A DNA stretch of 64,000 bases. Origin: Fontibacillus panacisegetis. Its GTDB lineage: Bacteria; Bacillota; Bacilli; Paenibacillales; Paenibacillaceae. This document shows, one piece after another, positions 1-64,000 of this stretch. The stretch is from NCBI RefSeq assembly GCF_900102215.1, contig NZ_FNBG01000026.1:1-64000 (forward strand), written 5' to 3'. How positions within the stretch are numbered: the first letter of the stretch is position 1; each line of letters starts with the position of its first letter. A model generated the notes under the pieces. The model was given only the letters and a program-made list of their open reading frames with translations, had not been told where the DNA came from and did no database searches. Made by a program: the position numbers and the translations under genes.

Positions 1-92
1 CAAGGAAGACGCCCCCTGCACCGCTTGATCCTGCCGCACTCTATGACCGTATCTCATGTGTAATAGTGTCATGATGCGGATTTTCTGAAATT

Positions 93-276
93 CCTGCAAA
101 TGTGCAGGTTTTGTTTATGTAAAGTCTCTAAATGCCCTAAATTGCTGCAGATGCGCAGGCTTTCTCTAAGGATTCTCTTCAAACTAGTCTATTCTGAACC
201 TTATTCCTGCATTTTTGCAGGCTTTTGTTCATCCTTTCATGGCTACTTTAAAAAAACTGTATTTTTGCATCCTTTT
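93..276. repeat. Array of spaced short palindromes
   Basis: Three copies of a 16-bp palindrome of the form CCTGCAnnTnnGCAGG, each followed by a T-rich stretch, lie at 93-108, 144-159 (first base changed) and 206-221. A decayed fourth copy lies near 256-272. The intervals between starts are about 51, 62 and 50 bp. Each unit could fold as a small hairpin with a 4-nt loop. The spacers are AT-rich and not similar in length or sequence. I know of no function; it could be a dispersed palindromic element or a protein-binding array. It continues to near the left window edge, so more copies may lie outside. Confidence 0.6.
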
Positions 277-436
277 CCTGATATCTTGCCTTTACACTGC
301 TAAACAAGAAATTTTATTTAAGGGACAGTCCGGTTCGTTACTCTCCTTCAGTGTAACCTAATGATTTCGAAAGCCCTTCTTTATCGAAAACAGGAGCCAC
401 AATGGCATAAACCCTCATTCCAACTCTATACTAATG

Positions 437-480
437 AAAAAGGACCGATCGGAAAAAATTCTAATGGGTCCTTTTGCATT
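437..480. terminator. Putative bidirectional terminator
   Basis: A 9-bp perfect inverted repeat (AAAAGGACC at 437-445, GGTCCTTTT at 467-475) gives a stem with A-rich and T-rich flanks, so it could stop transcription from either side. It probably ends a transcript that enters from the left edge. The rest of 1-651, apart from the palindrome array, holds no gene I can support. Confidence 0.5.
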
Positions 481-651
481 GGGGAAGAAACTTTCTTTAT
501 TTTGCTGTTTATAGGAATGGAATGAATCTTTTTTTATTTAATTCTACCTATTATAAATGTAGTCTCTTTCCGCAGAACATGAGATAATAAAGTGAGCATA
601 TATTGGTAATTGTAAATCGCAACGATATTAGGAAAAGGTGGAGAAAGACCG

Positions 652-1626
652 ATGAATATTTCAGCTAGGAACCTACAGGCATCGCCAGAGGTCGTCACAT
701 TTGGCGAAAGCATGGCTCTGCTTATTGCCGAAGGTGGGAAAGGTTTAGAGTATGCCTCCAATCTGTCACCTTCATTTGGAGGAGCGGAGTCCAATGTGGC
801 AATCGGGCTTGCCCGCTTGGGGCACGCTTCTGGATGGTGCGGGAGACTGGGGGATGATCCTTTTGGACATCGCATCTTAAAAGCAATAAGGGGGGAAGGC
901 GTAGACACATCACGCGCCCGGCTTACGGATGAAGCACCTACCGGATTAATGATTCGTGAAAATGTTGCCGGGAGAAGCTCGGTACATTACTATCGCAAGC
1001 TGTCCGCAGCCAGCTTCATGCGTCCTGAGCATCTGGACGAAGCTTATATTGCCGGAGCCAAGATATTACATATTACCGGCATTACTCCAGCGCTTAGCCC
1101 GTCCTGCATCGAAACTGCTACTGCTGCGGTGGACATCGCCAAACGAAACGGAGTGAAGGTCAGCTTTGATCCCAATTTACGTCTGAAGCTATGGAGTGTG
1201 GAAGAGGCGCGCAAGGTACTTTTACCCTTAGCAATGAAAGCGGATTACTTCCTCCCAGGGCTTGATGAATTGAATCTGTTGTATGAAACGGATTCGATGG
1301 AGACTATTAAGGACAAGCTCCAGGAGCTTGATGCCGTGAGCATCTTAAAGGGCGGGGATAACTGCACTTATATTTTAGAAAACGGCAAGTTGACATCTGT
1401 ACCCTATTTCAAAGTCGAACAAGTGATTGATACCGTAGGAGCGGGTGACGGTTTTTGTGCTGGTTTTCTGGCTGGCCTGATCCGAGGCTACAGTATGGAG
1501 GAAGCGGTTCGCCTTGGCAATCTGATCGGCTCTCAGGTCATTCAAGCGGTAGGCGATTGGGAAGGTCTTCCCAACGCGGCTGAAATCGAACGATTGCTGG
1601 CTGGGAAAGGACATGTGGAGCGGTAA
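652..1626 (+). CDS. kdgK: 2-keto-3-deoxygluconate kinase (PfkB family)
   Basis: This 324-aa cytoplasmic sugar kinase would phosphorylate 2-keto-3-deoxygluconate (KDG) to KDPG, the step before KdgA. The N-terminal VTFGESMALL strand, the Gly-rich GGAESNVAIGLARLG segment and the C-terminal DTVGAGDGFCAGF motif, with the catalytic Asp of PfkB kinases, are all visible and the length is normal. The start is preceded by AAAAGGTGGAG. It faces kduD across a short intergenic hairpin. Assignment to KDG rather than fructose or ribose rests on the kduI, kduD and kdgA neighbours plus overall resemblance to KdgK; I infer this with good confidence. Confidence 0.88.
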   Translation: MNISARNLQASPEVVTFGESMALLIAEGGKGLEYASNLSPSFGGAESNVAIGLARLGHASGWCGRLGDDPFGHRILKAIRGEGVDTSRARLTDEAPTGLMIRENVAGRSSVHYYRKLSAASFMRPEHLDEAYIAGAKILHITGITPALSPSCIETATAAVDIAKRNGVKVSFDPNLRLKLWSVEEARKVLLPLAMKADYFLPGLDELNLLYETDSMETIKDKLQELDAVSILKGGDNCTYILENGKLTSVPYFKVEQVIDTVGAGDGFCAGFLAGLIRGYSMEEAVRLGNLIGSQVIQAVGDWEGLPNAAEIERLLAGKGHVER

Positions 1627-1709
1627 TTCACAGAAGCATCAGGAGGCTAGGCCCAAACCTTTGTCGGGGAGGGCCATGCCTGATTTGAGATACCGGAAAG
1701 AATGGAAAG

Positions 1710-1742
1710 AGGCAGCCGCCGTTGAATATTCGGCAGCTGCCT
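1710..1742 (-). terminator. Terminator downstream of kduD
   Basis: A GC-rich inverted repeat (AGGCAGC at 1710-1716, GCTGCCT at 1736-1742, with a second inner GCCG/CGGC pairing) lies between the converging kdgK and kduD genes. On the minus strand it is followed by CTCTTTCC, so it most likely ends the kduI-deoR-kduD transcript. It could also stop kdgK transcripts. Confidence 0.5.
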
Positions 1743-1773
1743 GCAGGTTATTTCAAATATAAAGTTGACTGAC

Positions 1774-2526
1774 TTATCTCGCCATCCATCCTCCATCGAC
1801 ACAAAGAATATGGCCGTTCAGATAATCGGCCGCAGGGGATGCCAGAAAGGTCGCCGGACCTTTCACATCGTCAGGCGTACCCCAGCGCTCTGCAGGAATT
1901 CGATCCGTAATGGAGGCCGTCCGGTTCTCGTCAGCACGAATTGGCGCCGTATTGTCCGTTGCCATGTATCCAGGGGCAATGGCATTGATCTGGATACCGC
2001 TGCTTGCCCATTCGTTGGCGAACGCCTTGGTAAGCCCGGCTACACCATGCTTGCTGGCTGTGTAGCCCGGCACGTTGATTCCGCCTTGATAGGAAAGCAT
2101 AGAGCAGATGTTGATGATTTTGCCGCTGCCCCGTTCAAGCATATGTCGGCCGGTAATTTGCGTCAGCAAGAATACTGTGTTCAGGTTCAGGTTAATAACG
2201 TCGAACCAGTCTTTTTCACTGTGGTCCTTGGCTGGAGTTCGACGGATGATTCCTGCATTATTGACGAGGACATCTATGTGTCCCGTCAGCTTAAGCGCTT
2301 CGTCAAAGACGGATTGCAGCTTACTGTGGTCGCTCAGATCGACAACAATCTCCGCAGCCTTTTGGCCAAGTGCGGTGATTTTGCTCACTGTTTCTGCACT
2401 GCTCCCAAGCGAAGCGCTTACGACGTCCGCCCCCGCTTCAGCAAGCCCGACGGCGATGCCTTGACCAAGACCGCCAGCAGCCCCGGTGACCAAAGCCGTT
2501 TTTCCCTTCAAATCAAATAAATTCAT
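1774..2526 (-). CDS. kduD: 2-dehydro-3-deoxy-D-gluconate 5-dehydrogenase (SDR)
   Basis: A 250-aa short-chain dehydrogenase predicted to reduce 2,5-diketo-3-deoxygluconate (the KduI product) to KDG with NAD(P)H. Visible features are the Rossmann motif TGAAGGLGQGIAVGL near residue 15, the NNAG element near 90, the catalytic Ser region NICSMLSYQ and the YTASKHG Tyr/Lys pair near 155. The C-terminus CVDGGWMAR is typical of KduD. It is the last gene of a minus-strand group with kduI and a DeoR-type regulator. A long open frame on the opposite strand is only its shadow. Confidence 0.9.
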   Translation of the reverse strand: MNLFDLKGKTALVTGAAGGLGQGIAVGLAEAGADVVSASLGSSAETVSKITALGQKAAEIVVDLSDHSKLQSVFDEALKLTGHIDVLVNNAGIIRRTPAKDHSEKDWFDVINLNLNTVFLLTQITGRHMLERGSGKIINICSMLSYQGGINVPGYTASKHGVAGLTKAFANEWASSGIQINAIAPGYMATDNTAPIRADENRTASITDRIPAERWGTPDDVKGPATFLASPAADYLNGHILCVDGGWMAR

Positions 2527-2601
2527 TGGTCAAACACTCCTTAGCTATCCATTTTTCCATTTTGTGAAAAATTATGTGAATCCTGCATTTCGCAATTTGT
2601 A

Positions 2602-3354
2602 TTAAACTTCAATGGTTACTCCTGTATGCTCATATTGCTTCGCCAAATCGGCGGATAGCCCGCTGTCGGTAATAATGCGAGTCAACTCGCTTAATGCAGC
2701 AAATGTACGCAGTGCTGTTTGATCAAATTTTTGATGGTTCATTACAGCGATGACTTCGCGGGCCGTTTCAATCAAAGCCCGTTTGAACCCGATCAGATCG
2801 CCGGTATATATTGATAACCCGTGTTCAGGATGGATGCCTGTTGCCGAGATAAACGCTTTTTGGATGTTGAGCTGCCGAACATAAGCAGCCGCCTCCGGGC
2901 CGGCAAGCATATTGCGAACCCGATAGCCGCCAGGGACAACGAGGCGAATTTGATCTTTTGCGGCGAGTTCGCTGATGATGTACACATCGTTGGTAATTAC
3001 GGTCAGCGATCTGTTTTCAAGCCTTCGGGCGATTTCCAGCGTTGTGCTTCCTCCGTCCAGCGCAATGATATCGCCTTCTTCAAGGTGAAGCAAGGCTTTG
3101 CGTGCGATTTCGGCTTTCTCCTCCGCATGCTTGGCCAAAGGCTCTCTGGACGGGAGTATTCCGAACTGGTCGCCTTGGGCCAGCACTGCTCCGCCATGCA
3201 CACGAACGAGCAGCCCCTGCTCCTCCAGCCGGGCGAGATCCTCTCGGATCGTTTTTCCGGTCACCCGCAGTTTTTCACTTAATTCTGCTACCGTCACTTC
3301 CTTGTTCGTCAGCAGAACCTCCATAATCTTCTCGTACCGCCGAATCTGGCTCAT
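2602..3354 (-). CDS. DeoR-family transcriptional repressor
   Basis: A 250-aa regulator with an N-terminal DeoR winged helix (residues 1-58, with the TGKTIREDLARLEEQG recognition region) and a C-terminal DeoRC sugar-phosphate sensor fold (residues 75-235, with DGGSTTLEIARRL and VVPGGYR). DeoR proteins normally repress nearby catabolic genes until a phosphorylated intermediate binds. Sitting between kduI and kduD, it probably senses a phosphorylated pathway intermediate such as KDPG. Direct repeats of GTTCA in the kduI upstream region are a candidate operator. The effector is inference. Confidence 0.85.
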   Translation of the reverse strand: MSQIRRYEKIMEVLLTNKEVTVAELSEKLRVTGKTIREDLARLEEQGLLVRVHGGAVLAQGDQFGILPSREPLAKHAEEKAEIARKALLHLEEGDIIALDGGSTTLEIARRLENRSLTVITNDVYIISELAAKDQIRLVVPGGYRVRNMLAGPEAAAYVRQLNIQKAFISATGIHPEHGLSIYTGDLIGFKRALIETAREVIAVMNHQKFDQTALRTFAALSELTRIITDSGLSADLAKQYEHTGVTIEV

Positions 3355-3386
3355 GTTTTAACTCACTCTTCCATCAGGTTTTACTC

Positions 3387-4220
3387 TTATTTTAAATCCT
3401 TTATTGCCACGGCGTCCATGTCTGCATAGGCTTTGTTGTCCCCGGCCATGCCCCAGATAAACGTATAATTGCTTGTGCCTACCCCACTGTGGATCGACCA
3501 ACTCGGAGAGATTACCGCCTGTTCATTGCGTATGACAATATGACGGGTTTCGTCGGGTTCCCCCATCAAGTGAAAAACAACTGCGTCCTCAGCAAGATCA
3601 AAATACATGTAGGCTTCCATTCGGCGAGGATGAACATGAGCAGGCATCGTATTCCACATGTTTCCGGTTTTTAGCTGAGTCATTCCCATCACCAACTGGG
3701 AGCTTTGAATACCGTTTTCATGGATGAAGCGGTGAATCGTCCGTTCGTTGGAATTCTCAATCGAGCCCAACGCGCCGGACTCTGCGTCGGCCAGCGTCGT
3801 TTTAGCCGTTGGGAACTCTTGATGTGCTGGGGCCGAATTCAAATAGAATTTAGCCGGTTTGGCAGCATCCTTACTTTTGAAAATGACCTCTCGTGAGCCT
3901 TTTCCTACATACAGGCAGTCCTTAGTATTCAGTTCATATTCGGTGCCATCAACAACGACCGATCCAGGCCCGCCTACATTGATAGCTCCAAGCTCACGCC
4001 GTTCCAGGAAAAAAGAAACTCCGAGCTCCTTAAGCTCCGTTTCCAGCTTGATCTCATCGTTAACCGGCGCTGCGCCTCCAATAATGAGGCGATCCTCATG
4101 AGTGAGCACCAGTTCCAGTTGATCCGGCGTAAACAGTGTAGGAATATGAAATTCCTTGCGCAGCCGCTGTGTGTCGAACTGCTTGACTTCATTCGGATGA
4201 GAGGCATAACGTCGTTCCAT
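3387..4220 (-). CDS. kduI: 5-dehydro-4-deoxy-D-glucuronate isomerase
   Basis: A 277-aa KduI protein, essentially the length of the E. coli enzyme. It isomerises 4-deoxy-5-keto-uronate, the spontaneous product of unsaturated uronate, to 2,5-diketo-3-deoxygluconate. The N-terminus MERRYASHPNEVK, the middle PAHVHPRRMEAYMYFDL with the metal-binding His and Glu, and HSGVGTSNYTFIWGMAGDN are characteristic of this cupin. I chose the ATG at 4220, which has GAGGAG about 11 nt upstream. A GTG 12 bp further out has no room for a ribosome site. It is the first gene of the minus-strand kduI-deoR-kduD group. Confidence 0.92.
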   Translation of the reverse strand: MERRYASHPNEVKQFDTQRLRKEFHIPTLFTPDQLELVLTHEDRLIIGGAAPVNDEIKLETELKELGVSFFLERRELGAINVGGPGSVVVDGTEYELNTKDCLYVGKGSREVIFKSKDAAKPAKFYLNSAPAHQEFPTAKTTLADAESGALGSIENSNERTIHRFIHENGIQSSQLVMGMTQLKTGNMWNTMPAHVHPRRMEAYMYFDLAEDAVVFHLMGEPDETRHIVIRNEQAVISPSWSIHSGVGTSNYTFIWGMAGDNKAYADMDAVAIKDLK

Positions 4221-4240
4221 TTCAAAAACCACTCCTCATT

Positions 4241-4299
4241 TGTTCATTTATGTGTATAATGTTCGTATAGGTTCACATTAATCCATTTAGGTTCATTTT
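4241..4299. promoter_or_regulatory. Phased GTTCA repeats, candidate DeoR operator
   Basis: In the divergent promoter between kduI and the 550-aa gene, four GTTC-based repeats occur in the same direction: GTTCATTTA at 4242, GTTCGTATA at 4261, GTTCACATT at 4271 and GTTCATTTT at 4291. They are spaced 19, 10 and 20 bp, so all lie on one face of the helix. DeoR-family repressors often bind such direct repeats. Linking them to the adjacent DeoR gene is inference. Confidence 0.5.
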
Positions 4300-4404
4300 G
4301 CAAGAGCTTTTCATAATGATCAACAAACGATCATGACAATAAGCTCCTTAACCATAGTGGAACGTTGGGCCGAAACAAGCATTGGAACGGAAAGGAGTTT
4401 TTTT

Positions 4405-6057
4405 ATGGATACTTATCGAAGCAGAATGCAGGAGATCGTACGGATTGTAGCGCGGAAGGCATGGGAACAGTCTGTTCTGTCCAGCGGCTTATGGTTTCAC
4501 GGGGATATTCGCGATAACTTTTATTACGCTTCGTATTTGTTCGCAGCATCCGTTGATCCTGCGGAAGATCCGTCGTTTGACCAATGGGAAGGCAAGCGAT
4601 TGGCCGAAAGGATGCTGCTTCAAGTGCTTCAGCTTCAGGATGCCCGAAAAGACAGTCCGATGTTCGGTCATTGGCCGCTTGGCCTGGAGCCGAAGCCGGA
4701 GCAGGCTTCGCCACATGTTCTGCCCGTGGAATTGATGGGCAGTCTGATGGTTTTTTTCCTTCAAACCTATGAACAGCATATGAGTAAGGGGCTCGCGGAG
4801 CTTTTTAATAGAGCGCTGGCAAATATATACCAGAGCGGGTTTTATCGTCAGCCGTTAAAAGATTACGGGCATCACGAAGCAAAATACACCGCTGCAAAGC
4901 TGATTTTCGGGCAACGCTTTCGAGACGATAAATTGTTGGCCGAAGGAAGAAGCAGCCTGAGGCAAACCTTGGAGCACATCCGTAGGGAGGGTATGGCAGA
5001 TTACGGCAGCTTGCCTTGGTTTTGGCACTGGATTCAGGCATTTACCTGTGCATGGACGCTCTCGGAGGAGCCGGCCGTGAAGTCCGAGCTTTCCGAAATG
5101 CTAGACCATTTGTGGAATGTCAGGGCTCTATATTATTTGAAGGGAGCTTGGATAGGAGCGCATTCCCGGGGAAGGCCGCATGATACACCCAAGGATGGAA
5201 ATGTGCTGCATGATTATGTACAGTTCGGCGATTTTGGGCTGCCGGAAGAGCTTCCCCGCACAGAATATGCAGGCTTCCTGTTTTATGAAGCTCCGAAGAA
5301 TGCCCGCAGCACGGCGCTGGAGCATATTCATACGGCAGAAATCAGCAGGGTGGTTATGAAGGAAGTTGATGGTGTAAAGCGGAAGCTGCATTCCTATGTT
5401 TATGTGACCAATCAGTTTGCCGCAGGCGGTTTATGGGAAAGGGTCAAGGAGTTTGATAACGAGCAGCTTCGCTGGTTGTTCAGCCTCCCGGTTCGTCGCA
5501 GCGGGAAAGGGAATCAGCTTTACTTTTTCCATCCCGGGGAGGGCTACAATTCAGCTCAAAGCGATCCGCGCCATCAAAGTGAATGGACGGCCGTACTTTA
5601 TCGAAAAAATGTGATCATGGCGCTGTATCCGCTTCCGGATGATGTCCCGGATGAAGTGGTTGGCGTGCTTCCGGAGGGAGAATGGACTTTTTCAGACCAT
5701 GCTATTTTCGGCAGGGTGGAAGAGACTTATTTTGCCGTTTATTTGACGAGTCCCTACGAGGTTCGGCAGCGAATCGGTTATTCTCTGGTGGAGTGCAAGG
5801 GACACCGGACTGGCGTAGTTGTGGAAGCGATCGGCTCTTTGGATGCAACACAGTGTGGAATGTCTAAGCTAGAAGATTTTGTGCATAAGATGTCTGCTTG
5901 GAAGCCTCGATTTTTTATGGATGACGAATTTCGAGTTGAATATATCTCATTTGCAGAAAAGGAGCTTTTAACCTTAAGTGTTAAAAACCCCGGCAATCCG
6001 GGAGAAGCCAAAGCAAACGGCGAATTAATTCATTATAGAAAAGAGGATAATCTATGA
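4405..6057 (+). CDS. Uncharacterised protein of the KDG operon, possible uronate-active enzyme
   Basis: I do not recognise the family of this 550-aa protein. The ATG at 4405 follows AAAGGAG and is preferred over upstream in-frame codons. No signal peptide or membrane segment is visible, so it should act in the cytoplasm. Residues 1-250 are mostly helical, rich in Trp and His (FHGDIRDNFYYASYL, YGHHEAKYTAAKL, LPWFWHWIQAF), like an alpha/alpha toroid. A conserved-looking middle follows (GAHSRGRPHDTPKDGNVLHD, about 253-272). Residues 300-550 look like beta-sandwich. Toroid plus beta-sandwich is the build of several polysaccharide lyases (heparinase II/III, PL8-like). It overlaps kdgA by 4 bp, so the two are translated together and it likely acts on the same pathway. 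Function is open. Confidence 0.6.
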   Translation: MDTYRSRMQEIVRIVARKAWEQSVLSSGLWFHGDIRDNFYYASYLFAASVDPAEDPSFDQWEGKRLAERMLLQVLQLQDARKDSPMFGHWPLGLEPKPEQASPHVLPVELMGSLMVFFLQTYEQHMSKGLAELFNRALANIYQSGFYRQPLKDYGHHEAKYTAAKLIFGQRFRDDKLLAEGRSSLRQTLEHIRREGMADYGSLPWFWHWIQAFTCAWTLSEEPAVKSELSEMLDHLWNVRALYYLKGAWIGAHSRGRPHDTPKDGNVLHDYVQFGDFGLPEELPRTEYAGFLFYEAPKNARSTALEHIHTAEISRVVMKEVDGVKRKLHSYVYVTNQFAAGGLWERVKEFDNEQLRWLFSLPVRRSGKGNQLYFFHPGEGYNSAQSDPRHQSEWTAVLYRKNVIMALYPLPDDVPDEVVGVLPEGEWTFSDHAIFGRVEETYFAVYLTSPYEVRQRIGYSLVECKGHRTGVVVEAIGSLDATQCGMSKLEDFVHKMSAWKPRFFMDDEFRVEYISFAEKELLTLSVKNPGNPGEAKANGELIHYRKEDNL

Positions 6058-6722
6058 AAAAGCTGCAATTAGTTCAAAAAATCGTCGAGGAAGGCGTCGT
6101 TGCCGTATTGCGTGGCGAAACGCCGGAAGAGGTTGTGGAAATGGCAGAGCAGGCTATTGCCGGCGGCATTAAAGTCATTGAAATAACGATGACGATTCCG
6201 TTCGCCCTTCAGGCCATCGAGCGATTGTCACGAAAATATTCATGGAATGCCAAGGATGAATCAAGCTATGCGATTATAGGCGTTGGGACGGTGCTTGACC
6301 CTGAGACGGCGCGGCAAGCTATTTTAAGCGGCGCCCAATTTGTCGTTGGGCCATCGCTGAATCGGGAAACAGTTCTGCTGTGCAACAGATACCGGATTCC
6401 GGTCATGCCGGGCTGCATGACGATCAAGGAAATCCAGGAAGCGCTGGAATTAGGGGCGGACATCGTAAAGCTGTTCCCAGGCAATCTGTACGATCCGTCG
6501 ATGATCAAGGCAGTGAAGGGGCCGCTTCCGCAGGCCAATATTATGCCGACCGGAGGGGTTTCACTGGCGAATTTGGGCGAATGGATCAAAGTAGGGGCGG
6601 CGGCTGTCGGTATCGGCTCGGATTTGACGAATGAGGCGGTAAAGCAAAGAGACTTCTCGTTGATCGCCAAAAAAGCAGCAGCATATAAGGAAGAGTATAT
6701 GAAGGCCAAAGGACTGGCATAA
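6054..6722 (+). CDS. kdgA: KDPG / 4-hydroxy-2-oxoglutarate aldolase
   Basis: A 222-aa class I aldolase that would split KDPG to pyruvate and glyceraldehyde 3-phosphate, finishing the uronate route. The Schiff-base Lys lies in DIVKLFPGNLYD near residue 140, the catalytic Glu in IKVIEITMT near 45, and the phosphate site in MPTGGVSLANLGEW. The ATG overlaps the stop of the preceding 550-aa gene (ATGA junction), which implies coupled translation. About 100 bp separate it from the GH31 gene, probably in the same transcript. Confidence 0.9.
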   Translation: MKKLQLVQKIVEEGVVAVLRGETPEEVVEMAEQAIAGGIKVIEITMTIPFALQAIERLSRKYSWNAKDESSYAIIGVGTVLDPETARQAILSGAQFVVGPSLNRETVLLCNRYRIPVMPGCMTIKEIQEALELGADIVKLFPGNLYDPSMIKAVKGPLPQANIMPTGGVSLANLGEWIKVGAAAVGIGSDLTNEAVKQRDFSLIAKKAAAYKEEYMKAKGLA

Positions 6723-6825
6723 TTTCTGATCACAACAAGGCATTGTCAACAGCATACTTGCGTTGCTGCCGGTTTTGTAGCATAACAGCTGGCAGATGAA
6801 TTTTTCATAGAAATGAGGTTATCAC

Positions 6826-8901
6826 ATGGAGAAAATAGCAAACGGCATATGGAAATTTAGATGGGGAGAGCCAGAGAAGTATACACCGACGGCGCTCCGT
6901 GAATTCGATATTTTGCACGAGGCGTTAGAGCGCTTGACGTGTAAAGGGGAAACACCCATCCGCCCTAACGATATCAATGTAACCATTTCGCAAAGGGGTG
7001 TGCAGATTGAACTGCCGCTGCAAGAGGGTGAACAGGTTTACGGCTTTGGCCTGCAGCTGCACAGGGTAAATCACACAGGGCGAAAGAAGATGATACGCGT
7101 CAATAGCGACCCGGTTGCAGATACGGGGGATAGCCATGCACCGACTCCATTTTATGTCACCACTTCGGGTTACGGAGTACTTGTGGACACGTCCCGTTAT
7201 GCAACCTTCTACTGCGGCACAAATTTGCGGAAAGGCGATTCCGCATCCAAAAAAAATGAACGAAAGACCGTGGGCACCTCCGAGATTGAACTGTACGGAT
7301 ACCAGACAGCTGAGGGAAACCGGACTGTGCTCGTCGATGTGCCGAGTGCTGCGGGTATTGATGTGTATCTGTTTGAGGGTCCAGATCTTCTTTCGGCTGT
7401 CCAGCGCTATGTACTGTTCTCAGGCGGCGGATGTCTGCCGCCAATGTGGGGGTTAGGCATGTGGTACAGGGCTTACAGCGCCGCGCAGAAAGAGGATGTC
7501 ATGCGCCTGGCCGAGGGTTTCCGCAAGGACCAGATGCCAGTGGATGTATTCGGCTTCGAGCCGGGCTGGCAAACCCAGGCGTACAGTTGCTCCTTTCTAT
7601 GGGACGAGGAGCGTTTCCCGAATCATCAGGCAATGCTTGAGCAACTGTACGATATGAATTACCGGGTGAACTTGTGGGAGCATCTATTTGTCCACCCAAC
7701 TTCACCTATGTACGATAAGCTTTTGGATTACTCCGGCAATTACGAGGTATGGGAGGGGCTGGTTCCGGATTTGTCCATTGAGAAGGCAAGAAAGGTTTTC
7801 GCGGAGCATCATCTGGAGACGTTCGTGAACCGGGGGATATCCGGCTTTAAGCTCGACGAGTGTGACAGCTCGGACTATGTGCATTCCAATTGGTCTTTTC
7901 CCGATGCGGCTGTCTTTCCATCCGGCATGGACGGAGAGCAGATGCATAACCAGCTCGGCACGCTGTATCAGTCGACTTTGCTTGAACCTTTCGAGGTGTC
8001 GGGCAGAAGAACCTATTCACAGGTTCGTTCCTCCGGGGCACTGGCCAGTCCTTACCCTTTTGTGCTTTATAGTGATTTGTACGATCATAAAGACTTTATC
8101 CGCGGTGTTGTTAATGCCGGTTTTTCAGGATTGCTGTGGACGCCTGAGGTAAGGCAGGCCAGTTCGATCGAGGATTTGATCCGACGTATTCAGACTGTTG
8201 TGTTCTCTCCTATGGCCTTGCTCAACTGTTGGCAGATCCCGAACCCGCCGTGGCTGCAAGTCGATGGTGAGAAGAACAAGGCCGGGGAGTTCATGGAGGA
8301 TTATAAATGGGTACAAGAAACATGCCGTGAGCTGTTTGAACTGCGAATGAGTCTCGTGCCTTACTTGTATACGGCCTTTGCCCGTTACCTGAAAGAAGGA
8401 GTTCCTCCGTTTCGGGCCTTGGTGATGGATTATCCGGATGACGAGCATACTTACAACATTGATGATGCTTATATGATGGGGGATTCCATACTTGTCGCAC
8501 CGTTGGTGACGGGCGCACGGGAGCGCGAGGTTTACCTTCCGCGCGGGGATTGGCGCGATTTCTGGACGCATGAACGGTATAAGGGCGGGCGTGCATACAC
8601 GTTTTCACCTGAGCTCAAGCGCCTGCCCGTTTTTGTCAAGGACAATACACTTCTTCCGCTGGCGAAGCCATTGCAATATATTGCCGATGACTCTGAATTT
8701 GAGCTGGCAGTCAGAGTATACGGAAGTTCCCCTGCGGATTTCTTGCTCTATGAAGATGACGGGTTCAGCCTGCAGCATCGGGAAGGGCATTACAATTGGA
8801 TTCACCTCAGCTACGGAAAAGAGGGAAAAGGCAATGCCGAGCGGAGGGGGAATTTTGCTGGGAGCAAATACACGATTACGTCTTGGGAGAGGCTCGGATA
8901 A
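6826..8901 (+). CDS. GH31 family alpha-glycosidase
   Basis: A 691-aa cytoplasmic (no signal peptide) family 31 glycoside hydrolase, a retaining enzyme on alpha-glucosides, alpha-xylosides or related sugars. Visible are the N-terminal beta-sandwich (to about residue 195), the barrel start PPMWGLGMWYRAY, the nucleophile region GFKLDECDSSDY with Asp344, and the late-barrel and C-terminal segments (DSILVAPLVTGAREREVYLP, FLLYEDDG). The nucleophile motif departs from the WxDMNE of starch alpha-glucosidases, so specificity is uncertain. The start follows GAGGTTATCAC. It probably removes an alpha-linked neutral sugar from imported oligosaccharides. Confidence 0.85.
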   Translation: MEKIANGIWKFRWGEPEKYTPTALREFDILHEALERLTCKGETPIRPNDINVTISQRGVQIELPLQEGEQVYGFGLQLHRVNHTGRKKMIRVNSDPVADTGDSHAPTPFYVTTSGYGVLVDTSRYATFYCGTNLRKGDSASKKNERKTVGTSEIELYGYQTAEGNRTVLVDVPSAAGIDVYLFEGPDLLSAVQRYVLFSGGGCLPPMWGLGMWYRAYSAAQKEDVMRLAEGFRKDQMPVDVFGFEPGWQTQAYSCSFLWDEERFPNHQAMLEQLYDMNYRVNLWEHLFVHPTSPMYDKLLDYSGNYEVWEGLVPDLSIEKARKVFAEHHLETFVNRGISGFKLDECDSSDYVHSNWSFPDAAVFPSGMDGEQMHNQLGTLYQSTLLEPFEVSGRRTYSQVRSSGALASPYPFVLYSDLYDHKDFIRGVVNAGFSGLLWTPEVRQASSIEDLIRRIQTVVFSPMALLNCWQIPNPPWLQVDGEKNKAGEFMEDYKWVQETCRELFELRMSLVPYLYTAFARYLKEGVPPFRALVMDYPDDEHTYNIDDAYMMGDSILVAPLVTGAREREVYLPRGDWRDFWTHERYKGGRAYTFSPELKRLPVFVKDNTLLPLAKPLQYIADDSEFELAVRVYGSSPADFLLYEDDGFSLQHREGHYNWIHLSYGKEGKGNAERRGNFAGSKYTITSWERLG

Positions 8902-9074
8902 ATTACGCATCTGCGGGATATTGTAGTAGAGTTGAAATTCAGGCTGTCCGTTTACGTCATTAAACTACGGGCAGCCTACAACGTTATAACTGCTGTGTTC
9001 AATCGGTCGTAATCTGAAATTAAAATAGTGCACACTCATCTTAAAAAACTTGCTTTGAGTTTGGGAAGCCGATG

Positions 9075-9103
9075 TTCCAGTAAAGTAAGTAAGGCGGTAT
9101 AAT
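9075..9103 (+). promoter_or_regulatory. Candidate SigA promoter for the response-regulator operon
   Basis: TTCCAG at 9075-9080 and a perfect TATAAT at 9098-9103 are separated by 17 bp, about 65 bp upstream of the response-regulator start. The -35 box is weak, as expected for an activated or low-level promoter. The 269-bp gap 8902-9170 also holds an AGGCTG/CAGCCT hairpin at 8941-8977 that could end the GH31 transcript, although it lacks a T-run. Confidence 0.55.
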
Positions 9104-9170
9104 GAGAGTACCTCACAGTTTTATTTTAAAAACTCTTGGTTGCTTACCGTACCGTAAGGGGGAGAGAAAC

Positions 9171-10763
9171 ATGCAGATAAGGGTATTGTTGGCGGATGAT
9201 GAACCGGTAATATTACGAGGTTTAAAAAAGTTGATCTCTTGGGAGGCGCTTGGGTTTACTATCGTAGGAGAGGCTAATGATGGAAACGAGCTGAGACAGG
9301 TTATACACGATTGCCGTCCGGATCTGATTATCAGTGATATCAGTATGCCCGGCTGCAGCGGAATCGATGTGATCAGAGAGCTTCATGAGCAGAGCCGCCA
9401 GATCAAGGTTGTGTTCATCAGCGCTTATCAGGAATTCGCTTATGCCCGCCAGGCTATTCAATACGGAGCCCTTGATTATCTGGTCAAACCTGTGAGCAAA
9501 AAGCATCTGGAGGATGTGGTGAGCAAGGCCGCTTCGTTAATCCGCCAGGAGAACGAAGGGGAACGGACAAAGGAAATGCTGAACCACTACGAGCGTAAGA
9601 ACAGGACCGTTACGATCGAGGAACTGCTGGATGGACTGATGGACGGGGACAAGCGGGCAGCGGGCCAATTGATTGGCATGGGGGCCATTGCGCTAAGCAG
9701 ATATACTGGCGTCTGTTTACTGGAAACGGACGAAGAGACGGGCGGGGATTCACGTTGGGAGGAACGGGAACGCAAGCTGGTTCATTTTGCTCTGAACAAT
9801 ATAATAAAAGAAACGCTAGAAGGCAGGGATAATTGCCTGATGTTTCATAAAGACGGAAGGTTCGGCATTCTGACTCAATACGAGCAGCTTGGCGAACCGC
9901 TAAAGCTGGCTCAAGACCTTCATGGAAAAATAAATGTGTTTCTTAAGCTTAAGGTTTCGGTAGGCATCGGTGCAGCCGTATCCGGGATTGAGGCGGCCGA
10001 TGAATCTTATCGTTTGGCGTTGGAAGCGCTTAAAACAAAATATTTTACCGGATTGAACGGGATTGTTGAAGCTGGTGTAGAAGATGTAGCCTATGCCTGT
10101 GAAATACACAACATTACGGAACTGCAGAGTGGGATCGTCAAGGCGCTTTCATCGCAAAACAAAGAGCAACTTATACAAACGACCGGCCAACTAATGGATG
10201 TTGTAAAGCATATGGCCGGGGGCAGCAAACATTTGGCTATTACAAACGTTTATAATACGATTTTGCTGCTGGAACAGGAAATGGAAAGTATCGGAGTGCA
10301 AATTGGCTTTTTTCGCGACGGTCAAGGTTCCCTTCTGGAAAGATTGTCGAGCCATGCGACTTTTACAGGTGTTGTGGACGAGTTCACATCCATCGTACAG
10401 CAAGCTTTCGACCGGATTGCACATAAGCTGGCGAACAAAGAGATCACTCAACTACGCCAGATCAAAGCGTACATGGAGGAGCATTATGCCGAGAACATTA
10501 CGCTGGAGTCCATGGCTGCCCTTATTTATATGAATCCATACTATTTCAGCAGCTTTTTCAAAAAGCATACCGGAAAAAATTTCAAACAGTATTTAACGGA
10601 GGAACGGATGAAGCATGCACTCCGCCTGCTGTTGGAATCGGAATTAATGATTTACGAAATCGCGGAGCGTGTCGGCTACAACAACGCCCGGCATTTTAGC
10701 GACATGTTTAAGAAAGTGTACGGCAAGCTGCCTCAGGAGTATCGGCAATCGGGTGTGAAATAG
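9171..10763 (+). CDS. YesN-type response regulator with AraC DNA-binding domain
   Basis: A 530-aa response regulator. The receiver domain spans residues 1-125, with acidic DDE near 9, phospho-acceptor Asp56 in IISDISMPG and Lys in DYLVKPVSK. A linker of about 300 residues follows, then a C-terminal AraC pair of helix-turn-helix motifs (about 430-530, with YFSSFFKKHTGKNFKQYL and VGYNNARHFSDMFKKVYG). I chose the ATG at 9171, behind GGGGGAGAG, where the receiver begins. It is followed 13 bp later by its histidine kinase and then an ABC importer, so it probably activates the importer genes when oligosaccharide is sensed outside. Confidence 0.88.
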   Translation: MQIRVLLADDEPVILRGLKKLISWEALGFTIVGEANDGNELRQVIHDCRPDLIISDISMPGCSGIDVIRELHEQSRQIKVVFISAYQEFAYARQAIQYGALDYLVKPVSKKHLEDVVSKAASLIRQENEGERTKEMLNHYERKNRTVTIEELLDGLMDGDKRAAGQLIGMGAIALSRYTGVCLLETDEETGGDSRWEERERKLVHFALNNIIKETLEGRDNCLMFHKDGRFGILTQYEQLGEPLKLAQDLHGKINVFLKLKVSVGIGAAVSGIEAADESYRLALEALKTKYFTGLNGIVEAGVEDVAYACEIHNITELQSGIVKALSSQNKEQLIQTTGQLMDVVKHMAGGSKHLAITNVYNTILLLEQEMESIGVQIGFFRDGQGSLLERLSSHATFTGVVDEFTSIVQQAFDRIAHKLANKEITQLRQIKAYMEEHYAENITLESMAALIYMNPYYFSSFFKKHTGKNFKQYLTEERMKHALRLLLESELMIYEIAERVGYNNARHFSDMFKKVYGKLPQEYRQSGVK

Positions 10764-10776
10764 GGGGCTTAATCTT

Positions 10777-12558
10777 ATGTTACGCCTTAGGGGTAAAAAA
10801 TTTACGAGCATTTTCGTCAAGTTTGCGACTTCATTCATTCTGGTGGGCCTCATTCCGCTATTTGCGCTCAGTCTATTTTCGATGAATGCCTTTACCGGGT
10901 ACGTGGAGCGGTATACGACAGCCAATTTGCAACAAATGGTTCTGTATATGAGCTACAATCTGAATTCGGCTTTCGACCAGTACAATGAAATGTCCAAAAT
11001 TATGTATACTGGCAGGTATGAAGGCTTTGTGGAGAGCGCCAGCCTGAATCAGACTTATAACGTCAACGAGTTGGAGCAAATCAACAACATACCGATTGAC
11101 TCGTTTCTGAAAACCGTGCTGTACAGCGATCCATATATCAGCAGCGTTTTTTTTGTTCGGGAAAGCGATGAGAAGATATATTTCCAGGATAAGGGGAATC
11201 GTGGGCTGGATTCGAGTTTGCTACCATATCGGGATTGGCGCAGGCAAATGAACGGGAATCCTTCCAAGGTGGCTATTTTCCCCACCCATTCCACTGATTA
11301 TTACTGGGACTCCAAGGGTAATGCATTTACCGTCGGGCGCAATCTGATTGATATTTCCGGCAAGGTGACTGCCAACCCGAAAGTCGTAGGCACTTTATTT
11401 ATTGATGTAGATGTTTCTTTGTTCGATAAGTTCTTCAAAGAGTTAAATTTGGGCGAGAAAGACGAGCTCTATCTGCTGGATGGAGAGGGTCAGTTTTACT
11501 TCAGCAGCAGGGAGCTGTCCGATCAGGATAAAGCCAAAATTGCTGGGCAATCAGAAAAAGGAATGATGATGATTTCGGAGCCGATTCCGTTTCTGAACGG
11601 TATGTTAACGGCAAGAATTCATCGCGCCTCGTTGTTTCAGCAGCTGTTGTCCTTCAGGATAACTATTTTCATCGCTATCGGTTTATGCTCTATTGCGCTC
11701 ATCGTAATGGGCACATGGTTCTCGAGGCGCTTGTCTGCTCCGATCCTCAAGCTGATGAAGCAAATGGCCAAGGTCGAATCGGGAAACCTTGATACGCAGG
11801 TGGAGGTACGCAGCAACGACGAGCTTGGCAGGCTTAGCCATAGCTTCAATCGGATGATCGACCGCTTGAAGGAGTACATCGACGAGGCATACGTTGCGCA
11901 AATTAAACAGAAGCAGACGGAATTGAACGCTTTGAAAAGTCAGATTCGCCCGCATTTTTTGTACAACACTCTTGAGGTAATTCGGATGAGCGCTGTAGAT
12001 AAAGACGATCATGAGGTGGCCGATATGATTCTTTCTTTGTCGAATCAGCTCAAATACGTCATCGATTACGGCGAGGAAAAGGTAGGTATTGGCAGAGAAC
12101 TCGACAATGTCAAAGACTACTTTTACATTATATCGGTTCGTTATGACCAGCGCTTCGAATTCAGCTATGACATTGCTTCGGGCGTAGATTTGAACTGGCA
12201 AATATTAAAGCTGTCGCTGCAACCGATCGTCGAGAACGCTATCCAGCATGGATTGAAGCAAAAAGGGAGAGGTACGGTCGGGCTCACCATTGAAAAACGC
12301 GGCATGGATCTTGTCATTACGGTTTACGATGATGGCGTCGGAATGAGCGTCGATACACTTACACGTTTGAACCTCGTGCTGAATGATGCAGAAGCCCCCG
12401 GCAAAAACGTCGGACTCAAAAACGTGCATGAACGGATCAGGTCGGTATTTGGCGAGCCCTACGGTATTGTGATCAACAGTCGCGAGCATATCGGCACGTC
12501 GATTGTTCTCACCTTTCCTATTGTGGAGGAGTATGTATCGGAACGAACGGAAATATGA
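10777..12558 (+). CDS. YesM-type sensor histidine kinase
   Basis: A 593-aa membrane kinase. It has TM1 at about residues 17-38, an extracellular sensor to about 295, TM2 near 298-318, a HAMP domain (about 320-372), and a His_kinase domain with the phospho-acceptor His393 in RPHFLYNTLE. The HATPase domain carries NAIQHGL and DDGVGM motifs. It pairs with the adjacent response regulator and likely senses a sugar, perhaps through the nearby solute-binding lipoprotein. Its stop codon sits inside the loop of a terminator hairpin. Confidence 0.88.
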   Translation: MLRLRGKKFTSIFVKFATSFILVGLIPLFALSLFSMNAFTGYVERYTTANLQQMVLYMSYNLNSAFDQYNEMSKIMYTGRYEGFVESASLNQTYNVNELEQINNIPIDSFLKTVLYSDPYISSVFFVRESDEKIYFQDKGNRGLDSSLLPYRDWRRQMNGNPSKVAIFPTHSTDYYWDSKGNAFTVGRNLIDISGKVTANPKVVGTLFIDVDVSLFDKFFKELNLGEKDELYLLDGEGQFYFSSRELSDQDKAKIAGQSEKGMMMISEPIPFLNGMLTARIHRASLFQQLLSFRITIFIAIGLCSIALIVMGTWFSRRLSAPILKLMKQMAKVESGNLDTQVEVRSNDELGRLSHSFNRMIDRLKEYIDEAYVAQIKQKQTELNALKSQIRPHFLYNTLEVIRMSAVDKDDHEVADMILSLSNQLKYVIDYGEEKVGIGRELDNVKDYFYIISVRYDQRFEFSYDIASGVDLNWQILKLSLQPIVENAIQHGLKQKGRGTVGLTIEKRGMDLVITVYDDGVGMSVDTLTRLNLVLNDAEAPGKNVGLKNVHERIRSVFGEPYGIVINSREHIGTSIVLTFPIVEEYVSERTEI

Positions 12559-12580
12559 ACTTTCCGTTCGTTTTTTTTAT
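12542..12580 (+). terminator. Strong terminator overlapping the kinase stop codon
   Basis: A perfect 12-bp stem (AACGAACGGAAA at 12542-12553, TTTCCGTTCGTT at 12561-12572) is followed by a run of T. The kinase TGA stop (12556-12558) lies in the 7-nt loop, so the gene's last codons encode one arm. It separates the regulators from the importer genes. Confidence 0.85.
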
Positions 12581-12675
12581 ATTCGCTTGAAGCGGTTATT
12601 TATCTTAAATCTGTCGCATGTGGAACTTAAAAAAGTTCATTCAGTTCGAAAGATGCAAATGCTATGCTTGAAACG

Positions 12676-12689
12676 AGGAAACGCTTTCA
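12676..12689 (+). promoter_or_regulatory. cre-like site upstream of the solute-binding protein gene
   Basis: The 14-mer here matches the Bacillus catabolite-response element TGWAANCGNTNWCA at 12 of 14 positions (core AACGCTTTCA). It lies about 65 bp before the solute-binding protein start, a usual place for CcpA repression. Binding is inference. Confidence 0.45.
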
Positions 12690-12754
12690 GTCGATGATGC
12701 GCACATCGTTCATTTGGTTTCCAGTTCGAAGGATAAAAGGGAGGTTATTGAAAG

Positions 12755-14101
12755 ATGTTTAGAAAACCATGGATAAAACTATCTGCAATCGTATTGGCGG
12801 CATCCATAACACTTACCGCTTGCGGAGGAGGCAATTCCGGCGGGAATACTGTAGATAAATCCGCACCGGGCAACAATGGTGGTGCGGTTCAAGAGGAAAC
12901 GAAAAAAGAGGTCAGCTTTACGATCGGCTACGCCTCGGGCGATCCTGCCGGTAAAAAAGCAATTTCCGACGTCATTACGAAATTTATGGAAGAAAACCCG
13001 AATATAAAAATCAAGGATTTGAGCGAAACGACTTCTTCAGCGTACCTGGATTGGCTGAAAACGAAGGATGCGGTAGGCGAGTTTCCGGATCTTGTAGAAA
13101 TGCGGGATACTGAATTGTTTGCCAATGCGGGAAAAATCGTAGAACTGCCAACTGATTTGCGGGACTTGTTTAGTACGCTTCCTGAAGTGGATGGCAAGGT
13201 CTATAACGCTCCTCTCACAATGACTTCTCCTTGGGGAATCATTTATAGCAAGAAAGCTTATGAAGAGGCAGGAGTTACGGAGCTTCCTAAAAACTGGGAC
13301 GAATTTATCGCGATTCAGGAAAAGCTGAAAGGCAACGGAATTTCACCGCTCGTAGTCGGAGGCAAAGATATTTTTCATATGGGTTTCTGGGTCAACAAGT
13401 TCCTCATCGATCAGATTTACGTGAAGGATCCGGATTGGAACTCCAAGCGCACAGCAAAAGAAGTCAGCTTCACCGATCCTAATGTGGTTCAGGCTGTCAC
13501 TGATTATAAAGAATTGTTCCAAAATTATGTCGATAAGGGCTGGCTGAGCACCGGCGATAATCAAACAGCCTCCTTCCTAGTTACCGGAAAAGCAGCTCAA
13601 CTCTATTCAGGGCCATGGATGTTCACGCAAATCGCGGAAGCTGATCCAAACTTTGAATTCGGTTTCTACGCAGTCCCTGACCGGGAAGGTAAAGTGAACG
13701 TTGTCGGGTTGCCTACTGCAGGTGGATGGTCCCTCTCGACAGAAGCTTCCAAGGATCAAGATAAGACGGAAGCGATCAAGGAATTCATCCGCTACTTCTA
13801 CAAGGCGGAAAACTATACGAAATATTTGGAGACGACAAACGGCATTCCTTCAACCAAGGAAAACATTAAATATAATGCAACCGAACAAATGCAAACAGTA
13901 CTTGACATTATGGCCGATGCAAATGTGACCAAATCGCTGGCGATCAATAACTGGTGGGGCAAAAACCTGATTCCTCCACAATTCCGCAACTGGTATTACA
14001 AGCAGTTGCAGGAGCTAGTTGTAAAAGATGGAGACGTGCTTGAGTATATGAAACAGGCGGATAAGGAGTATGACAATCAAGTTAAAGCCAACTCAATGTA
14101 A
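12755..14101 (+). CDS. ABC importer solute-binding lipoprotein (family 1)
   Basis: A 448-aa extracellular sugar-binding protein. The N-terminus has a lipoprotein signal with lipobox LTAC (Cys about 23) followed by a Gly/Asn-rich linker. The body (VSFTIGYASGDPAGKKAISDVITKF and onward) is a family-1 carbohydrate-binding fold. It precedes two permease genes on the same strand, and the YesMN pair is just upstream. The ligand is presumably an oligosaccharide released by the surface lyase. The gene is well preceded by GGGAGG. Confidence 0.88.
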   Translation: MFRKPWIKLSAIVLAASITLTACGGGNSGGNTVDKSAPGNNGGAVQEETKKEVSFTIGYASGDPAGKKAISDVITKFMEENPNIKIKDLSETTSSAYLDWLKTKDAVGEFPDLVEMRDTELFANAGKIVELPTDLRDLFSTLPEVDGKVYNAPLTMTSPWGIIYSKKAYEEAGVTELPKNWDEFIAIQEKLKGNGISPLVVGGKDIFHMGFWVNKFLIDQIYVKDPDWNSKRTAKEVSFTDPNVVQAVTDYKELFQNYVDKGWLSTGDNQTASFLVTGKAAQLYSGPWMFTQIAEADPNFEFGFYAVPDREGKVNVVGLPTAGGWSLSTEASKDQDKTEAIKEFIRYFYKAENYTKYLETTNGIPSTKENIKYNATEQMQTVLDIMADANVTKSLAINNWWGKNLIPPQFRNWYYKQLQELVVKDGDVLEYMKQADKEYDNQVKANSM

Positions 14102-14173
14102 CTAATCACCACCAGAAGGGGGCCTCTGACTTGCCGGGGTCCCCTTCTGATGAAAGAAGGAGTGAGAGAAACC

Positions 14174-15100
14174 ATGACTACGCCTGCAACGCTTATCAAT
14201 AATCCTCAAACTTCCACAAAAAAGAGAAGAAAATGGCAATCCTATGCGCTATTCTTTATTCTGCCGGCATTTATTTTATATACACTTTTTGTAATCGTTC
14301 CAACGGTCGGCAGTATATATTATAGTTTTACGTCATGGGACGGAATTAGTCCTGACATACGCTTTATCGGTCTTGCCAATTTCGTGGAGATTTGGAACAG
14401 CCCGCGGGTTCATAATGCTTTAAAAAACACTATGATTATGACAATTAGCCTCGTACTGCTTGAAAACGTGGTTGCGATTTTGCTGGCGCTGCTTGTGGAT
14501 AAAGTGCGTTGGCTGAGTAAATTGTTTAGAAGCATTTTCTATTTCCCTACGTTGCTCAGCGGTATCGTAATGGGTTTTGTATGGGCCATGCTGCTGAATT
14601 ACAACTTCGGGGTAATTAATCAGATGTTGAATAAAATCGGCCTAGGCGCACTTGCCGTAGATTGGTTGGGCGATCCGAGGTATGCCATGTTGGCGATCGT
14701 ATTGTCTACTGTATGGAAAGGCGCTGGCTATTACATGATCATATATCTCGCCGGATTGCAGGGCATTCCCCAGGAATTGAACGAAGCAGCCAGCATCGAC
14801 GGGGCGAACGGCTGGCAACAGTTCCGGCATATCACGTTCCCGTTGCTCGCCGGATCGGTCACCGTCTGCATGGTTTTGGCGATGATCGGTGCTCTTAAAA
14901 TATTTGACCAAATCGCGGTAATGACGGATGGTGGTCCCGGCTTTGAAACCGAAACGTTGACCTATTTGATTTACAAGGTTGGGTTCGGTGAATTAAGGCA
15001 AGGCTTCGGTACGGCGTTGGCTATCGTGCTGTTCCTGATCATCATGATCATTACCGTCATTCAGGTGAAGTTCCTCCAGAAGAGGGAGGTTGAGCTGTAA
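14174..15100 (+). CDS. Sugar ABC importer permease 1 (MalF/UgpA type)
   Basis: A 308-aa inner-membrane permease with about six membrane segments, beginning YALFFILPAFILYTLFVIV. The EAA-loop contact site for the ATPase is visible as ELNEAASIDGANGWQQFRHITFP. I chose the ATG at 14174 behind AAGGAGTGAG rather than an upstream ATG that lacks a ribosome site. Its stop overlaps the next start by one base. No ATPase gene is present nearby, so a shared MsmX-type ATPase elsewhere is expected. Confidence 0.88.
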   Translation: MTTPATLINNPQTSTKKRRKWQSYALFFILPAFILYTLFVIVPTVGSIYYSFTSWDGISPDIRFIGLANFVEIWNSPRVHNALKNTMIMTISLVLLENVVAILLALLVDKVRWLSKLFRSIFYFPTLLSGIVMGFVWAMLLNYNFGVINQMLNKIGLGALAVDWLGDPRYAMLAIVLSTVWKGAGYYMIIYLAGLQGIPQELNEAASIDGANGWQQFRHITFPLLAGSVTVCMVLAMIGALKIFDQIAVMTDGGPGFETETLTYLIYKVGFGELRQGFGTALAIVLFLIIMIITVIQVKFLQKREVEL

Positions 15101-15936
15101 TGAAACTGAAAACACGCGGACTTGCAGTAAATATTCTGATATTTACGCTCACTCTTCTGATTGCAGTCCTGTTCTTTTTTCCCATCTTCTTCAATATCAT
15201 GTCTGCCTTTAAGAGCAACGCGGAAATTATGAGGGATGCCTTGTCTTTACCGACAACGTTGTATCTCGAGAGCTTCAAGTATCTGCTGACTGAAACGAAC
15301 TTTCCAAATGCGATCCAAAACAGTCTGATTTTGACGGTGGTGTCCATCGTGTTCCAGGTTCTTCTCATCCCGATGGCAGGTTATGCCATTCAACGGAGAA
15401 ATGCAAGATGGACGAGATTTATTTTTCTATATTTTCTCGCAGGGATGATGATTCCTTTTCAAGCTTATATGATTCCACTGTTTAAAGAACTGAAAATGCT
15501 TGGATTATACGGAAGCCTAGCGGGGCCAATCATGATTTATGTCGCTGGTGCGGTCGGTTTCGGCTGCTTGCTCTATTCGAGCTTTGTCAAAGGCATACCG
15601 GTTGAAATCGAGGAGGCGGCTGAAATCGACGGCTGCTCCAGAGTGAGAATTTTCTGGAACATCGTGTTTCCGCTTTTGGGACCGGTTACGGCCAGTATGG
15701 TCGTGTTGAACGGACTCGGAATCTGGAACGACTTCCTGATGCCGATGCTGGTTCTACCCTCCGGCGAGCCTAAAACCATGGTCGTGGAAATTTACCGGTA
15801 TATCGGAGAATTCTCATCTCGTTGGGATATGATTTTCGCTGGCACGACGATGTCTGTCGTCCCGATTCTGATCATATTCGTCTTTCTGCAAAAATATTTT
15901 GTCAAAGGGATTGCAACGGGGGCGACGAAGGGCTGA
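15100..15936 (+). CDS. Sugar ABC importer permease 2 (MalG/UgpE type)
   Basis: A 278-aa partner permease with six predicted membrane segments and the EAA loop EIEEAAEIDGCSRVRIFWNIVFP. It starts on the TAATG junction with permease 1, so translation is coupled. The C-terminus FVKGIATGATKG is typical of the MalG type. A terminator follows about 105 bp downstream at 16041. Confidence 0.88.
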   Translation: MKLKTRGLAVNILIFTLTLLIAVLFFFPIFFNIMSAFKSNAEIMRDALSLPTTLYLESFKYLLTETNFPNAIQNSLILTVVSIVFQVLLIPMAGYAIQRRNARWTRFIFLYFLAGMMIPFQAYMIPLFKELKMLGLYGSLAGPIMIYVAGAVGFGCLLYSSFVKGIPVEIEEAAEIDGCSRVRIFWNIVFPLLGPVTASMVVLNGLGIWNDFLMPMLVLPSGEPKTMVVEIYRYIGEFSSRWDMIFAGTTMSVVPILIIFVFLQKYFVKGIATGATKG

Positions 15937-19440
<3,504 letters not shown>

Positions 19441-19592
19441 TATCTGCATGCAACTCAATTTGAAGAGTGAATGTAGCGCCGTCTTTTTGTGATCTGCTGT
19501 TGATCGGCATGACCTGCAGGAAACGTTTCGATTATTCCAATAAATCCCAATTATAATCCTGATATGACGGGTGCCAGTAACATCCTTTGGTC

Positions 19593-19629
19593 AACTAGTC
19601 ATGAGAGGAGTTCTCATGACTAGTTTTGT
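19593..19629 (+). terminator. Terminator between GH2 and the SLH lyase
   Basis: A perfect 14-bp stem (19593-19606 with 19612-19625, loop GGAGT) is followed by TTGTTAAATTT. It ends the GH2 transcript and isolates the giant lyase gene. Confidence 0.8.
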
Positions 19630-19677
19630 TAAATTTCCACACTACCTTTTTAGGGGGTGATCGAAATAATTCTATTA

Positions 19678-19691
19678 TGAAAGCGCTATTA
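19678..19691 (+). promoter_or_regulatory. cre box upstream of the SLH lyase
   Basis: TGAAAGCGCTATTA matches the catabolite-response consensus TGWAANCGNTNWCA at 13 of 14 positions and lies 40 bp before the lyase start. It should place the gene under CcpA control. A second palindrome, GAAACGTTTC, sits near 19519-19528. Confidence 0.65.
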
Positions 19692-19730
19692 TTTTATGTT
19701 TACTAATAATTATGCAAAGGAGATAGGAAA

Positions 19731-22700
19731 ATGGATCAATATGTAGTTTCAAGAAACGGACGCTGGCTTCGTCAATGGATGTCAGTGTTCCTTTCTACGG
19801 TCATGCTCTTGTCATATTTGCCTGTTACTGTGACAGCAGCAACATCCCCCTCGGATGGAACAGTGGATTATTCTTCGCTGGTCGTTTATCCGGGTACAAC
19901 GGTAAGTGCTGCCAATCTGGCCAATTTGAACGACGACAATCCAAGTACACATGCTGGCGACTTTAGACCTGATACCGGAAAGTCTTTCACATTAGATTTT
20001 GGAGAGGACTTTGGAGTGAAGGTAACGGAAGTACGAATGCAGGCCAGAAGTGGTTTTACCGATCGGCTATACAACGGGCGAGTGCAGGCCTCTGTGGACG
20101 GGATCGTGTGGACAGAAATCACTTCTTCTATGGCTAAAAGCAGTTCAGATATACAGACATTATCCATAAAAGCAGAACATCAAAATATCCCGTACCGGTA
20201 TTTGAAAATCATGGGGGACGGAAATAGTAATATTTTCAATATCGGTGAAATGAGAATTCATGGGACAAGAGTTCAACTTGAAAGTCTGATTAGTGGGGTG
20301 TCCATTAAATCCGATAATGTGGATTCCACGAAGGCTGCTGCTGGTGATGCTGTAACTTTGTCTTTTAAATCAACTGCTCCGATATCAAATGTAACAGTCA
20401 GTGTAAATGGAAATTCCTATGTAGCGCATAGCGTAGATCAGATCAACTGGTCTGCTGGCTATACCATTAGTCCATATGAGTTCCCGGGGCCAGTCTCGTT
20501 TGCTATCAATTATACGGATGAAGACGGAAGCTACGGGAAGTCGGTAACTAAGACAACTGATGAAAGCGTTGTCACGATTCAGGAGCTTTCCGATTATATC
20601 GATGTTCTATCCAAAACTGAAGCATTCGGTATCCCTGCACCGGATGTTTCCAATAACAATACAGTATATGTTGATTACAGCACGAGCAATGGAAAAACCT
20701 TTGCTGGCAGTATAATGGATAAAAATCCAAGCACCTATTTAAGCTGGAACGGACCATGGAATAATGGTTCCGGTACGTTTCTGGTATTTGACATGGGAGA
20801 AGGCAATGGCATTGCACTAGATCGGGCCTACATATTAGCCAGAGCCGATCAGTTTGGACGATTAGGCGGTACCTACCTGCAAGGGTCTATTGACGGAACA
20901 ACTTGGACAACGATAAGCACCAGTGCACAGGGCATTGCCGATTGGCAAACACTCTCCATTACCGACAAAACATCATACCGTTATCTAAAAATTACGAACG
21001 ACTCCAGATGGTATTTGAATATGGCAGAGATTAAGTTCTACGGAAAGCAAAGACTAGATGGTGTTCTGTACTCATATGACTTACAGAATCAAATGGCCAT
21101 AGCCCAGGATATTGTCAATGGAGGACAAGGATACAATTCCGATACAAGCTGGAAAGCTTTGGAGCAAGCACTGGCTCACGGGCAAACAGCTATCGACAAA
21201 CTGGATAGCGGCAATATCAGCGACCTTACTCAAGCTGACATAGATGTGTTGACATCTGATTTGCGGGCCGCTATTAGCGGATTAAAGCAAGAGGTTAAAA
21301 TTATTAGTGTGACCAGTGATGAAGGGTTTATCCATCCCGGTATTAGTGTAACTAAAGAGTTATTGGAAAATTTGAGATCGCAAATTGAAAACAAGCAGGA
21401 ACCTTGGTACAGCTATTATACAGCCATGCTGGAAACAGATTATGCGAAAACTGCCTTTACATCGAGCATTTCTCCAGATGGAATCACGGTAAGAACGGAT
21501 GCCTATAACGCGAGTAATGTGAAGGACATGGCATCGAAAGATGGAACACGGGCATTTACGCAGTCGATTTTATACTACATTACTGGAAATGAAACCTATC
21601 GTTCAAATGCTCTGCGTATTATTCGGCTCTGGGGACAGATGGACCCGAATAAATACCGGTACTTTACAGATTCTCATATCCATACTGGACCCCCCTTGTA
21701 CAATATGATTATGGCAGCGGAGATTCTACGGTATACCACTTCTTCAGAAGAGTTGAGATGGACCGATCAGGATACGGAGACGTTTACCAAGAATGTCATA
21801 GACCCGACGGTAAAGACTTTTTTGGATTTTAACGACAAGTTTATGAATCAACACAATTATCCGCTGTACGGATCGATCGCTGCTTATATTTTTAAGAATG
21901 ATTCGGATAATTATGCTAAAGCGATAGAATGGTTAACCGTAAACGATTCTGCGCCGGACAAGTATATGACGGGATCTATCTATTGGCTGTTTCGAGAAAT
22001 GACACAGAATGATGAAACAGGTGAACCTGTCGCACCCCATGTGCAGCATGTTGAAATGGGGCGGGATTTGGCACATGGCGAAGGAGACGTTACGAACTTT
22101 ATTAATCTCGCCAGAATGGTGGATGCACAAGGGACCAAGGTTGATCCAGCGAGCGGAACCATTAGTGCGACGGGTGTATCCATCTATGAATTTTTGAATG
22201 ACAGGATTTTAATGGGAGCCGACTACTATGCTAAGTTCTCGGAAGGCTTCGATATCAATTGGACTCCCGTAATTTCGACAGCTGCATCGGAATGGGCAAA
22301 GGAAAAAATTTATTCTATACCTTCGGATGAATATAAAGGCCGGATGCACTATTTGGGCACGGGCGGCTGGGATTTGTACTATGTGTACCGCTATAAGCTG
22401 GGTTATACGGAAGAACAGCTGGAAGCGAAAGCTCCATACTTTGTAAAAGCATTCAAGAGCCGGGTTGCACCGAATCACTATTTTACTGGCGATGGATCGG
22501 ATAATGATGCACCTAGAGTGGAGACCGGGGCTGAGTGGTGGATTTACGTCCCGAAGGAAGTTGCTAATGAACAGCCTGATTCTATATCTAGAGCAGTAAG
22601 GGAAAACACCTTATTTAAAGACAGATACCTGCTGCAACTAGAGGATGCCTATAGTATTATTGATGGTTCTAACCAGATAAAGGAAAGTACATCGAATATT

Positions 22701-25700
22701 AGCACGAAGACGGAAGGTGACGTCAGCTATATCAGTACAATAGCTAGCGACAACCAGACCTTGTTTGCTGCTTATCGGCTAATGTTTATTAATCGAAACA
22801 ATACTTCGAATGTGGCTATAAAAATTCGCACTAATGGATTAGCTAAGCTTGAATTAAAGAAAGATAAAGATTCGGTGCCGTTCCAAACACTTGAATTGCC
22901 TGACACCAACAATCAATGGCAATATGTAACCTTTGACATGGGGCAAAACTCAGTTTCATATGGTCAATTCCCATCGAAGACTTTTATGGCTTACTTTAAT
23001 GTTGTCGGAAATGGAACAAATGTTGATATCGATTATATGGATATTAAAGCTGACAATACGCTGACGCCACCCTCTTTCAGGAATATCACGACTAAAAATA
23101 TGAATTTGTCATTGTTTGCAGGTGGCACGATTAATTACGATTTTTCTGCTGTTGATACAAATAGCTCGGACGTTATCACATATCATCTGCAGGGAGATGC
23201 ACTGCATGGAGCGACTCTTGATCCTGCTACTGGAGCATTTTCTTGGACGCCAACCTCTCAGGAGAAGGGTTCCTATCAGTGCCTCGTAGTAGCTTCCGAT
23301 GGAATCACAGTTTCAACAGTGAGCCTTACGATCCATGTTGCGGGTGATCGTCAGGCAGCCATAGAATATGTGGGATCTCATTTTGACACGAACACTATGT
23401 ATGAATCGGAATCATTGGAAAAATATGAAGATGTCTATAACAAGGTTCTCGGCATGGTGAATACCGCATCGGATAGCGAATTTTACTCTGCATTGAATGA
23501 GTTATCCCTAGTTGTAGCTTCTATGAAGCAGTTGAATCCGAGATTAAGCGATGGAAGCTTGGATTTTACAAAGAGTTCAATTAAATCGTCATTGCAGTCC
23601 GGATATGAAGCCTATTTGATTGATAACAATACGGTTACCTTCAGCGGCGATTTGACAGCTAAATATTTCATTATGGATTTTGGCCCTAACTTTAGAGTTG
23701 CGCCTGCACATTTTGCACTGCAACCGCGTAATATTTGGCCAGAAAGAATGTCAGGAGCAATTGTTTACGGCTCGGATGACGGAGATACATGGGTACCACT
23801 AACAGAAGAAGCTGGATACAGCAGTCAAATGCAGACGTTGAATGTAAAGCAGGAACAGTTTGGTGAAGCCTATCGATATTTCAAGATTTCAACCTATGAA
23901 TCCAAAGATTATTATGCAAAGAAAAACAGCATTCTTAGTGTAGGCGAGTTCCGAATCTACGGAGATCGCATTGAAACCCCTACTAGAATTTCCAGCGTGT
24001 CGATTAGCAGTAATGCTGAATCATTAACTCAGCACATGCAGGGGAGCGGTGCAAGCAGCAACGCGCAAGTCCCTGTTAAGAAAGCTATCGCTGGCAATGA
24101 GCTCACTTTGAGCATTACGGCTAAGCAACCTCTCACGGAGTTGAAGGCAACAATTGCTGGAATGGACGCCACGGTAACGAAGCTTGACGACTTGCATTAT
24201 ATGGCAACAGTAACTCTCAGTCCGGAGGCAGCTAGGTGGAATGCGAGCAGAAATGCGGAAATCGAGGTCAATTATAAGTATCTCGATGCAAAAAAAAATC
24301 AGATTGAAACTTCAGGATTACCTGTGGTTTATACGACGGATGGATCTGTTGTGCTAGTGTCGGACGTTTCCAGTAGAATTGATAATATTCTAGATAAAGC
24401 AACGCTGACTTTTAATAGATCGACAGATGTCGGGACTGAAATCGGACCGCGGTTATTCGACCGTAACACATCAACTTTTGTAGATATTAGAAATTCGTCA
24501 AGCGCTGGTAACGGCGTGTTCTATCTTTTCGATTTTGGGGATGGTGCTGTGTCGCTCAGCAGTGTGGAAATTGCTCCAAGGATGACTACCAATCTGGCAA
24601 GCCGAATGATCGGCACTTATGTGGCAGGCTCCAACGATGGAGTAACGTATAAGCCGATTTCATCCGAGTCCAAAAATATTTGGGATTGGCAAGGGCTGTC
24701 GGTTACGGATAGTACTTATTATCGCTATATCAAGGTTACCAATAATAGCTCTTGGTTCGGGAATCTTTCAGAATTGGAGTTCTTCGGTTCCTATGCAGAA
24801 GATAGATCAAGCCTTATCGTTCCGCCGGTCGTGCAATCGGCTGTGCCGGGGGACGGCAAAGTGACCTTGACCTGGAATGAAGTACCCGGAGCAGTCAGTT
24901 ACAACGTATATGCTAGTACTATTTCGGGTTCTTTTGACAATCCTGTGCAGACTGTAGCTGGAGATGTGCTCAGTTATGATGTAACCGAACTTGCTAACGG
25001 CACGACCTATTATTTTGCGATATCTGCGACTACGTCCAGTGGAAGCAGCGGACTATCGGCGGAGGTCAGTGCGGTACCAGGAGTGGACGAGAGTCTTAAT
25101 TTGTCCAGCTTATGGCTGAGCGAAGGTGATATGGTCCCTGCGTTTGATCCGAATGTGATCGCCTACAACGTCAACGTGACTAATGCAGTATATAGCGTCA
25201 GCGTTACAGCATCGGTGTACGACCTAACATCAACGCTCAAGATCAACGGCATTGATATGGTGAGCGGAAGTCCATTTCCTGTCTTGCTGGAAGTAGGAGT
25301 CAATCCAATAACCGTCGAGGTAAACGGACTGACGGGAAGCAAGACTTACCAGATTACTGTGGTTCGCGAGAAATCGAACAGCGGTACCAAGTCATCTAAT
25401 GCCGACCTATCCGGGCTGGTACTAAGTTCTGGATCCTTGTTACCGGCCTTCAGTTCTGACGTTACCGAATATAGTGCAACCGTGGGATACAGGATAAGCA
25501 GCGTGAGCATCTTAGCAACGCTGTACGATGGTTTGGCATCGCTAAAGGTGAACGGAGCGACAGCAGCAGGTAATAGTTCCATATTGGTGCCGTTGCAAGT
25601 GGGTGTAAACCAGATCAAGCTCGAGGTCACGGCTGAAGACGGCACTGTCAAAGTGTATACCCTCAATGTTACGAGGGAGAATGACTCTGTTCCTACTTCT

Positions 25701-26945
25701 CCTACAGTAACAAATCCGATAATTACAAATGTATCCGAGAGAGGCAAGGAAGCTACTGTTAGAGGCGCTTCTCTTATATTCAATGAAGAACCGGACAGCA
25801 AAGGGCAGCTTGCATTAATAGTAAAACCTAAGGATCTGCTTGCGGTTCTGCAACAGTCAAAGGACGGGGAAATATTCATAGAAGTAAAGGCATCCCGAAC
25901 CCTTTCAGGTGTGACGGTGCAGCTTCCAGCCCAAACGTTGCTTCAGGGACTAGAGGGTGCAGCGATAGACTCCATTTCTTTCCGTCTGGGACTGGCAAAT
26001 GTGACGTTGTCAGCGGATAGGCTGGCAGAAGCTGCGGCTAAAGCAAATGCCAATCATTTGTTTTTGTCGATGTCTACCTTAAGTCAAGCTAAGCTTTCTT
26101 CTGGTGTAAAGGAGCGAATTGGCGGTAAACCGGTATACGATTTTGAATTGCTAGCAGACGGCAAGTCTATCGTTAATTTTACGGAACAAAAAGCGGCAAT
26201 GGTGGAATTGAATTATGTCTTGAATACCAGTGAGCATTCCGAAAAAATCGTTGTGTATGGTATCGATAAGCATGGTATGCTGCAAGTCATTAGAAGCAGC
26301 AGATATAATCAGGATACTGGCAAGTTGTTTTTTGTGCCGGAGCAATTCACTGCCTATACAATTTTGGAAGCAGATGTAGGTTTTAATGATCTGACAAGTG
26401 TGTCGTGGGCCGAGAATGCTATCTTGAATCTGGCGGCCAGAGAGATCATTGATGGTATGGCTCCAGGCCAATACCAGCCTGATCTAGCTGTAACCCGAGC
26501 TCAATTTGTGAAGCTGCTGGTTGAGAGCTTGAACCTGCGGACAGGAACCGATGAGACTGGCTTTACGGACACACTGAAGGGAGCATGGTACTACGAGGCT
26601 GTTGCAGCGGCGAAGGAAGCAGGCATTATTCAAGGATACGAGGATGGCCGGTTTGGAGTGAATGAGCCGATAAGTAGACAAGACATAGCGGTCATGGTCG
26701 ACAGAGCATTGGCCTATGTGAAGTTAACGCTGAACTCTACCACTCAAATCGAGCTTTACAAGGATGAGAGTGATCTATCCAGTTATGCCAAGCAATCTGT
26801 AGCCAGATTGTCGGAGGCAGGTGTGCTGAACGGGTTGAGCGAGGGTAGATTTGCCCCCCTCGAAAATGCTACCCGGGCTCAAGCGGCAGTCATCATTTAC
26901 AGAATTCTTCAAGCGATAAACACGGTGGATGACCTTTCAATTTAA
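19731..26945 (+). CDS. Giant SLH-anchored multidomain polysaccharide lyase (alginate-lyase-like domain)
   Basis: A 2404-aa secreted cell-wall protein. It has a signal peptide (about 1-36, cut after VTA), F5/8-type-C carbohydrate-binding domains near 50-185, 300-440, 1275-1415 and 1545-1690, and helical FIVAR-like linkers near 450-520 and 1210-1275. The (alpha/alpha) alginate-lyase-superfamily domain (about 520-960) carries Asn/His motifs NQHNYPLYG at 706 and HVEMGRDLAHGEGD near 770. Then come a beta-sandwich and an Ig-like domain (to about 1205), FN3 (1697-1783), two cadherin-like beta-sandwich repeats (1790-1985), and three SLH repeats (2215-2398) for wall binding. The organisation recalls giant gellan/xanthan-degrading lyases of Paenibacillus, but the exact PL family is unresolved. 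It would release unsaturated oligosaccharides for import. Confidence 0.82.
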   Translation: MDQYVVSRNGRWLRQWMSVFLSTVMLLSYLPVTVTAATSPSDGTVDYSSLVVYPGTTVSAANLANLNDDNPSTHAGDFRPDTGKSFTLDFGEDFGVKVTEVRMQARSGFTDRLYNGRVQASVDGIVWTEITSSMAKSSSDIQTLSIKAEHQNIPYRYLKIMGDGNSNIFNIGEMRIHGTRVQLESLISGVSIKSDNVDSTKAAAGDAVTLSFKSTAPISNVTVSVNGNSYVAHSVDQINWSAGYTISPYEFPGPVSFAINYTDEDGSYGKSVTKTTDESVVTIQELSDYIDVLSKTEAFGIPAPDVSNNNTVYVDYSTSNGKTFAGSIMDKNPSTYLSWNGPWNNGSGTFLVFDMGEGNGIALDRAYILARADQFGRLGGTYLQGSIDGTTWTTISTSAQGIADWQTLSITDKTSYRYLKITNDSRWYLNMAEIKFYGKQRLDGVLYSYDLQNQMAIAQDIVNGGQGYNSDTSWKALEQALAHGQTAIDKLDSGNISDLTQADIDVLTSDLRAAISGLKQEVKIISVTSDEGFIHPGISVTKELLENLRSQIENKQEPWYSYYTAMLETDYAKTAFTSSISPDGITVRTDAYNASNVKDMASKDGTRAFTQSILYYITGNETYRSNALRIIRLWGQMDPNKYRYFTDSHIHTGPPLYNMIMAAEILRYTTSSEELRWTDQDTETFTKNVIDPTVKTFLDFNDKFMNQHNYPLYGSIAAYIFKNDSDNYAKAIEWLTVNDSAPDKYMTGSIYWLFREMTQNDETGEPVAPHVQHVEMGRDLAHGEGDVTNFINLARMVDAQGTKVDPASGTISATGVSIYEFLNDRILMGADYYAKFSEGFDINWTPVISTAASEWAKEKIYSIPSDEYKGRMHYLGTGGWDLYYVYRYKLGYTEEQLEAKAPYFVKAFKSRVAPNHYFTGDGSDNDAPRVETGAEWWIYVPKEVANEQPDSISRAVRENTLFKDRYLLQLEDAYSIIDGSNQIKESTSNISTKTEGDVSYISTIASDNQTLFAAYRLMFINRNNTSNVAIKIRTNGLAKLELKKDKDSVPFQTLELPDTNNQWQYVTFDMGQNSVSYGQFPSKTFMAYFNVVGNGTNVDIDYMDIKADNTLTPPSFRNITTKNMNLSLFAGGTINYDFSAVDTNSSDVITYHLQGDALHGATLDPATGAFSWTPTSQEKGSYQCLVVASDGITVSTVSLTIHVAGDRQAAIEYVGSHFDTNTMYESESLEKYEDVYNKVLGMVNTASDSEFYSALNELSLVVASMKQLNPRLSDGSLDFTKSSIKSSLQSGYEAYLIDNNTVTFSGDLTAKYFIMDFGPNFRVAPAHFALQPRNIWPERMSGAIVYGSDDGDTWVPLTEEAGYSSQMQTLNVKQEQFGEAYRYFKISTYESKDYYAKKNSILSVGEFRIYGDRIETPTRISSVSISSNAESLTQHMQGSGASSNAQVPVKKAIAGNELTLSITAKQPLTELKATIAGMDATVTKLDDLHYMATVTLSPEAARWNASRNAEIEVNYKYLDAKKNQIETSGLPVVYTTDGSVVLVSDVSSRIDNILDKATLTFNRSTDVGTEIGPRLFDRNTSTFVDIRNSSSAGNGVFYLFDFGDGAVSLSSVEIAPRMTTNLASRMIGTYVAGSNDGVTYKPISSESKNIWDWQGLSVTDSTYYRYIKVTNNSSWFGNLSELEFFGSYAEDRSSLIVPPVVQSAVPGDGKVTLTWNEVPGAVSYNVYASTISGSFDNPVQTVAGDVLSYDVTELANGTTYYFAISATTSSGSSGLSAEVSAVPGVDESLNLSSLWLSEGDMVPAFDPNVIAYNVNVTNAVYSVSVTASVYDLTSTLKINGIDMVSGSPFPVLLEVGVNPITVEVNGLTGSKTYQITVVREKSNSGTKSSNADLSGLVLSSGSLLPAFSSDVTEYSATVGYRISSVSILATLYDGLASLKVNGATAAGNSSILVPLQVGVNQIKLEVTAEDGTVKVYTLNVTRENDSVPTSPTVTNPIITNVSERGKEATVRGASLIFNEEPDSKGQLALIVKPKDLLAVLQQSKDGEIFIEVKASRTLSGVTVQLPAQTLLQGLEGAAIDSISFRLGLANVTLSADRLAEAAAKANANHLFLSMSTLSQAKLSSGVKERIGGKPVYDFELLADGKSIVNFTEQKAAMVELNYVLNTSEHSEKIVVYGIDKHGMLQVIRSSRYNQDTGKLFFVPEQFTAYTILEADVGFNDLTSVSWAENAILNLAAREIIDGMAPGQYQPDLAVTRAQFVKLLVESLNLRTGTDETGFTDTLKGAWYYEAVAAAKEAGIIQGYEDGRFGVNEPISRQDIAVMVDRALAYVKLTLNSTTQIELYKDESDLSSYAKQSVARLSEAGVLNGLSEGRFAPLENATRAQAAVIIYRILQAINTVDDLSI

Positions 26946-26982
26946 AATCTACAAAAAAGAACAACATAAGATCCACAACAAG

Positions 26983-27018
26983 CAACAGCACGGCCCTCTT
27001 TTGGGGCGTGCTGTTGTT
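26983..27018 (+). terminator. Terminator after the SLH lyase
   Basis: CAACAGCACG at 26983-26992 pairs with CGTGCTGTTG at 27007-27016, extended inside by CCC/GGG around a TCTTTTG loop and followed by TTCATTT. It also lies just downstream of the decayed minus-strand AraC fragment and may serve both. Confidence 0.75.
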
Positions 27019-27048
27019 CATTTAGGCGTGATTCCCGCCTTCCAACGT

Positions 27049-27249
27049 CTATGTTTTGTACAAGTGTCTCCAATAAGAAGACGGTGGTTCGCCCATTACC
27101 TTTTTGAACACCCTGCTGAAGTAATAAGGGTTGTTATAGCCGAGCCGGTCACTGATTTCCGAAACATTGAGGGAGGTATTTCGCATCAGGTCAATTGCCA
27201 GTCCGTCAATGTTCGCTTTATTCCGCTCTACGAAATCAAGGACGAGACG
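27049..27249 (-). pseudogene. Remnant of an AraC-family regulator C-terminus
   Basis: Read on the minus strand, this stretch encodes about 66 residues ending at TAG. It includes LNVSEISDRLGYNNPYYFSR and VFKKVMGEPPSSYWR, which is the second helix-turn-helix of AraC/YesN regulators. The preceding frame (RLVLDFVERNKANIDGLAID) fits the region linking the two helix-turn-helix units. An in-frame TAG closes it upstream and no start, receiver or first helix-turn-helix is present. It is a decayed regulator gene, perhaps a former controller of the adjacent lyase or GH88 gene. The rest of the 26946-27463 gap holds the lyase terminator and the GH88 promoter zone. Confidence 0.8.
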
Positions 27250-27463
27250 TATACCGTTTATTTTCCTGTTTCTCTACCGATACAACGTACAACTCAAGAA
27301 AATAAAACAACGGAATTCAAGTGATCGTGCAAGTTCTAAAATCACTGCTTTTTCCCCTTAAAAAACTTCATTTCATTAACAAAGTCTTAGTGATACGCTT
27401 TCACCATGAGAAAGAATACCCTAACGTAAGTAAATATTTCGTAGCGAAAGGTAGGGAAATCCC

Positions 27464-28618
27464 TTGTTAAGAGATATGGAAAAAGAGTGGTTGGATGGTG
27501 TTATCGCTAAGGTGACGAAAAAGATGGATATAGTCAGCGAGCGTTCTCGCAACAAAATTCCATACACGACCATTAATGGCATGCATGACGACAAGTCCGT
27601 GGACAATCCTTCCGCTGATGTGGCTGATGGCATCAACTGGTGGACTAACGGCTTCTGGGGGGGCATGCTATGGCTCATGTTTCATGAAACCGGCAATGAA
27701 AAATACAAGGAAATTGCGCAAATTTCTGAAGTCAAGCTGGACAGAAGTTTTGATGAATTTTACGGCCTGCATCATGATGTCGGGTTTATGTGGCTCCCTA
27801 CCAGTGTTGCGAATTACAAGCTAACCGGGAACCAGGAATCACGTAAGCGTGCTTTGCATGCCGCAAACCTGCTGGCGGGCCGGTTTAATTTGGCGGGGGG
27901 CTTTATCCGTGCATGGAACGATTTGGAAGAGGGGGATACGAGAGGCTGGGCAATCATCGACTGTATGCTCAACATCCCACTACTTTATTGGGCTTCGGAA
28001 GAAACCGGGGATCCGCGCTTTAAGCAAATCGCGATGCGGCACGCAGATACGTCTATGTCTGCATTCGTTCGCCCTGACGGCTCCGTTAACCATATCGTCG
28101 AATTTGATCCTTTTAACGGAGGGGTGATTCGTACACATGGCGGACAGGGTTACGGTGAAGGCTCCTCCTGGACGCGAGGACAGACTTGGGCGCTCTACGG
28201 ATTTATGATGAGTTATATTCATACTGGAAAGGATGAGTATTTGCAGACGGCTAAGCGGGTTGCGCATTATTTTATGGCCAATATTCCGGAGAACGGTATT
28301 ATTCCGGTCGATTTCAGACAGCCGGAGGAGCCTGGATTAATGGATGATACGGCAGCTGCCATCGCAGCATGCGGGCTTATAGAAATTGCCAAGGCTATCG
28401 GTGGGTATGAAAGCCGCTCGTTTTTAACGGCAGCGCTGAAGCTGCTGAGAACGCTGGATGAATCGCGAATCGATTGGTCGCCGGATACCGATCACTTCCT
28501 GCTTTATGGCACAGGAGCCTACCACAGCAAAACGCATCACCATGCAATTATTTATGGCGATTATTATTTTATGGAAGCGTTATTCAAGCTGAAGGGCAAC
28601 GATCTGTTTTTGTGGTAG
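27464..28618 (+). CDS. GH88 unsaturated uronyl hydrolase
   Basis: A 384-aa (alpha/alpha)6 enzyme that removes the 4,5-unsaturated uronic acid from lyase products by hydrating the double bond. It resembles the Bacillus sp. GL1 unsaturated glucuronyl hydrolase. The two conserved catalytic Asp residues are visible as HHDVGFMW (Asp105) and IIDCMLNIPL (Asp166), plus TRGQTWALYGF. There is no signal peptide. The TTG at 27464 follows GGTAGGG; an ATG at 27476 is the alternative. It is followed closely by GH43 and GH28-like genes in one likely operon and feeds unsaturated uronate to KduI. Confidence 0.9.
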   Translation: MLRDMEKEWLDGVIAKVTKKMDIVSERSRNKIPYTTINGMHDDKSVDNPSADVADGINWWTNGFWGGMLWLMFHETGNEKYKEIAQISEVKLDRSFDEFYGLHHDVGFMWLPTSVANYKLTGNQESRKRALHAANLLAGRFNLAGGFIRAWNDLEEGDTRGWAIIDCMLNIPLLYWASEETGDPRFKQIAMRHADTSMSAFVRPDGSVNHIVEFDPFNGGVIRTHGGQGYGEGSSWTRGQTWALYGFMMSYIHTGKDEYLQTAKRVAHYFMANIPENGIIPVDFRQPEEPGLMDDTAAAIAACGLIEIAKAIGGYESRSFLTAALKLLRTLDESRIDWSPDTDHFLLYGTGAYHSKTHHHAIIYGDYYFMEALFKLKGNDLFLW

Positions 28619-28654
28619 CTGGATTATCGGGATTTGCATAAGGAGGAGACAATT

Positions 28655-30259
28655 TTGAAAACAATTAAAAATCCGATTCTCAGAGGCTCTAATCCTGACC
28701 CGTCCATAATCCGAGTAGGTGACGATTTCTATATCTCTACCTCCACTTTCGAATGGTTTCCCGGCATACAAATTCATCATTCCAGGGATATGATCCATTG
28801 GGAACTGATCACCCACCCGCTGAATCGGGTATCCCAGTTGGACCTCAGAGGAGTCGGCGCCTCACAGGGCATCTGGGCACCATGTCTGACCTATCATGAC
28901 GGAGTCTATTATTTAGTCTATACTGTCGTTAATTCCTTCTATGTCAGCATGTATGATACGCCTAATTACTTAGTGACAGCAACGGATATCCATGGGGAAT
29001 GGTCAGAACCGATTTTCCTGAACAGCTACGGATTTGATCCTTCATTGTTCCATGACGACGACGGACGCAAATATATCATCAGCATGGTTACAGATCATCG
29101 GATACCCAAACGGTTCAAGGGTCGTCTTGTCATTCAGGAATATTCTGAAAAAGAACAGCGTATGGTGGGCGAGGCGGTTACTATTTATGCAAGCAACGAT
29201 ATTTTTCTGGAGGGACCGCACATTTACAAGCGGAACGGATATTACTATTTGTTTGCGGCGGATACGGGAACGGGCGAAGGACACGGACAGTCCATGTTAA
29301 GATCGAAAAAATTGTTTGGTCCTTATGAGGCATACCCGGGGAATTCGTTGATGACTTCACGCAATCATCCTGATTTACTGCTGCAAAAAGCGGGGCACGG
29401 CGACCTTGTCGAAACACAGAACGGCGAGTGGTACATGGTTCATCTCTGCGGACGGGCGCTGGAGAACCGGACGGAGAAGGGCGACCGCAAGTATACGCTA
29501 GGTCGCGAGACGGCAATCCAAAAGGTGGAATGGACCGAGGACGGCTGGCTCCGACTGGCAAATGGCACTGTATTGCCGGACACCTTGGTGGAAGCGCCCG
29601 ATCTTCCTGATTATCCGTTTCCGAGCCGGCCTGCGCGCGACGACTTTGACAGCGAAACGCTTGATATTAACTTCCAGTCCCTGCGTATACCGCTTGACGA
29701 CACCTTTTATTCGCTGACGGAGCGGAAAGGGTATCTACGGCTGTTCGGAAGGGAAGGGCTTGGCTCGAAGTTCAGACAAAGCCTTGTAGCTAGACGTTGG
29801 CAGGAGTTTTCATTTACCACAAGCACCTGCCTTGAATTTGAACCGGAAAGCTTCAAGCAAATGGCCGGCCTGATCTGCCTGTATGACACGCATAATTACT
29901 ATTACTTGCACGTTACGCACGATGAAGATTTGGGACGCTGTATCAGCATCCTTTCCTCCGTCAATAACAATTACGCGGCTCCAATCGGATACATTCCTTT
30001 GCCGGACAGCGCGGATCGGATATGGCTGCGCGTCAGGGTGGATCATGACCAGCTGCAATTTGCATATTCCACGGAAGGAGAGCATGCTTTCCAAAACATC
30101 GGTCCGGTTCTGGATGCCAGTACGTTATCCGACGAGGCGTGCGACGAGGGCTGGTTCACGGGTGCATTCGTCGGTCTGTGCTGTCAGGACCTGACCGGCT
30201 TTCGGAAGCCGGCTGACTTCGATTATTTTGAGTACATCGAACATGTGTTGAAAGATTGA
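28655..30259 (+). CDS. GH43 glycosidase (beta-xylosidase / alpha-L-arabinofuranosidase type)
   Basis: A 534-aa cytoplasmic enzyme with an N-terminal five-bladed propeller (to about 320) and a C-terminal beta-sandwich (about 335-530). The three acidic catalytic residues are recognisable in GSNPDPSII (base), YGFDPSLFHDDDG (pKa modulator) and LEGPHIYKRNGYYYLF (acid). I chose the TTG at 28655 with AAGGAGGAG 6 nt upstream; a TTG 21 bp earlier would put the ribosome site inside the gene. It lies between GH88 and a GH28-like gene, so it likely trims pentose or other neutral sugars from the imported oligosaccharide. Confidence 0.87.
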   Translation: MKTIKNPILRGSNPDPSIIRVGDDFYISTSTFEWFPGIQIHHSRDMIHWELITHPLNRVSQLDLRGVGASQGIWAPCLTYHDGVYYLVYTVVNSFYVSMYDTPNYLVTATDIHGEWSEPIFLNSYGFDPSLFHDDDGRKYIISMVTDHRIPKRFKGRLVIQEYSEKEQRMVGEAVTIYASNDIFLEGPHIYKRNGYYYLFAADTGTGEGHGQSMLRSKKLFGPYEAYPGNSLMTSRNHPDLLLQKAGHGDLVETQNGEWYMVHLCGRALENRTEKGDRKYTLGRETAIQKVEWTEDGWLRLANGTVLPDTLVEAPDLPDYPFPSRPARDDFDSETLDINFQSLRIPLDDTFYSLTERKGYLRLFGREGLGSKFRQSLVARRWQEFSFTTSTCLEFEPESFKQMAGLICLYDTHNYYYLHVTHDEDLGRCISILSSVNNNYAAPIGYIPLPDSADRIWLRVRVDHDQLQFAYSTEGEHAFQNIGPVLDASTLSDEACDEGWFTGAFVGLCCQDLTGFRKPADFDYFEYIEHVLKD

Positions 30260-30277
30260 AATCCGAGGTGATGAACT

Positions 30278-31711
30278 ATGGATTCACTGATCATTTACGA
30301 AGCGCCTAAGAGTGCTGTAGGGAATAACGATTTCGCGGTTTATGTGCGTAAGCGCGGAATGGTCTGGCAGGAATTGTTTGTCTATGAAGCGAAAGTGGAC
30401 ATGCATAACGTCAGGCGTGCATCCATGGCTTATTTTGATATGGATGGAGAAATCGAAGTAAGGATCGAGAGCAGATTGCAGTCTATTAACCGAGTAGTCA
30501 TACGGCCTTTATCTTATGATCTGAATTTTTTTCATGACGAACGAACCATTTCGTTTACTTTAAATCAGCCTCGAAAATTGTCTATTGAAATCAACGATGA
30601 CCGGTTCTCAAACCTTCATCTGTTCGCCAATCCACGAGAGGAAGAAGCGCCATCGCCTGAGGACGATCAGGTTCTGTGTATTCATCCTGGAATTCATCGA
30701 ACCGAAGATATTCTCGACTTGCTGGAATTACGAAGCGGCAATGTAGAGCATAAGACGCTGTATTTTGCACCGGGAATGCATTATCTCGAAGAAATGATTT
30801 TACGTGTTCCTTCCAATACAACAGTGTATATCGACGGCGGGGCTATCGTGGTTGGCTCTATAGTCTGCGACCGTGTGCATGATGTGGTCATTCGGGGCAG
30901 AGGAATTCTGTATCTCTCGGATTTCCATCGTTTTTCTGCATTTAGGGGAGTACGAATTATATTTTGCCGAAACATTAGTGTGGAAGGTATTATTACGCTC
31001 GACCCGCCGCATTACAGTATCTATCTTGGTAAATCCGAGCATGTGCGCATACGAAATTTCAAATCCTTCAGTACTCGAGGGTGGTCGGACGGTATTGATA
31101 TTATGGCTTGTACAGACATTGAGATAGAGGATGTATTTCTGCGCACATCGGACGATTGCATCGCCGTGTACGGCTCAAGGTGGGATTATCGTGGAGATTC
31201 CAGTCATATTCGCGTGCGCAATGCGGTGCTGTGGGCAGACGTTGCCCATCCGCTAATGATGGGAACTCATGGCGATCATAGTGGGGACGGCGATAATATT
31301 TTTGATGTGCGGTTTGAAAACATAGATATTCTTGAACATCATGAGCCGCAAGTCAATTATATGGGAGCCATAGCGATCAATGCTGGAGATAAAAATACGA
31401 TCCGTGATATCTCGTATAAAAATATCAGGGTTGAAGACTTTGAACTGGGACGGCTGCTTGATATCAGAGTGATGCGGAACAAGGATTATAACCCGGCTCC
31501 AGGAAATCGGATCGAAAATATCTCCTTCGAAAACGTTCAGTATCAGGGGACGTGCTCCAATCCAAGCCACATTTTTGGTTACGACGCCAAGAGAACGGTA
31601 TCCAATGTACACTTTTCCGGGCTCTACATCAATAACCGGCTTATCCTGCAACCCGAGAAAGGTGTAGTGGAATTAAACGAATTTGCAAGCGAAATTTCTT
31701 TTGCGACTTGA
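30278..31711 (+). CDS. GH28-like right-handed beta-helix protein
   Basis: A 477-aa cytoplasmic protein. Residues 1-125 form a beta-rich N-terminal domain I cannot name. From about 150 onward there are parallel beta-helix coils (TVYIDGGAIVVGSIVCDRVHDV, GIDIMACTDIEIEDVFLRTSDDCIAV). The DGID, SDDC and later GTHGDHSGDG motifs correspond loosely to the NTD, DD and GHG sites of polygalacturonases. GH28 members include polygalacturonases, rhamnogalacturonases and exo-enzymes on related sugars. Lack of a signal peptide and operon position after GH88 and GH43 favour an exo-acting enzyme on imported fragments. A terminator follows. Confidence 0.75.
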   Translation: MDSLIIYEAPKSAVGNNDFAVYVRKRGMVWQELFVYEAKVDMHNVRRASMAYFDMDGEIEVRIESRLQSINRVVIRPLSYDLNFFHDERTISFTLNQPRKLSIEINDDRFSNLHLFANPREEEAPSPEDDQVLCIHPGIHRTEDILDLLELRSGNVEHKTLYFAPGMHYLEEMILRVPSNTTVYIDGGAIVVGSIVCDRVHDVVIRGRGILYLSDFHRFSAFRGVRIIFCRNISVEGIITLDPPHYSIYLGKSEHVRIRNFKSFSTRGWSDGIDIMACTDIEIEDVFLRTSDDCIAVYGSRWDYRGDSSHIRVRNAVLWADVAHPLMMGTHGDHSGDGDNIFDVRFENIDILEHHEPQVNYMGAIAINAGDKNTIRDISYKNIRVEDFELGRLLDIRVMRNKDYNPAPGNRIENISFENVQYQGTCSNPSHIFGYDAKRTVSNVHFSGLYINNRLILQPEKGVVELNEFASEISFAT

Positions 31712-31732
31712 CGAGTATTTTTATATTTCGGT

Positions 31733-31765
31733 CTTCTCCTTCAATAAAGAAGGGGAAGGCTTTTT
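31733..31765 (+). terminator. Terminator of the GH88-GH43-GH28 operon
   Basis: CTTCTCCTTC at 31733-31742 pairs with GAAGGGGAAG at 31749-31758 around AATAAA, followed by GCTTTTTGC. It closes the carbohydrate region on the plus strand. Confidence 0.75.
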
Positions 31766-31919
31766 GCTTTGGTATGGTGCCTGGATAAATTCAAACAGGC
31801 GTACCGGTAGAGATCCGATACGCGCTGGTAGCATAGTTTTTTTATTGCGCCTACTTGATAGGGAGGAAGACTAATAGTCCATTTACAGGTGGGACATTTA
31901 TAAAAGGGAGCCCCTAATT

Positions 31920-32951
31920 TTACAGATCGTCAAACCCGTTATCATCGCCGACTTTACCGTAGTTACGGGACTTCGCTTCGAAGAAATCTGTTTTCGTTGC
32001 GTTTAGCGCTTCGTCAGAGAAAGGTTTAATCCATGGCATGCAGTTTACGTCAACGCCTGGGTAAGCTTTTTCGAGACCTAGCAATTTCAGACGTTTATTC
32101 GCAGTGTATTTGATGTAATCAGACAGTTCGTCCAAATCAATGCCGCGTACTTCCTTGAGCGTATAATGTGCCCAGTTCGTTTCAAGCTCAACAGCGCGGT
32201 CAATCGTACGGTACGTGAAGTCCATGTTTTCCTTTGTGTTCAGTTCTGGAAAGTCGATCAGCAATTGCTTGAACACTTCAGCGAAGAAGTAGCAGTGCTG
32301 ATTCTCATCACGTTGAATGTAGGAAATCATTTGGCATGTACCCATCATTTTTTGATCGCGTGCCAGATTGTAGAAGAAGGCAAAGGTACTGTAGAAGAAA
32401 ACACCTTCAAGAATCAAATCCGCTACCAACGCCTCAAAAAATGTTTGTGGAGTAGGGTCATTGCGGAAAGTTTGATAAATGTTAGAAATAAAAGTGTTGC
32501 GCTCCAGCAAGACAGGATCATGCTTCCAATATTCAAAAATTTCTTTTTGCTCCTGATCCGATACGAGAGAAGAAAGAACATAAGAATAGGATTGATTATG
32601 CACTACCTCTTGCTGCGCGATAATTGCAGAAATAGCTTCCAGTGAAGAATCGGTGAAATACCGTTTCACATCGCCAACGAACATCGTTTGCATCGAATCA
32701 AGTACCGCAAGGAGCCCGATATTGATTTTGAATGTACGTTGCTCTTCAGCATCAAGAGTCGGAAACTGCTGAGCATCCTTATTCATCGGAATTTCGTCAG
32801 CAATCCAGTAGTTAAGCAGCAAAACCTTGTACAGCTTATACATGTTCGGCATGCGGATATCGTCCCAGTTCAGAATCCCGGAACATTCCCCACCGATAAT
32901 ACGAGTGGATTTATTAGGTGCTTCAGTATTAAAAATCGTTTGCAATTGCAT
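31920..32951 (-). CDS. nrdB: Ribonucleotide reductase beta subunit (class Ia type)
   Basis: A 343-aa ferritin-like radical-generating subunit that supplies the tyrosyl radical to NrdA. The metal-ligand pattern is visible as EEQRTFKINIGLLAVLDS, AQQEVVHNQSYSYVL and RDENQHCYFFAE. The C-terminal tail DDNGFDDL would dock in NrdA. It is the downstream partner of nrdA on the minus strand, but a 561-bp repeat-filled spacer separates them. Length is normal. Confidence 0.92.
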   Translation of the reverse strand: MQLQTIFNTEAPNKSTRIIGGECSGILNWDDIRMPNMYKLYKVLLLNYWIADEIPMNKDAQQFPTLDAEEQRTFKINIGLLAVLDSMQTMFVGDVKRYFTDSSLEAISAIIAQQEVVHNQSYSYVLSSLVSDQEQKEIFEYWKHDPVLLERNTFISNIYQTFRNDPTPQTFFEALVADLILEGVFFYSTFAFFYNLARDQKMMGTCQMISYIQRDENQHCYFFAEVFKQLLIDFPELNTKENMDFTYRTIDRAVELETNWAHYTLKEVRGIDLDELSDYIKYTANKRLKLLGLEKAYPGVDVNCMPWIKPFSDEALNATKTDFFEAKSRNYGKVGDDNGFDDL

Positions 32952-33512
32952 TAAAACTCATCTCCTCAAAGATTTGGTCAAACTCACAGTAGCAGCAGTA
33001 TATCTTTGCACTTAGCCCAAGTCGATTCCCCGAAGGGGAGAGCGTCCTTGTAGCAGGTGGTAATCAGTAACGGTCAAAAGTAGAAGTTATGGCTCCGCGC
33101 CTAACCTAGCGATTCCCTGAAAGGGAGAGCGCCTTATAGCACTTCGTATCCAATGAAGCGCGTCGCAGTAGCAGTCAACTCCAACCGCAGGAGCACCACA
33201 GCAAAGCGTGCCCGTAGGGCGACAAGCGAATCATCAGCACATAGTACCCCGGGAGCGCATAAAGCAGAAGTGTCTGCAGCATGTTTCCCAGGTAGCCCGG
33301 GTGCACCAAAAGTAAGACGTACCCGAAGGGGGAAAAGCGTTCCACGCACATAGCCCAAGCGCATCCCCGAAGGGGACAGCGGCAGGAGCGCCTCTGTAAC
33401 TCCCACGTTACCTCAGTTTGCGGGAGACCCGAGGGCAGCAGGCCCTTGGGGGCCCTCCCTTACGGTAAGGGAGGGTTTGGGAGGGTTGAGATAATGGTTT
33501 GGGTGGTTGAGA
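32952..33512 (-). repeat. Imperfect TTCG-loop hairpin repeats in the nrdA-nrdB spacer
   Basis: The spacer holds at least five related palindromic units, read on the minus strand as CGCTCTCCCCTTCGGGGAATCG and variants, at about 33014-33044, 33104-33131, 33203-33228, 33314-33339 and 33352-33381. The first and last share a longer unit of about 30 bp beginning AGCCCAAG. In RNA from the nrdA side each forms a short GC stem closed by a TTCG or similar loop. A perfect 11-1-11 palindrome (33453-33475) lies just after the nrdA stop. No convincing gene is present. Repeats could stabilise or attenuate the nrdA-nrdB transcript. Confidence 0.65.
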
Positions 33513-35846
33513 TTAAGATGCACACGATTCACATTCCTCAATCGTCAACGCACGACTTCGTACATAATACGTAGATTTCAAGCCGTTTCTCCAAGCATGC
33601 AGGTGCAGGTCAAGGAACTCGGAAGCTTTAATATCCGGACGAACGTACAGATTGAAGCTTTGTGCTTGGTCAACGTGGCGCTGGCGGGCAGCAGCCATGT
33701 TGATCGAAGCGTGCTGATCGATCATGAATGCCGTCTTATAGTACCAGATTGTTTTTTCGGACAGATCTGGTGCTGGATTAGCGACTTTATAAGTTGTCTT
33801 CTCTTCATAGGACAACAGTTCATAGAGTGGATCGATGCTGGCAGTGGAGCCGGCAATAATCGAAGTCGATCCGTTTGGTGCGATGGCGAACATCCAAGCG
33901 TTACGAACACCGTTCTCATGAACTTGTTCCTGAAGCTCGCGCCATTGTTCTGTCGTTACATATTTACCTTCACGAGTACCGTCTGTATAAGAACGGCTGG
34001 TGAAGTAATGTCCAGTGTCCCAATCGGAGCCTTCGAATTTCGCATAACGTCCTTTTTCCTTAGCCAGTTCCATACTGGAACGAACAAGCAAGTAATTGAT
34101 CTTTTCATAAAGTGCATCGTTATAAGCTACAGCCTCTTCAGATTCCCAACGGATACCTTCCAGAGCGAGCAAATGATGCAGACCGAATGTACCCAGCCCG
34201 ATGGCACGGTACTGGCTGTTTGTATACTGAGCTTGCAGTACTTCAATATTGTTGATATCAATAACGTTGTCGAGCATGCGTGTCTGAATCGGTACGAGAC
34301 GATCAAGCACTCCTGCTGGTACAGCACGGGCAAGATGGATCGAGTTCAGGTTGCAGACCACGAAGTCGCCAGGAACCTTCGAGATGACGATGCGAGTTTG
34401 ACCGTCTTTGGTTACGAGCTCTTCTTTTTCAACAACAGTAGGCGATTGGTTTTGCATAATTTCTGTGCAAAGATTTGAAGAATATACCATACCATGCGCA
34501 CGGTTCGGGTTAGCGCGGTTGACCGTGTCACGGTAGAACATGTACGGCGTACCAGTCTCAAGCTGGGATTTCATAATCCGTTTCATGATATCGATGGCTG
34601 GCATTGTAATACGGGACAAGGTTGGATGGTTAACCGCTTCTTCGTATTTCTCACGGAACTGTCCTTTGCCGACTTCATCATCGTAGAAATCTTCAAGTCC
34701 AAGCGGCCGACCGTTTTCGTCCTTCCAGCCCATCGTTTTCTTCACTTCATGAGGGCAGAACAGATTCCATTCTCCACGGGCTTCAACGGCTTCCATGAAC
34801 ATATCAGGAATACATATACCGTGGAAAATATCATGAGCACGCATCCGCTCGTCACCATTGTTCAGCTTCAAATCAAGGAAGGCGAGAATATCTTTATGGA
34901 ATACGTCGAGATATACGGCGATGGCTCCTTTACGTGTTCCGAGCTGATCAACGCTGACCGCTGTGTTGTTCAGCTGGCGAATCCAAGGGATAACACCGGA
35001 GCTGGTGTTTTTATGACCACGAATGTCTGAACCACGTGCCCGTACCTTACCAAGATAGACACCGATACCTCCGCCCATTTTGCTGAGACGTGCAACGTCT
35101 GTGTTGGAGTCGAAAATACCCTCAAGGGAGTCGTCGATCGTATCGATAAAGCAGCTGGAGAGCTGACCTGCTACTTTTTTACCTGCGTTAGACATCGTAG
35201 GGGTAGCAGCAGTCATATAAATGTTGCTCATAGCCCAGTAAGCTTCTTTTACGTATTCGATCCGTTTGTCAGCAGGCTCTTTGTGCATCAAATACATGGC
35301 AATGACCATGTAACGCTCTTGCGGCAATTCCATAGTGCGGCCATCGAAGTCTGTTGCAAGGTAACGCTCAGACAAGGTTAATAGTCCAATATAGTCAAAG
35401 AGCAGATCGCGGGAAGCATCAATCGTCTCACCCAGATCTTCGATTTGTTCTTTTGTATAGTATTCAAGCAGTTCCCCACGGTAAATCCCGGTTTTGCAAA
35501 GGTCGCTGATCAGGTGATAGAACGATCCGTAAGGCTCTTCAGGATATGCCTTGTAGCGGCGATTTACGGCTGCTTTTTTATAGAGAGAAGTGAGCAGGGC
35601 ACGTGCTGCGACAAACTTCCAGTTTGGTTCTTCTTTCGTAACAAGCTCAAGTGCGGACATTGTAAATGCGTTGCTGATTTCTTCACCTGTAACTTCATCG
35701 CGTCTTAATTTACTATTAACACCTTTAAGCAGGCGTTCCTTATCGAGTGATTCTATACCTTCCATGATTCGGTCAGCATAAATACCGAGACGATCACTAT
35801 CAAAAGCTAGTTGGCGGTTGTTTGGTTTGGTTACGCGTAATGGCAA
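33513..35846 (-). CDS. nrdA: Ribonucleotide reductase alpha subunit (class Ia)
   Basis: A 777-aa catalytic subunit reducing ribonucleoside diphosphates. It has an N-terminal ATP-cone allosteric domain (about 1-95), the barrel with QLSSCFIDTIDDS (redox Cys), the SSNLCTEIM radical-transfer Cys region and NLNSIHLAR, and a C-terminal CESCAS redox tail for thioredoxin. The TTG start is preceded by GTGGGG. It lies 215 bp after nrdG on the same strand, with a terminator between. The ATP cone argues for class Ia rather than Ib. Confidence 0.92.
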   Translation of the reverse strand: MPLRVTKPNNRQLAFDSDRLGIYADRIMEGIESLDKERLLKGVNSKLRRDEVTGEEISNAFTMSALELVTKEEPNWKFVAARALLTSLYKKAAVNRRYKAYPEEPYGSFYHLISDLCKTGIYRGELLEYYTKEQIEDLGETIDASRDLLFDYIGLLTLSERYLATDFDGRTMELPQERYMVIAMYLMHKEPADKRIEYVKEAYWAMSNIYMTAATPTMSNAGKKVAGQLSSCFIDTIDDSLEGIFDSNTDVARLSKMGGGIGVYLGKVRARGSDIRGHKNTSSGVIPWIRQLNNTAVSVDQLGTRKGAIAVYLDVFHKDILAFLDLKLNNGDERMRAHDIFHGICIPDMFMEAVEARGEWNLFCPHEVKKTMGWKDENGRPLGLEDFYDDEVGKGQFREKYEEAVNHPTLSRITMPAIDIMKRIMKSQLETGTPYMFYRDTVNRANPNRAHGMVYSSNLCTEIMQNQSPTVVEKEELVTKDGQTRIVISKVPGDFVVCNLNSIHLARAVPAGVLDRLVPIQTRMLDNVIDINNIEVLQAQYTNSQYRAIGLGTFGLHHLLALEGIRWESEEAVAYNDALYEKINYLLVRSSMELAKEKGRYAKFEGSDWDTGHYFTSRSYTDGTREGKYVTTEQWRELQEQVHENGVRNAWMFAIAPNGSTSIIAGSTASIDPLYELLSYEEKTTYKVANPAPDLSEKTIWYYKTAFMIDQHASINMAAARQRHVDQAQSFNLYVRPDIKASEFLDLHLHAWRNGLKSTYYVRSRALTIEECESCAS

Positions 35847-35933
35847 AGTATTTTCCCCACTTTCATATAATTAGATCCCGAATAAGTATTGGTGATCTAC
35901 AAATTTTCAATGTTTAAATTGCATATATTATCT

Positions 35934-35960
35934 GAAAAAAGCGGCGCTTGAAGCGCCAAT
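35934..35960 (-). terminator. Terminator between nrdG and nrdA
   Basis: On the minus strand GGCGCTTCAAGCGCC is followed by GCTTTTTTC, a compact intrinsic terminator. It suggests nrdD-nrdG and nrdA-nrdB are separate or only partly linked transcripts. The remaining sequence up to nrdA should hold the nrdA promoter. Confidence 0.75.
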
Positions 35961-36060
35961 AATGTAAGAAAAATAGATCTATGTCATAGCGATAGAGTAT
36001 CGCTTGGAACATTTCCTAAAAAGTATCACAGATTTTCAATTATACTAGAAAGTTAAAAAG

Positions 36061-36579
36061 CTAGAAAGTATAAGTTGGCTCCCAAAGGGTAATTGTTCTC
36101 TCTGATAAACTGTGCTGTACATCGATAATTCGTTGATTGGAGCTGCCCCGATAGAGCAGGGAAGGGTCTCGCAGCTCCTCTACAAATTTTCCGTCTACCA
36201 ACACTTGGCATCGACGGAGCAGATGAAATTCATCGGAATCTGTATTTTCTATTAATTCTTCATATTTATATCCACTATAAATCCAGACTGAAATAGGTCC
36301 AGCCTCCATACGCAGGTGATCTATGAATTCACTAACCTCTGGCGAGGAGAAGAATGGATCGCCCCCGAGAATCGTAACTCCGCTGAGAAGAGGATTGTTT
36401 ACGATATCGTAGATGATTTCTTGCTCGCGTTCAGGGGTGAAGGGTTCTCCATAATTGAAATTCCAGGTGGCGGGACTGAAGCAGCCCTTGCAATAGTGAC
36501 GACAGCCACTAACAAAAATGGCAGCCCGCAGTCCTTCACCTTCATTGATTGATTCCGGGTAGTATCCACAAAGATTCAT
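36061..36579 (-). CDS. nrdG: Anaerobic ribonucleotide reductase activating protein
   Basis: A 172-aa radical-SAM enzyme that installs the glycyl radical on NrdD. The cluster motif is CRHYCKGC near residue 26, followed by the typical TILGGDPFF segment. Its start overlaps the nrdD stop (TAATG), so the two are translated together. Confidence 0.93.
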   Translation of the reverse strand: MNLCGYYPESINEGEGLRAAIFVSGCRHYCKGCFSPATWNFNYGEPFTPEREQEIIYDIVNNPLLSGVTILGGDPFFSSPEVSEFIDHLRMEAGPISVWIYSGYKYEELIENTDSDEFHLLRRCQVLVDGKFVEELRDPSLLYRGSSNQRIIDVQHSLSERTITLWEPTYTF

Positions 36580-38552
36580 TAGAGATGCTTCACCCGATCC
36601 CGAACTTCCGCTTGCTTGGCTCCGTTGAAACGGGTCTGGTAATCTCCGGTCAAATATCCGGTTACCCGGCGCAGACGACGAATATGAACGTCGTTCTCAT
36701 GGCTGTTGCAGGAAGGACAGGTTGCCCCGATAATCCCTTCGAATCCGCAGGCTGAGCAACGGTCAATAGGATGATTAATACTGAAATAGCTTACGTTCTC
36801 CGATAGTGCATATTTAATAATTTGCAGGAAGGCTGCCGGATTACTCCGGGCATTGCCGTTAAGCTCAATGTATGAGATCGCGCCAGCGTTGCACAAATCA
36901 TGGAATCGAGCTTCTAGCTTTATTTTTTGAGCTGCACTGAGTGAGAAATAGACCGGAATATGAAAAGAATTCGTATAGTATTCGCGGTCAACCACACCCG
37001 GAACCGTTCCATAAGTTACACGGTCACGTTTGGTGAACTTGCCGGACAGCCCTTCGGCTGGCGTAGCGAACAATGTAATGTTCAAATTGTGGCGTTCACA
37101 CTGAGTGTCACAGTAGGTACGCATGTAAGAGATCAATTCATAGGCTTTGTTATAAACTGCTTCGTCCTCGCCGTGATGCTTGCCGTACATCGCCTTCATA
37201 CATTCAGCAAGCCCGATAAATCCGATAGAGAGACTGCCATGCTTGATCAGATCACCCACTGCATCCTCTGGTCCTAAATGCTCACCGCCTTCCCATACAC
37301 CTTCACGCATCATGAAATCGGAAGCTTTTGCTTTCTGTACGGACTGAATTTTGAAGCGGTGCAGCAGCCCTTCCATAGCGATGTCCATGTAATGCTTCAA
37401 TTCTTTATAAAATCCCCGCTCATCCGCTTCCTGACGTTTGCCAAGCACAATACCATGCTCAAGACCAAGCTTAACGAGGTTAATCGTATTAAAGGATAGA
37501 TTTCCTTTACCTGACAGGTGATTACGTCCAAAACGGTCTGCTACGACTCGTGTGCGGCAGCCCATTGTCGCAAATTCTGTATCCGGATTTGTTGGATCGT
37601 AGTATGTCATATTCAGCGGTGCATCAAGATTGGCGAAGTTAGGGTAGAGTCTTTTTGCCGAGCATTCTGCTGCCTTTAGGAATAGATGATAATTCGGCTC
37701 CTCTGGATTCTGATTGATCCCTTGCTTGCATTTGAAAATTTGAATAGGGAAAATAGGAGTCTCGCCGCTTCCTAATCCACGCATCGTTGCCGTTAGCAGC
37801 GAACTAATTACAAGCTGACCTTCCGGAGAAATATCTGTACCATAGTTAATGCTGGTAAACGGAATTTGTCCGCCCGCCCGGCTCGACATGGTATTCAGAT
37901 TGTGAATCAGACTTTCAGAAGCTTGTAATGTTTCTGCTTCAGTTTCTTTTAACGCATATGTAAAAGATTTCGGATACAGCTCTGCAAGATCACTGCGGCC
38001 CATGCTGACTTCCCCGTACTCACTCTCGATGTCACCTTCTTCAAAATATCCCAAACCTTTGCGGAAATATTTGTTGAAGGATTTTGCTACATAAGGGGCA
38101 AGATCATAATCAAGTTTGTTTGCGGACACACCGCCATATTGAGCATTTTGCTGAGATTGAAAAATAATAGCGACCAGCGCCATCGCTGTCATAATGGAGG
38201 TAGGCGGTCGGACGCTGCCATTACCTGTGTTGAAGCCCTCACGCAACAGCTTGGCAAACGGAATGAAGATACAGTTTGTTGTACCGATCGCATATTGATC
38301 CAGATCGTGTACATATACGACGTTATCCTTGATAGCTTGGACAAGCTGCTCAGGCATTACGAAATTGTTCGCATACCATTTGGCGTATTCACTGCCGAAC
38401 TTGCTCATCTTCCCGGAGAAGCTCTCCCCATTGAGATTTGCGTTTTCTCGCAGAACTTCAAGATTGGAGCTTTCCACAATCTCCTCGCCTAAATGTATCA
38501 CTTCATCCAGCATCTGCTCTTGACTGGAATAAACCCGATTTAACAATGCCAT
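36579..38552 (-). CDS. nrdD: Anaerobic (class III) ribonucleoside-triphosphate reductase
   Basis: A 657-aa glycyl-radical enzyme for oxygen-independent deoxynucleotide synthesis. The C-terminus carries the zinc site CSACGF..CPSC and the radical region RRVTGYLTGD, with Gly632 as the likely radical residue, and ends RVKHL like other NrdD. No N-terminal ATP-cone is evident, and the protein is slightly shorter than E. coli NrdD. The ATG follows GGGAGGAG. Its long leader contains an adenosylcobalamin riboswitch, a terminator and NrdR boxes. Confidence 0.93.
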   Translation of the reverse strand: MALLNRVYSSQEQMLDEVIHLGEEIVESSNLEVLRENANLNGESFSGKMSKFGSEYAKWYANNFVMPEQLVQAIKDNVVYVHDLDQYAIGTTNCIFIPFAKLLREGFNTGNGSVRPPTSIMTAMALVAIIFQSQQNAQYGGVSANKLDYDLAPYVAKSFNKYFRKGLGYFEEGDIESEYGEVSMGRSDLAELYPKSFTYALKETEAETLQASESLIHNLNTMSSRAGGQIPFTSINYGTDISPEGQLVISSLLTATMRGLGSGETPIFPIQIFKCKQGINQNPEEPNYHLFLKAAECSAKRLYPNFANLDAPLNMTYYDPTNPDTEFATMGCRTRVVADRFGRNHLSGKGNLSFNTINLVKLGLEHGIVLGKRQEADERGFYKELKHYMDIAMEGLLHRFKIQSVQKAKASDFMMREGVWEGGEHLGPEDAVGDLIKHGSLSIGFIGLAECMKAMYGKHHGEDEAVYNKAYELISYMRTYCDTQCERHNLNITLFATPAEGLSGKFTKRDRVTYGTVPGVVDREYYTNSFHIPVYFSLSAAQKIKLEARFHDLCNAGAISYIELNGNARSNPAAFLQIIKYALSENVSYFSINHPIDRCSACGFEGIIGATCPSCNSHENDVHIRRLRRVTGYLTGDYQTRFNGAKQAEVRDRVKHL

Positions 38553-38595
38553 ATCACAGTTCTCCTCCCTAAAAACTAAACATTAAACCCATATA

Positions 38596-38629
38596 AAAAG
38601 CATTCCCAACCCGGCAAGGTTGAAAATGC
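38596..38629 (-). terminator. Attenuator terminator between riboswitch and nrdD
   Basis: On the minus strand GCATTTTCAACC pairs with GGTTGGGAATGC around TTGCCG and is followed by TTTTTAT. It sits between the cobalamin riboswitch and the nrdD start, as expected for ligand-induced premature termination. Confidence 0.85.
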
Positions 38630-38718
38630 CCGAATGCGCTATAAAGAACATAGTGGTTCCCATGAATAAGCTACAAGCGGACACCTACCTGTTCCTCGCA
38701 GGTTCGTGCGGTGTCGTC

Positions 38719-38936
38719 CAAACGGGCAGGTCTCCTGGCTTCCGATTCAAATGTCGATGGCCTTCCCACAAGATGTAGTCCTTGCAGTGGCTTTTTTGAT
38801 CGACAGATCGCTATTGAGGATACTTCTTGACGCACCCATTAGCGCTCGGTTAACAGTGGCGGGACCGCAGCGGTATTGAACCGCACTTCCCTATTAAGCT
38901 TCGGAACAAATTTCCTCCGAATCACCCGTTCACACT
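38719..38936 (-). ncRNA. Adenosylcobalamin riboswitch upstream of nrdD
   Basis: Reading the minus strand, the leader has the hallmarks of a cobalamin riboswitch: GGGAAGTGCGG..CCGC, GGTCCCGCCACTGT (B12 box), a later GTGGGAAGG, and the 3' block GAAGCCAGGAGACCTGCC. A terminator hairpin follows, so bound coenzyme B12 should switch nrdD-nrdG off. This makes sense if the cell also has a B12-dependent class II reductase elsewhere, which is inference. Confidence 0.93.
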
Positions 38937-38947
38937 ATATTTTGTTG
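38932..38947 (-). promoter_or_regulatory. NrdR box 1
   Basis: ACACTATATTTTGTTG matches the NrdR consensus ACACWATATATWGTGT at 13 of 16 positions. Its centre is 32 bp from box 2, the usual three-turn spacing for NrdR pairs, and it lies just downstream of the -10 region. Confidence 0.75.
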
Positions 38948-38957
38948 TCTTGGATTA

Positions 38958-38986
38958 AGATTATCCCAATATATTGTGTTTGTAAA
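38958..38986 (-). promoter_or_regulatory. nrdD promoter with NrdR box 2 in the spacer
   Basis: On the minus strand TTTACA and TAATCT are 17 bp apart. The second NrdR box (38964-38979, 14 of 16 matches, core AATATATTGTGT) fills the space between -35 and -10 exactly, so NrdR bound at high dATP would block polymerase. Confidence 0.75.
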
Positions 38987-39085
38987 TGCCTATTTTTTAA
39001 AAATAACCATTGAAAAATAATGAAAAATATGTCGAAAGCAACTGCAATGCGGGTCGAACGGGATGGAACGAAAATGTGAATTTTT

Positions 39086-39925
39086 TTATCTTGGTAATTC
39101 GCTGCCGTATTTTTTTCTAAGTTTGTTTAGTTCATCCAATTTGTGTAAATGAGCCTCTTGATTTCTTTTTCCGACTGCAATAATCAGGTTCTCAATGAGG
39201 AAGGTGGGGGCGATCATGGAGTGAAATTCCCATGTTTCTCCCCGACTGGCGAACAGAGTAGTATCGGTCTGATCGGAGAAATCTGAAATCAGTCGGTCCG
39301 TAATAAGCAATGTATGATAGCCTTGTTCTTTAGCATGCTGGACAATCACCTTTGCCTCAGGCAGCAGACGAACGAAGCCAAAAATGACGACGAGGTCTCC
39401 TTTATAAATATGAAGCAAATCCTCAAAGAGTTCACTGCCGCCACGGTCGAGGCGTCTAATAGATAAGCCAAAGCGGCGAAGTCGGTAGTGCATCAGTTCG
39501 ACGAGACCTGCCGAAGGTCCTGGACCATAGAGATACACAGTGTTGGCAGAGAGTAGAGCAGACACAGACGCTTCTATGGCTTCAGGGGAATAATGCTGCA
39601 CCGTTTCCTCCAGATTTCGTATGCTCACATCGAGCAGCTGTCCCGGAAGTGCATCAGCATCCCCTTTGTCCATAATGCTTTTCATTTTGCCGGCTGGTGT
39701 TACTGGCGCTACTTCCAGTTGTTCGCGAACATGAGCCTTGAAGTCTTTAATGTTCTTGAAACCGACAGAACGCCAAAATCTGGAAACCGAGGCTATGCTA
39801 AGCCCTAGAGCATCCCCAATTTCCTGTTCGGTGGAGAATAGCACGGTATGCAAATTTTTCTGAATATAGTCAGCTATCTTATATTGAGCTGGAGATAAGG
39901 TATCAGTATTCCAGTCCAGTTTCAC
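39086..39925 (-). CDS. MurR/RpiR-family regulator
   Basis: A 279-aa regulator with an N-terminal HTH_6 domain (about 1-77, with GLSIASVSRFWRSVGFKNIKDFK) and a C-terminal SIS domain (about 115-245, with VYLYGPGPSAGL and the STLLITDR-like segment). SIS domains bind phosphosugars. It is divergent from an ECF importer and probably controls it. Palindromic GAAATATTTC at 40016-40025 and TTACAT repeats in the shared promoter are candidate operators. The effector is unknown. Confidence 0.85.
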   Translation of the reverse strand: MKLDWNTDTLSPAQYKIADYIQKNLHTVLFSTEQEIGDALGLSIASVSRFWRSVGFKNIKDFKAHVREQLEVAPVTPAGKMKSIMDKGDADALPGQLLDVSIRNLEETVQHYSPEAIEASVSALLSANTVYLYGPGPSAGLVELMHYRLRRFGLSIRRLDRGGSELFEDLLHIYKGDLVVIFGFVRLLPEAKVIVQHAKEQGYHTLLITDRLISDFSDQTDTTLFASRGETWEFHSMIAPTFLIENLIIAVGKRNQEAHLHKLDELNKLRKKYGSELPR

Positions 39926-40015
39926 GGAGGCCCCTCTCTTTCGGCTGTAAATTCGTTCATATAGAACTAGATTATCATAGTTGAAAATGAGCTGTGAACT
40001 AAAATCGAAAGTAGT

Positions 40016-40093
40016 GAAATATTTCTTACATAAATTATAGTTATGTAATTATTTTTACATATCGTTTACATGACACGGCTTTGGAGTTAATAC
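40016..40093 (+). promoter_or_regulatory. Promoter and operator region of the ECF operon
   Basis: TTTACA at 40065-40070 and TAATAC at 40088-40093 are 17 bp apart and make a good SigA promoter. Upstream lie a GAAATATTTC palindrome (40016-40025), an inverted pair TTACATAA/TTATGTAA (40026-40033, 40041-40048), and further TTACAT copies at 40055 and 40066, the last overlapping the -35. This clustering suggests a regulator binding site. Confidence 0.6.
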
Positions 40094-40137
40094 TTCCTCT
40101 CTATATTAGATTTATCCGAATAAGGGAGGTAGCTAAG

Positions 40138-41019
40138 GTGGTTCAATTAAAAAAGAGGTACGTGCTTACTCAGTCACAAAAAATGATGGTGTTTATTTTG
40201 TCGATGTCCTTGTACGGCTTATCCAACATGATTACGGAATTAATTCCATCGTTCCAGTTAGGTCCCATTGAATTGTCAGTAGAGTACTTTGCGTTTATTC
40301 CGCTTACACTTTGTATTTTGTTCCATCCATTTTATGCAGCGGTTGGAGCAGCGCTTGGTGAGATTATTTTTGGCGAAGTGATGCTAGGACAGTTTGGCGG
40401 TCTGGGCGAGTTGGAAAAATTCATCGGGTTTTCACTAGCGATGTTTATTGCCGGTTGTCTGGTGAATGATCCTAAAAATCGCAGACAGGTCGGCATTGCG
40501 GCAATGACCGGAGTCATTATCCATCAGTTCATCAGCTGTGCTGTTGATATTGCCAAGGTGTGGATTGGTGTTGAGGAATTTGAAGCTGTACCGGGCTTGG
40601 CACAAAGCGTTGTTGTTGTGGAAGGTGTATCTTTTCTGAATGATGTGTTGTTCTCCGGCATCTTATTTGCTCTGTTGCCTACACTGTATCTCGTACCTCG
40701 GTTGTATGGCAAAATTGAACCACTTCTTGGTATGAAGCCGCGTAATAACAAGACGAAATATTCATTGGGAGAAATTATCGCTCCGAGGGTGGTTGTGATC
40801 TCTATTATCCTGGCAGTCACTGCGGCTGTTGCAGAGTTTATGTCTGAATCGGATATGGCGCTCATTGAATGGGACGCGGACTTTCTGGAAAGCGTCGGAG
40901 GATGGTTCATTTGGGTAAGCATAGGTGTTGCCGCGGTGGTTGCACTTATTACGATTGTAATGCTGCTGCGTAAAGGGAAGAAAACACCGACTAATGTGGA
41001 CGGAAGTCAGCAGGCATAA
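40138..41019 (+). CDS. ECF transporter substrate-binding (S) component
   Basis: A 293-aa integral membrane protein with about seven hydrophobic segments, the first at 13-35 and a clear C-terminal one near 255-280. The pattern of small-residue-rich helices and the position before an EcfA double ATPase and EcfT identify it as an S component. It is larger than vitamin S components (about 180-200 aa), with an extra C-terminal part. The GTG at 40138 follows GGGAGGTAG. The substrate is not evident; the SIS regulator and PHP phosphoesterase hint at a phosphorylated or sugar-like compound. Confidence 0.75.
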   Translation: MVQLKKRYVLTQSQKMMVFILSMSLYGLSNMITELIPSFQLGPIELSVEYFAFIPLTLCILFHPFYAAVGAALGEIIFGEVMLGQFGGLGELEKFIGFSLAMFIAGCLVNDPKNRRQVGIAAMTGVIIHQFISCAVDIAKVWIGVEEFEAVPGLAQSVVVVEGVSFLNDVLFSGILFALLPTLYLVPRLYGKIEPLLGMKPRNNKTKYSLGEIIAPRVVVISIILAVTAAVAEFMSESDMALIEWDADFLESVGGWFIWVSIGVAAVVALITIVMLLRKGKKTPTNVDGSQQA

Positions 41020-41042
41020 TTCAGGTGACAGGGAGGATAAGC

Positions 41043-42908
41043 ATGACAGAGCAGGAGGTTGTTCACCGAGAGGTGGCGGCTGTTGATCATACCGATTATA
41101 TCGTGTCTATGGATGAGGTTACTTTTACGTATCCTGGTTCTGAGGAGCCTGTATTAAACGGGGTATCTTTGCAGATTAAAAGAGGGGATTTTGTCGCGGT
41201 AATCGGAGGGAACGGCAGTGGTAAGTCGACGTTGTGCAAAACGTTAAACGGACTCATTCCCCATTACTACGTAGGTGATTTTGCAGGATCAGTAACTGTG
41301 AATGGCTTAAACAGCTTGGAATGTGACGTTGCCCGGCTATCGCGTCATGTTGGATATGTGTATCAGGATTTTGAGAATCAGCTAATTCGTCCAACGGTGC
41401 TTGATGATGCCAGCTTTGCTCCGCTTAATTATGGATTTAAGGATTATTTAGAGCGGGGCAAAAGGGCGCTGCAGCTTACTGATCTCAAGGTCGACCATAA
41501 CGAATATATTTGGCAATTGAGCGGCGGACAAAAGCATCAGCTAGCCCTCGCCGGAGCAGTGTCGCTGGACCCTGAAATTCTCATTATCGATGAGCCTGTC
41601 GCTCAGCTTGATCCCTGTCATGCTAAAGATATTTATGATCTGTTAAAGAATTTGAACGAACGGCATGGCAAGACGATCATCGTCATCGAGCATCATACGG
41701 AGTTTATTGCGGAGTATTGCAAAGAGGTTATTCTCATGGATAAGGGCAGGGCGATCTGGTCCAAGCCTGTGAAGGAAGCACTTCGTGAGCTGGAACAATT
41801 AAAGGCTAGTCAGATTTATCCTCCTCAAGTTACTCAGGCCGCTTCTCTAATAGTAGAAACCAGTGAAGTGGGTCTGAATTCATATCCTGTGAGACTGGAA
41901 GAAGCCGTGCGGTATTTTGAACAATTGGCGGAAACGATAGGAACAACAGTTGCAGGAACAGCATCGGCAGCAATTCCAGCGGATAGGGAAGTTGAGGGTG
42001 AGAGTAAAACTCTCATTCCTCCGGTGATCGAAATGGATCACATTAAATTCTCTTACCGGACAGTAACTCGTCAGCGCAAGGTGGTGCTGAAGGATGTCAG
42101 CGTTTCTTTTCAACGTGGAGATTTAGTGGCGTTGGTCGGCAACAATGGAGCAGGCAAATCTTCGTTAATGCGATTAATTACCGGAGTGACAAAGCCGGAA
42201 GGTGGTTATGTCCGGGTAAAGGGAACAAATACAGCGGACACTTCGCCGGAGGAGCTCGCCAATACGGTCACTTATATCTATCAGAATCCAGAAGAGATGT
42301 TCATTGAGGATTCCATTCGCAAGGATATCGAGTTCTTCCTGAAAGCCAGACGTGTTGAAGGCTATCAGCAGAAGGTGGATGAGATCGTGGAGACCTTTGG
42401 ACTAACCGGGCTTCAGCATCGGGATGGTCGTCTGCTTAGCGGAGGGCAGCAGCGGAGGGCTTCGCTAGCGATTGGAGTCGCCATGAATCCATCGATTATT
42501 TTGCTGGATGAGCCTACAGCAAATCTGGACATCGCGACACGTAAAGATATTACACGGCTGTTGCTGGGGCTGAATCAGCACGTAGAGACCGTAATTGTAG
42601 CTACGCATGATATGCAGCTTGTAGCCGAATGGGCGAATCGTGTCATCGTTATGAATGAGGGAAGCATTGTTCGTGATGGGACAAGGGAATCGGTGTTTGA
42701 GGATAGTGAGCTATTGGAGCTGGCAGGGCTGAATGCCCCGCAGATTATGGAGCTGAGCCGTAAGCTCAATATGTCGCCGCTTAGCTATACGGTGGATGAT
42801 TTTGCATACCGCTGGAATGCAGTCTTGCCGGAGCATAAGAAGCATCGAGATCAGGAGAACGGGATCGAATCTGGGCAGGAGGTGATTGAAAATGGAATAT
42901 GTTCGTAA
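41043..42908 (+). CDS. ECF transporter double ATPase (fused EcfA-EcfA')
   Basis: A 621-aa protein with two ABC ATPase domains. The first (about 10-250) has GGNGSGKST, LSGGQKHQ and ILIIDEP. The second (about 325-565) has GNNGAGKSS, LSGGQQRR and IILLDEP. Between them is a linker of about 70 residues. It energises the adjacent S and T components at the membrane. The start follows GGGAGG. It overlaps the EcfT gene by 17 bp. Confidence 0.88.
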   Translation: MTEQEVVHREVAAVDHTDYIVSMDEVTFTYPGSEEPVLNGVSLQIKRGDFVAVIGGNGSGKSTLCKTLNGLIPHYYVGDFAGSVTVNGLNSLECDVARLSRHVGYVYQDFENQLIRPTVLDDASFAPLNYGFKDYLERGKRALQLTDLKVDHNEYIWQLSGGQKHQLALAGAVSLDPEILIIDEPVAQLDPCHAKDIYDLLKNLNERHGKTIIVIEHHTEFIAEYCKEVILMDKGRAIWSKPVKEALRELEQLKASQIYPPQVTQAASLIVETSEVGLNSYPVRLEEAVRYFEQLAETIGTTVAGTASAAIPADREVEGESKTLIPPVIEMDHIKFSYRTVTRQRKVVLKDVSVSFQRGDLVALVGNNGAGKSSLMRLITGVTKPEGGYVRVKGTNTADTSPEELANTVTYIYQNPEEMFIEDSIRKDIEFFLKARRVEGYQQKVDEIVETFGLTGLQHRDGRLLSGGQQRRASLAIGVAMNPSIILLDEPTANLDIATRKDITRLLLGLNQHVETVIVATHDMQLVAEWANRVIVMNEGSIVRDGTRESVFEDSELLELAGLNAPQIMELSRKLNMSPLSYTVDDFAYRWNAVLPEHKKHRDQENGIESGQEVIENGICS

Positions 42909-43716
42909 ACTGATGGACCGTGTATCTGTCGAGGGAGTCAAAATAGAGCTGCTAAATACAGCTTATGGCAATGGCAACACTTTTCTAGCCAAGCTGGATC
43001 CAAGAACGTTATTTGCATGGTATCTCTATTTCGGGATTGCTCCTTGGTTCATTCACGACGTTGTACTGCTAATAGGGCTATTCCTGTTCATGACTGTGAC
43101 GACTATAATGTCTCGAGTCAGTCCGCTCATCATTTTCATATTATGTCTTGGACTGCTGAGTCAGGCCGGATATTTGCTTGTGGTGTCATGGATATTCGGT
43201 GGGGGCTGGGACACTATTTTACCTCTGCTTGTATTGACTACAAAGCTGTCGGTCATCTCTATGGCCAGCATTACGGTATTTTGCAGTATGGACCCGGAAA
43301 AGCTGAGTGACGGCTTATTAAGTATCGGCGTTCCCAAACAGGTCTCTTTCGGCATCGCCTACGGGTATAGAATGCTGCCCAGTCTGCTGGAGGAATATCA
43401 TCATATTTTCCTGTCCTTCCGTCTAAGAGGTGTAGCACCAAAACGTCACGGAATTTTGTACTGGAGAAGCATTGCCTATTTTCTGAAAATTGCCGTGTTG
43501 TCCTTTTATCCTCTAATTCTTAGCATCGCCAAAAGGACTAGAACAACAGTAGAAGCGTTGGAAGCCAAAGGCTTCTCTTACGCCTATCAATCGCCTGAGG
43601 TCAAAAAAAACAAGCTGTCCTACATGAAGTTTACGATTCGTGACGGTCTGTTTATAACGGTATCAGCGCTGTACGTCTGTTTGCTATATTTGTTTACTGC
43701 ATCATATACCTTTTAA
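42892..43716 (+). CDS. ECF transporter transmembrane (T) component
   Basis: A 274-aa membrane protein with about five hydrophobic segments and the coupling-helix region LSFRLRGVAPKRHG and RTRTTVEALEAKGFSY, typical of EcfT (the Ala-Arg-Gly like motifs that touch the ATPases). The ATG at 42892 is preceded by a near-perfect AGGAGGTGATT inside the end of the ATPase gene, so translation is coupled. Confidence 0.87.
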   Translation: MEYVRKLMDRVSVEGVKIELLNTAYGNGNTFLAKLDPRTLFAWYLYFGIAPWFIHDVVLLIGLFLFMTVTTIMSRVSPLIIFILCLGLLSQAGYLLVVSWIFGGGWDTILPLLVLTTKLSVISMASITVFCSMDPEKLSDGLLSIGVPKQVSFGIAYGYRMLPSLLEEYHHIFLSFRLRGVAPKRHGILYWRSIAYFLKIAVLSFYPLILSIAKRTRTTVEALEAKGFSYAYQSPEVKKNKLSYMKFTIRDGLFITVSALYVCLLYLFTASYTF

Positions 43717-43752
43717 TATTATTTATTTTTCCACACAGTAAAGGAGAAGCTT

Positions 43753-44523
43753 ATGAAAATCGATTTGCACACTCATGTGAAGCTCGCCAAAAAAACATCG
43801 TTCAGTCATGACTATTTCAAGGAAATGATGGCTGAAGCGCGCATCAATGGCCTTGATGCCGTGGCGATGACGGAGCATTTTAATACATGGCGTTATGAAG
43901 ATATTTATGATGTGCTTGATGCGAACTACCCCTATGAACACGGATATTATGTAGCAGAAGGGGTAAAGGTGTTCCCTGGAATCGAGGTGGACATTCAGGA
44001 GACCGGGCATATTCTCATTATTGGTCAGCGGGAAAACGTACTTGAGCTAAGAGGGCGTCTGGAGCCTTATACTGAAAAAGGAGAGTTCATCAAGTTTGAA
44101 ACTTTGCTGGACTGGAGCGAAGAGGGAGGTTTCCTGCGGATCGGGGCCCATCCATTTCGGGAGGGAACACCTCTACATCATTTGCCCGATGAACTGCTTC
44201 GGAGATTGGATGCTTTTGACCTGAACGGCAAGGATATTTATAGTCAAGGCTTGAAGCCGTATCAGGCTAAAATCAACCCATTTGCTGAACTGCTCGGCAA
44301 ACCGGTTGTCGGAGGCAGCGATACACATCAATTCATGCAATATGGCAGCGTGGTGAACCATTTTGATGAGGAATTTAAAACCGTTCAGGAATTAAAAGAG
44401 CTCATTCACCGTGCCGCATACCATATCGAAGTATCCCCATGCTTAGAGACAAAAGTGAAAGCAGCCAACATCATTAAGGCTCTGCTTAAGCAAAACCTTT
44501 CCATTCCAGAGGAAGTGGTCTAG
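43753..44523 (+). CDS. PHP-domain phosphoesterase
   Basis: A 256-aa cytoplasmic metal-dependent hydrolase of the PHP superfamily. Metal-site motifs DLHTH (residues 4-8), AMTEHFN, GIEVDIQETGH, GAHPFREG and GGSDTHQF are all present. Family members include histidinol phosphatase-type and nucleotide-cleaving enzymes. Located 36 bp after EcfT and before a terminator, it likely processes the imported compound or a phosphorylated derivative. The exact substrate is unknown. Confidence 0.8.
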   Translation: MKIDLHTHVKLAKKTSFSHDYFKEMMAEARINGLDAVAMTEHFNTWRYEDIYDVLDANYPYEHGYYVAEGVKVFPGIEVDIQETGHILIIGQRENVLELRGRLEPYTEKGEFIKFETLLDWSEEGGFLRIGAHPFREGTPLHHLPDELLRRLDAFDLNGKDIYSQGLKPYQAKINPFAELLGKPVVGGSDTHQFMQYGSVVNHFDEEFKTVQELKELIHRAAYHIEVSPCLETKVKAANIIKALLKQNLSIPEEVV

Positions 44524-44530
44524 GAATAAA

Positions 44531-44568
44531 GCGCGGCTCCCAAGATATTGGGGTCGCGTTTTTTTGTC
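44531..44568 (+). terminator. Terminator of the ECF-PHP operon
   Basis: GCGCGGCTCCCAA pairs with TTGGGGTCGCG and is followed by TTTTTTTG. It is a strong plus-strand terminator. Confidence 0.85.
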
Positions 44569-44571
44569 TGT

Positions 44572-44601
44572 TTGATAAAAAGAAGAAATAATTGTTACAA
44601 T
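44572..44601 (+). promoter_or_regulatory. Candidate promoter of the thiamine-binding-type gene
   Basis: TTGATA at 44572-44577 and TACAAT at 44596-44601 are 18 bp apart, 34 bp before the start codon of the 100-aa gene. Confidence 0.5.
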
Positions 44602-44634
44602 AGTTAAAGGTGTTTTGAAAAAGGAGGAATAGTA

Positions 44635-44937
44635 ATGGCGATTGCGGAAGTAACCGTTATTCCAATCGGGACAGGAAGCACCAGCCTTAGTCCATATGTA
44701 GCTGATTTGCAACGAGTACTTAAAGAGCAGAAGGGGATCAAGTATACATTAACTTCAATGAGTACAATTATTGAGGGACCGCTTGATGAAGTGTTCGCCG
44801 CCATTCGTGCGATTCATGAGGCTCCTTTCCAATCGGATGCTCAGAGAGTATCCACTTCAATCAAAATCGATGACCGCCGCGATAAGGAAAGCTCCTCCGA
44901 ACAGAAGCTGCGTTCTGTACTGGAGAAGCTGCAGTAG
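44635..44937 (+). CDS. MTH1187/YqgV-family thiamine-binding protein
   Basis: A 100-aa small protein of the DUF77 (MTH1187/YkoF-like) ferredoxin-fold family. AEVTVIPIGTGSTSLSPYV at the start and the LTSMSTIIEGPLDEVF segment are typical. Family members bind thiamine or related pyrimidines as tetramers in the cytoplasm. A strong AAGGAGGAATA site precedes the start. It lies just after the ECF operon, but a terminator and its own promoter separate them, so a functional link is only a possibility. Confidence 0.82.
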   Translation: MAIAEVTVIPIGTGSTSLSPYVADLQRVLKEQKGIKYTLTSMSTIIEGPLDEVFAAIRAIHEAPFQSDAQRVSTSIKIDDRRDKESSSEQKLRSVLEKLQ

Positions 44938-45015
44938 ATTTTCCCATATGCAGATGGTTGCAATATTTGTGAATCGGCGTATAATAATTTTTGTTTCACT
45001 TTACAAAGTGAATCT

Positions 45016-45087
45016 GCTGGTGTAGCTCAGGGGTAGAGCAACGCACTCGTAATGCGTAGGTCGGGGGTTCAATTCCCTTCACCAGCA
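45016..45087 (+). tRNA. tRNA-Thr (anticodon CGT)
   Basis: A complete 72-nt cloverleaf: acceptor arms GCTGGTG and CACCAGC with discriminator A, D-arm GCTCAGGGGTAGAGC, anticodon stem ACGCA/TGCGT with loop CTCGTAA (anticodon CGT, Thr ACG codon), and T-arm GGGGGTTCAATTCCC with a near-standard loop. CCA is not encoded. Its 3' part is repeated 5.4 kb downstream. Confidence 0.95.
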
Positions 45088-45096
45088 TACTTAACT
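45042..45096 (+). repeat. Left copy of 55-bp direct repeat (attachment-like)
   Basis: From the anticodon stem through 9 bases past the tRNA, this 55-bp sequence is identical to 50455-50509. Duplication of a tRNA 3' end is the classic result of site-specific integration, with the intact tRNA on one side. Confidence 0.85.
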
Positions 45097-45107
45097 TTTC
45101 AAGCACA

Positions 45108-45145
45108 GCGCGGTTTCCGAGGTTTTCGGAGGCCGCGTTTTTTTT
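45108..45145 (+). terminator. Terminator after tRNA-Thr
   Basis: GCGCGG..CCGA pairs with TCGG..CCGCG and is followed by TTTTTTTT. A similar but diverged terminator follows the second repeat copy at 50525. Confidence 0.8.
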
Positions 45146-45569
45146 GAAAGGAATAGCTTCTAACATTTTTAAACCTTCAATCAAGCGTATTTGCAGGAAG
45201 ATGGGCACACACTCAAACTAGGATGCTGTTCTTGAAGTATAAAAGAAGCTTATGTAAGCAGCGTTAGTTAAGGAAACAGGCATTCTCCAGAGTCAGTTAG
45301 ACCTGGGAATGCTTTTTTTCTTTCGATAAACGTTGGGGACGGATAGCGCACAGTCTTTGATAAACGAAGTGATGATTATAGCAGTGTACAAGATCAGAGT
45401 GAATTAAAGCATTTGGCTCTCGATCTTCGTTTTATATGGACCAATTATATGGACCAGAAAAGTCCTGTATTATTGTTATTCGTAAATAATAGATGAATGT
45501 GATAGTCTTGCAACAATAGAACAATTCAAGCTATCGTTACAGCAAAAATCACTGGAAAGGAGAATGACA
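45146..45569. other. Intergenic segment with an orphan terminator
   Basis: Between the tRNA terminator and the TetR gene lies a strong terminator (GCATTCTCCAG at 45280-45290 with CTGGGAATGC at 45303-45312, then seven T) with no gene before it. It may end a small RNA starting near 45150-45200 or be a relic of a lost gene. The rest (45320-45569) shows no coding frame and presumably carries the TetR promoter. Confidence 0.5.
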
Positions 45570-46166
45570 TTGTCTCCACGCAATATTGAGAGAGATCGGC
45601 AGGTAAGAGAGGAGCGCAGGCGTCAGATTATGGGAGCGGCGCTCACTATGTTCACAAAAAAGGGGATCACAGCCTGCAAGATGAGCGACATCGCTCAAGA
45701 GGCGGGGTTGAGCCATGGGCATGTGTACAACCATTTTGTCTCCAAGGAGGAACTGCTGAAATGCATCGTGTTTGAATCACAAAACCTCTATACCATGGTT
45801 CTGCAGCAAATGAGCCAGATCGAGGGAAGCGTTCCCGACAAGCTGGAATGGATGAGTAAAGCCTATCTGTCTGATCAGCGCTCCGATAAGCCCTATTGGG
45901 TTATTCTACAGGCGCAGGCCACTGATTTATTGTCTGCTGATGCCAAGGAGCTTATTCAGCAACGGATGTTCGAGAATCTGCAGCGTCTGACCGCCGTTAT
46001 TCAAGAGGGGCAGGAGGAAGGGACCGTGATTGAGGGAGATCCTCAGGAGATTGCACTTATGATCACTACGCTGCTAGGGTCCGTAAGTCTGTGGGAAATT
46101 CGGGGCTTCAACCAGTCTTGGGAAATTTCAGTGAAATATATTCAAAAATTAATTCAAAAAAACTAA
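45570..46166 (+). CDS. TetR-family regulator of the sulfur-scavenging cluster
   Basis: A 198-aa TetR regulator with an N-terminal helix-turn-helix (ITACKMSDIAQEAGLSHGHVYNHF, about 30-52) and a helical ligand domain. The TTG at 45570 is 7 nt after AAAGGAG; an ATG 6 bp earlier would be too close to that site. It is the first gene inside the segment bounded by the tRNA repeats and likely controls the ABC importer downstream, where an ATCATAT/ATATGAT inverted repeat abuts the promoter. Confidence 0.85.
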   Translation: MSPRNIERDRQVREERRRQIMGAALTMFTKKGITACKMSDIAQEAGLSHGHVYNHFVSKEELLKCIVFESQNLYTMVLQQMSQIEGSVPDKLEWMSKAYLSDQRSDKPYWVILQAQATDLLSADAKELIQQRMFENLQRLTAVIQEGQEEGTVIEGDPQEIALMITTLLGSVSLWEIRGFNQSWEISVKYIQKLIQKN

Positions 46167-46217
46167 ATCATATTATTCCAATATGATATTGACTAGATTA
46201 TTCTCGGACAGTATAAT
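46167..46217 (+). promoter_or_regulatory. Promoter and candidate TetR operator of the sulfonate importer
   Basis: TTGACT at 46189-46194 and a perfect TATAAT at 46212-46217 are 17 bp apart, a near-consensus promoter. Immediately upstream is the inverted repeat ATCATAT (46167-46173) / ATATGAT (46181-46187). A 217-nt leader with several possible hairpins (for example ACAGAGTGA/TCATTCTGT) separates it from the first gene. I do not recognise a known riboswitch in it. Confidence 0.7.
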
Positions 46218-46434
46218 AGGTCCATGCTTACAGAGTGATCGAAAAGTCATTCTGTTAAAGAACTACAAACAGCATAGATATTGTAATTACCTTTGATCCA
46301 CCGGACCAGCCGGAGATCGTAGCCCGTTAGCCACTGCATATCAGCGCGTATTACTGCCGATGCAGGTGTGTTTGCTCATAGGGCTTCGGCTCGGGCTGTT
46401 TGCTTTACCTAACATTAGAAAAGGAGAGAACGCC

Positions 46435-47436
46435 ATGCCCAAGATTGGACATAAGAAGCTAATTGTTATCGCAGCATTGGCCGTATTCATCGTTGGCGGC
46501 TTTGGTATTTGGAAATGGAAGGATACCGGAAGCGCTCAATCGAGCAAAAAGCCGGTCACTATTAACGTTGCATTGAATGCAGGTCTCAATGTCTTGCAGC
46601 TGATAAAGGAGCAAGGATTATTGAATGAAGCACTCCAAAAATATAATGCACGGGTAGAATGGAGCGAATTTGCCAGCGGACCGCCCTTGTTGGAATCTCT
46701 GACCGCCAAACGGGTGGACCTCTCATTTCTTGGAGACGGGGCTGCTCTGCAAGGACAGGGAGCGGGACTGGATTTTTCGAATATTGGACTGATTACTGAG
46801 GGAACGCAGATCAATTCAATTCTGGTTCGGTCGGAATCTGGCATACAGACGCCGGAAGAACTGAAAGGCAAGAAGCTTGGAGTGGCAAAAGGGACAACGA
46901 GTCATGTTTATCTGGTTAAATTCCTGAAGCAATATTCGCTTAAGGAGTCGGATTTGGAGATCATCAACCTTCAAATCGCAGATGCGGTAGCCGCTTTTCA
47001 AAGCGGCCAGGTGGATGCCATTGCAACCATCGATCCGTACACCACACAGCTTGTCGCCCAACAGAAAGGGATTGAGTTGAAGCCTAAAGAGGAGATTGAG
47101 GCTCCCGTTACATTGATAGTCAGAAACGAATTTGCTGATGCCCATCCGGAGATTGTGACGGAAATTCTGAAAGTATACAAGACAGCAACAGAATGGCAGA
47201 ACAGCCATATTGAAGAAGCAGCCGATACCTACGCGGAACTGAAAGGTCTTGATCGGGATATTGTTAAGGTACTGATCAATAAGCAGGCCTCGGGACTTTC
47301 GGTTATCAGTGCGGATATTATCGAGACTCAGCAGGAGTCTTCCGATTTTCTGTACCAGTCCGGGTTCCTGAAAAAGAAGATCCAGTATAAAGACTACGTG
47401 GACAATACCTATATAGAAGCGGCAAGCAAGCAGTAA
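46435..47436 (+). CDS. Sulfonate/taurine-type ABC substrate-binding protein
   Basis: A 333-aa SsuA/NMT1-type periplasmic-binding-fold protein. A single N-terminal hydrophobic segment (about 8-26) anchors or exports it; no lipobox Cys is seen. The fold motifs ASGPPLLESLTAKRVDLSFLGDG and KGKKLGVAKGTTSHVYLVKFL match SsuA-like proteins for aliphatic sulfonates, nitrate or sulfate esters. I chose the ATG at 46435 behind AAAAGGAGAG. It heads an operon with SsuB- and SsuC-like genes and an alkylsulfatase-like protein, which favours a sulfonate or sulfate ester. Confidence 0.82.
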   Translation: MPKIGHKKLIVIAALAVFIVGGFGIWKWKDTGSAQSSKKPVTINVALNAGLNVLQLIKEQGLLNEALQKYNARVEWSEFASGPPLLESLTAKRVDLSFLGDGAALQGQGAGLDFSNIGLITEGTQINSILVRSESGIQTPEELKGKKLGVAKGTTSHVYLVKFLKQYSLKESDLEIINLQIADAVAAFQSGQVDAIATIDPYTTQLVAQQKGIELKPKEEIEAPVTLIVRNEFADAHPEIVTEILKVYKTATEWQNSHIEEAADTYAELKGLDRDIVKVLINKQASGLSVISADIIETQQESSDFLYQSGFLKKKIQYKDYVDNTYIEAASKQ

Positions 47437-47473
47437 TTATACTACGAACCGGTGGAGAAAGGCAGGATAGCCG

Positions 47474-48241
47474 ATGGGGGATTTTCTAAGCATACAAGAG
47501 GTTGGCAAGACCTTTGTATCCAATGAAGGACATACACGGGTGCTGGAGCATGTCAATCTGGAGATGGCGAAAGGGGAATTTATTTCTATTATCGGTCCCA
47601 GCGGCTGCGGTAAAAGCACCTTGCTCAAGATCGTTGCCGGACTGGATACGGATATTGAAGGTCGTGTACTGCTGGAGGGCCAGCTAGTCGACCGCCCATC
47701 CAAAACCAGGGGATTTATATTTCAGGAACACCGCCTGTTTCCATGGCTGACCGTCGAGGAGAATATTGCAGCAGATCTTTCTTTAGCAGATGCCCAGGTA
47801 AAGCAAAAAGTGAATGAACTGATTCGTCTTGTAAAGCTGGAAGGGTTCCAGCGCTCATATCCCAAAGAGCTGTCAGGCGGCATGTCGCAGCGGGTAGCCA
47901 TTGCCCGCAGTCTCTTGCGCAATCCCAAGGTACTTCTGCTCGACGAACCCTTCGGTGCACTGGATGCCTTTACCCGCACTCATATGCAGGATGCACTTCT
48001 GGATATATGGCGCCACAATGAGACCACCATGCTTTTTGTTACCCATGATATTGATGAGGCTGTATTCCTGGCTACGCGGATTGTTGTGCTGGAACCTAGA
48101 CCTGGACGGATTAAGGGGGTGCTTCATGTCGATCTTCCATACCCGCGCGATCGTCTCAGTCCATCCTTCCAGGAGCTTCGGCAGTTGGTGCTGCGGACTC
48201 TCAATAACGACTACAAGGAAGAGGAATGCTGGAGCATCTAA
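47474..48241 (+). CDS. SsuB-type ABC importer ATPase
   Basis: A 255-aa ATPase with Walker [11 protein letters not shown]-loop FQEHRLFPW, signature LSGGMSQR, Walker [13 protein letters not shown] and the switch His in FVTHDIDEA. The Q-loop and the FGALDAFTR segment are typical of the nitrate/sulfonate/taurine subfamily. It lies between the binding protein and the permease. Confidence 0.87.
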
Positions 48242-48268
48242 TCCAACTTCCTTAAGGAGTTGACTCAT

Positions 48269-49096
48269 ATGAGTGTTAAAGTGGAGACAACCTCCATATC
48301 CAAAGTCTCTACAAACCTTGAGACAAAAAAAATTCTGCTAACAACAAGAATATGGAAAGGAAGTCTTCTTCCTGTCGGTATCCTGGTGTTGTGGCAAGGA
48401 TTCAGTATGCTGGGGTTGGCGGACCCGGCTCTTTTTCCGGCACCTTCGTCCATTGTAGCTGAATTATACCGACTCTTGTTGTCGGGCGAATTGATTGACA
48501 ATCTGGAGATTAGCATGGCGAGAGCGCTTGGAGGATTTCTCCTGGGGGGAGCAGCCGGACTTGCCTTGGGGCTATTCGTCGGCATGCATCAACGCGCGGA
48601 GGAATATATCGATCCTACGGTACAGATGTTGAGAACCATTCCATTACTCGCCATCACTCCGTTATTCATCTTATGGTTCGGATTCGGCGAATTATCCAAG
48701 GTACTGCTCATTGCCATGGGTGCTTTCTTTCCGCTGTATGTGAATTCATTTTTGGGCGTGCGTAATGTGGATGCCAAGCTGTTCGACGTTGCCAAGGTGC
48801 TGGAATTCAGTCAATCCAAGCTCATTCGCAAGCTGCTGCTGCCTGCGGCGATGCCTAATATTCTTTTAGGGCTGCGCTTGTCTCTCAGCATCTCATGGAT
48901 GGTACTGGTGGTGGCGGAATTGATGGGCGCTGACAGGGGAGTCGGCTATTTGATTCAGGATGCCCGCTCTTTTATGAGGACAGAGGTTGTATTTATCGGT
49001 ATCCTTCTATTTGCTGCAGTAGGCAAAATCTCCGATTCACTGGTTCGGCTTCTGGAGGCCAGGTTGTTGAAGTGGCAGGATAGCTTTAAAGGCTAA
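48269..49096 (+). CDS. SsuC-type ABC importer permease
   Basis: A 275-aa inner-membrane permease with about six segments and the coupling loop DVAKVLEFSQSKLIRKLLLPAAMP. I chose the ATG at 48269, 9 nt after AAGGAG, over an earlier TTG. Together with the preceding genes it makes a complete sulfonate-type importer. Confidence 0.87.
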   Translation: MSVKVETTSISKVSTNLETKKILLTTRIWKGSLLPVGILVLWQGFSMLGLADPALFPAPSSIVAELYRLLLSGELIDNLEISMARALGGFLLGGAAGLALGLFVGMHQRAEEYIDPTVQMLRTIPLLAITPLFILWFGFGELSKVLLIAMGAFFPLYVNSFLGVRNVDAKLFDVAKVLEFSQSKLIRKLLLPAAMPNILLGLRLSLSISWMVLVVAELMGADRGVGYLIQDARSFMRTEVVFIGILLFAAVGKISDSLVRLLEARLLKWQDSFKG

Positions 49097-49144
49097 GGCC
49101 TTGATGCGTAAGCTTAGTGAAAACCAAATTAAGGAGTGAGAAAA

Positions 49145-50383
49145 ATGACATTTATTCAGGAAACGCAACTGATAGCCAAGAACAATGCAGAAAAGGGAGA
49201 AGTAAACTGGGTGCCGGGGAGTGATTCCAAACTGTATCAGTTGGTGGAGGGCCATTATTCGGGAATAAACTTCGGCTTTGGCAATATTGGCTTTGCTATT
49301 ACCACTGAAGGTGTTGTAGTGTTTGACTCCACTGTATCGCCAGAAGGGGGGGAAGCGGTTCTGGCTGAAATTCGCAAACTGACCAGCCTTCCAATCCGTT
49401 ATTTGATCTACACTCATGGTCATGCCGATCATGTGAGCGGAGCTTCCGTATTCAAACGTGAGGGAGCGGTTGTCATCGGCCACCGGAATATCGTCCGCCG
49501 ATTTGACCGTTATACCAAACTTTGGTCTCATCACATGGCCATTAACGGATTACAGTTCAGAAAGAACCTGTTCACGCTGGAACCGAACTTTGTCTATCCG
49601 GACATTACTTACGATCAGGAGTATACCTTCGAGTTGGGAGGAAAAACCTTCCGCCTGGTTCATGGAAAAGGAGAAACTGACGATGCTACCGTAACATATG
49701 TACCGGAAGACGGCGTTGTGTATGTTGGCGATTTCATTTTATGGACCTTTCCCAATATCGGTAATCCGAATAAAGTCATTCGTTATGAAAAGGAATGGTA
49801 CCAGACGCTGGAGCGGGTGCAATCCTGGAACCCCAAGGCAATTGCGACCGGCCATGGCCCGGCACTTCTGGAGCCTGAACAGATTGAGGGAGCACTAGCA
49901 CACAATATCGAGGTGCTGAAGCTGCTTCATGAGCGAACCATAGATTACATTAACAAGGGAGCATCTGAGGAACAGGCTGTAGCCGAAATCGAGCTGCCGG
50001 AGCATCTGCTGAACAGCCCCTTCCTAACGCAAGTTTATGGAACTCGCGAATTCGTCATCCGTGGTATCTATCGCCGGTACACCGGCTGGTTTAACGGCAA
50101 TCCCACCCATTTGGCACCGGCGCCGACGGAAGATGTACGGAGAGAGATAACAGGCTTGATTGGAAATACAAGATATGTACTTGACCGAGCCAAGGAACTG
50201 AAGGTTAACGGCCAGACTCAATTGTCTCTCCATCTGATAGACCTGGTGATCGCTGAGCCGGAGCTGGAGAAGGAAGCTATCCAATTTAAAAGGGAGGCGT
50301 TGCTTGAACTGGCTGATCAGTCACGAAATCTTTTTTATCATAATTTTTATACAGTAAGTGCAGAGGAATTAGAAAATAATTAA
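49145..50383 (+). CDS. Alkylsulfatase-like metallo-beta-lactamase-fold hydrolase
   Basis: A 412-aa protein with an MBL catalytic domain (about 25-260). It shows THGHADH (His91, His93, Asp95, His96), a GETDDATVTY metal region, GDFILW and GHGPAL. A C-terminal helical domain (about 330-400, with LKVNGQTQLSLHLIDLVIAEP) resembles the dimerisation domain of SdsA1-type alkylsulfatases. It lacks the SCP2-like C-terminal domain of full SdsA1, and no signal peptide is visible, so it would act in the cytoplasm. As the last gene of a sulfonate/ester importer operon it probably frees sulfate from an imported alkyl sulfate ester. Substrate is inference. Confidence 0.78.
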   Translation: MTFIQETQLIAKNNAEKGEVNWVPGSDSKLYQLVEGHYSGINFGFGNIGFAITTEGVVVFDSTVSPEGGEAVLAEIRKLTSLPIRYLIYTHGHADHVSGASVFKREGAVVIGHRNIVRRFDRYTKLWSHHMAINGLQFRKNLFTLEPNFVYPDITYDQEYTFELGGKTFRLVHGKGETDDATVTYVPEDGVVYVGDFILWTFPNIGNPNKVIRYEKEWYQTLERVQSWNPKAIATGHGPALLEPEQIEGALAHNIEVLKLLHERTIDYINKGASEEQAVAEIELPEHLLNSPFLTQVYGTREFVIRGIYRRYTGWFNGNPTHLAPAPTEDVRREITGLIGNTRYVLDRAKELKVNGQTQLSLHLIDLVIAEPELEKEAIQFKREALLELADQSRNLFYHNFYTVSAEELENN

Positions 50384-50397
50384 ATGCAATGCATGTA

Positions 50398-50431
50398 AAA
50401 GAACCTCGAGTGAATATGCCTGAGGTTCTTT
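50398..50431 (+). terminator. Terminator of the sulfur-scavenging operon
   Basis: AAAGAACCTC pairs with GAGGTTCTTT (10 bp) with a T-containing tail, 15 bp after the last gene of the operon. Confidence 0.7.
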
Positions 50432-50454
50432 GTTGCTATTAAACTCTACTTGGT

Positions 50455-50509
50455 CGCACTCGTAATGCGTAGGTCGGGGGTTCAATTCCCTTCACCAGCA
50501 TACTTAACT
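50455..50509 (+). repeat. Right copy of 55-bp direct repeat (partial tRNA-Thr)
   Basis: An exact copy of 45042-45096: the 3' part of tRNA-Thr from the anticodon arm plus 9 flanking bases. The 5' half of the tRNA is absent, so this is not a second functional tRNA. A related terminator (AGCGCG..CGCGCT then TTTTT, 50525-50561) follows. Confidence 0.85.
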
Positions 50510-50572
50510 AACTTTCTAAGCAACAGCGCGACTTCCGGGGATTTCGGGGGCCGCGCTTTTTGCTGAAAAACC

Positions 50573-51361
50573 TTATCCCCTGAACATTTCACTAATTGCT
50601 ATTTTGGGATTTGTATATCTTCCTTTTTTTTCAGTTTCTTTTCCGTATTGAATTGCTTTCATAGGACAGTAATGAACACACGCCAGACATTGAGAACAGC
50701 GTTGTCCCCATTGTGGCTTTTCATCCACTTTAATGTTATTTAAATTACAGACCTTTTCACAAGTACCACAACCGGTACAGCGATGATCTGCCTGAAACTT
50801 TGTAGTATCGATGGCATTTTTATTAAATAAAGGATTAATAATGCCGGTTAATAGCCACGGGAGAGGACCTTTTTCTACCTTAAACTCTCCATTTACTCTT
50901 TGGTCAATAGCATGGTTGATATATTTCAAGGTTTCATCAGAAGCGGTAAGCTTTTTGTGCTCTACTTCTTTGGAATCCACGTCACCCATCATGATATAGT
51001 TATTTGGCATTGGGATGGAGAACCCGCTGTTTAAAAGGATGTCTTTTTTTGTTAACCGATTTTGCATCACTTTCATCGTATTTCCTATGCTGCCTCCGCA
51101 AGTAACAATAGAGAAGACATAGTTTCCCCGGTAATTGTTCAACTGCAGCTTCTCAATAAATTCAAGCACGATGGTGGGCGGTCCCCACGCATAAACAGGA
51201 TGTACAAAACCTGCGATTTCATCATCTCTCAGACAGTATTCATGGCTTTCTTCGGCTCTGTTCTCAGCTTCGGCTATTGAAATCAACTTTTCTCCAGTAT
51301 GAAGAGCAATCATTTTTGCGGCATATAGCGAATTTCCTGTCCCGGAAAAATAAAATATCAT
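50573..51361 (-). CDS. EFR1-family flavodoxin-ferredoxin protein
   Basis: A 262-aa cytoplasmic electron-transfer protein. The N-terminal flavodoxin domain (FSGTGNSLYAAKMIA, with the FMN phosphate loop) is fused to two [4Fe-4S] motifs near the C-terminus, CTGCGTCEKVCNL and CSQCLACVHYCP. EFR1-type proteins are common in anaerobes and facultative Firmicutes; partners are poorly known. It is last in a minus-strand group with an FMN-binding protein and ApbE, which points to a flavin-based electron path. Confidence 0.85.
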   Translation of the reverse strand: MIFYFSGTGNSLYAAKMIALHTGEKLISIAEAENRAEESHEYCLRDDEIAGFVHPVYAWGPPTIVLEFIEKLQLNNYRGNYVFSIVTCGGSIGNTMKVMQNRLTKKDILLNSGFSIPMPNNYIMMGDVDSKEVEHKKLTASDETLKYINHAIDQRVNGEFKVEKGPLPWLLTGIINPLFNKNAIDTTKFQADHRCTGCGTCEKVCNLNNIKVDEKPQWGQRCSQCLACVHYCPMKAIQYGKETEKKGRYTNPKIAISEMFRG

Positions 51362-51382
51362 CGTATCACCTCAATCCCAGTT

Positions 51383-51805
51383 TTATTTACCTTGCGCTTC
51401 GTCCAATGCGTGTTCTATCGCTTTGAGATAGGCTTTGGAGGTAAGGGTTGCACCGCTTATCGTATCCACCTGCAACGACTGCGACTGGATTACTCTGCCG
51501 AACAATTCATCGGAAAATGAGGGTGGCCGCTTTTCCTTCTGCTCTATAAGCTTGATGTTTGTGACCTTCTTGGAGGATACGGTGACCTGTACTTTATTGG
51601 CCCTCCATTTATACATGCCGCCTTCATAGTCCCCAAGATAAGTGCCATCATGAAGCTGCTCAAAGTTCACGGTTCCGATCGGGAGGTTTTTGGCTTCACG
51701 CCGCTCTCCCTCAGTAAAGAGTAATGCTCCTCCCAAACCCACGACTACAACACTCACGAATACGATACCTGCGATTAGCAATTTTCTTTTCCCCTTTCTT
51801 GTCAT
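51383..51805 (-). CDS. Membrane-anchored FMN-binding domain protein
   Basis: A 140-aa protein with one N-terminal membrane segment (about 10-30) and an extracellular FMN_bind domain. DTISGATLTS near residue 115 is the flavinylation motif (S/T-G-A-T) where ApbE would attach FMN to Thr. It lies between EFR1 and ApbE, a typical flavin-carrier arrangement for extracytoplasmic electron transfer. Confidence 0.85.
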   Translation of the reverse strand: MTRKGKRKLLIAGIVFVSVVVVGLGGALLFTEGERREAKNLPIGTVNFEQLHDGTYLGDYEGGMYKWRANKVQVTVSSKKVTNIKLIEQKEKRPPSFSDELFGRVIQSQSLQVDTISGATLTSKAYLKAIEHALDEAQGK

Positions 51806-51820
51806 TCTGATCTTCTCCCA

Positions 51821-52786
51821 TCATGAATTCAAAATATTCGTTCGAATACCCTTATCAGCCTGAAAGCAATCTTTCAAACCCTGCGAAACATAAACTTGCA
51901 ATTCCGAATCGACGAGAATGACCTCAGCTCCAGGAAAGTTTGCTAGGAGTTTACGTCCTTTTTCTATTCCGGCTACAAAAAACAGGGTAGACAACGCATC
52001 CGCAGTCGTGGCGCTGTCCGCAACTATGGTTACACTAATCAACCCTGATTCCGCTGGATATCCTGTATGTGGATTTAAAATATGATGACGCCTTTTTCCA
52101 TTACGATCCCAAAAGTATCGCTGATAGTCTCCGGATGTAACTACTCCTTTGTCAGCTACAGAAACAGCACCAATTAAACGCCCTTCCTGCCGAGGATGAC
52201 GAATACCCACGCGCCACGGAGAGCCATCTGGCTTTGTTCCCAGCACAGCTACATTTCCACCGATATTTGTACAAGCCGATGTGACATCAAATTTCTTGAA
52301 TACTTCCAATAACTTATCGCTGGCAAATCCTTTGCCTATTCCCCCCAAGTTAATGGACTGTCCTACTTTTTGAAGTCCTGCGGTCTTTTCATAAGGATCC
52401 AACATCAAATCAGCATAGTTCACTAGGGCAAGAACCCTCCTGATTTTCGCTTCATCCGGAATTTCGTATGAATTCTTATAATCCCACAGGGCTACTAGTG
52501 GACCGATGGTGACATCAAACAATCCTTGACAAAAGCTTGAGAAATGAACAGCCAATGACAACAACTCGTAGGTATCAAGGCTCAGCTTCTCGCATTGTAT
52601 ACCTGCGGACCTGTTGATCCTGCTAATTTCGCTTCCGGGTATAAAACAGCTCAGCATTTGTTCCAACCGTACCGCTTCACCAGCAACAGCTCTGAGGGCT
52701 TCTTCTGCGTGCTTTCCGAAAGCTCTGTGTGTCATCTCTGTATTCATGCCTAAGTTAACGGACTGGGTATCCGTGGTTCTGCTCAT
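51821..52786 (-). CDS. apbE: FAD:protein FMN transferase (no lipoprotein signal)
   Basis: A 321-aa ApbE-type enzyme that moves FMN from FAD to a Thr of FMN_bind proteins. The family landmarks are FDVTIGPLVALWDYKN near 90, the SINLGGIGKGFASDKL Mg/FAD site, NIGGNVAVLG, HHILNPHTGYPA and ADALSTLFFVAGIEKG. Unlike the second ApbE of this window it has no signal peptide or lipobox. Its likely client is the adjacent FMN-binding protein. The ATG at 52786 lies 13 nt after AGGAGG; an overlapping short frame (12 codons from 52793) may aid coupling. Confidence 0.88.
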   Translation of the reverse strand: MSRTTDTQSVNLGMNTEMTHRAFGKHAEEALRAVAGEAVRLEQMLSCFIPGSEISRINRSAGIQCEKLSLDTYELLSLAVHFSSFCQGLFDVTIGPLVALWDYKNSYEIPDEAKIRRVLALVNYADLMLDPYEKTAGLQKVGQSINLGGIGKGFASDKLLEVFKKFDVTSACTNIGGNVAVLGTKPDGSPWRVGIRHPRQEGRLIGAVSVADKGVVTSGDYQRYFWDRNGKRRHHILNPHTGYPAESGLISVTIVADSATTADALSTLFFVAGIEKGRKLLANFPGAEVILVDSELQVYVSQGLKDCFQADKGIRTNILNS

Positions 52787-52845
52787 TGTTCATTGCAAAC
52801 CTCCTTTCACATGTCAGTCGGATGTTGGCGTAAGTTTCACTAGCA

Positions 52846-53427
52846 CTATTTTGAATGCTCGGTTAATCCTTTCATGACAAACTCCGCCATGTAATCTAAA
52901 ATCTGCGGGAAATGCTGAACCCCGATTTCTTCCTTATGTGTATCTATACTGATGATCGCTGTAAAAAAAGCCATGATAAGCTCAATATCAATATCGTTTC
53001 TTATTTTTCCTTCAACCTGCCATTGCCTGAACAGTTCTGCAAAGCTGCCATATAAGAAATCAACCTTATCAATGCCGTTCTCTTCACGGTAGAGCTCCTC
53101 CAGCATGCCATAGACATCTTTGTTATACCATTGTCTTAATATCGGACTGGAGTTCATACCAATGATGTTCATAGATAACAACTTCTTGAGTAGTGTTAAG
53201 GGATCATCCTTCAAGTCCATGGAGTCCATCATGCTCTTTTTAAGCTTCACGTTTTCTTCTAAAAAGATCTCCAGGAAAAGCTTCTCTTTGGAAGGGTAGT
53301 AATTATAAAATGTACCGACCCCGACCCCAGCCATTTTTGTGATTTGGGATACATTGGTATCTTTAAATCCTTTGGAACTGAACAACTCTTTTCCGCTATT
53401 TAGAATAATCGTCTTTTTATCTTCCAC
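52846..53427 (-). CDS. TetR-family regulator of the redox cluster
   Basis: A 193-aa TetR regulator with a helix-turn-helix (FKDTNVSQITKMAGVGVGTFYNYYPSKE) and a TetR C-terminal ligand domain. The GTG start follows GGAGGTTTAC. It is the first gene of the minus-strand redox group. A 10-6-10 TGAATGAATA palindrome 63 bp upstream is a good candidate operator for autoregulation. Confidence 0.87.
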   Translation of the reverse strand: MEDKKTIILNSGKELFSSKGFKDTNVSQITKMAGVGVGTFYNYYPSKEKLFLEIFLEENVKLKKSMMDSMDLKDDPLTLLKKLLSMNIIGMNSSPILRQWYNKDVYGMLEELYREENGIDKVDFLYGSFAELFRQWQVEGKIRNDIDIELIMAFFTAIISIDTHKEEIGVQHFPQILDYMAEFVMKGLTEHSK

Positions 53428-53489
53428 GTTGTAAACCTCCGACTAACTTGAATTTGCAGCATAAGCTAATGACACGAAATCCCATTTTA

Positions 53490-53515
53490 TGAATGAATAT
53501 TTTTTTATTCATTCA
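53490..53515 (-). promoter_or_regulatory. Palindromic TetR operator candidate
   Basis: TGAATGAATA and TATTCATTCA form a perfect 10-bp inverted repeat around six T. FadR/TetR-type operators of Bacillus (TGAATGA..TCATTCA) look similar. It lies upstream of the TetR gene. Confidence 0.6.
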
Positions 53516-53678
53516 GATTATAGCATGAATTTCCTTTTATGTAAGGGGAGATTTAATAAATATTTCCACATTTTAAAGTTAGTTAGTAGGACTCCTTCAC
53601 TTTGAATTACATATGTTTGAAGAAAGGTTTGGCTGTAATGCTAGCAAATTGATATGTATTCATTTAAAATACTAATAA

Positions 53679-53693
53679 TGATAATCATTATCA
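53679..53693 (+). promoter_or_regulatory. Fur box upstream of the AraC regulator
   Basis: TGATAATCATTATCA is a perfect 7-1-7 Bacillus Fur box. It lies just downstream of a plausible TTGATA / TAATAA promoter (53649, 53673) and 40 bp before the AraC start, so iron-bound Fur should repress this gene. Confidence 0.85.
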
Positions 53694-53732
53694 ATTAAGT
53701 GAAATGAAAATGAATCCATGAGGTGAATATTG

Positions 53733-54701
53733 ATGATAGAGGATCGAGCAGATTGGTATGATATTGAAAGTTTGCACCCCAAGCACCATCTTCTTGCAGA
53801 TAATTTGAACAGTTTATACCGTACGCGGTCTTGCGTGAGTAAAAGGTTACAAATACCAGAGCAGTTCGGGCAGGGATTCTGGAAGAGGTTCAAAGTAAAT
53901 TCTGTCATAGATATTGCTGTGTGCGAAATGAGCTTTCATGAGGATATTGAGATGAGCTGTCTTGAGCAAAATGATTCTATTAAGTGGGGGTATTCTCTGG
54001 GTGCTCCGATTGAGTGGGAAGTCAGATCGATGAATCGGGCATACCAGTTAAATTATGGAGAGATGTCAGTTTTTGGACATCAACCGGCCGATTGTGTAGG
54101 TGCATATCGAGCTGGGACACCTTACTGCGGAATTACGGTTAAAATTGATCGAAAATATCTTGAGGGTATGCTTTTTTATCATACTCAACCGAAAGGGAAT
54201 GAACCATATTTTACTCACATTGCTCCCCCGTCAATACATCGTATCTTCAGAGAAATGCTTGACTGTAATTATGAAGACAATATTAAGAGAATATATCTGG
54301 AGGGGAAGGTGTTGGAATTGGCGGCCGTTTATTTGCATGAGTTGATGCATATGTCGCCTATAAGCGCAGGGTTATCTCGAACTGATATAGAATCTTTACT
54401 CAAAGCAAAAGAGATACTGGATCATGATTTAGTGGGTGCTCCAGGAATTCAAGAGCTCTCCAAGAAGGTGTGCCTGAATGAATTTAAACTGAAAAAGGGA
54501 TTCAAGCAGCTGTTTGGTCTGCCAATTCATGCATACGTCATTGATTGCAGGTTAGAGGTTGCCTATAAACTGCTTGAAAGCGGCTCATCAACGGTTACGA
54601 TGGCAGCTGCGATGGCAGGTTTCAGCAATCCGAGCTATTTTGCCGAGAAGTTTAGACAGAAGTATGGCGCTATTCCCTCGCGTTTTTTTGGAAGAACCTA
54701 G
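53733..54701 (+). CDS. AraC-family regulator of the iron-uptake cluster
   Basis: A 322-aa regulator with an unrecognised ligand-binding N-terminal part (about 1-215) and an AraC double helix-turn-helix (about 225-322, with KVCLNEFKLKKGFKQLFG and MAGFSNPSYFAEKFRQKYG). The overall type, one-component and next to a siderophore-like transporter, matches YbtA/PchR regulators that respond to a ferric siderophore. The ATG at 53733 follows GAGGTGA. It lies between two Fur boxes. Confidence 0.82.
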   Translation: MIEDRADWYDIESLHPKHHLLADNLNSLYRTRSCVSKRLQIPEQFGQGFWKRFKVNSVIDIAVCEMSFHEDIEMSCLEQNDSIKWGYSLGAPIEWEVRSMNRAYQLNYGEMSVFGHQPADCVGAYRAGTPYCGITVKIDRKYLEGMLFYHTQPKGNEPYFTHIAPPSIHRIFREMLDCNYEDNIKRIYLEGKVLELAAVYLHELMHMSPISAGLSRTDIESLLKAKEILDHDLVGAPGIQELSKKVCLNEFKLKKGFKQLFGLPIHAYVIDCRLEVAYKLLESGSSTVTMAAAMAGFSNPSYFAEKFRQKYGAIPSRFFGRT

Positions 54702-54816
54702 TCTCTACCGGAATAATCCGGTTTTGTATCGAAATATTCCTGATTAAGGTGTCGTAAGGAGAGGGAGTATGCGATAGTTACATAGAGTAAAATATTCGTG
54801 AAACAGGAGATGAAAA

Positions 54817-54858
54817 ATGCAGCATAAAATCACCGCGATTAATCGTAATAATTACTAA
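54817..54858 (+). CDS. Possible 13-codon leader ORF
   Basis: A tiny frame (MQHKITAINRNNY) has a good AGGAGATGAAAA ribosome site. It lies between the AraC gene and the Fur box of the transport operon. No homology can be judged; it may be chance. Confidence 0.2.
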   Translation: MQHKITAINRNNY

Positions 54859-54911
54859 ATATGACCTGTTTACTTTTGATGAGTAGGGAGGTTTATTATT
54901 TTCGCATCAAT

Positions 54912-54931
54912 TGATAATGATTATCATTATC
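54912..54931 (+). promoter_or_regulatory. Fur box upstream of the iron ECF/ABC operon
   Basis: GATAATGATTATCATTATC (54913-54931) is a perfect 19-bp classical Fur box and also contains the 7-1-7 form at 54912-54926. It lies 60-80 bp before the S-component start. Confidence 0.9.
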
Positions 54932-54990
54932 TGCTTCACCAGCATTTTTCTGCTTTGTTCAATTACAACACTATAAGGAGAGAGAGTTTA

Positions 54991-55587
54991 ATGACAGGAA
55001 GGCTTAAAACTAAGGATTTTATATTGATTGGCATTTTCAGCATTTTGATCTATGTGGTGAACGCTGTTGTAGGTTCAGTATTAACACCCATTATGGGAGC
55101 AGCGGCTATGCCTTTAATTTCGGGTTTCTGCCTCTTTTTCTCGGCAATTGTGTATTTGCTCATGGCGATGAAGATAGCCAAAAAAGGGGTTCTGCTGGTG
55201 CAATGTGTGGTCAACGGGCTGGTGTACACTTTGATGGGTGTTCCCTTGATGCTGGTTTTCTTTAGTCTGGCAGGGTTGTTGGGAGAAACGGTATTGTATC
55301 CGGGAGAAGGAGGCCAGTATCGTAGCCTGAAGAGACAGGCTCTGGCATATGCTACATATGGTGGTTTATTCGGCATTGGATCGTCGGTAACGATCTATGT
55401 TTACGGCGGTGATTACCTTGCCAATATGTTTGCCAAGGATACGCTGGAGAGAATGCTGTACTTTGCTTACTCGCCAATATGGGTTGCTTCGAGTATCGTT
55501 TTTTCATTTGTTATGACTTTACTGGGCTGTTGGTTTGCATCCAAGCTGCTGAACAAACATTTTATTAAAGCAGGCATGATTAAATAA
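54991..55587 (+). CDS. MptD-family ECF transporter S component
   Basis: A 198-aa membrane protein with about five to six segments of the MptD (Trep_Strep) S-component family: LKTKDFILIGIFSILIYVV at the N-terminus and LGETVLYPGEGGQYRSLKRQALAYATYGG in the middle are typical. The ATG at 54991 follows AAGGAGAG. With the downstream ABC half-transporters, EcfT and EcfA it forms one Fur-controlled operon. The substrate is probably an iron-siderophore-type compound, by context. Confidence 0.85.
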   Translation: MTGRLKTKDFILIGIFSILIYVVNAVVGSVLTPIMGAAAMPLISGFCLFFSAIVYLLMAMKIAKKGVLLVQCVVNGLVYTLMGVPLMLVFFSLAGLLGETVLYPGEGGQYRSLKRQALAYATYGGLFGIGSSVTIYVYGGDYLANMFAKDTLERMLYFAYSPIWVASSIVFSFVMTLLGCWFASKLLNKHFIKAGMIK

Positions 55588-55612
55588 TTGAGTGATAAGA
55601 AGGTGGATTCAA

Positions 55613-57466
55613 ATGAACTCCAATTCCGAAGTTGTCGGATTGTTTAGAATTGTTTCTACAAAAAAAGGACTTCTGATCGTTGCCAGCGTATTTTCGACGT
55701 TGTCCAGTTTGCTGCAGATTGTACCCTTTTTTGCAGTATTTAAAATTATAGAAGAACTGCTTATGCATGCCCAAAATGCCGCCGGAATTAACAAGGAGCT
55801 TATTATACATTGGGGTATGTGGGCATTTCTGGCTCTGGTAGGCGCTTTGATCGCCTTATATATCGGCGGGATGTGTTCGCATATCGCTGCTTTTAACATA
55901 CTCTATGAGCTTCGGGTGCGGTTGTCCGAGCATGTGGCTAAAGTACCTATGGGCTATCACAACAAGACGGCTAGCGGGGAACTGAAGAAAATTATTGAGG
56001 TCAGTGTGGAGAAAATCGAAAAATTTATTGCTCATCAATTGCCCGATCTTGTTAGCGCGGTTATTGTTCCGCTGTCCTTATTGATTTATTTATTTTGGCT
56101 GGATTGGCGGATGGCTCTGGTGTTGCTGCTTCCCATCGGAATCGGCTTTTGGCTGCAAGCTAGAGTATTTGGAAGCGAGGAAGGACAAAAGGCTTACCGG
56201 GACTTCCAATACGCGGTAGAAGAAATGAATGCAACGGGCATCGAGTATGTCAGGGGCATGCCTGCCGTTAAAGTGTTTGGTATCACAGCGGAATCTTTTT
56301 TAACCTTCAAACAGGCGGTGACTCGTTACCGGGACATCTCGCTGAATATAACGAATATGTGCAAAACGTCGTATAGCCTGTTTTTTATCATCATTAGCTC
56401 TTTATTTGTTTTCGCTGTCCCGATCGGGATTTTGCTTTCCAGCGGCCAGGCATACAATCAATCGTTTGCTGTTACGTTTATCTTGATTTTGATTATTACG
56501 CCGAGCTTGTCGGCACCGCTGCTCAAGCTGCTTTATCTGGGAAGCGGCCTGAGAGAAATAGTGGAAGGCAACAAACGCATTGCAGCGGTTTTTGCCGAGG
56601 AGGTTGTAAGCGAACCGACGGTGCCCCGCGTTTCTTCCTCCTATGATGTTTCCTTTGATCAGGTTTCATTTGCTTATGAGAGTAAAGATAGCATGGACTT
56701 CAAACATGTACTGTCCAATATCAGCTTTGTGGCGAGAGCAGGAGAAATGACCGCGCTTGTAGGGCCATCGGGTGGGGGAAAGTCAACTATAGCGAATTTG
56801 CTGCTGCGGTTTTGGGATGTGAAGGAGGGGCAAATTACAATCGGTGATGTGCCTATACGTGAGATGGGAACCGAAAGGCTGATGGATACAGTGTCTTTTG
56901 TGTTCCAGGATGTGCATCTATTCTACGATACGATTGAGGAGAACATCCGAATGGGAAATACAGCCGCATCCAAAGAAGAGGTTATGAAAGCAGCCAGAAC
57001 AGCTTGCTGCCACGAATTTATCGAGAAATTGGAGTATGGATATGATACGAAAATAGACGAAGGAGGAACCTACCTGTCCGGTGGAGAGGCTCAGCGAATC
57101 GCCATTGCCCGCGCTTTGCTCAAAAATGCCCCTGTTCTTGTGCTGGATGAAGCTACGGCTTATGCTGATGCCGAAAATGAAAGGAAGATTCAGCAAGGGC
57201 TTGCGGAGTTGGTTAAGGATAAAACTGTACTCATCATTGCTCATCGGTTGTCGACGATACGTGGAGCCGAACAGATCATCGTCGTTAATCAAGGCGAGAT
57301 TGCTGAACGCGGAACACATGAAGAGCTGCGAGAGCGAAACGGGTTATATGAGCAGATGTGGCGGGCGCATATCAGTGCAGCTCGCTGGAAGCTCGGTTTG
57401 GATGATCAGCTGTCCCGGCAGCCTGTCGCCGCGGCTGTTGTCAAGGAGGATATGAGCGATGAATAA
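55613..57466 (+). CDS. Exporter-fold ABC half-transporter 1 (YbtP/IrtA-like)
   Basis: A 617-aa half-transporter with an N-terminal six-helix membrane domain (about 15-310) and a C-terminal ATPase (Walker A GPSGGGKST, signature LSGGEAQR, Walker B LVLDEATAYAD). Although exporter-fold, the closest context (AraC, ECF, Fur) is that of YbtP/YbtQ and IrtA/IrtB, which import siderophores. It lacks the extra siderophore-reductase domain of IrtA. The ATG follows AAGGTGG. It overlaps the next gene by 8 bp. Confidence 0.85.
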   Translation: MNSNSEVVGLFRIVSTKKGLLIVASVFSTLSSLLQIVPFFAVFKIIEELLMHAQNAAGINKELIIHWGMWAFLALVGALIALYIGGMCSHIAAFNILYELRVRLSEHVAKVPMGYHNKTASGELKKIIEVSVEKIEKFIAHQLPDLVSAVIVPLSLLIYLFWLDWRMALVLLLPIGIGFWLQARVFGSEEGQKAYRDFQYAVEEMNATGIEYVRGMPAVKVFGITAESFLTFKQAVTRYRDISLNITNMCKTSYSLFFIIISSLFVFAVPIGILLSSGQAYNQSFAVTFILILIITPSLSAPLLKLLYLGSGLREIVEGNKRIAAVFAEEVVSEPTVPRVSSSYDVSFDQVSFAYESKDSMDFKHVLSNISFVARAGEMTALVGPSGGGKSTIANLLLRFWDVKEGQITIGDVPIREMGTERLMDTVSFVFQDVHLFYDTIEENIRMGNTAASKEEVMKAARTACCHEFIEKLEYGYDTKIDEGGTYLSGGEAQRIAIARALLKNAPVLVLDEATAYADAENERKIQQGLAELVKDKTVLIIAHRLSTIRGAEQIIVVNQGEIAERGTHEELRERNGLYEQMWRAHISAARWKLGLDDQLSRQPVAAAVVKEDMSDE

Positions 57467-59198
57467 TTACTTCTACAACATTTCGGGAGGGAATACGCGA
57501 AGCCTGCTGCCCTCTGCAGTGGCGGCCATTCTGGATGGGATCGCAAAGGTTGTTCCTGCTGCATTGCTAGTGGATATTTTTAATACCATTTATGTTTCCT
57601 TTGCCCATCCTGAAACGGGTTTGAACATTGGTCGGATGTGGGCCGTTTTTGTGATTCTATTGATTTGGCTTGCTGTGGAGTATGCTGCTTATAGCTATTT
57701 GTATGATAAAACTTATAAAGCTGCGTATAGTCTGGCCGCCTCAGGCCGATTAGGTCTTGCTGAGCATATTCGTCTCCTGTCCTTGGGTTTTTTTGGCAAA
57801 CGTGATCCGGGTGATCTCACCAATTTGCTGTTAAGTGATTATGGGCAGGTGGAGAATACGATCTCGCACAATGTTCCACAGCTTATCAGCGCAATAATGC
57901 TACCGGTGCTGGCCCTTGTTGGACTCGTCTTTATGGACTGGCGTATGGCTCTTGCCATGTTCGCCGCGGTTCCCTTCGGCGTTCTTATACTGTGGTTGAC
58001 GGATTCTATTCAGGCCCGTTTAAGCGCCAAGCACGTGCAAGCCAAGAATGAAGCAGCCAGCCGTTTGCAGGAGTATTTATCGGGAATACGGGAGATCAAG
58101 GCACATAATATCGGAGGAAAAAAGTTCGAGCGCCTGCGGCTATCTTTCGATCAATTAAAACAAGCCTCCATTCGTTTGGAAGGAATCATGGGGCCGATGA
58201 TTATGGGCGCAATGCTGCTGACTCGCTCGGGCATGACGCTGATGATTATGGTCGGAAGCTATTTGTTGATAGGAGGCACATTGTCTCTTCCTGTTTTTTT
58301 GTTGTTCCTGCTTATCGGGACCAAGATTTTTGAACCGTTGACCGTGGTTCTGATGAATTATGGAGAGATGCGCTATTCGGCATACAGTGCACAGCGAATT
58401 ATGGAGGTCAAGGCGGAACAACCGATGCAGGGAACGGAAAGTGTTCCTTCCGGCAAACCTATCGTTTTTGACCAAGTCGCATTCGGGTATGATCCACAAA
58501 CCCCCGTGCTTAAGAATTTATCTTTTACCATTAAACCGAATACAATTACAGCTCTTGTAGGGCCGTCGGGAAGCGGGAAAAGCACGATCACACGTTTAAT
58601 CGCAAGATTTTGGGACATTCAGGAGGGTTCGATACGAATTGGCAGCCAGCCAATAAATAGAGTGAACCCGGAGCTGCTGTTAGCTGACATTTCTATGGTT
58701 TTTCAAGATGTATATTTGTTTCAGGATACGATCGGTAATAATATCCGCATTGGCAAGAAGGAGGCAACGCAAGCAGAGATCGAAGAGGCTGCCAAGAGAG
58801 CCTGCTGTCATGAATTTATCTCTCGACTGCCGCAAGGCTATGATACACCTGTTGGCGAGGGCGGCTCCACGTTGTCTGGGGGGGAGAAGCAGCGAATTTC
58901 TATAGCCCGCGCATTGTTAAAGGATGCGTCAATCGTGTTGCTGGACGAAGCTACCGCCTCATTGGACCCTGAAAATGAAACGGCCGTTCAACAGGCCATT
59001 AATGAATTGGTGGCTAATAAAACCGTAATTCTGATTGCGCATCGTCTGAAGACGATTCAGAACGCAGATCAAATTCTAGTATTGAATCACGGAGAACTGG
59101 TCGAGCAAGGAACACATGACGAGCTTTTAGCCAAGTCTGGATTGTACGAACATTTATGGAGTATCCAACAGGGTGCTGACGGATGGCGGGTGAAGTAG
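57459..59198 (+). CDS. Exporter-fold ABC half-transporter 2 (YbtQ/IrtB-like)
   Basis: A 579-aa partner half-transporter of the same build: membrane domain about 15-300, ATPase with GPSGSGKST, LSGGEKQR and VLLDEATASLD. It overlaps half-transporter 1 by 8 bp and is followed within 4 bp by EcfT. The pair probably works as a heterodimer. Confidence 0.85.
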   Translation: MNNYFYNISGGNTRSLLPSAVAAILDGIAKVVPAALLVDIFNTIYVSFAHPETGLNIGRMWAVFVILLIWLAVEYAAYSYLYDKTYKAAYSLAASGRLGLAEHIRLLSLGFFGKRDPGDLTNLLLSDYGQVENTISHNVPQLISAIMLPVLALVGLVFMDWRMALAMFAAVPFGVLILWLTDSIQARLSAKHVQAKNEAASRLQEYLSGIREIKAHNIGGKKFERLRLSFDQLKQASIRLEGIMGPMIMGAMLLTRSGMTLMIMVGSYLLIGGTLSLPVFLLFLLIGTKIFEPLTVVLMNYGEMRYSAYSAQRIMEVKAEQPMQGTESVPSGKPIVFDQVAFGYDPQTPVLKNLSFTIKPNTITALVGPSGSGKSTITRLIARFWDIQEGSIRIGSQPINRVNPELLLADISMVFQDVYLFQDTIGNNIRIGKKEATQAEIEEAAKRACCHEFISRLPQGYDTPVGEGGSTLSGGEKQRISIARALLKDASIVLLDEATASLDPENETAVQQAINELVANKTVILIAHRLKTIQNADQILVLNHGELVEQGTHDELLAKSGLYEHLWSIQQGADGWRVK

Positions 59199-59201
59199 AT
59201 C

Positions 59202-59885
59202 ATGCGTGCAATATTTGATCCTCGTACGCAATTACTAGTGGTTTTGATAGCGAGCGGAGCTGTATTTTTGGTCGATTTGAGCAAGCTTTGGCAGATTATT
59301 GCATTTATGGCTGTTTATTTAATTGTTCAAGGTATGCACAGGCTAGCGATTCGATATCTCGTCATTGCCGCTTTTTTGATTGTGTTTCAAGAGATACTTG
59401 TCCGAGTAGGGAGCAGCTTCTTCTCCTCTTTAAGTTTTTTAGCGTATTTAGGTTTGCGTTTCTTGCCAGTACTGATGGGTGCGGGTTCACTTGGAAGAGT
59501 TCCTTCCGGCAAGCTGATTGCAGCGCTAACAGCATTGCGCTTGCCCAGAGGACTACTCATTTCTTTAGCGGTCAGCTTTCGATTTCTACCAATAATGAGA
59601 TTGGAATATGAGGCGATTCAAACCTCCGCCCAATTGAGAGGAGTTTCTGTTACTTCTCCAAGAAATTGGCTACGTCCCTTACGTACATTTGAATACACTA
59701 TAGTGCCCCTGTTAATGAGAAGCCTGAAGATTTCAGACGAGCTTGCAGCCTCGGCAACAACAAAAGGAATTGATTACCCGGGTCAGAAAACGAGTATTCA
59801 CACTATTTCCTTTGGGCTTCAGGATATCATTGTGTTGGTGGCTTATACGGGGTGGTTAGTGGTTGTATTCCAATACGGGGGTTAA
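59202..59885 (+). CDS. ECF transporter T component of the iron cluster
   Basis: A 227-aa membrane protein with about five segments and the EcfT coupling motifs AQLRGVSVTS and ATTKGIDYPG. It is packed between the second half-transporter and the double ATPase, so it belongs to the same operon. Confidence 0.85.
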   Translation: MRAIFDPRTQLLVVLIASGAVFLVDLSKLWQIIAFMAVYLIVQGMHRLAIRYLVIAAFLIVFQEILVRVGSSFFSSLSFLAYLGLRFLPVLMGAGSLGRVPSGKLIAALTALRLPRGLLISLAVSFRFLPIMRLEYEAIQTSAQLRGVSVTSPRNWLRPLRTFEYTIVPLLMRSLKISDELAASATTKGIDYPGQKTSIHTISFGLQDIIVLVAYTGWLVVVFQYGG

Positions 59886-59891
59886 AACAAA

Positions 59892-61382
59892 GTGTTCAAA
59901 AAAGCGATAGTTGAAATGAATAAGGTTTCTTTTCAATACAATGATTCCTATGAGCAATTAAAACAAGTGGATTTGACGATTTACGAGGGAGAGTGCGTCG
60001 TGGTAACTGGCCCCTCCGGAAGTGGGAAGACAACACTGACACGGCTTTTGAATGGACTGATTCCCAACTTCTATGAGGGTAAGTTGACAGGTACGGTAAC
60101 ACTAAGGCGAAAAAATATAAGCGAGATTGAACCTTGGAGTTTTGGGAGATTCGTCGGAAGTGTATTTCAGGACTCCAGAAGTCAATTTTTTACCTCAATT
60201 GTAGAAGATGAAATAGCCTTTAGCGGAGAAAACTACGGAATGGCTCCGGAGTTAATCCGAGAGCGACTTGGAGAATTAACATTAAAAACTGGGATCGCGC
60301 ATTTGCTTCCCAAGGATGTCCACCGATTGTCCAGCGGGGAAAAACAAAAAGTAGCGGTTGCTTCCGCGCGATTGACTGAACCGGAGATCTATGTGATGGA
60401 CGAGCCCTCCGCTAATCTGGATATGCGTGCCACTAAAGAATTGGCAGAAAGCTTGTCCAGTCTGAAGGAAAGGGGCAGCTCGATCATCATTGCCGAGCAC
60501 AGGCTGTATTATCTTCTGCCAATTGCTGACCGTATTATCTATATGAGTCAAGGTGAAATAACTGAGGAATGGACACCTGCAGAGATGCTGGCCCTGACTG
60601 CGAATGAATTGGAATTTTACGGATTGCGCTCACCGGTTATCCGAGGTAATGCATCCATATTGGGAGCAAATCGGAAAGCTCTTCAGGAACGGGTCTCGTT
60701 GGAGCGTGCATTTATTGCTCCCGGAAAACGAAAACAACGGGTTTTGGAGGATATAAGCTGCTCTTTTGGCAAAGGGGAGGTAACAGCAATTACGGGACCC
60801 AACGGGGTTGGGAAAACAACATTCGCGCGAACTCTGTGTGGATTAATCAGGGAGCAGGCCGGAACTATCCAGCTTAACGGAAAACCAGTCAGAGCTAAAA
60901 AACGCCTCGGAAAAATGTGGTTTGTGATGCAGGACAGCGACTATCAGTTGTTTTCGGACAGTGTGTACAACGAATTGCTGATGACCCACGAGAAGGATGC
61001 AGGCGCAGCCGAGAGAGCGGAGAGTATATTAAAGGAACTGGATTTATGGGCTTTCCGTGAGCATCATCCGGCTTCGTTGTCAGGAGGTCAAAAGCAGCGT
61101 CTTACCTTTGCTGTCGGTCTGATGAACAAGCCGGACATGATCATTTTGGATGAGCCAACTTCCGGGCTGGATGGACGAAATATGCGCCGCGTCGTAAAAC
61201 TGATCCGGCAAATGGCATCATCCGGGGTAACTGTGCTGGTAATTACCCATGATTACGAGCTGGTATGCGGCGCATGTGACAGGCTGCTCTTTTTTCAGGA
61301 GAAAAAGCTGCAGGCAGATATTTCGGTTACGGCAAGTTCGGCTCCTAAGGTTATAAAGCTCATGGAAACCCTACAATGCTAG
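59892..61382 (+). CDS. ECF transporter double ATPase of the iron cluster
   Basis: A 496-aa protein with two ABC ATPase domains: first GPSGSGKTT, LSSGEKQK, IYVMDEPSANLD; second GPNGVGKTT, LSGGQKQR, MIILDEPTSGLD. The GTG at 59892 follows a GGGGG site. It would energise the MptD-type S and EcfT components. Confidence 0.87.
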   Translation: MFKKAIVEMNKVSFQYNDSYEQLKQVDLTIYEGECVVVTGPSGSGKTTLTRLLNGLIPNFYEGKLTGTVTLRRKNISEIEPWSFGRFVGSVFQDSRSQFFTSIVEDEIAFSGENYGMAPELIRERLGELTLKTGIAHLLPKDVHRLSSGEKQKVAVASARLTEPEIYVMDEPSANLDMRATKELAESLSSLKERGSSIIIAEHRLYYLLPIADRIIYMSQGEITEEWTPAEMLALTANELEFYGLRSPVIRGNASILGANRKALQERVSLERAFIAPGKRKQRVLEDISCSFGKGEVTAITGPNGVGKTTFARTLCGLIREQAGTIQLNGKPVRAKKRLGKMWFVMQDSDYQLFSDSVYNELLMTHEKDAGAAERAESILKELDLWAFREHHPASLSGGQKQRLTFAVGLMNKPDMIILDEPTSGLDGRNMRRVVKLIRQMASSGVTVLVITHDYELVCGACDRLLFFQEKKLQADISVTASSAPKVIKLMETLQC

Positions 61383-61411
61383 CGGATCGTTTACCTTGCA
61401 TTGAGATGTGC

Positions 61412-61443
61412 AGCCAGAAGCCGCAATGGCATCTGGCTTTATC
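61412..61443 (+). terminator. Terminator of the iron ECF/ABC operon
   Basis: AGCCAGAaGCC pairs with GGCaTCTGGCT around GCAAT, followed by TTATCTATTT. It separates the transport operon from the lipoprotein ApbE gene. Confidence 0.7.
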
Positions 61444-61550
61444 TATTTATAGGTCACCCGTGATTTACATACTGGACTAATATTCAGGAGGGTTATACAA
61501 TACGATTTGTTGACCATGCGCAGCGTGGGAATTTCAAATGGGGTGAATCG

Positions 61551-62630
61551 ATGCGACTAAAACAAGGTATGCACAAATTGGCCGTTATCTGTGGATTGCT
61601 GGCCATATCGTCGGTTATAGTATCTGGCTGCAGCGGAAATGGGGATAAACCCGGCAAGCAGGCGTCAACGGAGCCGGTGGCAAGACAATATTATATTTTC
61701 GATACGGTGGTTAACATTAAATTATATGATGACGCCAAAGCTGAGGAGCATCTGGATCATATCGATACGATGCTAAAAACGTTGGACAAGGAGCTGAGCC
61801 GGACGCTGGAGGGCAGCCAATTGTACAAGGTGAACGAGGAGGCTGGCAAACAACCGGTTGAGGTTTCGGAAAATACGGTGGCAGTTGTGAAGCGATCTAT
61901 CGCTTATGCGGAGGATTCCGGAGGGTTGTTTGACCCTACGGTTGGAGGTTTGGTCGATCTTTGGAATATTGGCAATGGTGGAGAACACGTGCCGGAGCCG
62001 GAAGATTTGCAGCGCGAATTGAATCTTGTCGGCTATAAAGATATCGTTCTGGATGAGGCCAAACGGACAGTTTTTCTTAAGCGTCCTGGTATGGTCCTCG
62101 ATCTCGGTGGCATCGGGAAAGGATATGCGGCTGATGAAGTTGCTAGATATTTACGGGAAGAAGGAGTAAAAAGTGCGCTTGTAGACCTCGGCGGCAGCAG
62201 TATCATCGTCATCGGAAGTAAACCAAACGGTGACAGCTGGAATATCGGACTGCAGGATCCCGACAGTTCTCGGGGAATTAGCGTCGGTACTATTCGGCTG
62301 AACGATCATGTAATCGACACATCAGGCATTTATGAACGGTATTTCATTGAGGACGGCGTTATGTATCATCATATCCTCGATCCCCGCACCGGTTCGCCAG
62401 CGCAAAACGACTTGAAAAGTGTAACGATTCTAGCCGATAACGCCATGGATGCCGATGCTTTGTCAACTTTTGTTTACGTGATGGGCTTGGAGGACGGTCT
62501 TCAATATATGGAGAACCTCGGTGATGACACGGAGGCCATGTTCATTACGGCGGACGATAAAATTTATGTGACCTCCGGATTAAAGGATTCCTTTCAAGTA
62601 TCAAGCGCTCAGTATACTTTGGTGGAGTAG
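61551..62630 (+). CDS. apbE: FAD:protein FMN transferase, lipoprotein
   Basis: A 359-aa ApbE with a lipoprotein signal (lipobox VSGC, Cys about 27), so it acts on the outer face of the membrane. Family motifs are FDPTVGGLVDLW, LDLGGIGKGYAADEVA, DLGGSSIIVIGSKPNGDSW, YHHILDPRTGSPA and DADALSTFVYVMGLEDG. It is the second ApbE in 9 kb. It may flavinylate the FMN-binding protein near 51.5 kb or another client. Proximity to the iron operon suggests a flavin-based ferric reduction step, but this is inference. Confidence 0.9.
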   Translation: MRLKQGMHKLAVICGLLAISSVIVSGCSGNGDKPGKQASTEPVARQYYIFDTVVNIKLYDDAKAEEHLDHIDTMLKTLDKELSRTLEGSQLYKVNEEAGKQPVEVSENTVAVVKRSIAYAEDSGGLFDPTVGGLVDLWNIGNGGEHVPEPEDLQRELNLVGYKDIVLDEAKRTVFLKRPGMVLDLGGIGKGYAADEVARYLREEGVKSALVDLGGSSIIVIGSKPNGDSWNIGLQDPDSSRGISVGTIRLNDHVIDTSGIYERYFIEDGVMYHHILDPRTGSPAQNDLKSVTILADNAMDADALSTFVYVMGLEDGLQYMENLGDDTEAMFITADDKIYVTSGLKDSFQVSSAQYTLVE

Positions 62631-62641
62631 GGTAACATTAA

Positions 62642-62692
62642 AAAGGAGCTTCGTAAACCGCACCTTGGCGGGATATGAAGCTCCTTTCGTTT
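62642..62692. terminator. Bidirectional terminator between apbE and the XRE gene
   Basis: AAAGGAGCTTC (62642-62652) pairs with GAAGCTCCTTT (62677-62687), an 11-bp stem between converging genes, with T-rich flanks on the plus side and A/T on the other. Confidence 0.75.
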
Positions 62693-62700
62693 ATTACTCT

Positions 62701-63039
62701 TTATTTTTCGTTTTCCCCATAATCCACGATCGGCTTAATAATCTGCAAGATCAGTTTGATCTTTTCGGGAGAGCAGCGCTCCAGCATTTCTACGATTTCA
62801 TGTCTGAGATAGTCCTTTGTAGAGCTGTTGGTACCGCTAAGAATATATTCTGGGGATTCTTCAAGAACGACGCAGAGCTGGGACAATCTCTCCAGACTGA
62901 TCGCCGTTTTTCCCCGTTCGATCTTGCTTATATACGCATTGGAAACATCCAGCATTTCAGCTACCACTTCCTGCGTCAATTCGCGTTCCTCTCTAGCTTG
63001 CCTGATTCTTTTGCCAATCAGCGAATAATCGTAACTCAT
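62701..63039 (-). CDS. XRE-family transcriptional regulator
   Basis: A 112-aa protein with a lambda-repressor-type helix-turn-helix (about 8-62: IGKRIRQAREERELTQEVVAEML and VSNAYISKIERGKTAI) and a C-terminal helical part. I chose the ATG at 63039, 6 nt after AGGTG; upstream in-frame ATG codons lack a usable site. Target and signal are unknown. Confidence 0.85.
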   Translation of the reverse strand: MSYDYSLIGKRIRQAREERELTQEVVAEMLDVSNAYISKIERGKTAISLERLSQLCVVLEESPEYILSGTNSSTKDYLRHEIVEMLERCSPEKIKLILQIIKPIVDYGENEK

Positions 63040-63248
63040 GTCCATCACCTGTCTAAATTGTAACAACCATGGTGGAAGCGTTACATGCATAATAAGTTAA
63101 ATTGAACTTATGGGTTAAATATGATAGACTAACAATTGAATTTTACTTTTATGGTTTAAGTTTCCTTTAATGGATGTTTGGGGAATTTTCCGGTATATTC
63201 AAATAACGTTGTTATTGGCGGTGAAACGGGGAGGTAAGCGAAGGGGAT

Positions 63249-64000
63249 ATGCTGAATCCTGATTGGAGAATCATCAAAGCTTTCTTGATACGCTGTGATG
63301 AATTGCGGATGTACGAATGTCTGGAGAAGATTCCGGAACTGATGGGGGAGTATCCGGAGTATGCCCCAAAAATATGGGAAGTAGCCGAATTCTTTTTCAG
63401 TAACGGAAGGCTTCGTGCAGCAACCGCACTATATGAAGGCATTGCCACGTTTTCGGAACAGCTTGATGCGGGCAGGCTGGCGATGTGTCAATTTCGTTTA
63501 TGGCAGCTTGCGATTCGGAACAATTTGGGCGATCCATATGCGTCGCTTCGGTTCATTCCTTTCCGGCATCGGTTACCCGAGGCGTACGTACTCGATGGTC
63601 TGCTGCTGCTAGCCAAAAACTATGCTGTCCGCGACAGATGGGAGGAAGCCGAAAATTATGCCGACGAATTATATAAGCTTATTCTGACAGTGTGTCAAAA
63701 TCGGAGGAAATACAGGTTGAAGCAGCGCCACACAACGCAGTTTCCACTAATTACATATTATGGCGAAGCCTGCTTGTTAAAGGCAGCCGCGCTTGAACAA
63801 CAGGAAAGATATCTTGAATCCATGGAGTGGATTAAGAAAAGTGCTGTTCTGAGCCGATTCGAAAAATTGGACGAACAGGGCCGGATGGAAGCAGAGCGAT
63901 TCCGTGTGCTGGCGCTGGGGAGCCGATTTTCCCTTGAGGTCAAGCGGGGCGATCGGCAGATCATCGTAGAATATGTCATCTTTATGCGGGAATATGAAAG
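63249..64000 (+). CDS. Partial uncharacterised helical-repeat protein
   Basis: An open frame from ATG 63249 runs off the right edge (250 codons visible, no stop). It is almost wholly helical with repeated small-residue/aromatic patterns (VAEFFFSNGRLRAATALYEG, AKNYAVRDRWEEAENYADEL) that suggest TPR-like repeats. No catalytic motif is seen. GGAGG lies 14 nt upstream. It may be a regulator partner of the adjacent XRE gene, but I do not recognise the family. Confidence 0.65.
   Translation, partial: MLNPDWRIIKAFLIRCDELRMYECLEKIPELMGEYPEYAPKIWEVAEFFFSNGRLRAATALYEGIATFSEQLDAGRLAMCQFRLWQLAIRNNLGDPYASLRFIPFRHRLPEAYVLDGLLLLAKNYAVRDRWEEAENYADELYKLILTVCQNRRKYRLKQRHTTQFPLITYYGEACLLKAAALEQQERYLESMEWIKKSAVLSRFEKLDEQGRMEAERFRVLALGSRFSLEVKRGDRQIIVEYVIFMREYE

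Follow-up and report, generated by a model that had tools for sequence, protein, structure and literature searches.

The window, a 64,000-nucleotide stretch of Fontibacillus panacisegetis DNA, contains a gene for a 550-aa protein, here P0001, together with genes of unsaturated-uronate catabolism. Its main features are as follows.

652..1626, forward strand: PfkB-family kinase, probable KdgK (PF00294, 4e-57)
1774..2526, reverse strand: kduD (TIGR01832, 379.9 bits, cut-off 338.85)
2602..3354, reverse strand: DeoR-family regulator (PF00455, PF08220)
3387..4232, reverse strand: kduI, divergent from the P0001 gene (NF002091, 452.3 bits, cut-off 250)
4242..4295: probable DeoR operator, GTTC(A/G) half-sites at 4242, 4261, 4271 and 4291
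4405..6057, forward strand: P0001 gene, 550 aa, from the open reading frame and its translation
6054..6722, forward strand: kdgA, KDPG/KHG aldolase (PF01081, 9.4e-41; NF005119, 279.8 bits, cut-off 238)
12755-15936: putative ABC importer, a lipoprotein-like binding protein and two permeases, by reading of the sequence only
27464..28618, forward strand: GH88 unsaturated glucuronyl hydrolase (PF07470), the other pathway entry, 21 kb from the P0001 gene
30278..31711, forward strand: GH28 without a hydrophobic N-terminus, distant kin of the exo-polygalacturonosidase 3jur (E 3.1e-7)

KduI, KduD, KdgK and KdgA are thus encoded around P0001 and a GH88 lies in the same window, in agreement with an earlier sequence-only reading that had placed the protein inside a complete unsaturated-uronate pathway; for the kinase at 652..1626, the NCBIfam KDG kinase models score under their cut-offs. 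The enzymes credited with feeding the KduI pathway from within the cytoplasm are GH88/GH105 and PL22. The GH88 here resembles unsaturated glucuronyl hydrolases of solved structure (E 8.9e-73 to 1vd5), and the single PF07470 match in the genome of the window must be this gene. A GH31 gene follows kdgA downstream of P0001, and past the putative importer the order is GH2, a 2404-aa S-layer-anchored protein, GH88, GH43 and GH28. The S-layer-anchored protein (19731-26945) is built of F5/8C, cadherin-like and fn3/CBM6-like parts with no recognised catalytic domain, and its position suggests the handling of a polymer outside the cell.

The P0001 stop and the kdgA start share the ATGA at 6054-6057, confirming the 4-bp overlap noted earlier, and a ribosome site, AAAGGAG, lies 7 nt 5' of the ATG at 4405. 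A longer version from the in-frame ATG at 4333 (24 additional residues) was rejected because that ribosome site precedes 4405. A start codon is present at the position aligned to 4405 in many relatives, although the script that picked their starts favoured this position, so that they cast no independent vote for it. The single reverse frame inspected across the gene is full of stops, and the reading frame is beyond chance because strong matches to it occur in 72 of the 197 genomes of its taxonomic family. The best 12-residue Kyte-Doolittle mean at the N-terminus of P0001 is 0.76, against 2.31 and 2.06 for the hydrophobic N-termini of the binding protein and the S-layer protein, on a measure that is crude because a cytosolic kinase scores 1.80. 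By the same measure P0001, GH31, GH2, GH88, GH43 and GH28 (means of 0.03-0.78) have no hydrophobic N-terminus, and 60 members of the P0001 family span 0.06-1.70. The supposed lack of a signal peptide is in keeping with these values, and a predicted cytoplasmic location holds as far as it is readable from sequence.

The GTTC(A/G) half-sites of the probable operator, in the region between kduI and the P0001 gene, are spaced by 19, 10 and 20. Seventeen intergenic regions, which are related sequences, contained 55 GTTCA/TGAAC words versus a mean of 6.7 and a maximum of 15 in single-base shuffles. The doubled site has its only perfect genomic match at 4261-4280; six other matches in the genome need one or two mismatches, and a reversed control pattern gave two. 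A shorter operator pattern allowing two mismatches gave three matches in the window versus 3.04 in shuffles, which is the chance level, and only the match at 4261 was exact. These data suggest a putative dedicated DeoR operator between kduI and the P0001 gene. In three other loci (L044, L050 and L062), further GTTCA-type sites, read by eye, apparently lie nearer the P0001 gene in addition to those of kduI.

To place P0001 among known families, it was compared with Pfam, NCBIfam and PHROG, none of which gave a match at E ≤ 1, and with PDB sequences, where P0001 alone reached a best E of only 1.2. A 30-member profile matched 7on7 (E 0.0012) and 8pjx (E 0.016) among PDB sequences; these two, which we take to be designed propellers, were treated as noise, and no stretch passes alone. 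Pfam detected no PF14583 (PL22), PF07470 (GH88/GH105) or PF07940 domain in P0001, and no lyase Pfam model matched the relatives scanned. Likewise, DUF2264 (PF10022) had no Pfam match in P0001 and an hhalign probability of 0.3 with a thin profile (Neff 1.5), and the P0001 profile reached an hhalign probability of 1.6 against a 29-protein heparinase-type set; sequence kinship with PF07940 or DUF2264 proteins, considered as a candidate, was not detected by hhalign. The proposal that P0001 belongs to no named family therefore survived the searches of Pfam, NCBIfam, PHROG and PDB sequences, which yielded no credible PDB relative. None of the publications among the matches listed was recognisable by title or start of abstract as concerning this family, in a search with subscription papers outside its scope.

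Within its own taxonomic family, 78 of 197 genomes match P0001, 72 of them strongly; in a set from its order, matches of whatever strength occur in 112 of 198, and phylum-wide 4 of 398, one of them weakly. By title, the 33 related loci belong to Paenibacillus, Fontibacillus, Cohnella, one Paenibacillaceae and two MAGs labelled Bacillus sp., and no match was found in plasmid and phage records. In P. oralis (L063, 7953-8687), only fragments of the gene are present, between kduI and kdgA.

Gene neighbourhoods were compared within 8 kb of the P0001 gene at the 33 loci, some of which are shortened by contig ends, with tblastn matches below 50% coverage excluded, as were KdgK/KduD below 38%, DeoR below 45% and ABC below 30% identity. 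The most frequent neighbours were DeoR (21 loci), KduI (17), KduD (16) and the first ABC permease (12), followed by KdgA (11), KdgK (7), GH28 (4), GH88/GH105 (2) and DUF2264 (2). At the thresholds used, at least one of KdgK, KduD, KduI and KdgA was nearby in 19 of the 33 loci and none in 14; thus, the coupling to kdgA that had been claimed is real in the window, with its ATGA overlap, but not general, as kdgA lies within 8 kb in only 11 of 33 loci. At one locus (L055), kdgA, a PfkB kinase, kduI, kduD and the P0001 gene stand in a row, and an IclR regulator comes next; five others (L046-L049, L051) have a DeoR relative near the P0001 gene and, under the cut-offs applied, no KduI, KduD, KdgA or KdgK. 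At the genome level, KduI was above cut-off in all 72 strong-match genomes versus 102 of 125 others (Fisher p 1.5e-5, uncorrected for kinship). In the 67 genomes with both positions listed (five strong-match genomes were unlisted), kduI lies ≤5 kb from the P0001 gene in 32 and not in 35.

PL22 is a cytoplasmic enzyme with a beta-propeller fold that feeds KduI, the pathway slot proposed for P0001, and the products of GH88/GH105 unsaturated uronyl hydrolases likewise enter KduI. P0001 differs from the PL22 oligogalacturonate lyases in lacking PF14583, and PL22 was not found in the genome of the window; the two genes do not anticorrelate, as 6 of 17 PL22 genomes carry the P0001 gene, and a role as general PL22 replacement was rejected. 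GH88/GH105 share the toroid with P0001, which has an extra beta-sandwich and no PF07470. A role as general GH88/GH105 replacement was also rejected, as PF07470 is present in 72/72 strong-match genomes, and P0001 is therefore not the sole source of the product. At two loci, L043 (4783-7831) and L056 (4894-7953), a DUF2264 protein and a GH88/GH105-type hydrolase are encoded directly upstream of the P0001 gene, in opposite order (assigned in L056 by homology to L043), and DUF2264 may act in the uronate pathway too. Two proteins of ~610-620 aa near ABC permeases and the P0001 gene, at L053 (3805-5670) and L056 (2962-4797), had no Pfam or NCBIfam match.

The AlphaFold2 model of P0001 (pLDDT 90.1, pTM 0.90) consists of a helical toroid (about residues 3-306) and a beta-sandwich (about residues 311-540), and in the predicted models the N-terminal alpha/alpha toroid is followed by an antiparallel beta-sandwich, the arrangement that defines the lyase clan of PL8, PL12, PL15, PL17, PL21, PL33, PL35, PL39 and PL40. 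All 16 Foldseek PDB matches of the whole chain at E ≤ 1e-3 were toroid/sandwich uronate lyases. With the beta-domain alone, 29 lyase entries ranked before another fold in VIA, the lowest of them tied with GH92. In Foldseek this domain had no match at E ≤ 1e-3, and its highest-ranking entries were a mixture of GH81, GH63 and lyases. For the toroid alone, matches with epimerases, GH8, GH76 and GH105 came out almost as high. A viral fold library gave four matches at E ≤ 1e-3, to unnamed proteins and proteins of insect viruses, with an ODV-E66 among the four. The predicted two-domain fold is common to P0001 and the PL12 heparinase III, PL33 BtPL33HA, PL8, PL15, PL17 and PL39 lyases, at about 5-12% identity. 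An alpha/alpha toroid with a beta-sandwich, as in polysaccharide lyases, had been proposed from the sequence, with structure prediction and a fold search as the check; the toroid is present in the model and the top Foldseek matches are uronate lyases, and this reading of fold and pathway holds because the model, the fold matches and the genes of the locus agree. By its predicted fold, P0001 would work like the toroid/sandwich lyases, with which it may share descent.

Active-site columns were assigned by sequence alignment rather than structural superposition, in an 82-sequence alignment of 50 P0001-clade members and distant groups of 23, 3 and 6, leaving out duplicates, members ≤500 aa or <39% identical, and one short relative. 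Three conserved stretches of the P0001 gene stand out.

4870..4875, forward strand: codons of His156-His157, an invariant pair where a toroid helix (residues 156-171) begins; His, His in 50/50 members
5017..5028, forward strand: codons of Trp205-Phe-Trp-His208; Trp205 and His208 each in 50/50 members
5425..5475, forward strand: conserved early beta-domain loop, residues 341-357 (GGLWERVKEFDNEQLRW), from the 30-row and 50-member alignments

In the column that holds the Asn neutraliser of lyases, all 50 members have His156, and 23/23, 3/3 and 4/6 of the distant groups have Asn; the column of the catalytic Tyr, recognised in lyases about 50-57 residues after the carboxylate neutraliser, is Trp205 in all 50 members and Tyr in 23/23, 3/3 and 6/6 distant relatives. 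Among the 29 heparinase-type control proteins, which may include a wrong open reading frame because the largest one per PF07940 locus was taken, the Asn-Tyr spacing was 53-54 in 19 and 99 in 3, and the motif pair was not found in 7. An HxHxD motif after residue 250 occurs in 0/50 members and 0/32 distant relatives versus 28/29 of these controls. In the beta-domain loop, E345, E349, N352, E353, Q354, R356 and W357 are invariant in the 30 rows and in 50/50 members. The Glu199 column, Asp in P0001 and Glu in the other 49 members, and the Arg255 column are common to nearly all sequences. His208, Trp207, Trp209, D260, D264 and D270 never vary within the P0001 clade, and mostly do so elsewhere.

These substitutions were compared with the residues given in passages on characterised enzymes. 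In PL33 the key residues are N238, Y291 and H444, and PL12, PL15, PL17, PL21 and PL39 use the Tyr orthologous to Y291 (PMC11848413), a Tyr that is Trp in P0001. The PL35 GAGase II uses Asn192, Tyr246 and His401, and its Mn site consists of His403, Asp405, Asp421 and His457 (PMC12088678); the PL35 GAGases (8khw, 8khv) have no sequence match to P0001, which differs from them in having His156, Trp205 and no HxHxD. The PL40 ulvan lyase Uly1040 (9vtk) is described with Asn245/Trp246, Tyr305, His485 and Mn (PMC12915356), of which Tyr305 is replaced in P0001. An Asn neutraliser is not universal among lyases, because the comparison table of the PL35 paper gives Arg314 as the PL15 neutraliser (PMC12088678), and PL15 H311 and PL21 H202 are given as bases about 54-55 residues before the Tyr (PMC11848413). 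The epimerase DS-epi1 uses Tyr261 and also His205 (PMC8006597). Judged by spacing to the Tyr, a His near the Asn place thus has precedents in the passages on PL15, PL21 and DS-epi1 (His205), while Trp for the catalytic Tyr is without precedent in the passages on PL33, PL35, PL40, PL12/15/17/21/39 and DS-epi1. By its putative Tyr column, P0001 is not a standard lyase-clan member, and the proposal that it is a lyase is unproven or unsupported, with Trp205 and His156 in 50/50 members and HxHxD missing.

Beyond the clade, a 27-protein profile of homologues of 483-664 aa aligned with the P0001 profile at an hhalign probability of 99.2 (E 8e-20, 320 columns); this profile and the A2 group are mixed, because they include three and one sequences, respectively, of a third divergent group. 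The A2 loci (L064-L075, L108-L118, L122) and L171-L177 encode proteins of roughly 550-850 aa that form a broader superfamily. It occurs in the order of the window and in a few further families of its phylum (11/398 genomes, P0001 included), and motifs of the YTNI and E-[YF]-N-S-P-x-Y type in these proteins correspond to the Asn and Tyr of the lyases. In A2 and the bridging loci the Glu199 and Arg255 columns are as in P0001, the Tyr is kept and the Asn mostly so. The third group (L119, 5437-7197; L120, 5408-7162; L121, 4579-6339) lies near ABC permeases and has a GGAHGRIY motif and an Asn-His pair, the His of which corresponds to His157. Pfam gave no match above cut-off for 13 distant relatives scanned, the L119 protein had neither a Pfam nor an NCBIfam match, and against PDB the A2 profile and L174 found nothing and L119 and L176 noise. 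KduI, KduD, KdgA and KdgK of the query type had no match in 28 distant-relative loci at the thresholds used. Apart from their lack of HxHxD, the Tyr-keeping relatives resemble conventional lyases more closely than P0001 does. On the best reading, P0001 is a Paenibacillus-centred member of an undescribed lyase-fold superfamily.

We are fairly confident that P0001 acts in uronate catabolism. From the observed gene, its conservation, linkage, predicted fold and aligned residue swaps, we infer catalysis, with a substrate, product and residue roles as follows. Short oligosaccharides containing uronic acid would enter, probably via the ABC transporter, and be trimmed by cytoplasmic glycosidases; P0001 would take these and release a 4,5-unsaturated or 4-deoxy-5-keto uronate unit, which KduI, KduD, KdgK and KdgA would convert to pyruvate and glyceraldehyde-3-phosphate. 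The active site would lie in the cleft between toroid and beta-sandwich, and the likeliest chemistry would be elimination or a close relative of it, in which the C5 proton of the uronate is removed. Neutralising the carboxylate or accepting the proton may fall to His156/His157, matching the part played by a His near this position in PL15 and PL21. His208, a helical turn past the Trp that replaces the catalytic Tyr, may supply the acid. That P0001 is a cytoplasmic enzyme freeing unsaturated or 4-deoxy-5-keto uronate for KduI, most likely by elimination or a close relative, is a plausible account to which we give somewhat less than an even chance. A more specific version, a lyase-fold clade with Tyr-to-Trp and Asn-to-His replacements that has acquired a new cytoplasmic uronide reaction, dedicated to the KduI pathway and governed by a DeoR operator of its own, is advanced tentatively; the new reaction would be a His-based elimination or hydrolysis on a lyase scaffold.

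The main competitor, unlikely but deserving attention, is a hydrolase that opens unsaturated uronides by GH88/GH105-like vinyl-ether hydration, or saturated uronosyl bonds via the clade-only Asp/Glu residues. Against it, lyases rank first in the whole-chain and beta-domain fold matches and GH105 lacks the sandwich; furthermore, a GH88 is already present in the window, PF07470 in 72/72 genomes, a PF07470 gene directly upstream in L043, and a homologue of that gene close upstream in L056. An isomerase, epimerase or ring-opening enzyme acting on free unsaturated uronate or oligomers, cutting no bond, is improbable: KduI already isomerises DKI, and the Tyr261 described for DS-epi1 (PMC8006597) is, by spacing, the Tyr that is Trp in P0001. 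It is similarly doubtful that P0001 is a conventional lyase from an established CAZy family without a model in the libraries used, as its fold matching several PL families might imply, when even profiles find no credible PDB sequence relative, the Tyr is replaced and lyase Pfam models miss the relatives scanned. A catalytically dead protein that partners the DeoR regulator, by binding uronides or in a regulatory role, would explain the lost Tyr and the regulator's place as commonest labelled pathway neighbour (21/33), also without KduI (L046-L049, L051), but is very improbable given the overlap with kdgA in the window and the many polar residues invariant in 50/50 members, unlike a decaying enzyme.

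If the tentative version with a new uronide reaction is true, P0001 would represent a new CAZyme family whose active site is also new. A conserved gene that is nameless in the libraries used is tied to the KduI pathway, and its predicted fold is that of a lyase clan whose members in the cited passages all use a Tyr that is missing from P0001; either a lyase works without the catalytic Tyr, or the scaffold does something else. The gene also points to a larger unannotated superfamily in which the Tyr, and mostly the Asn, are kept, and whose members may be lyases.
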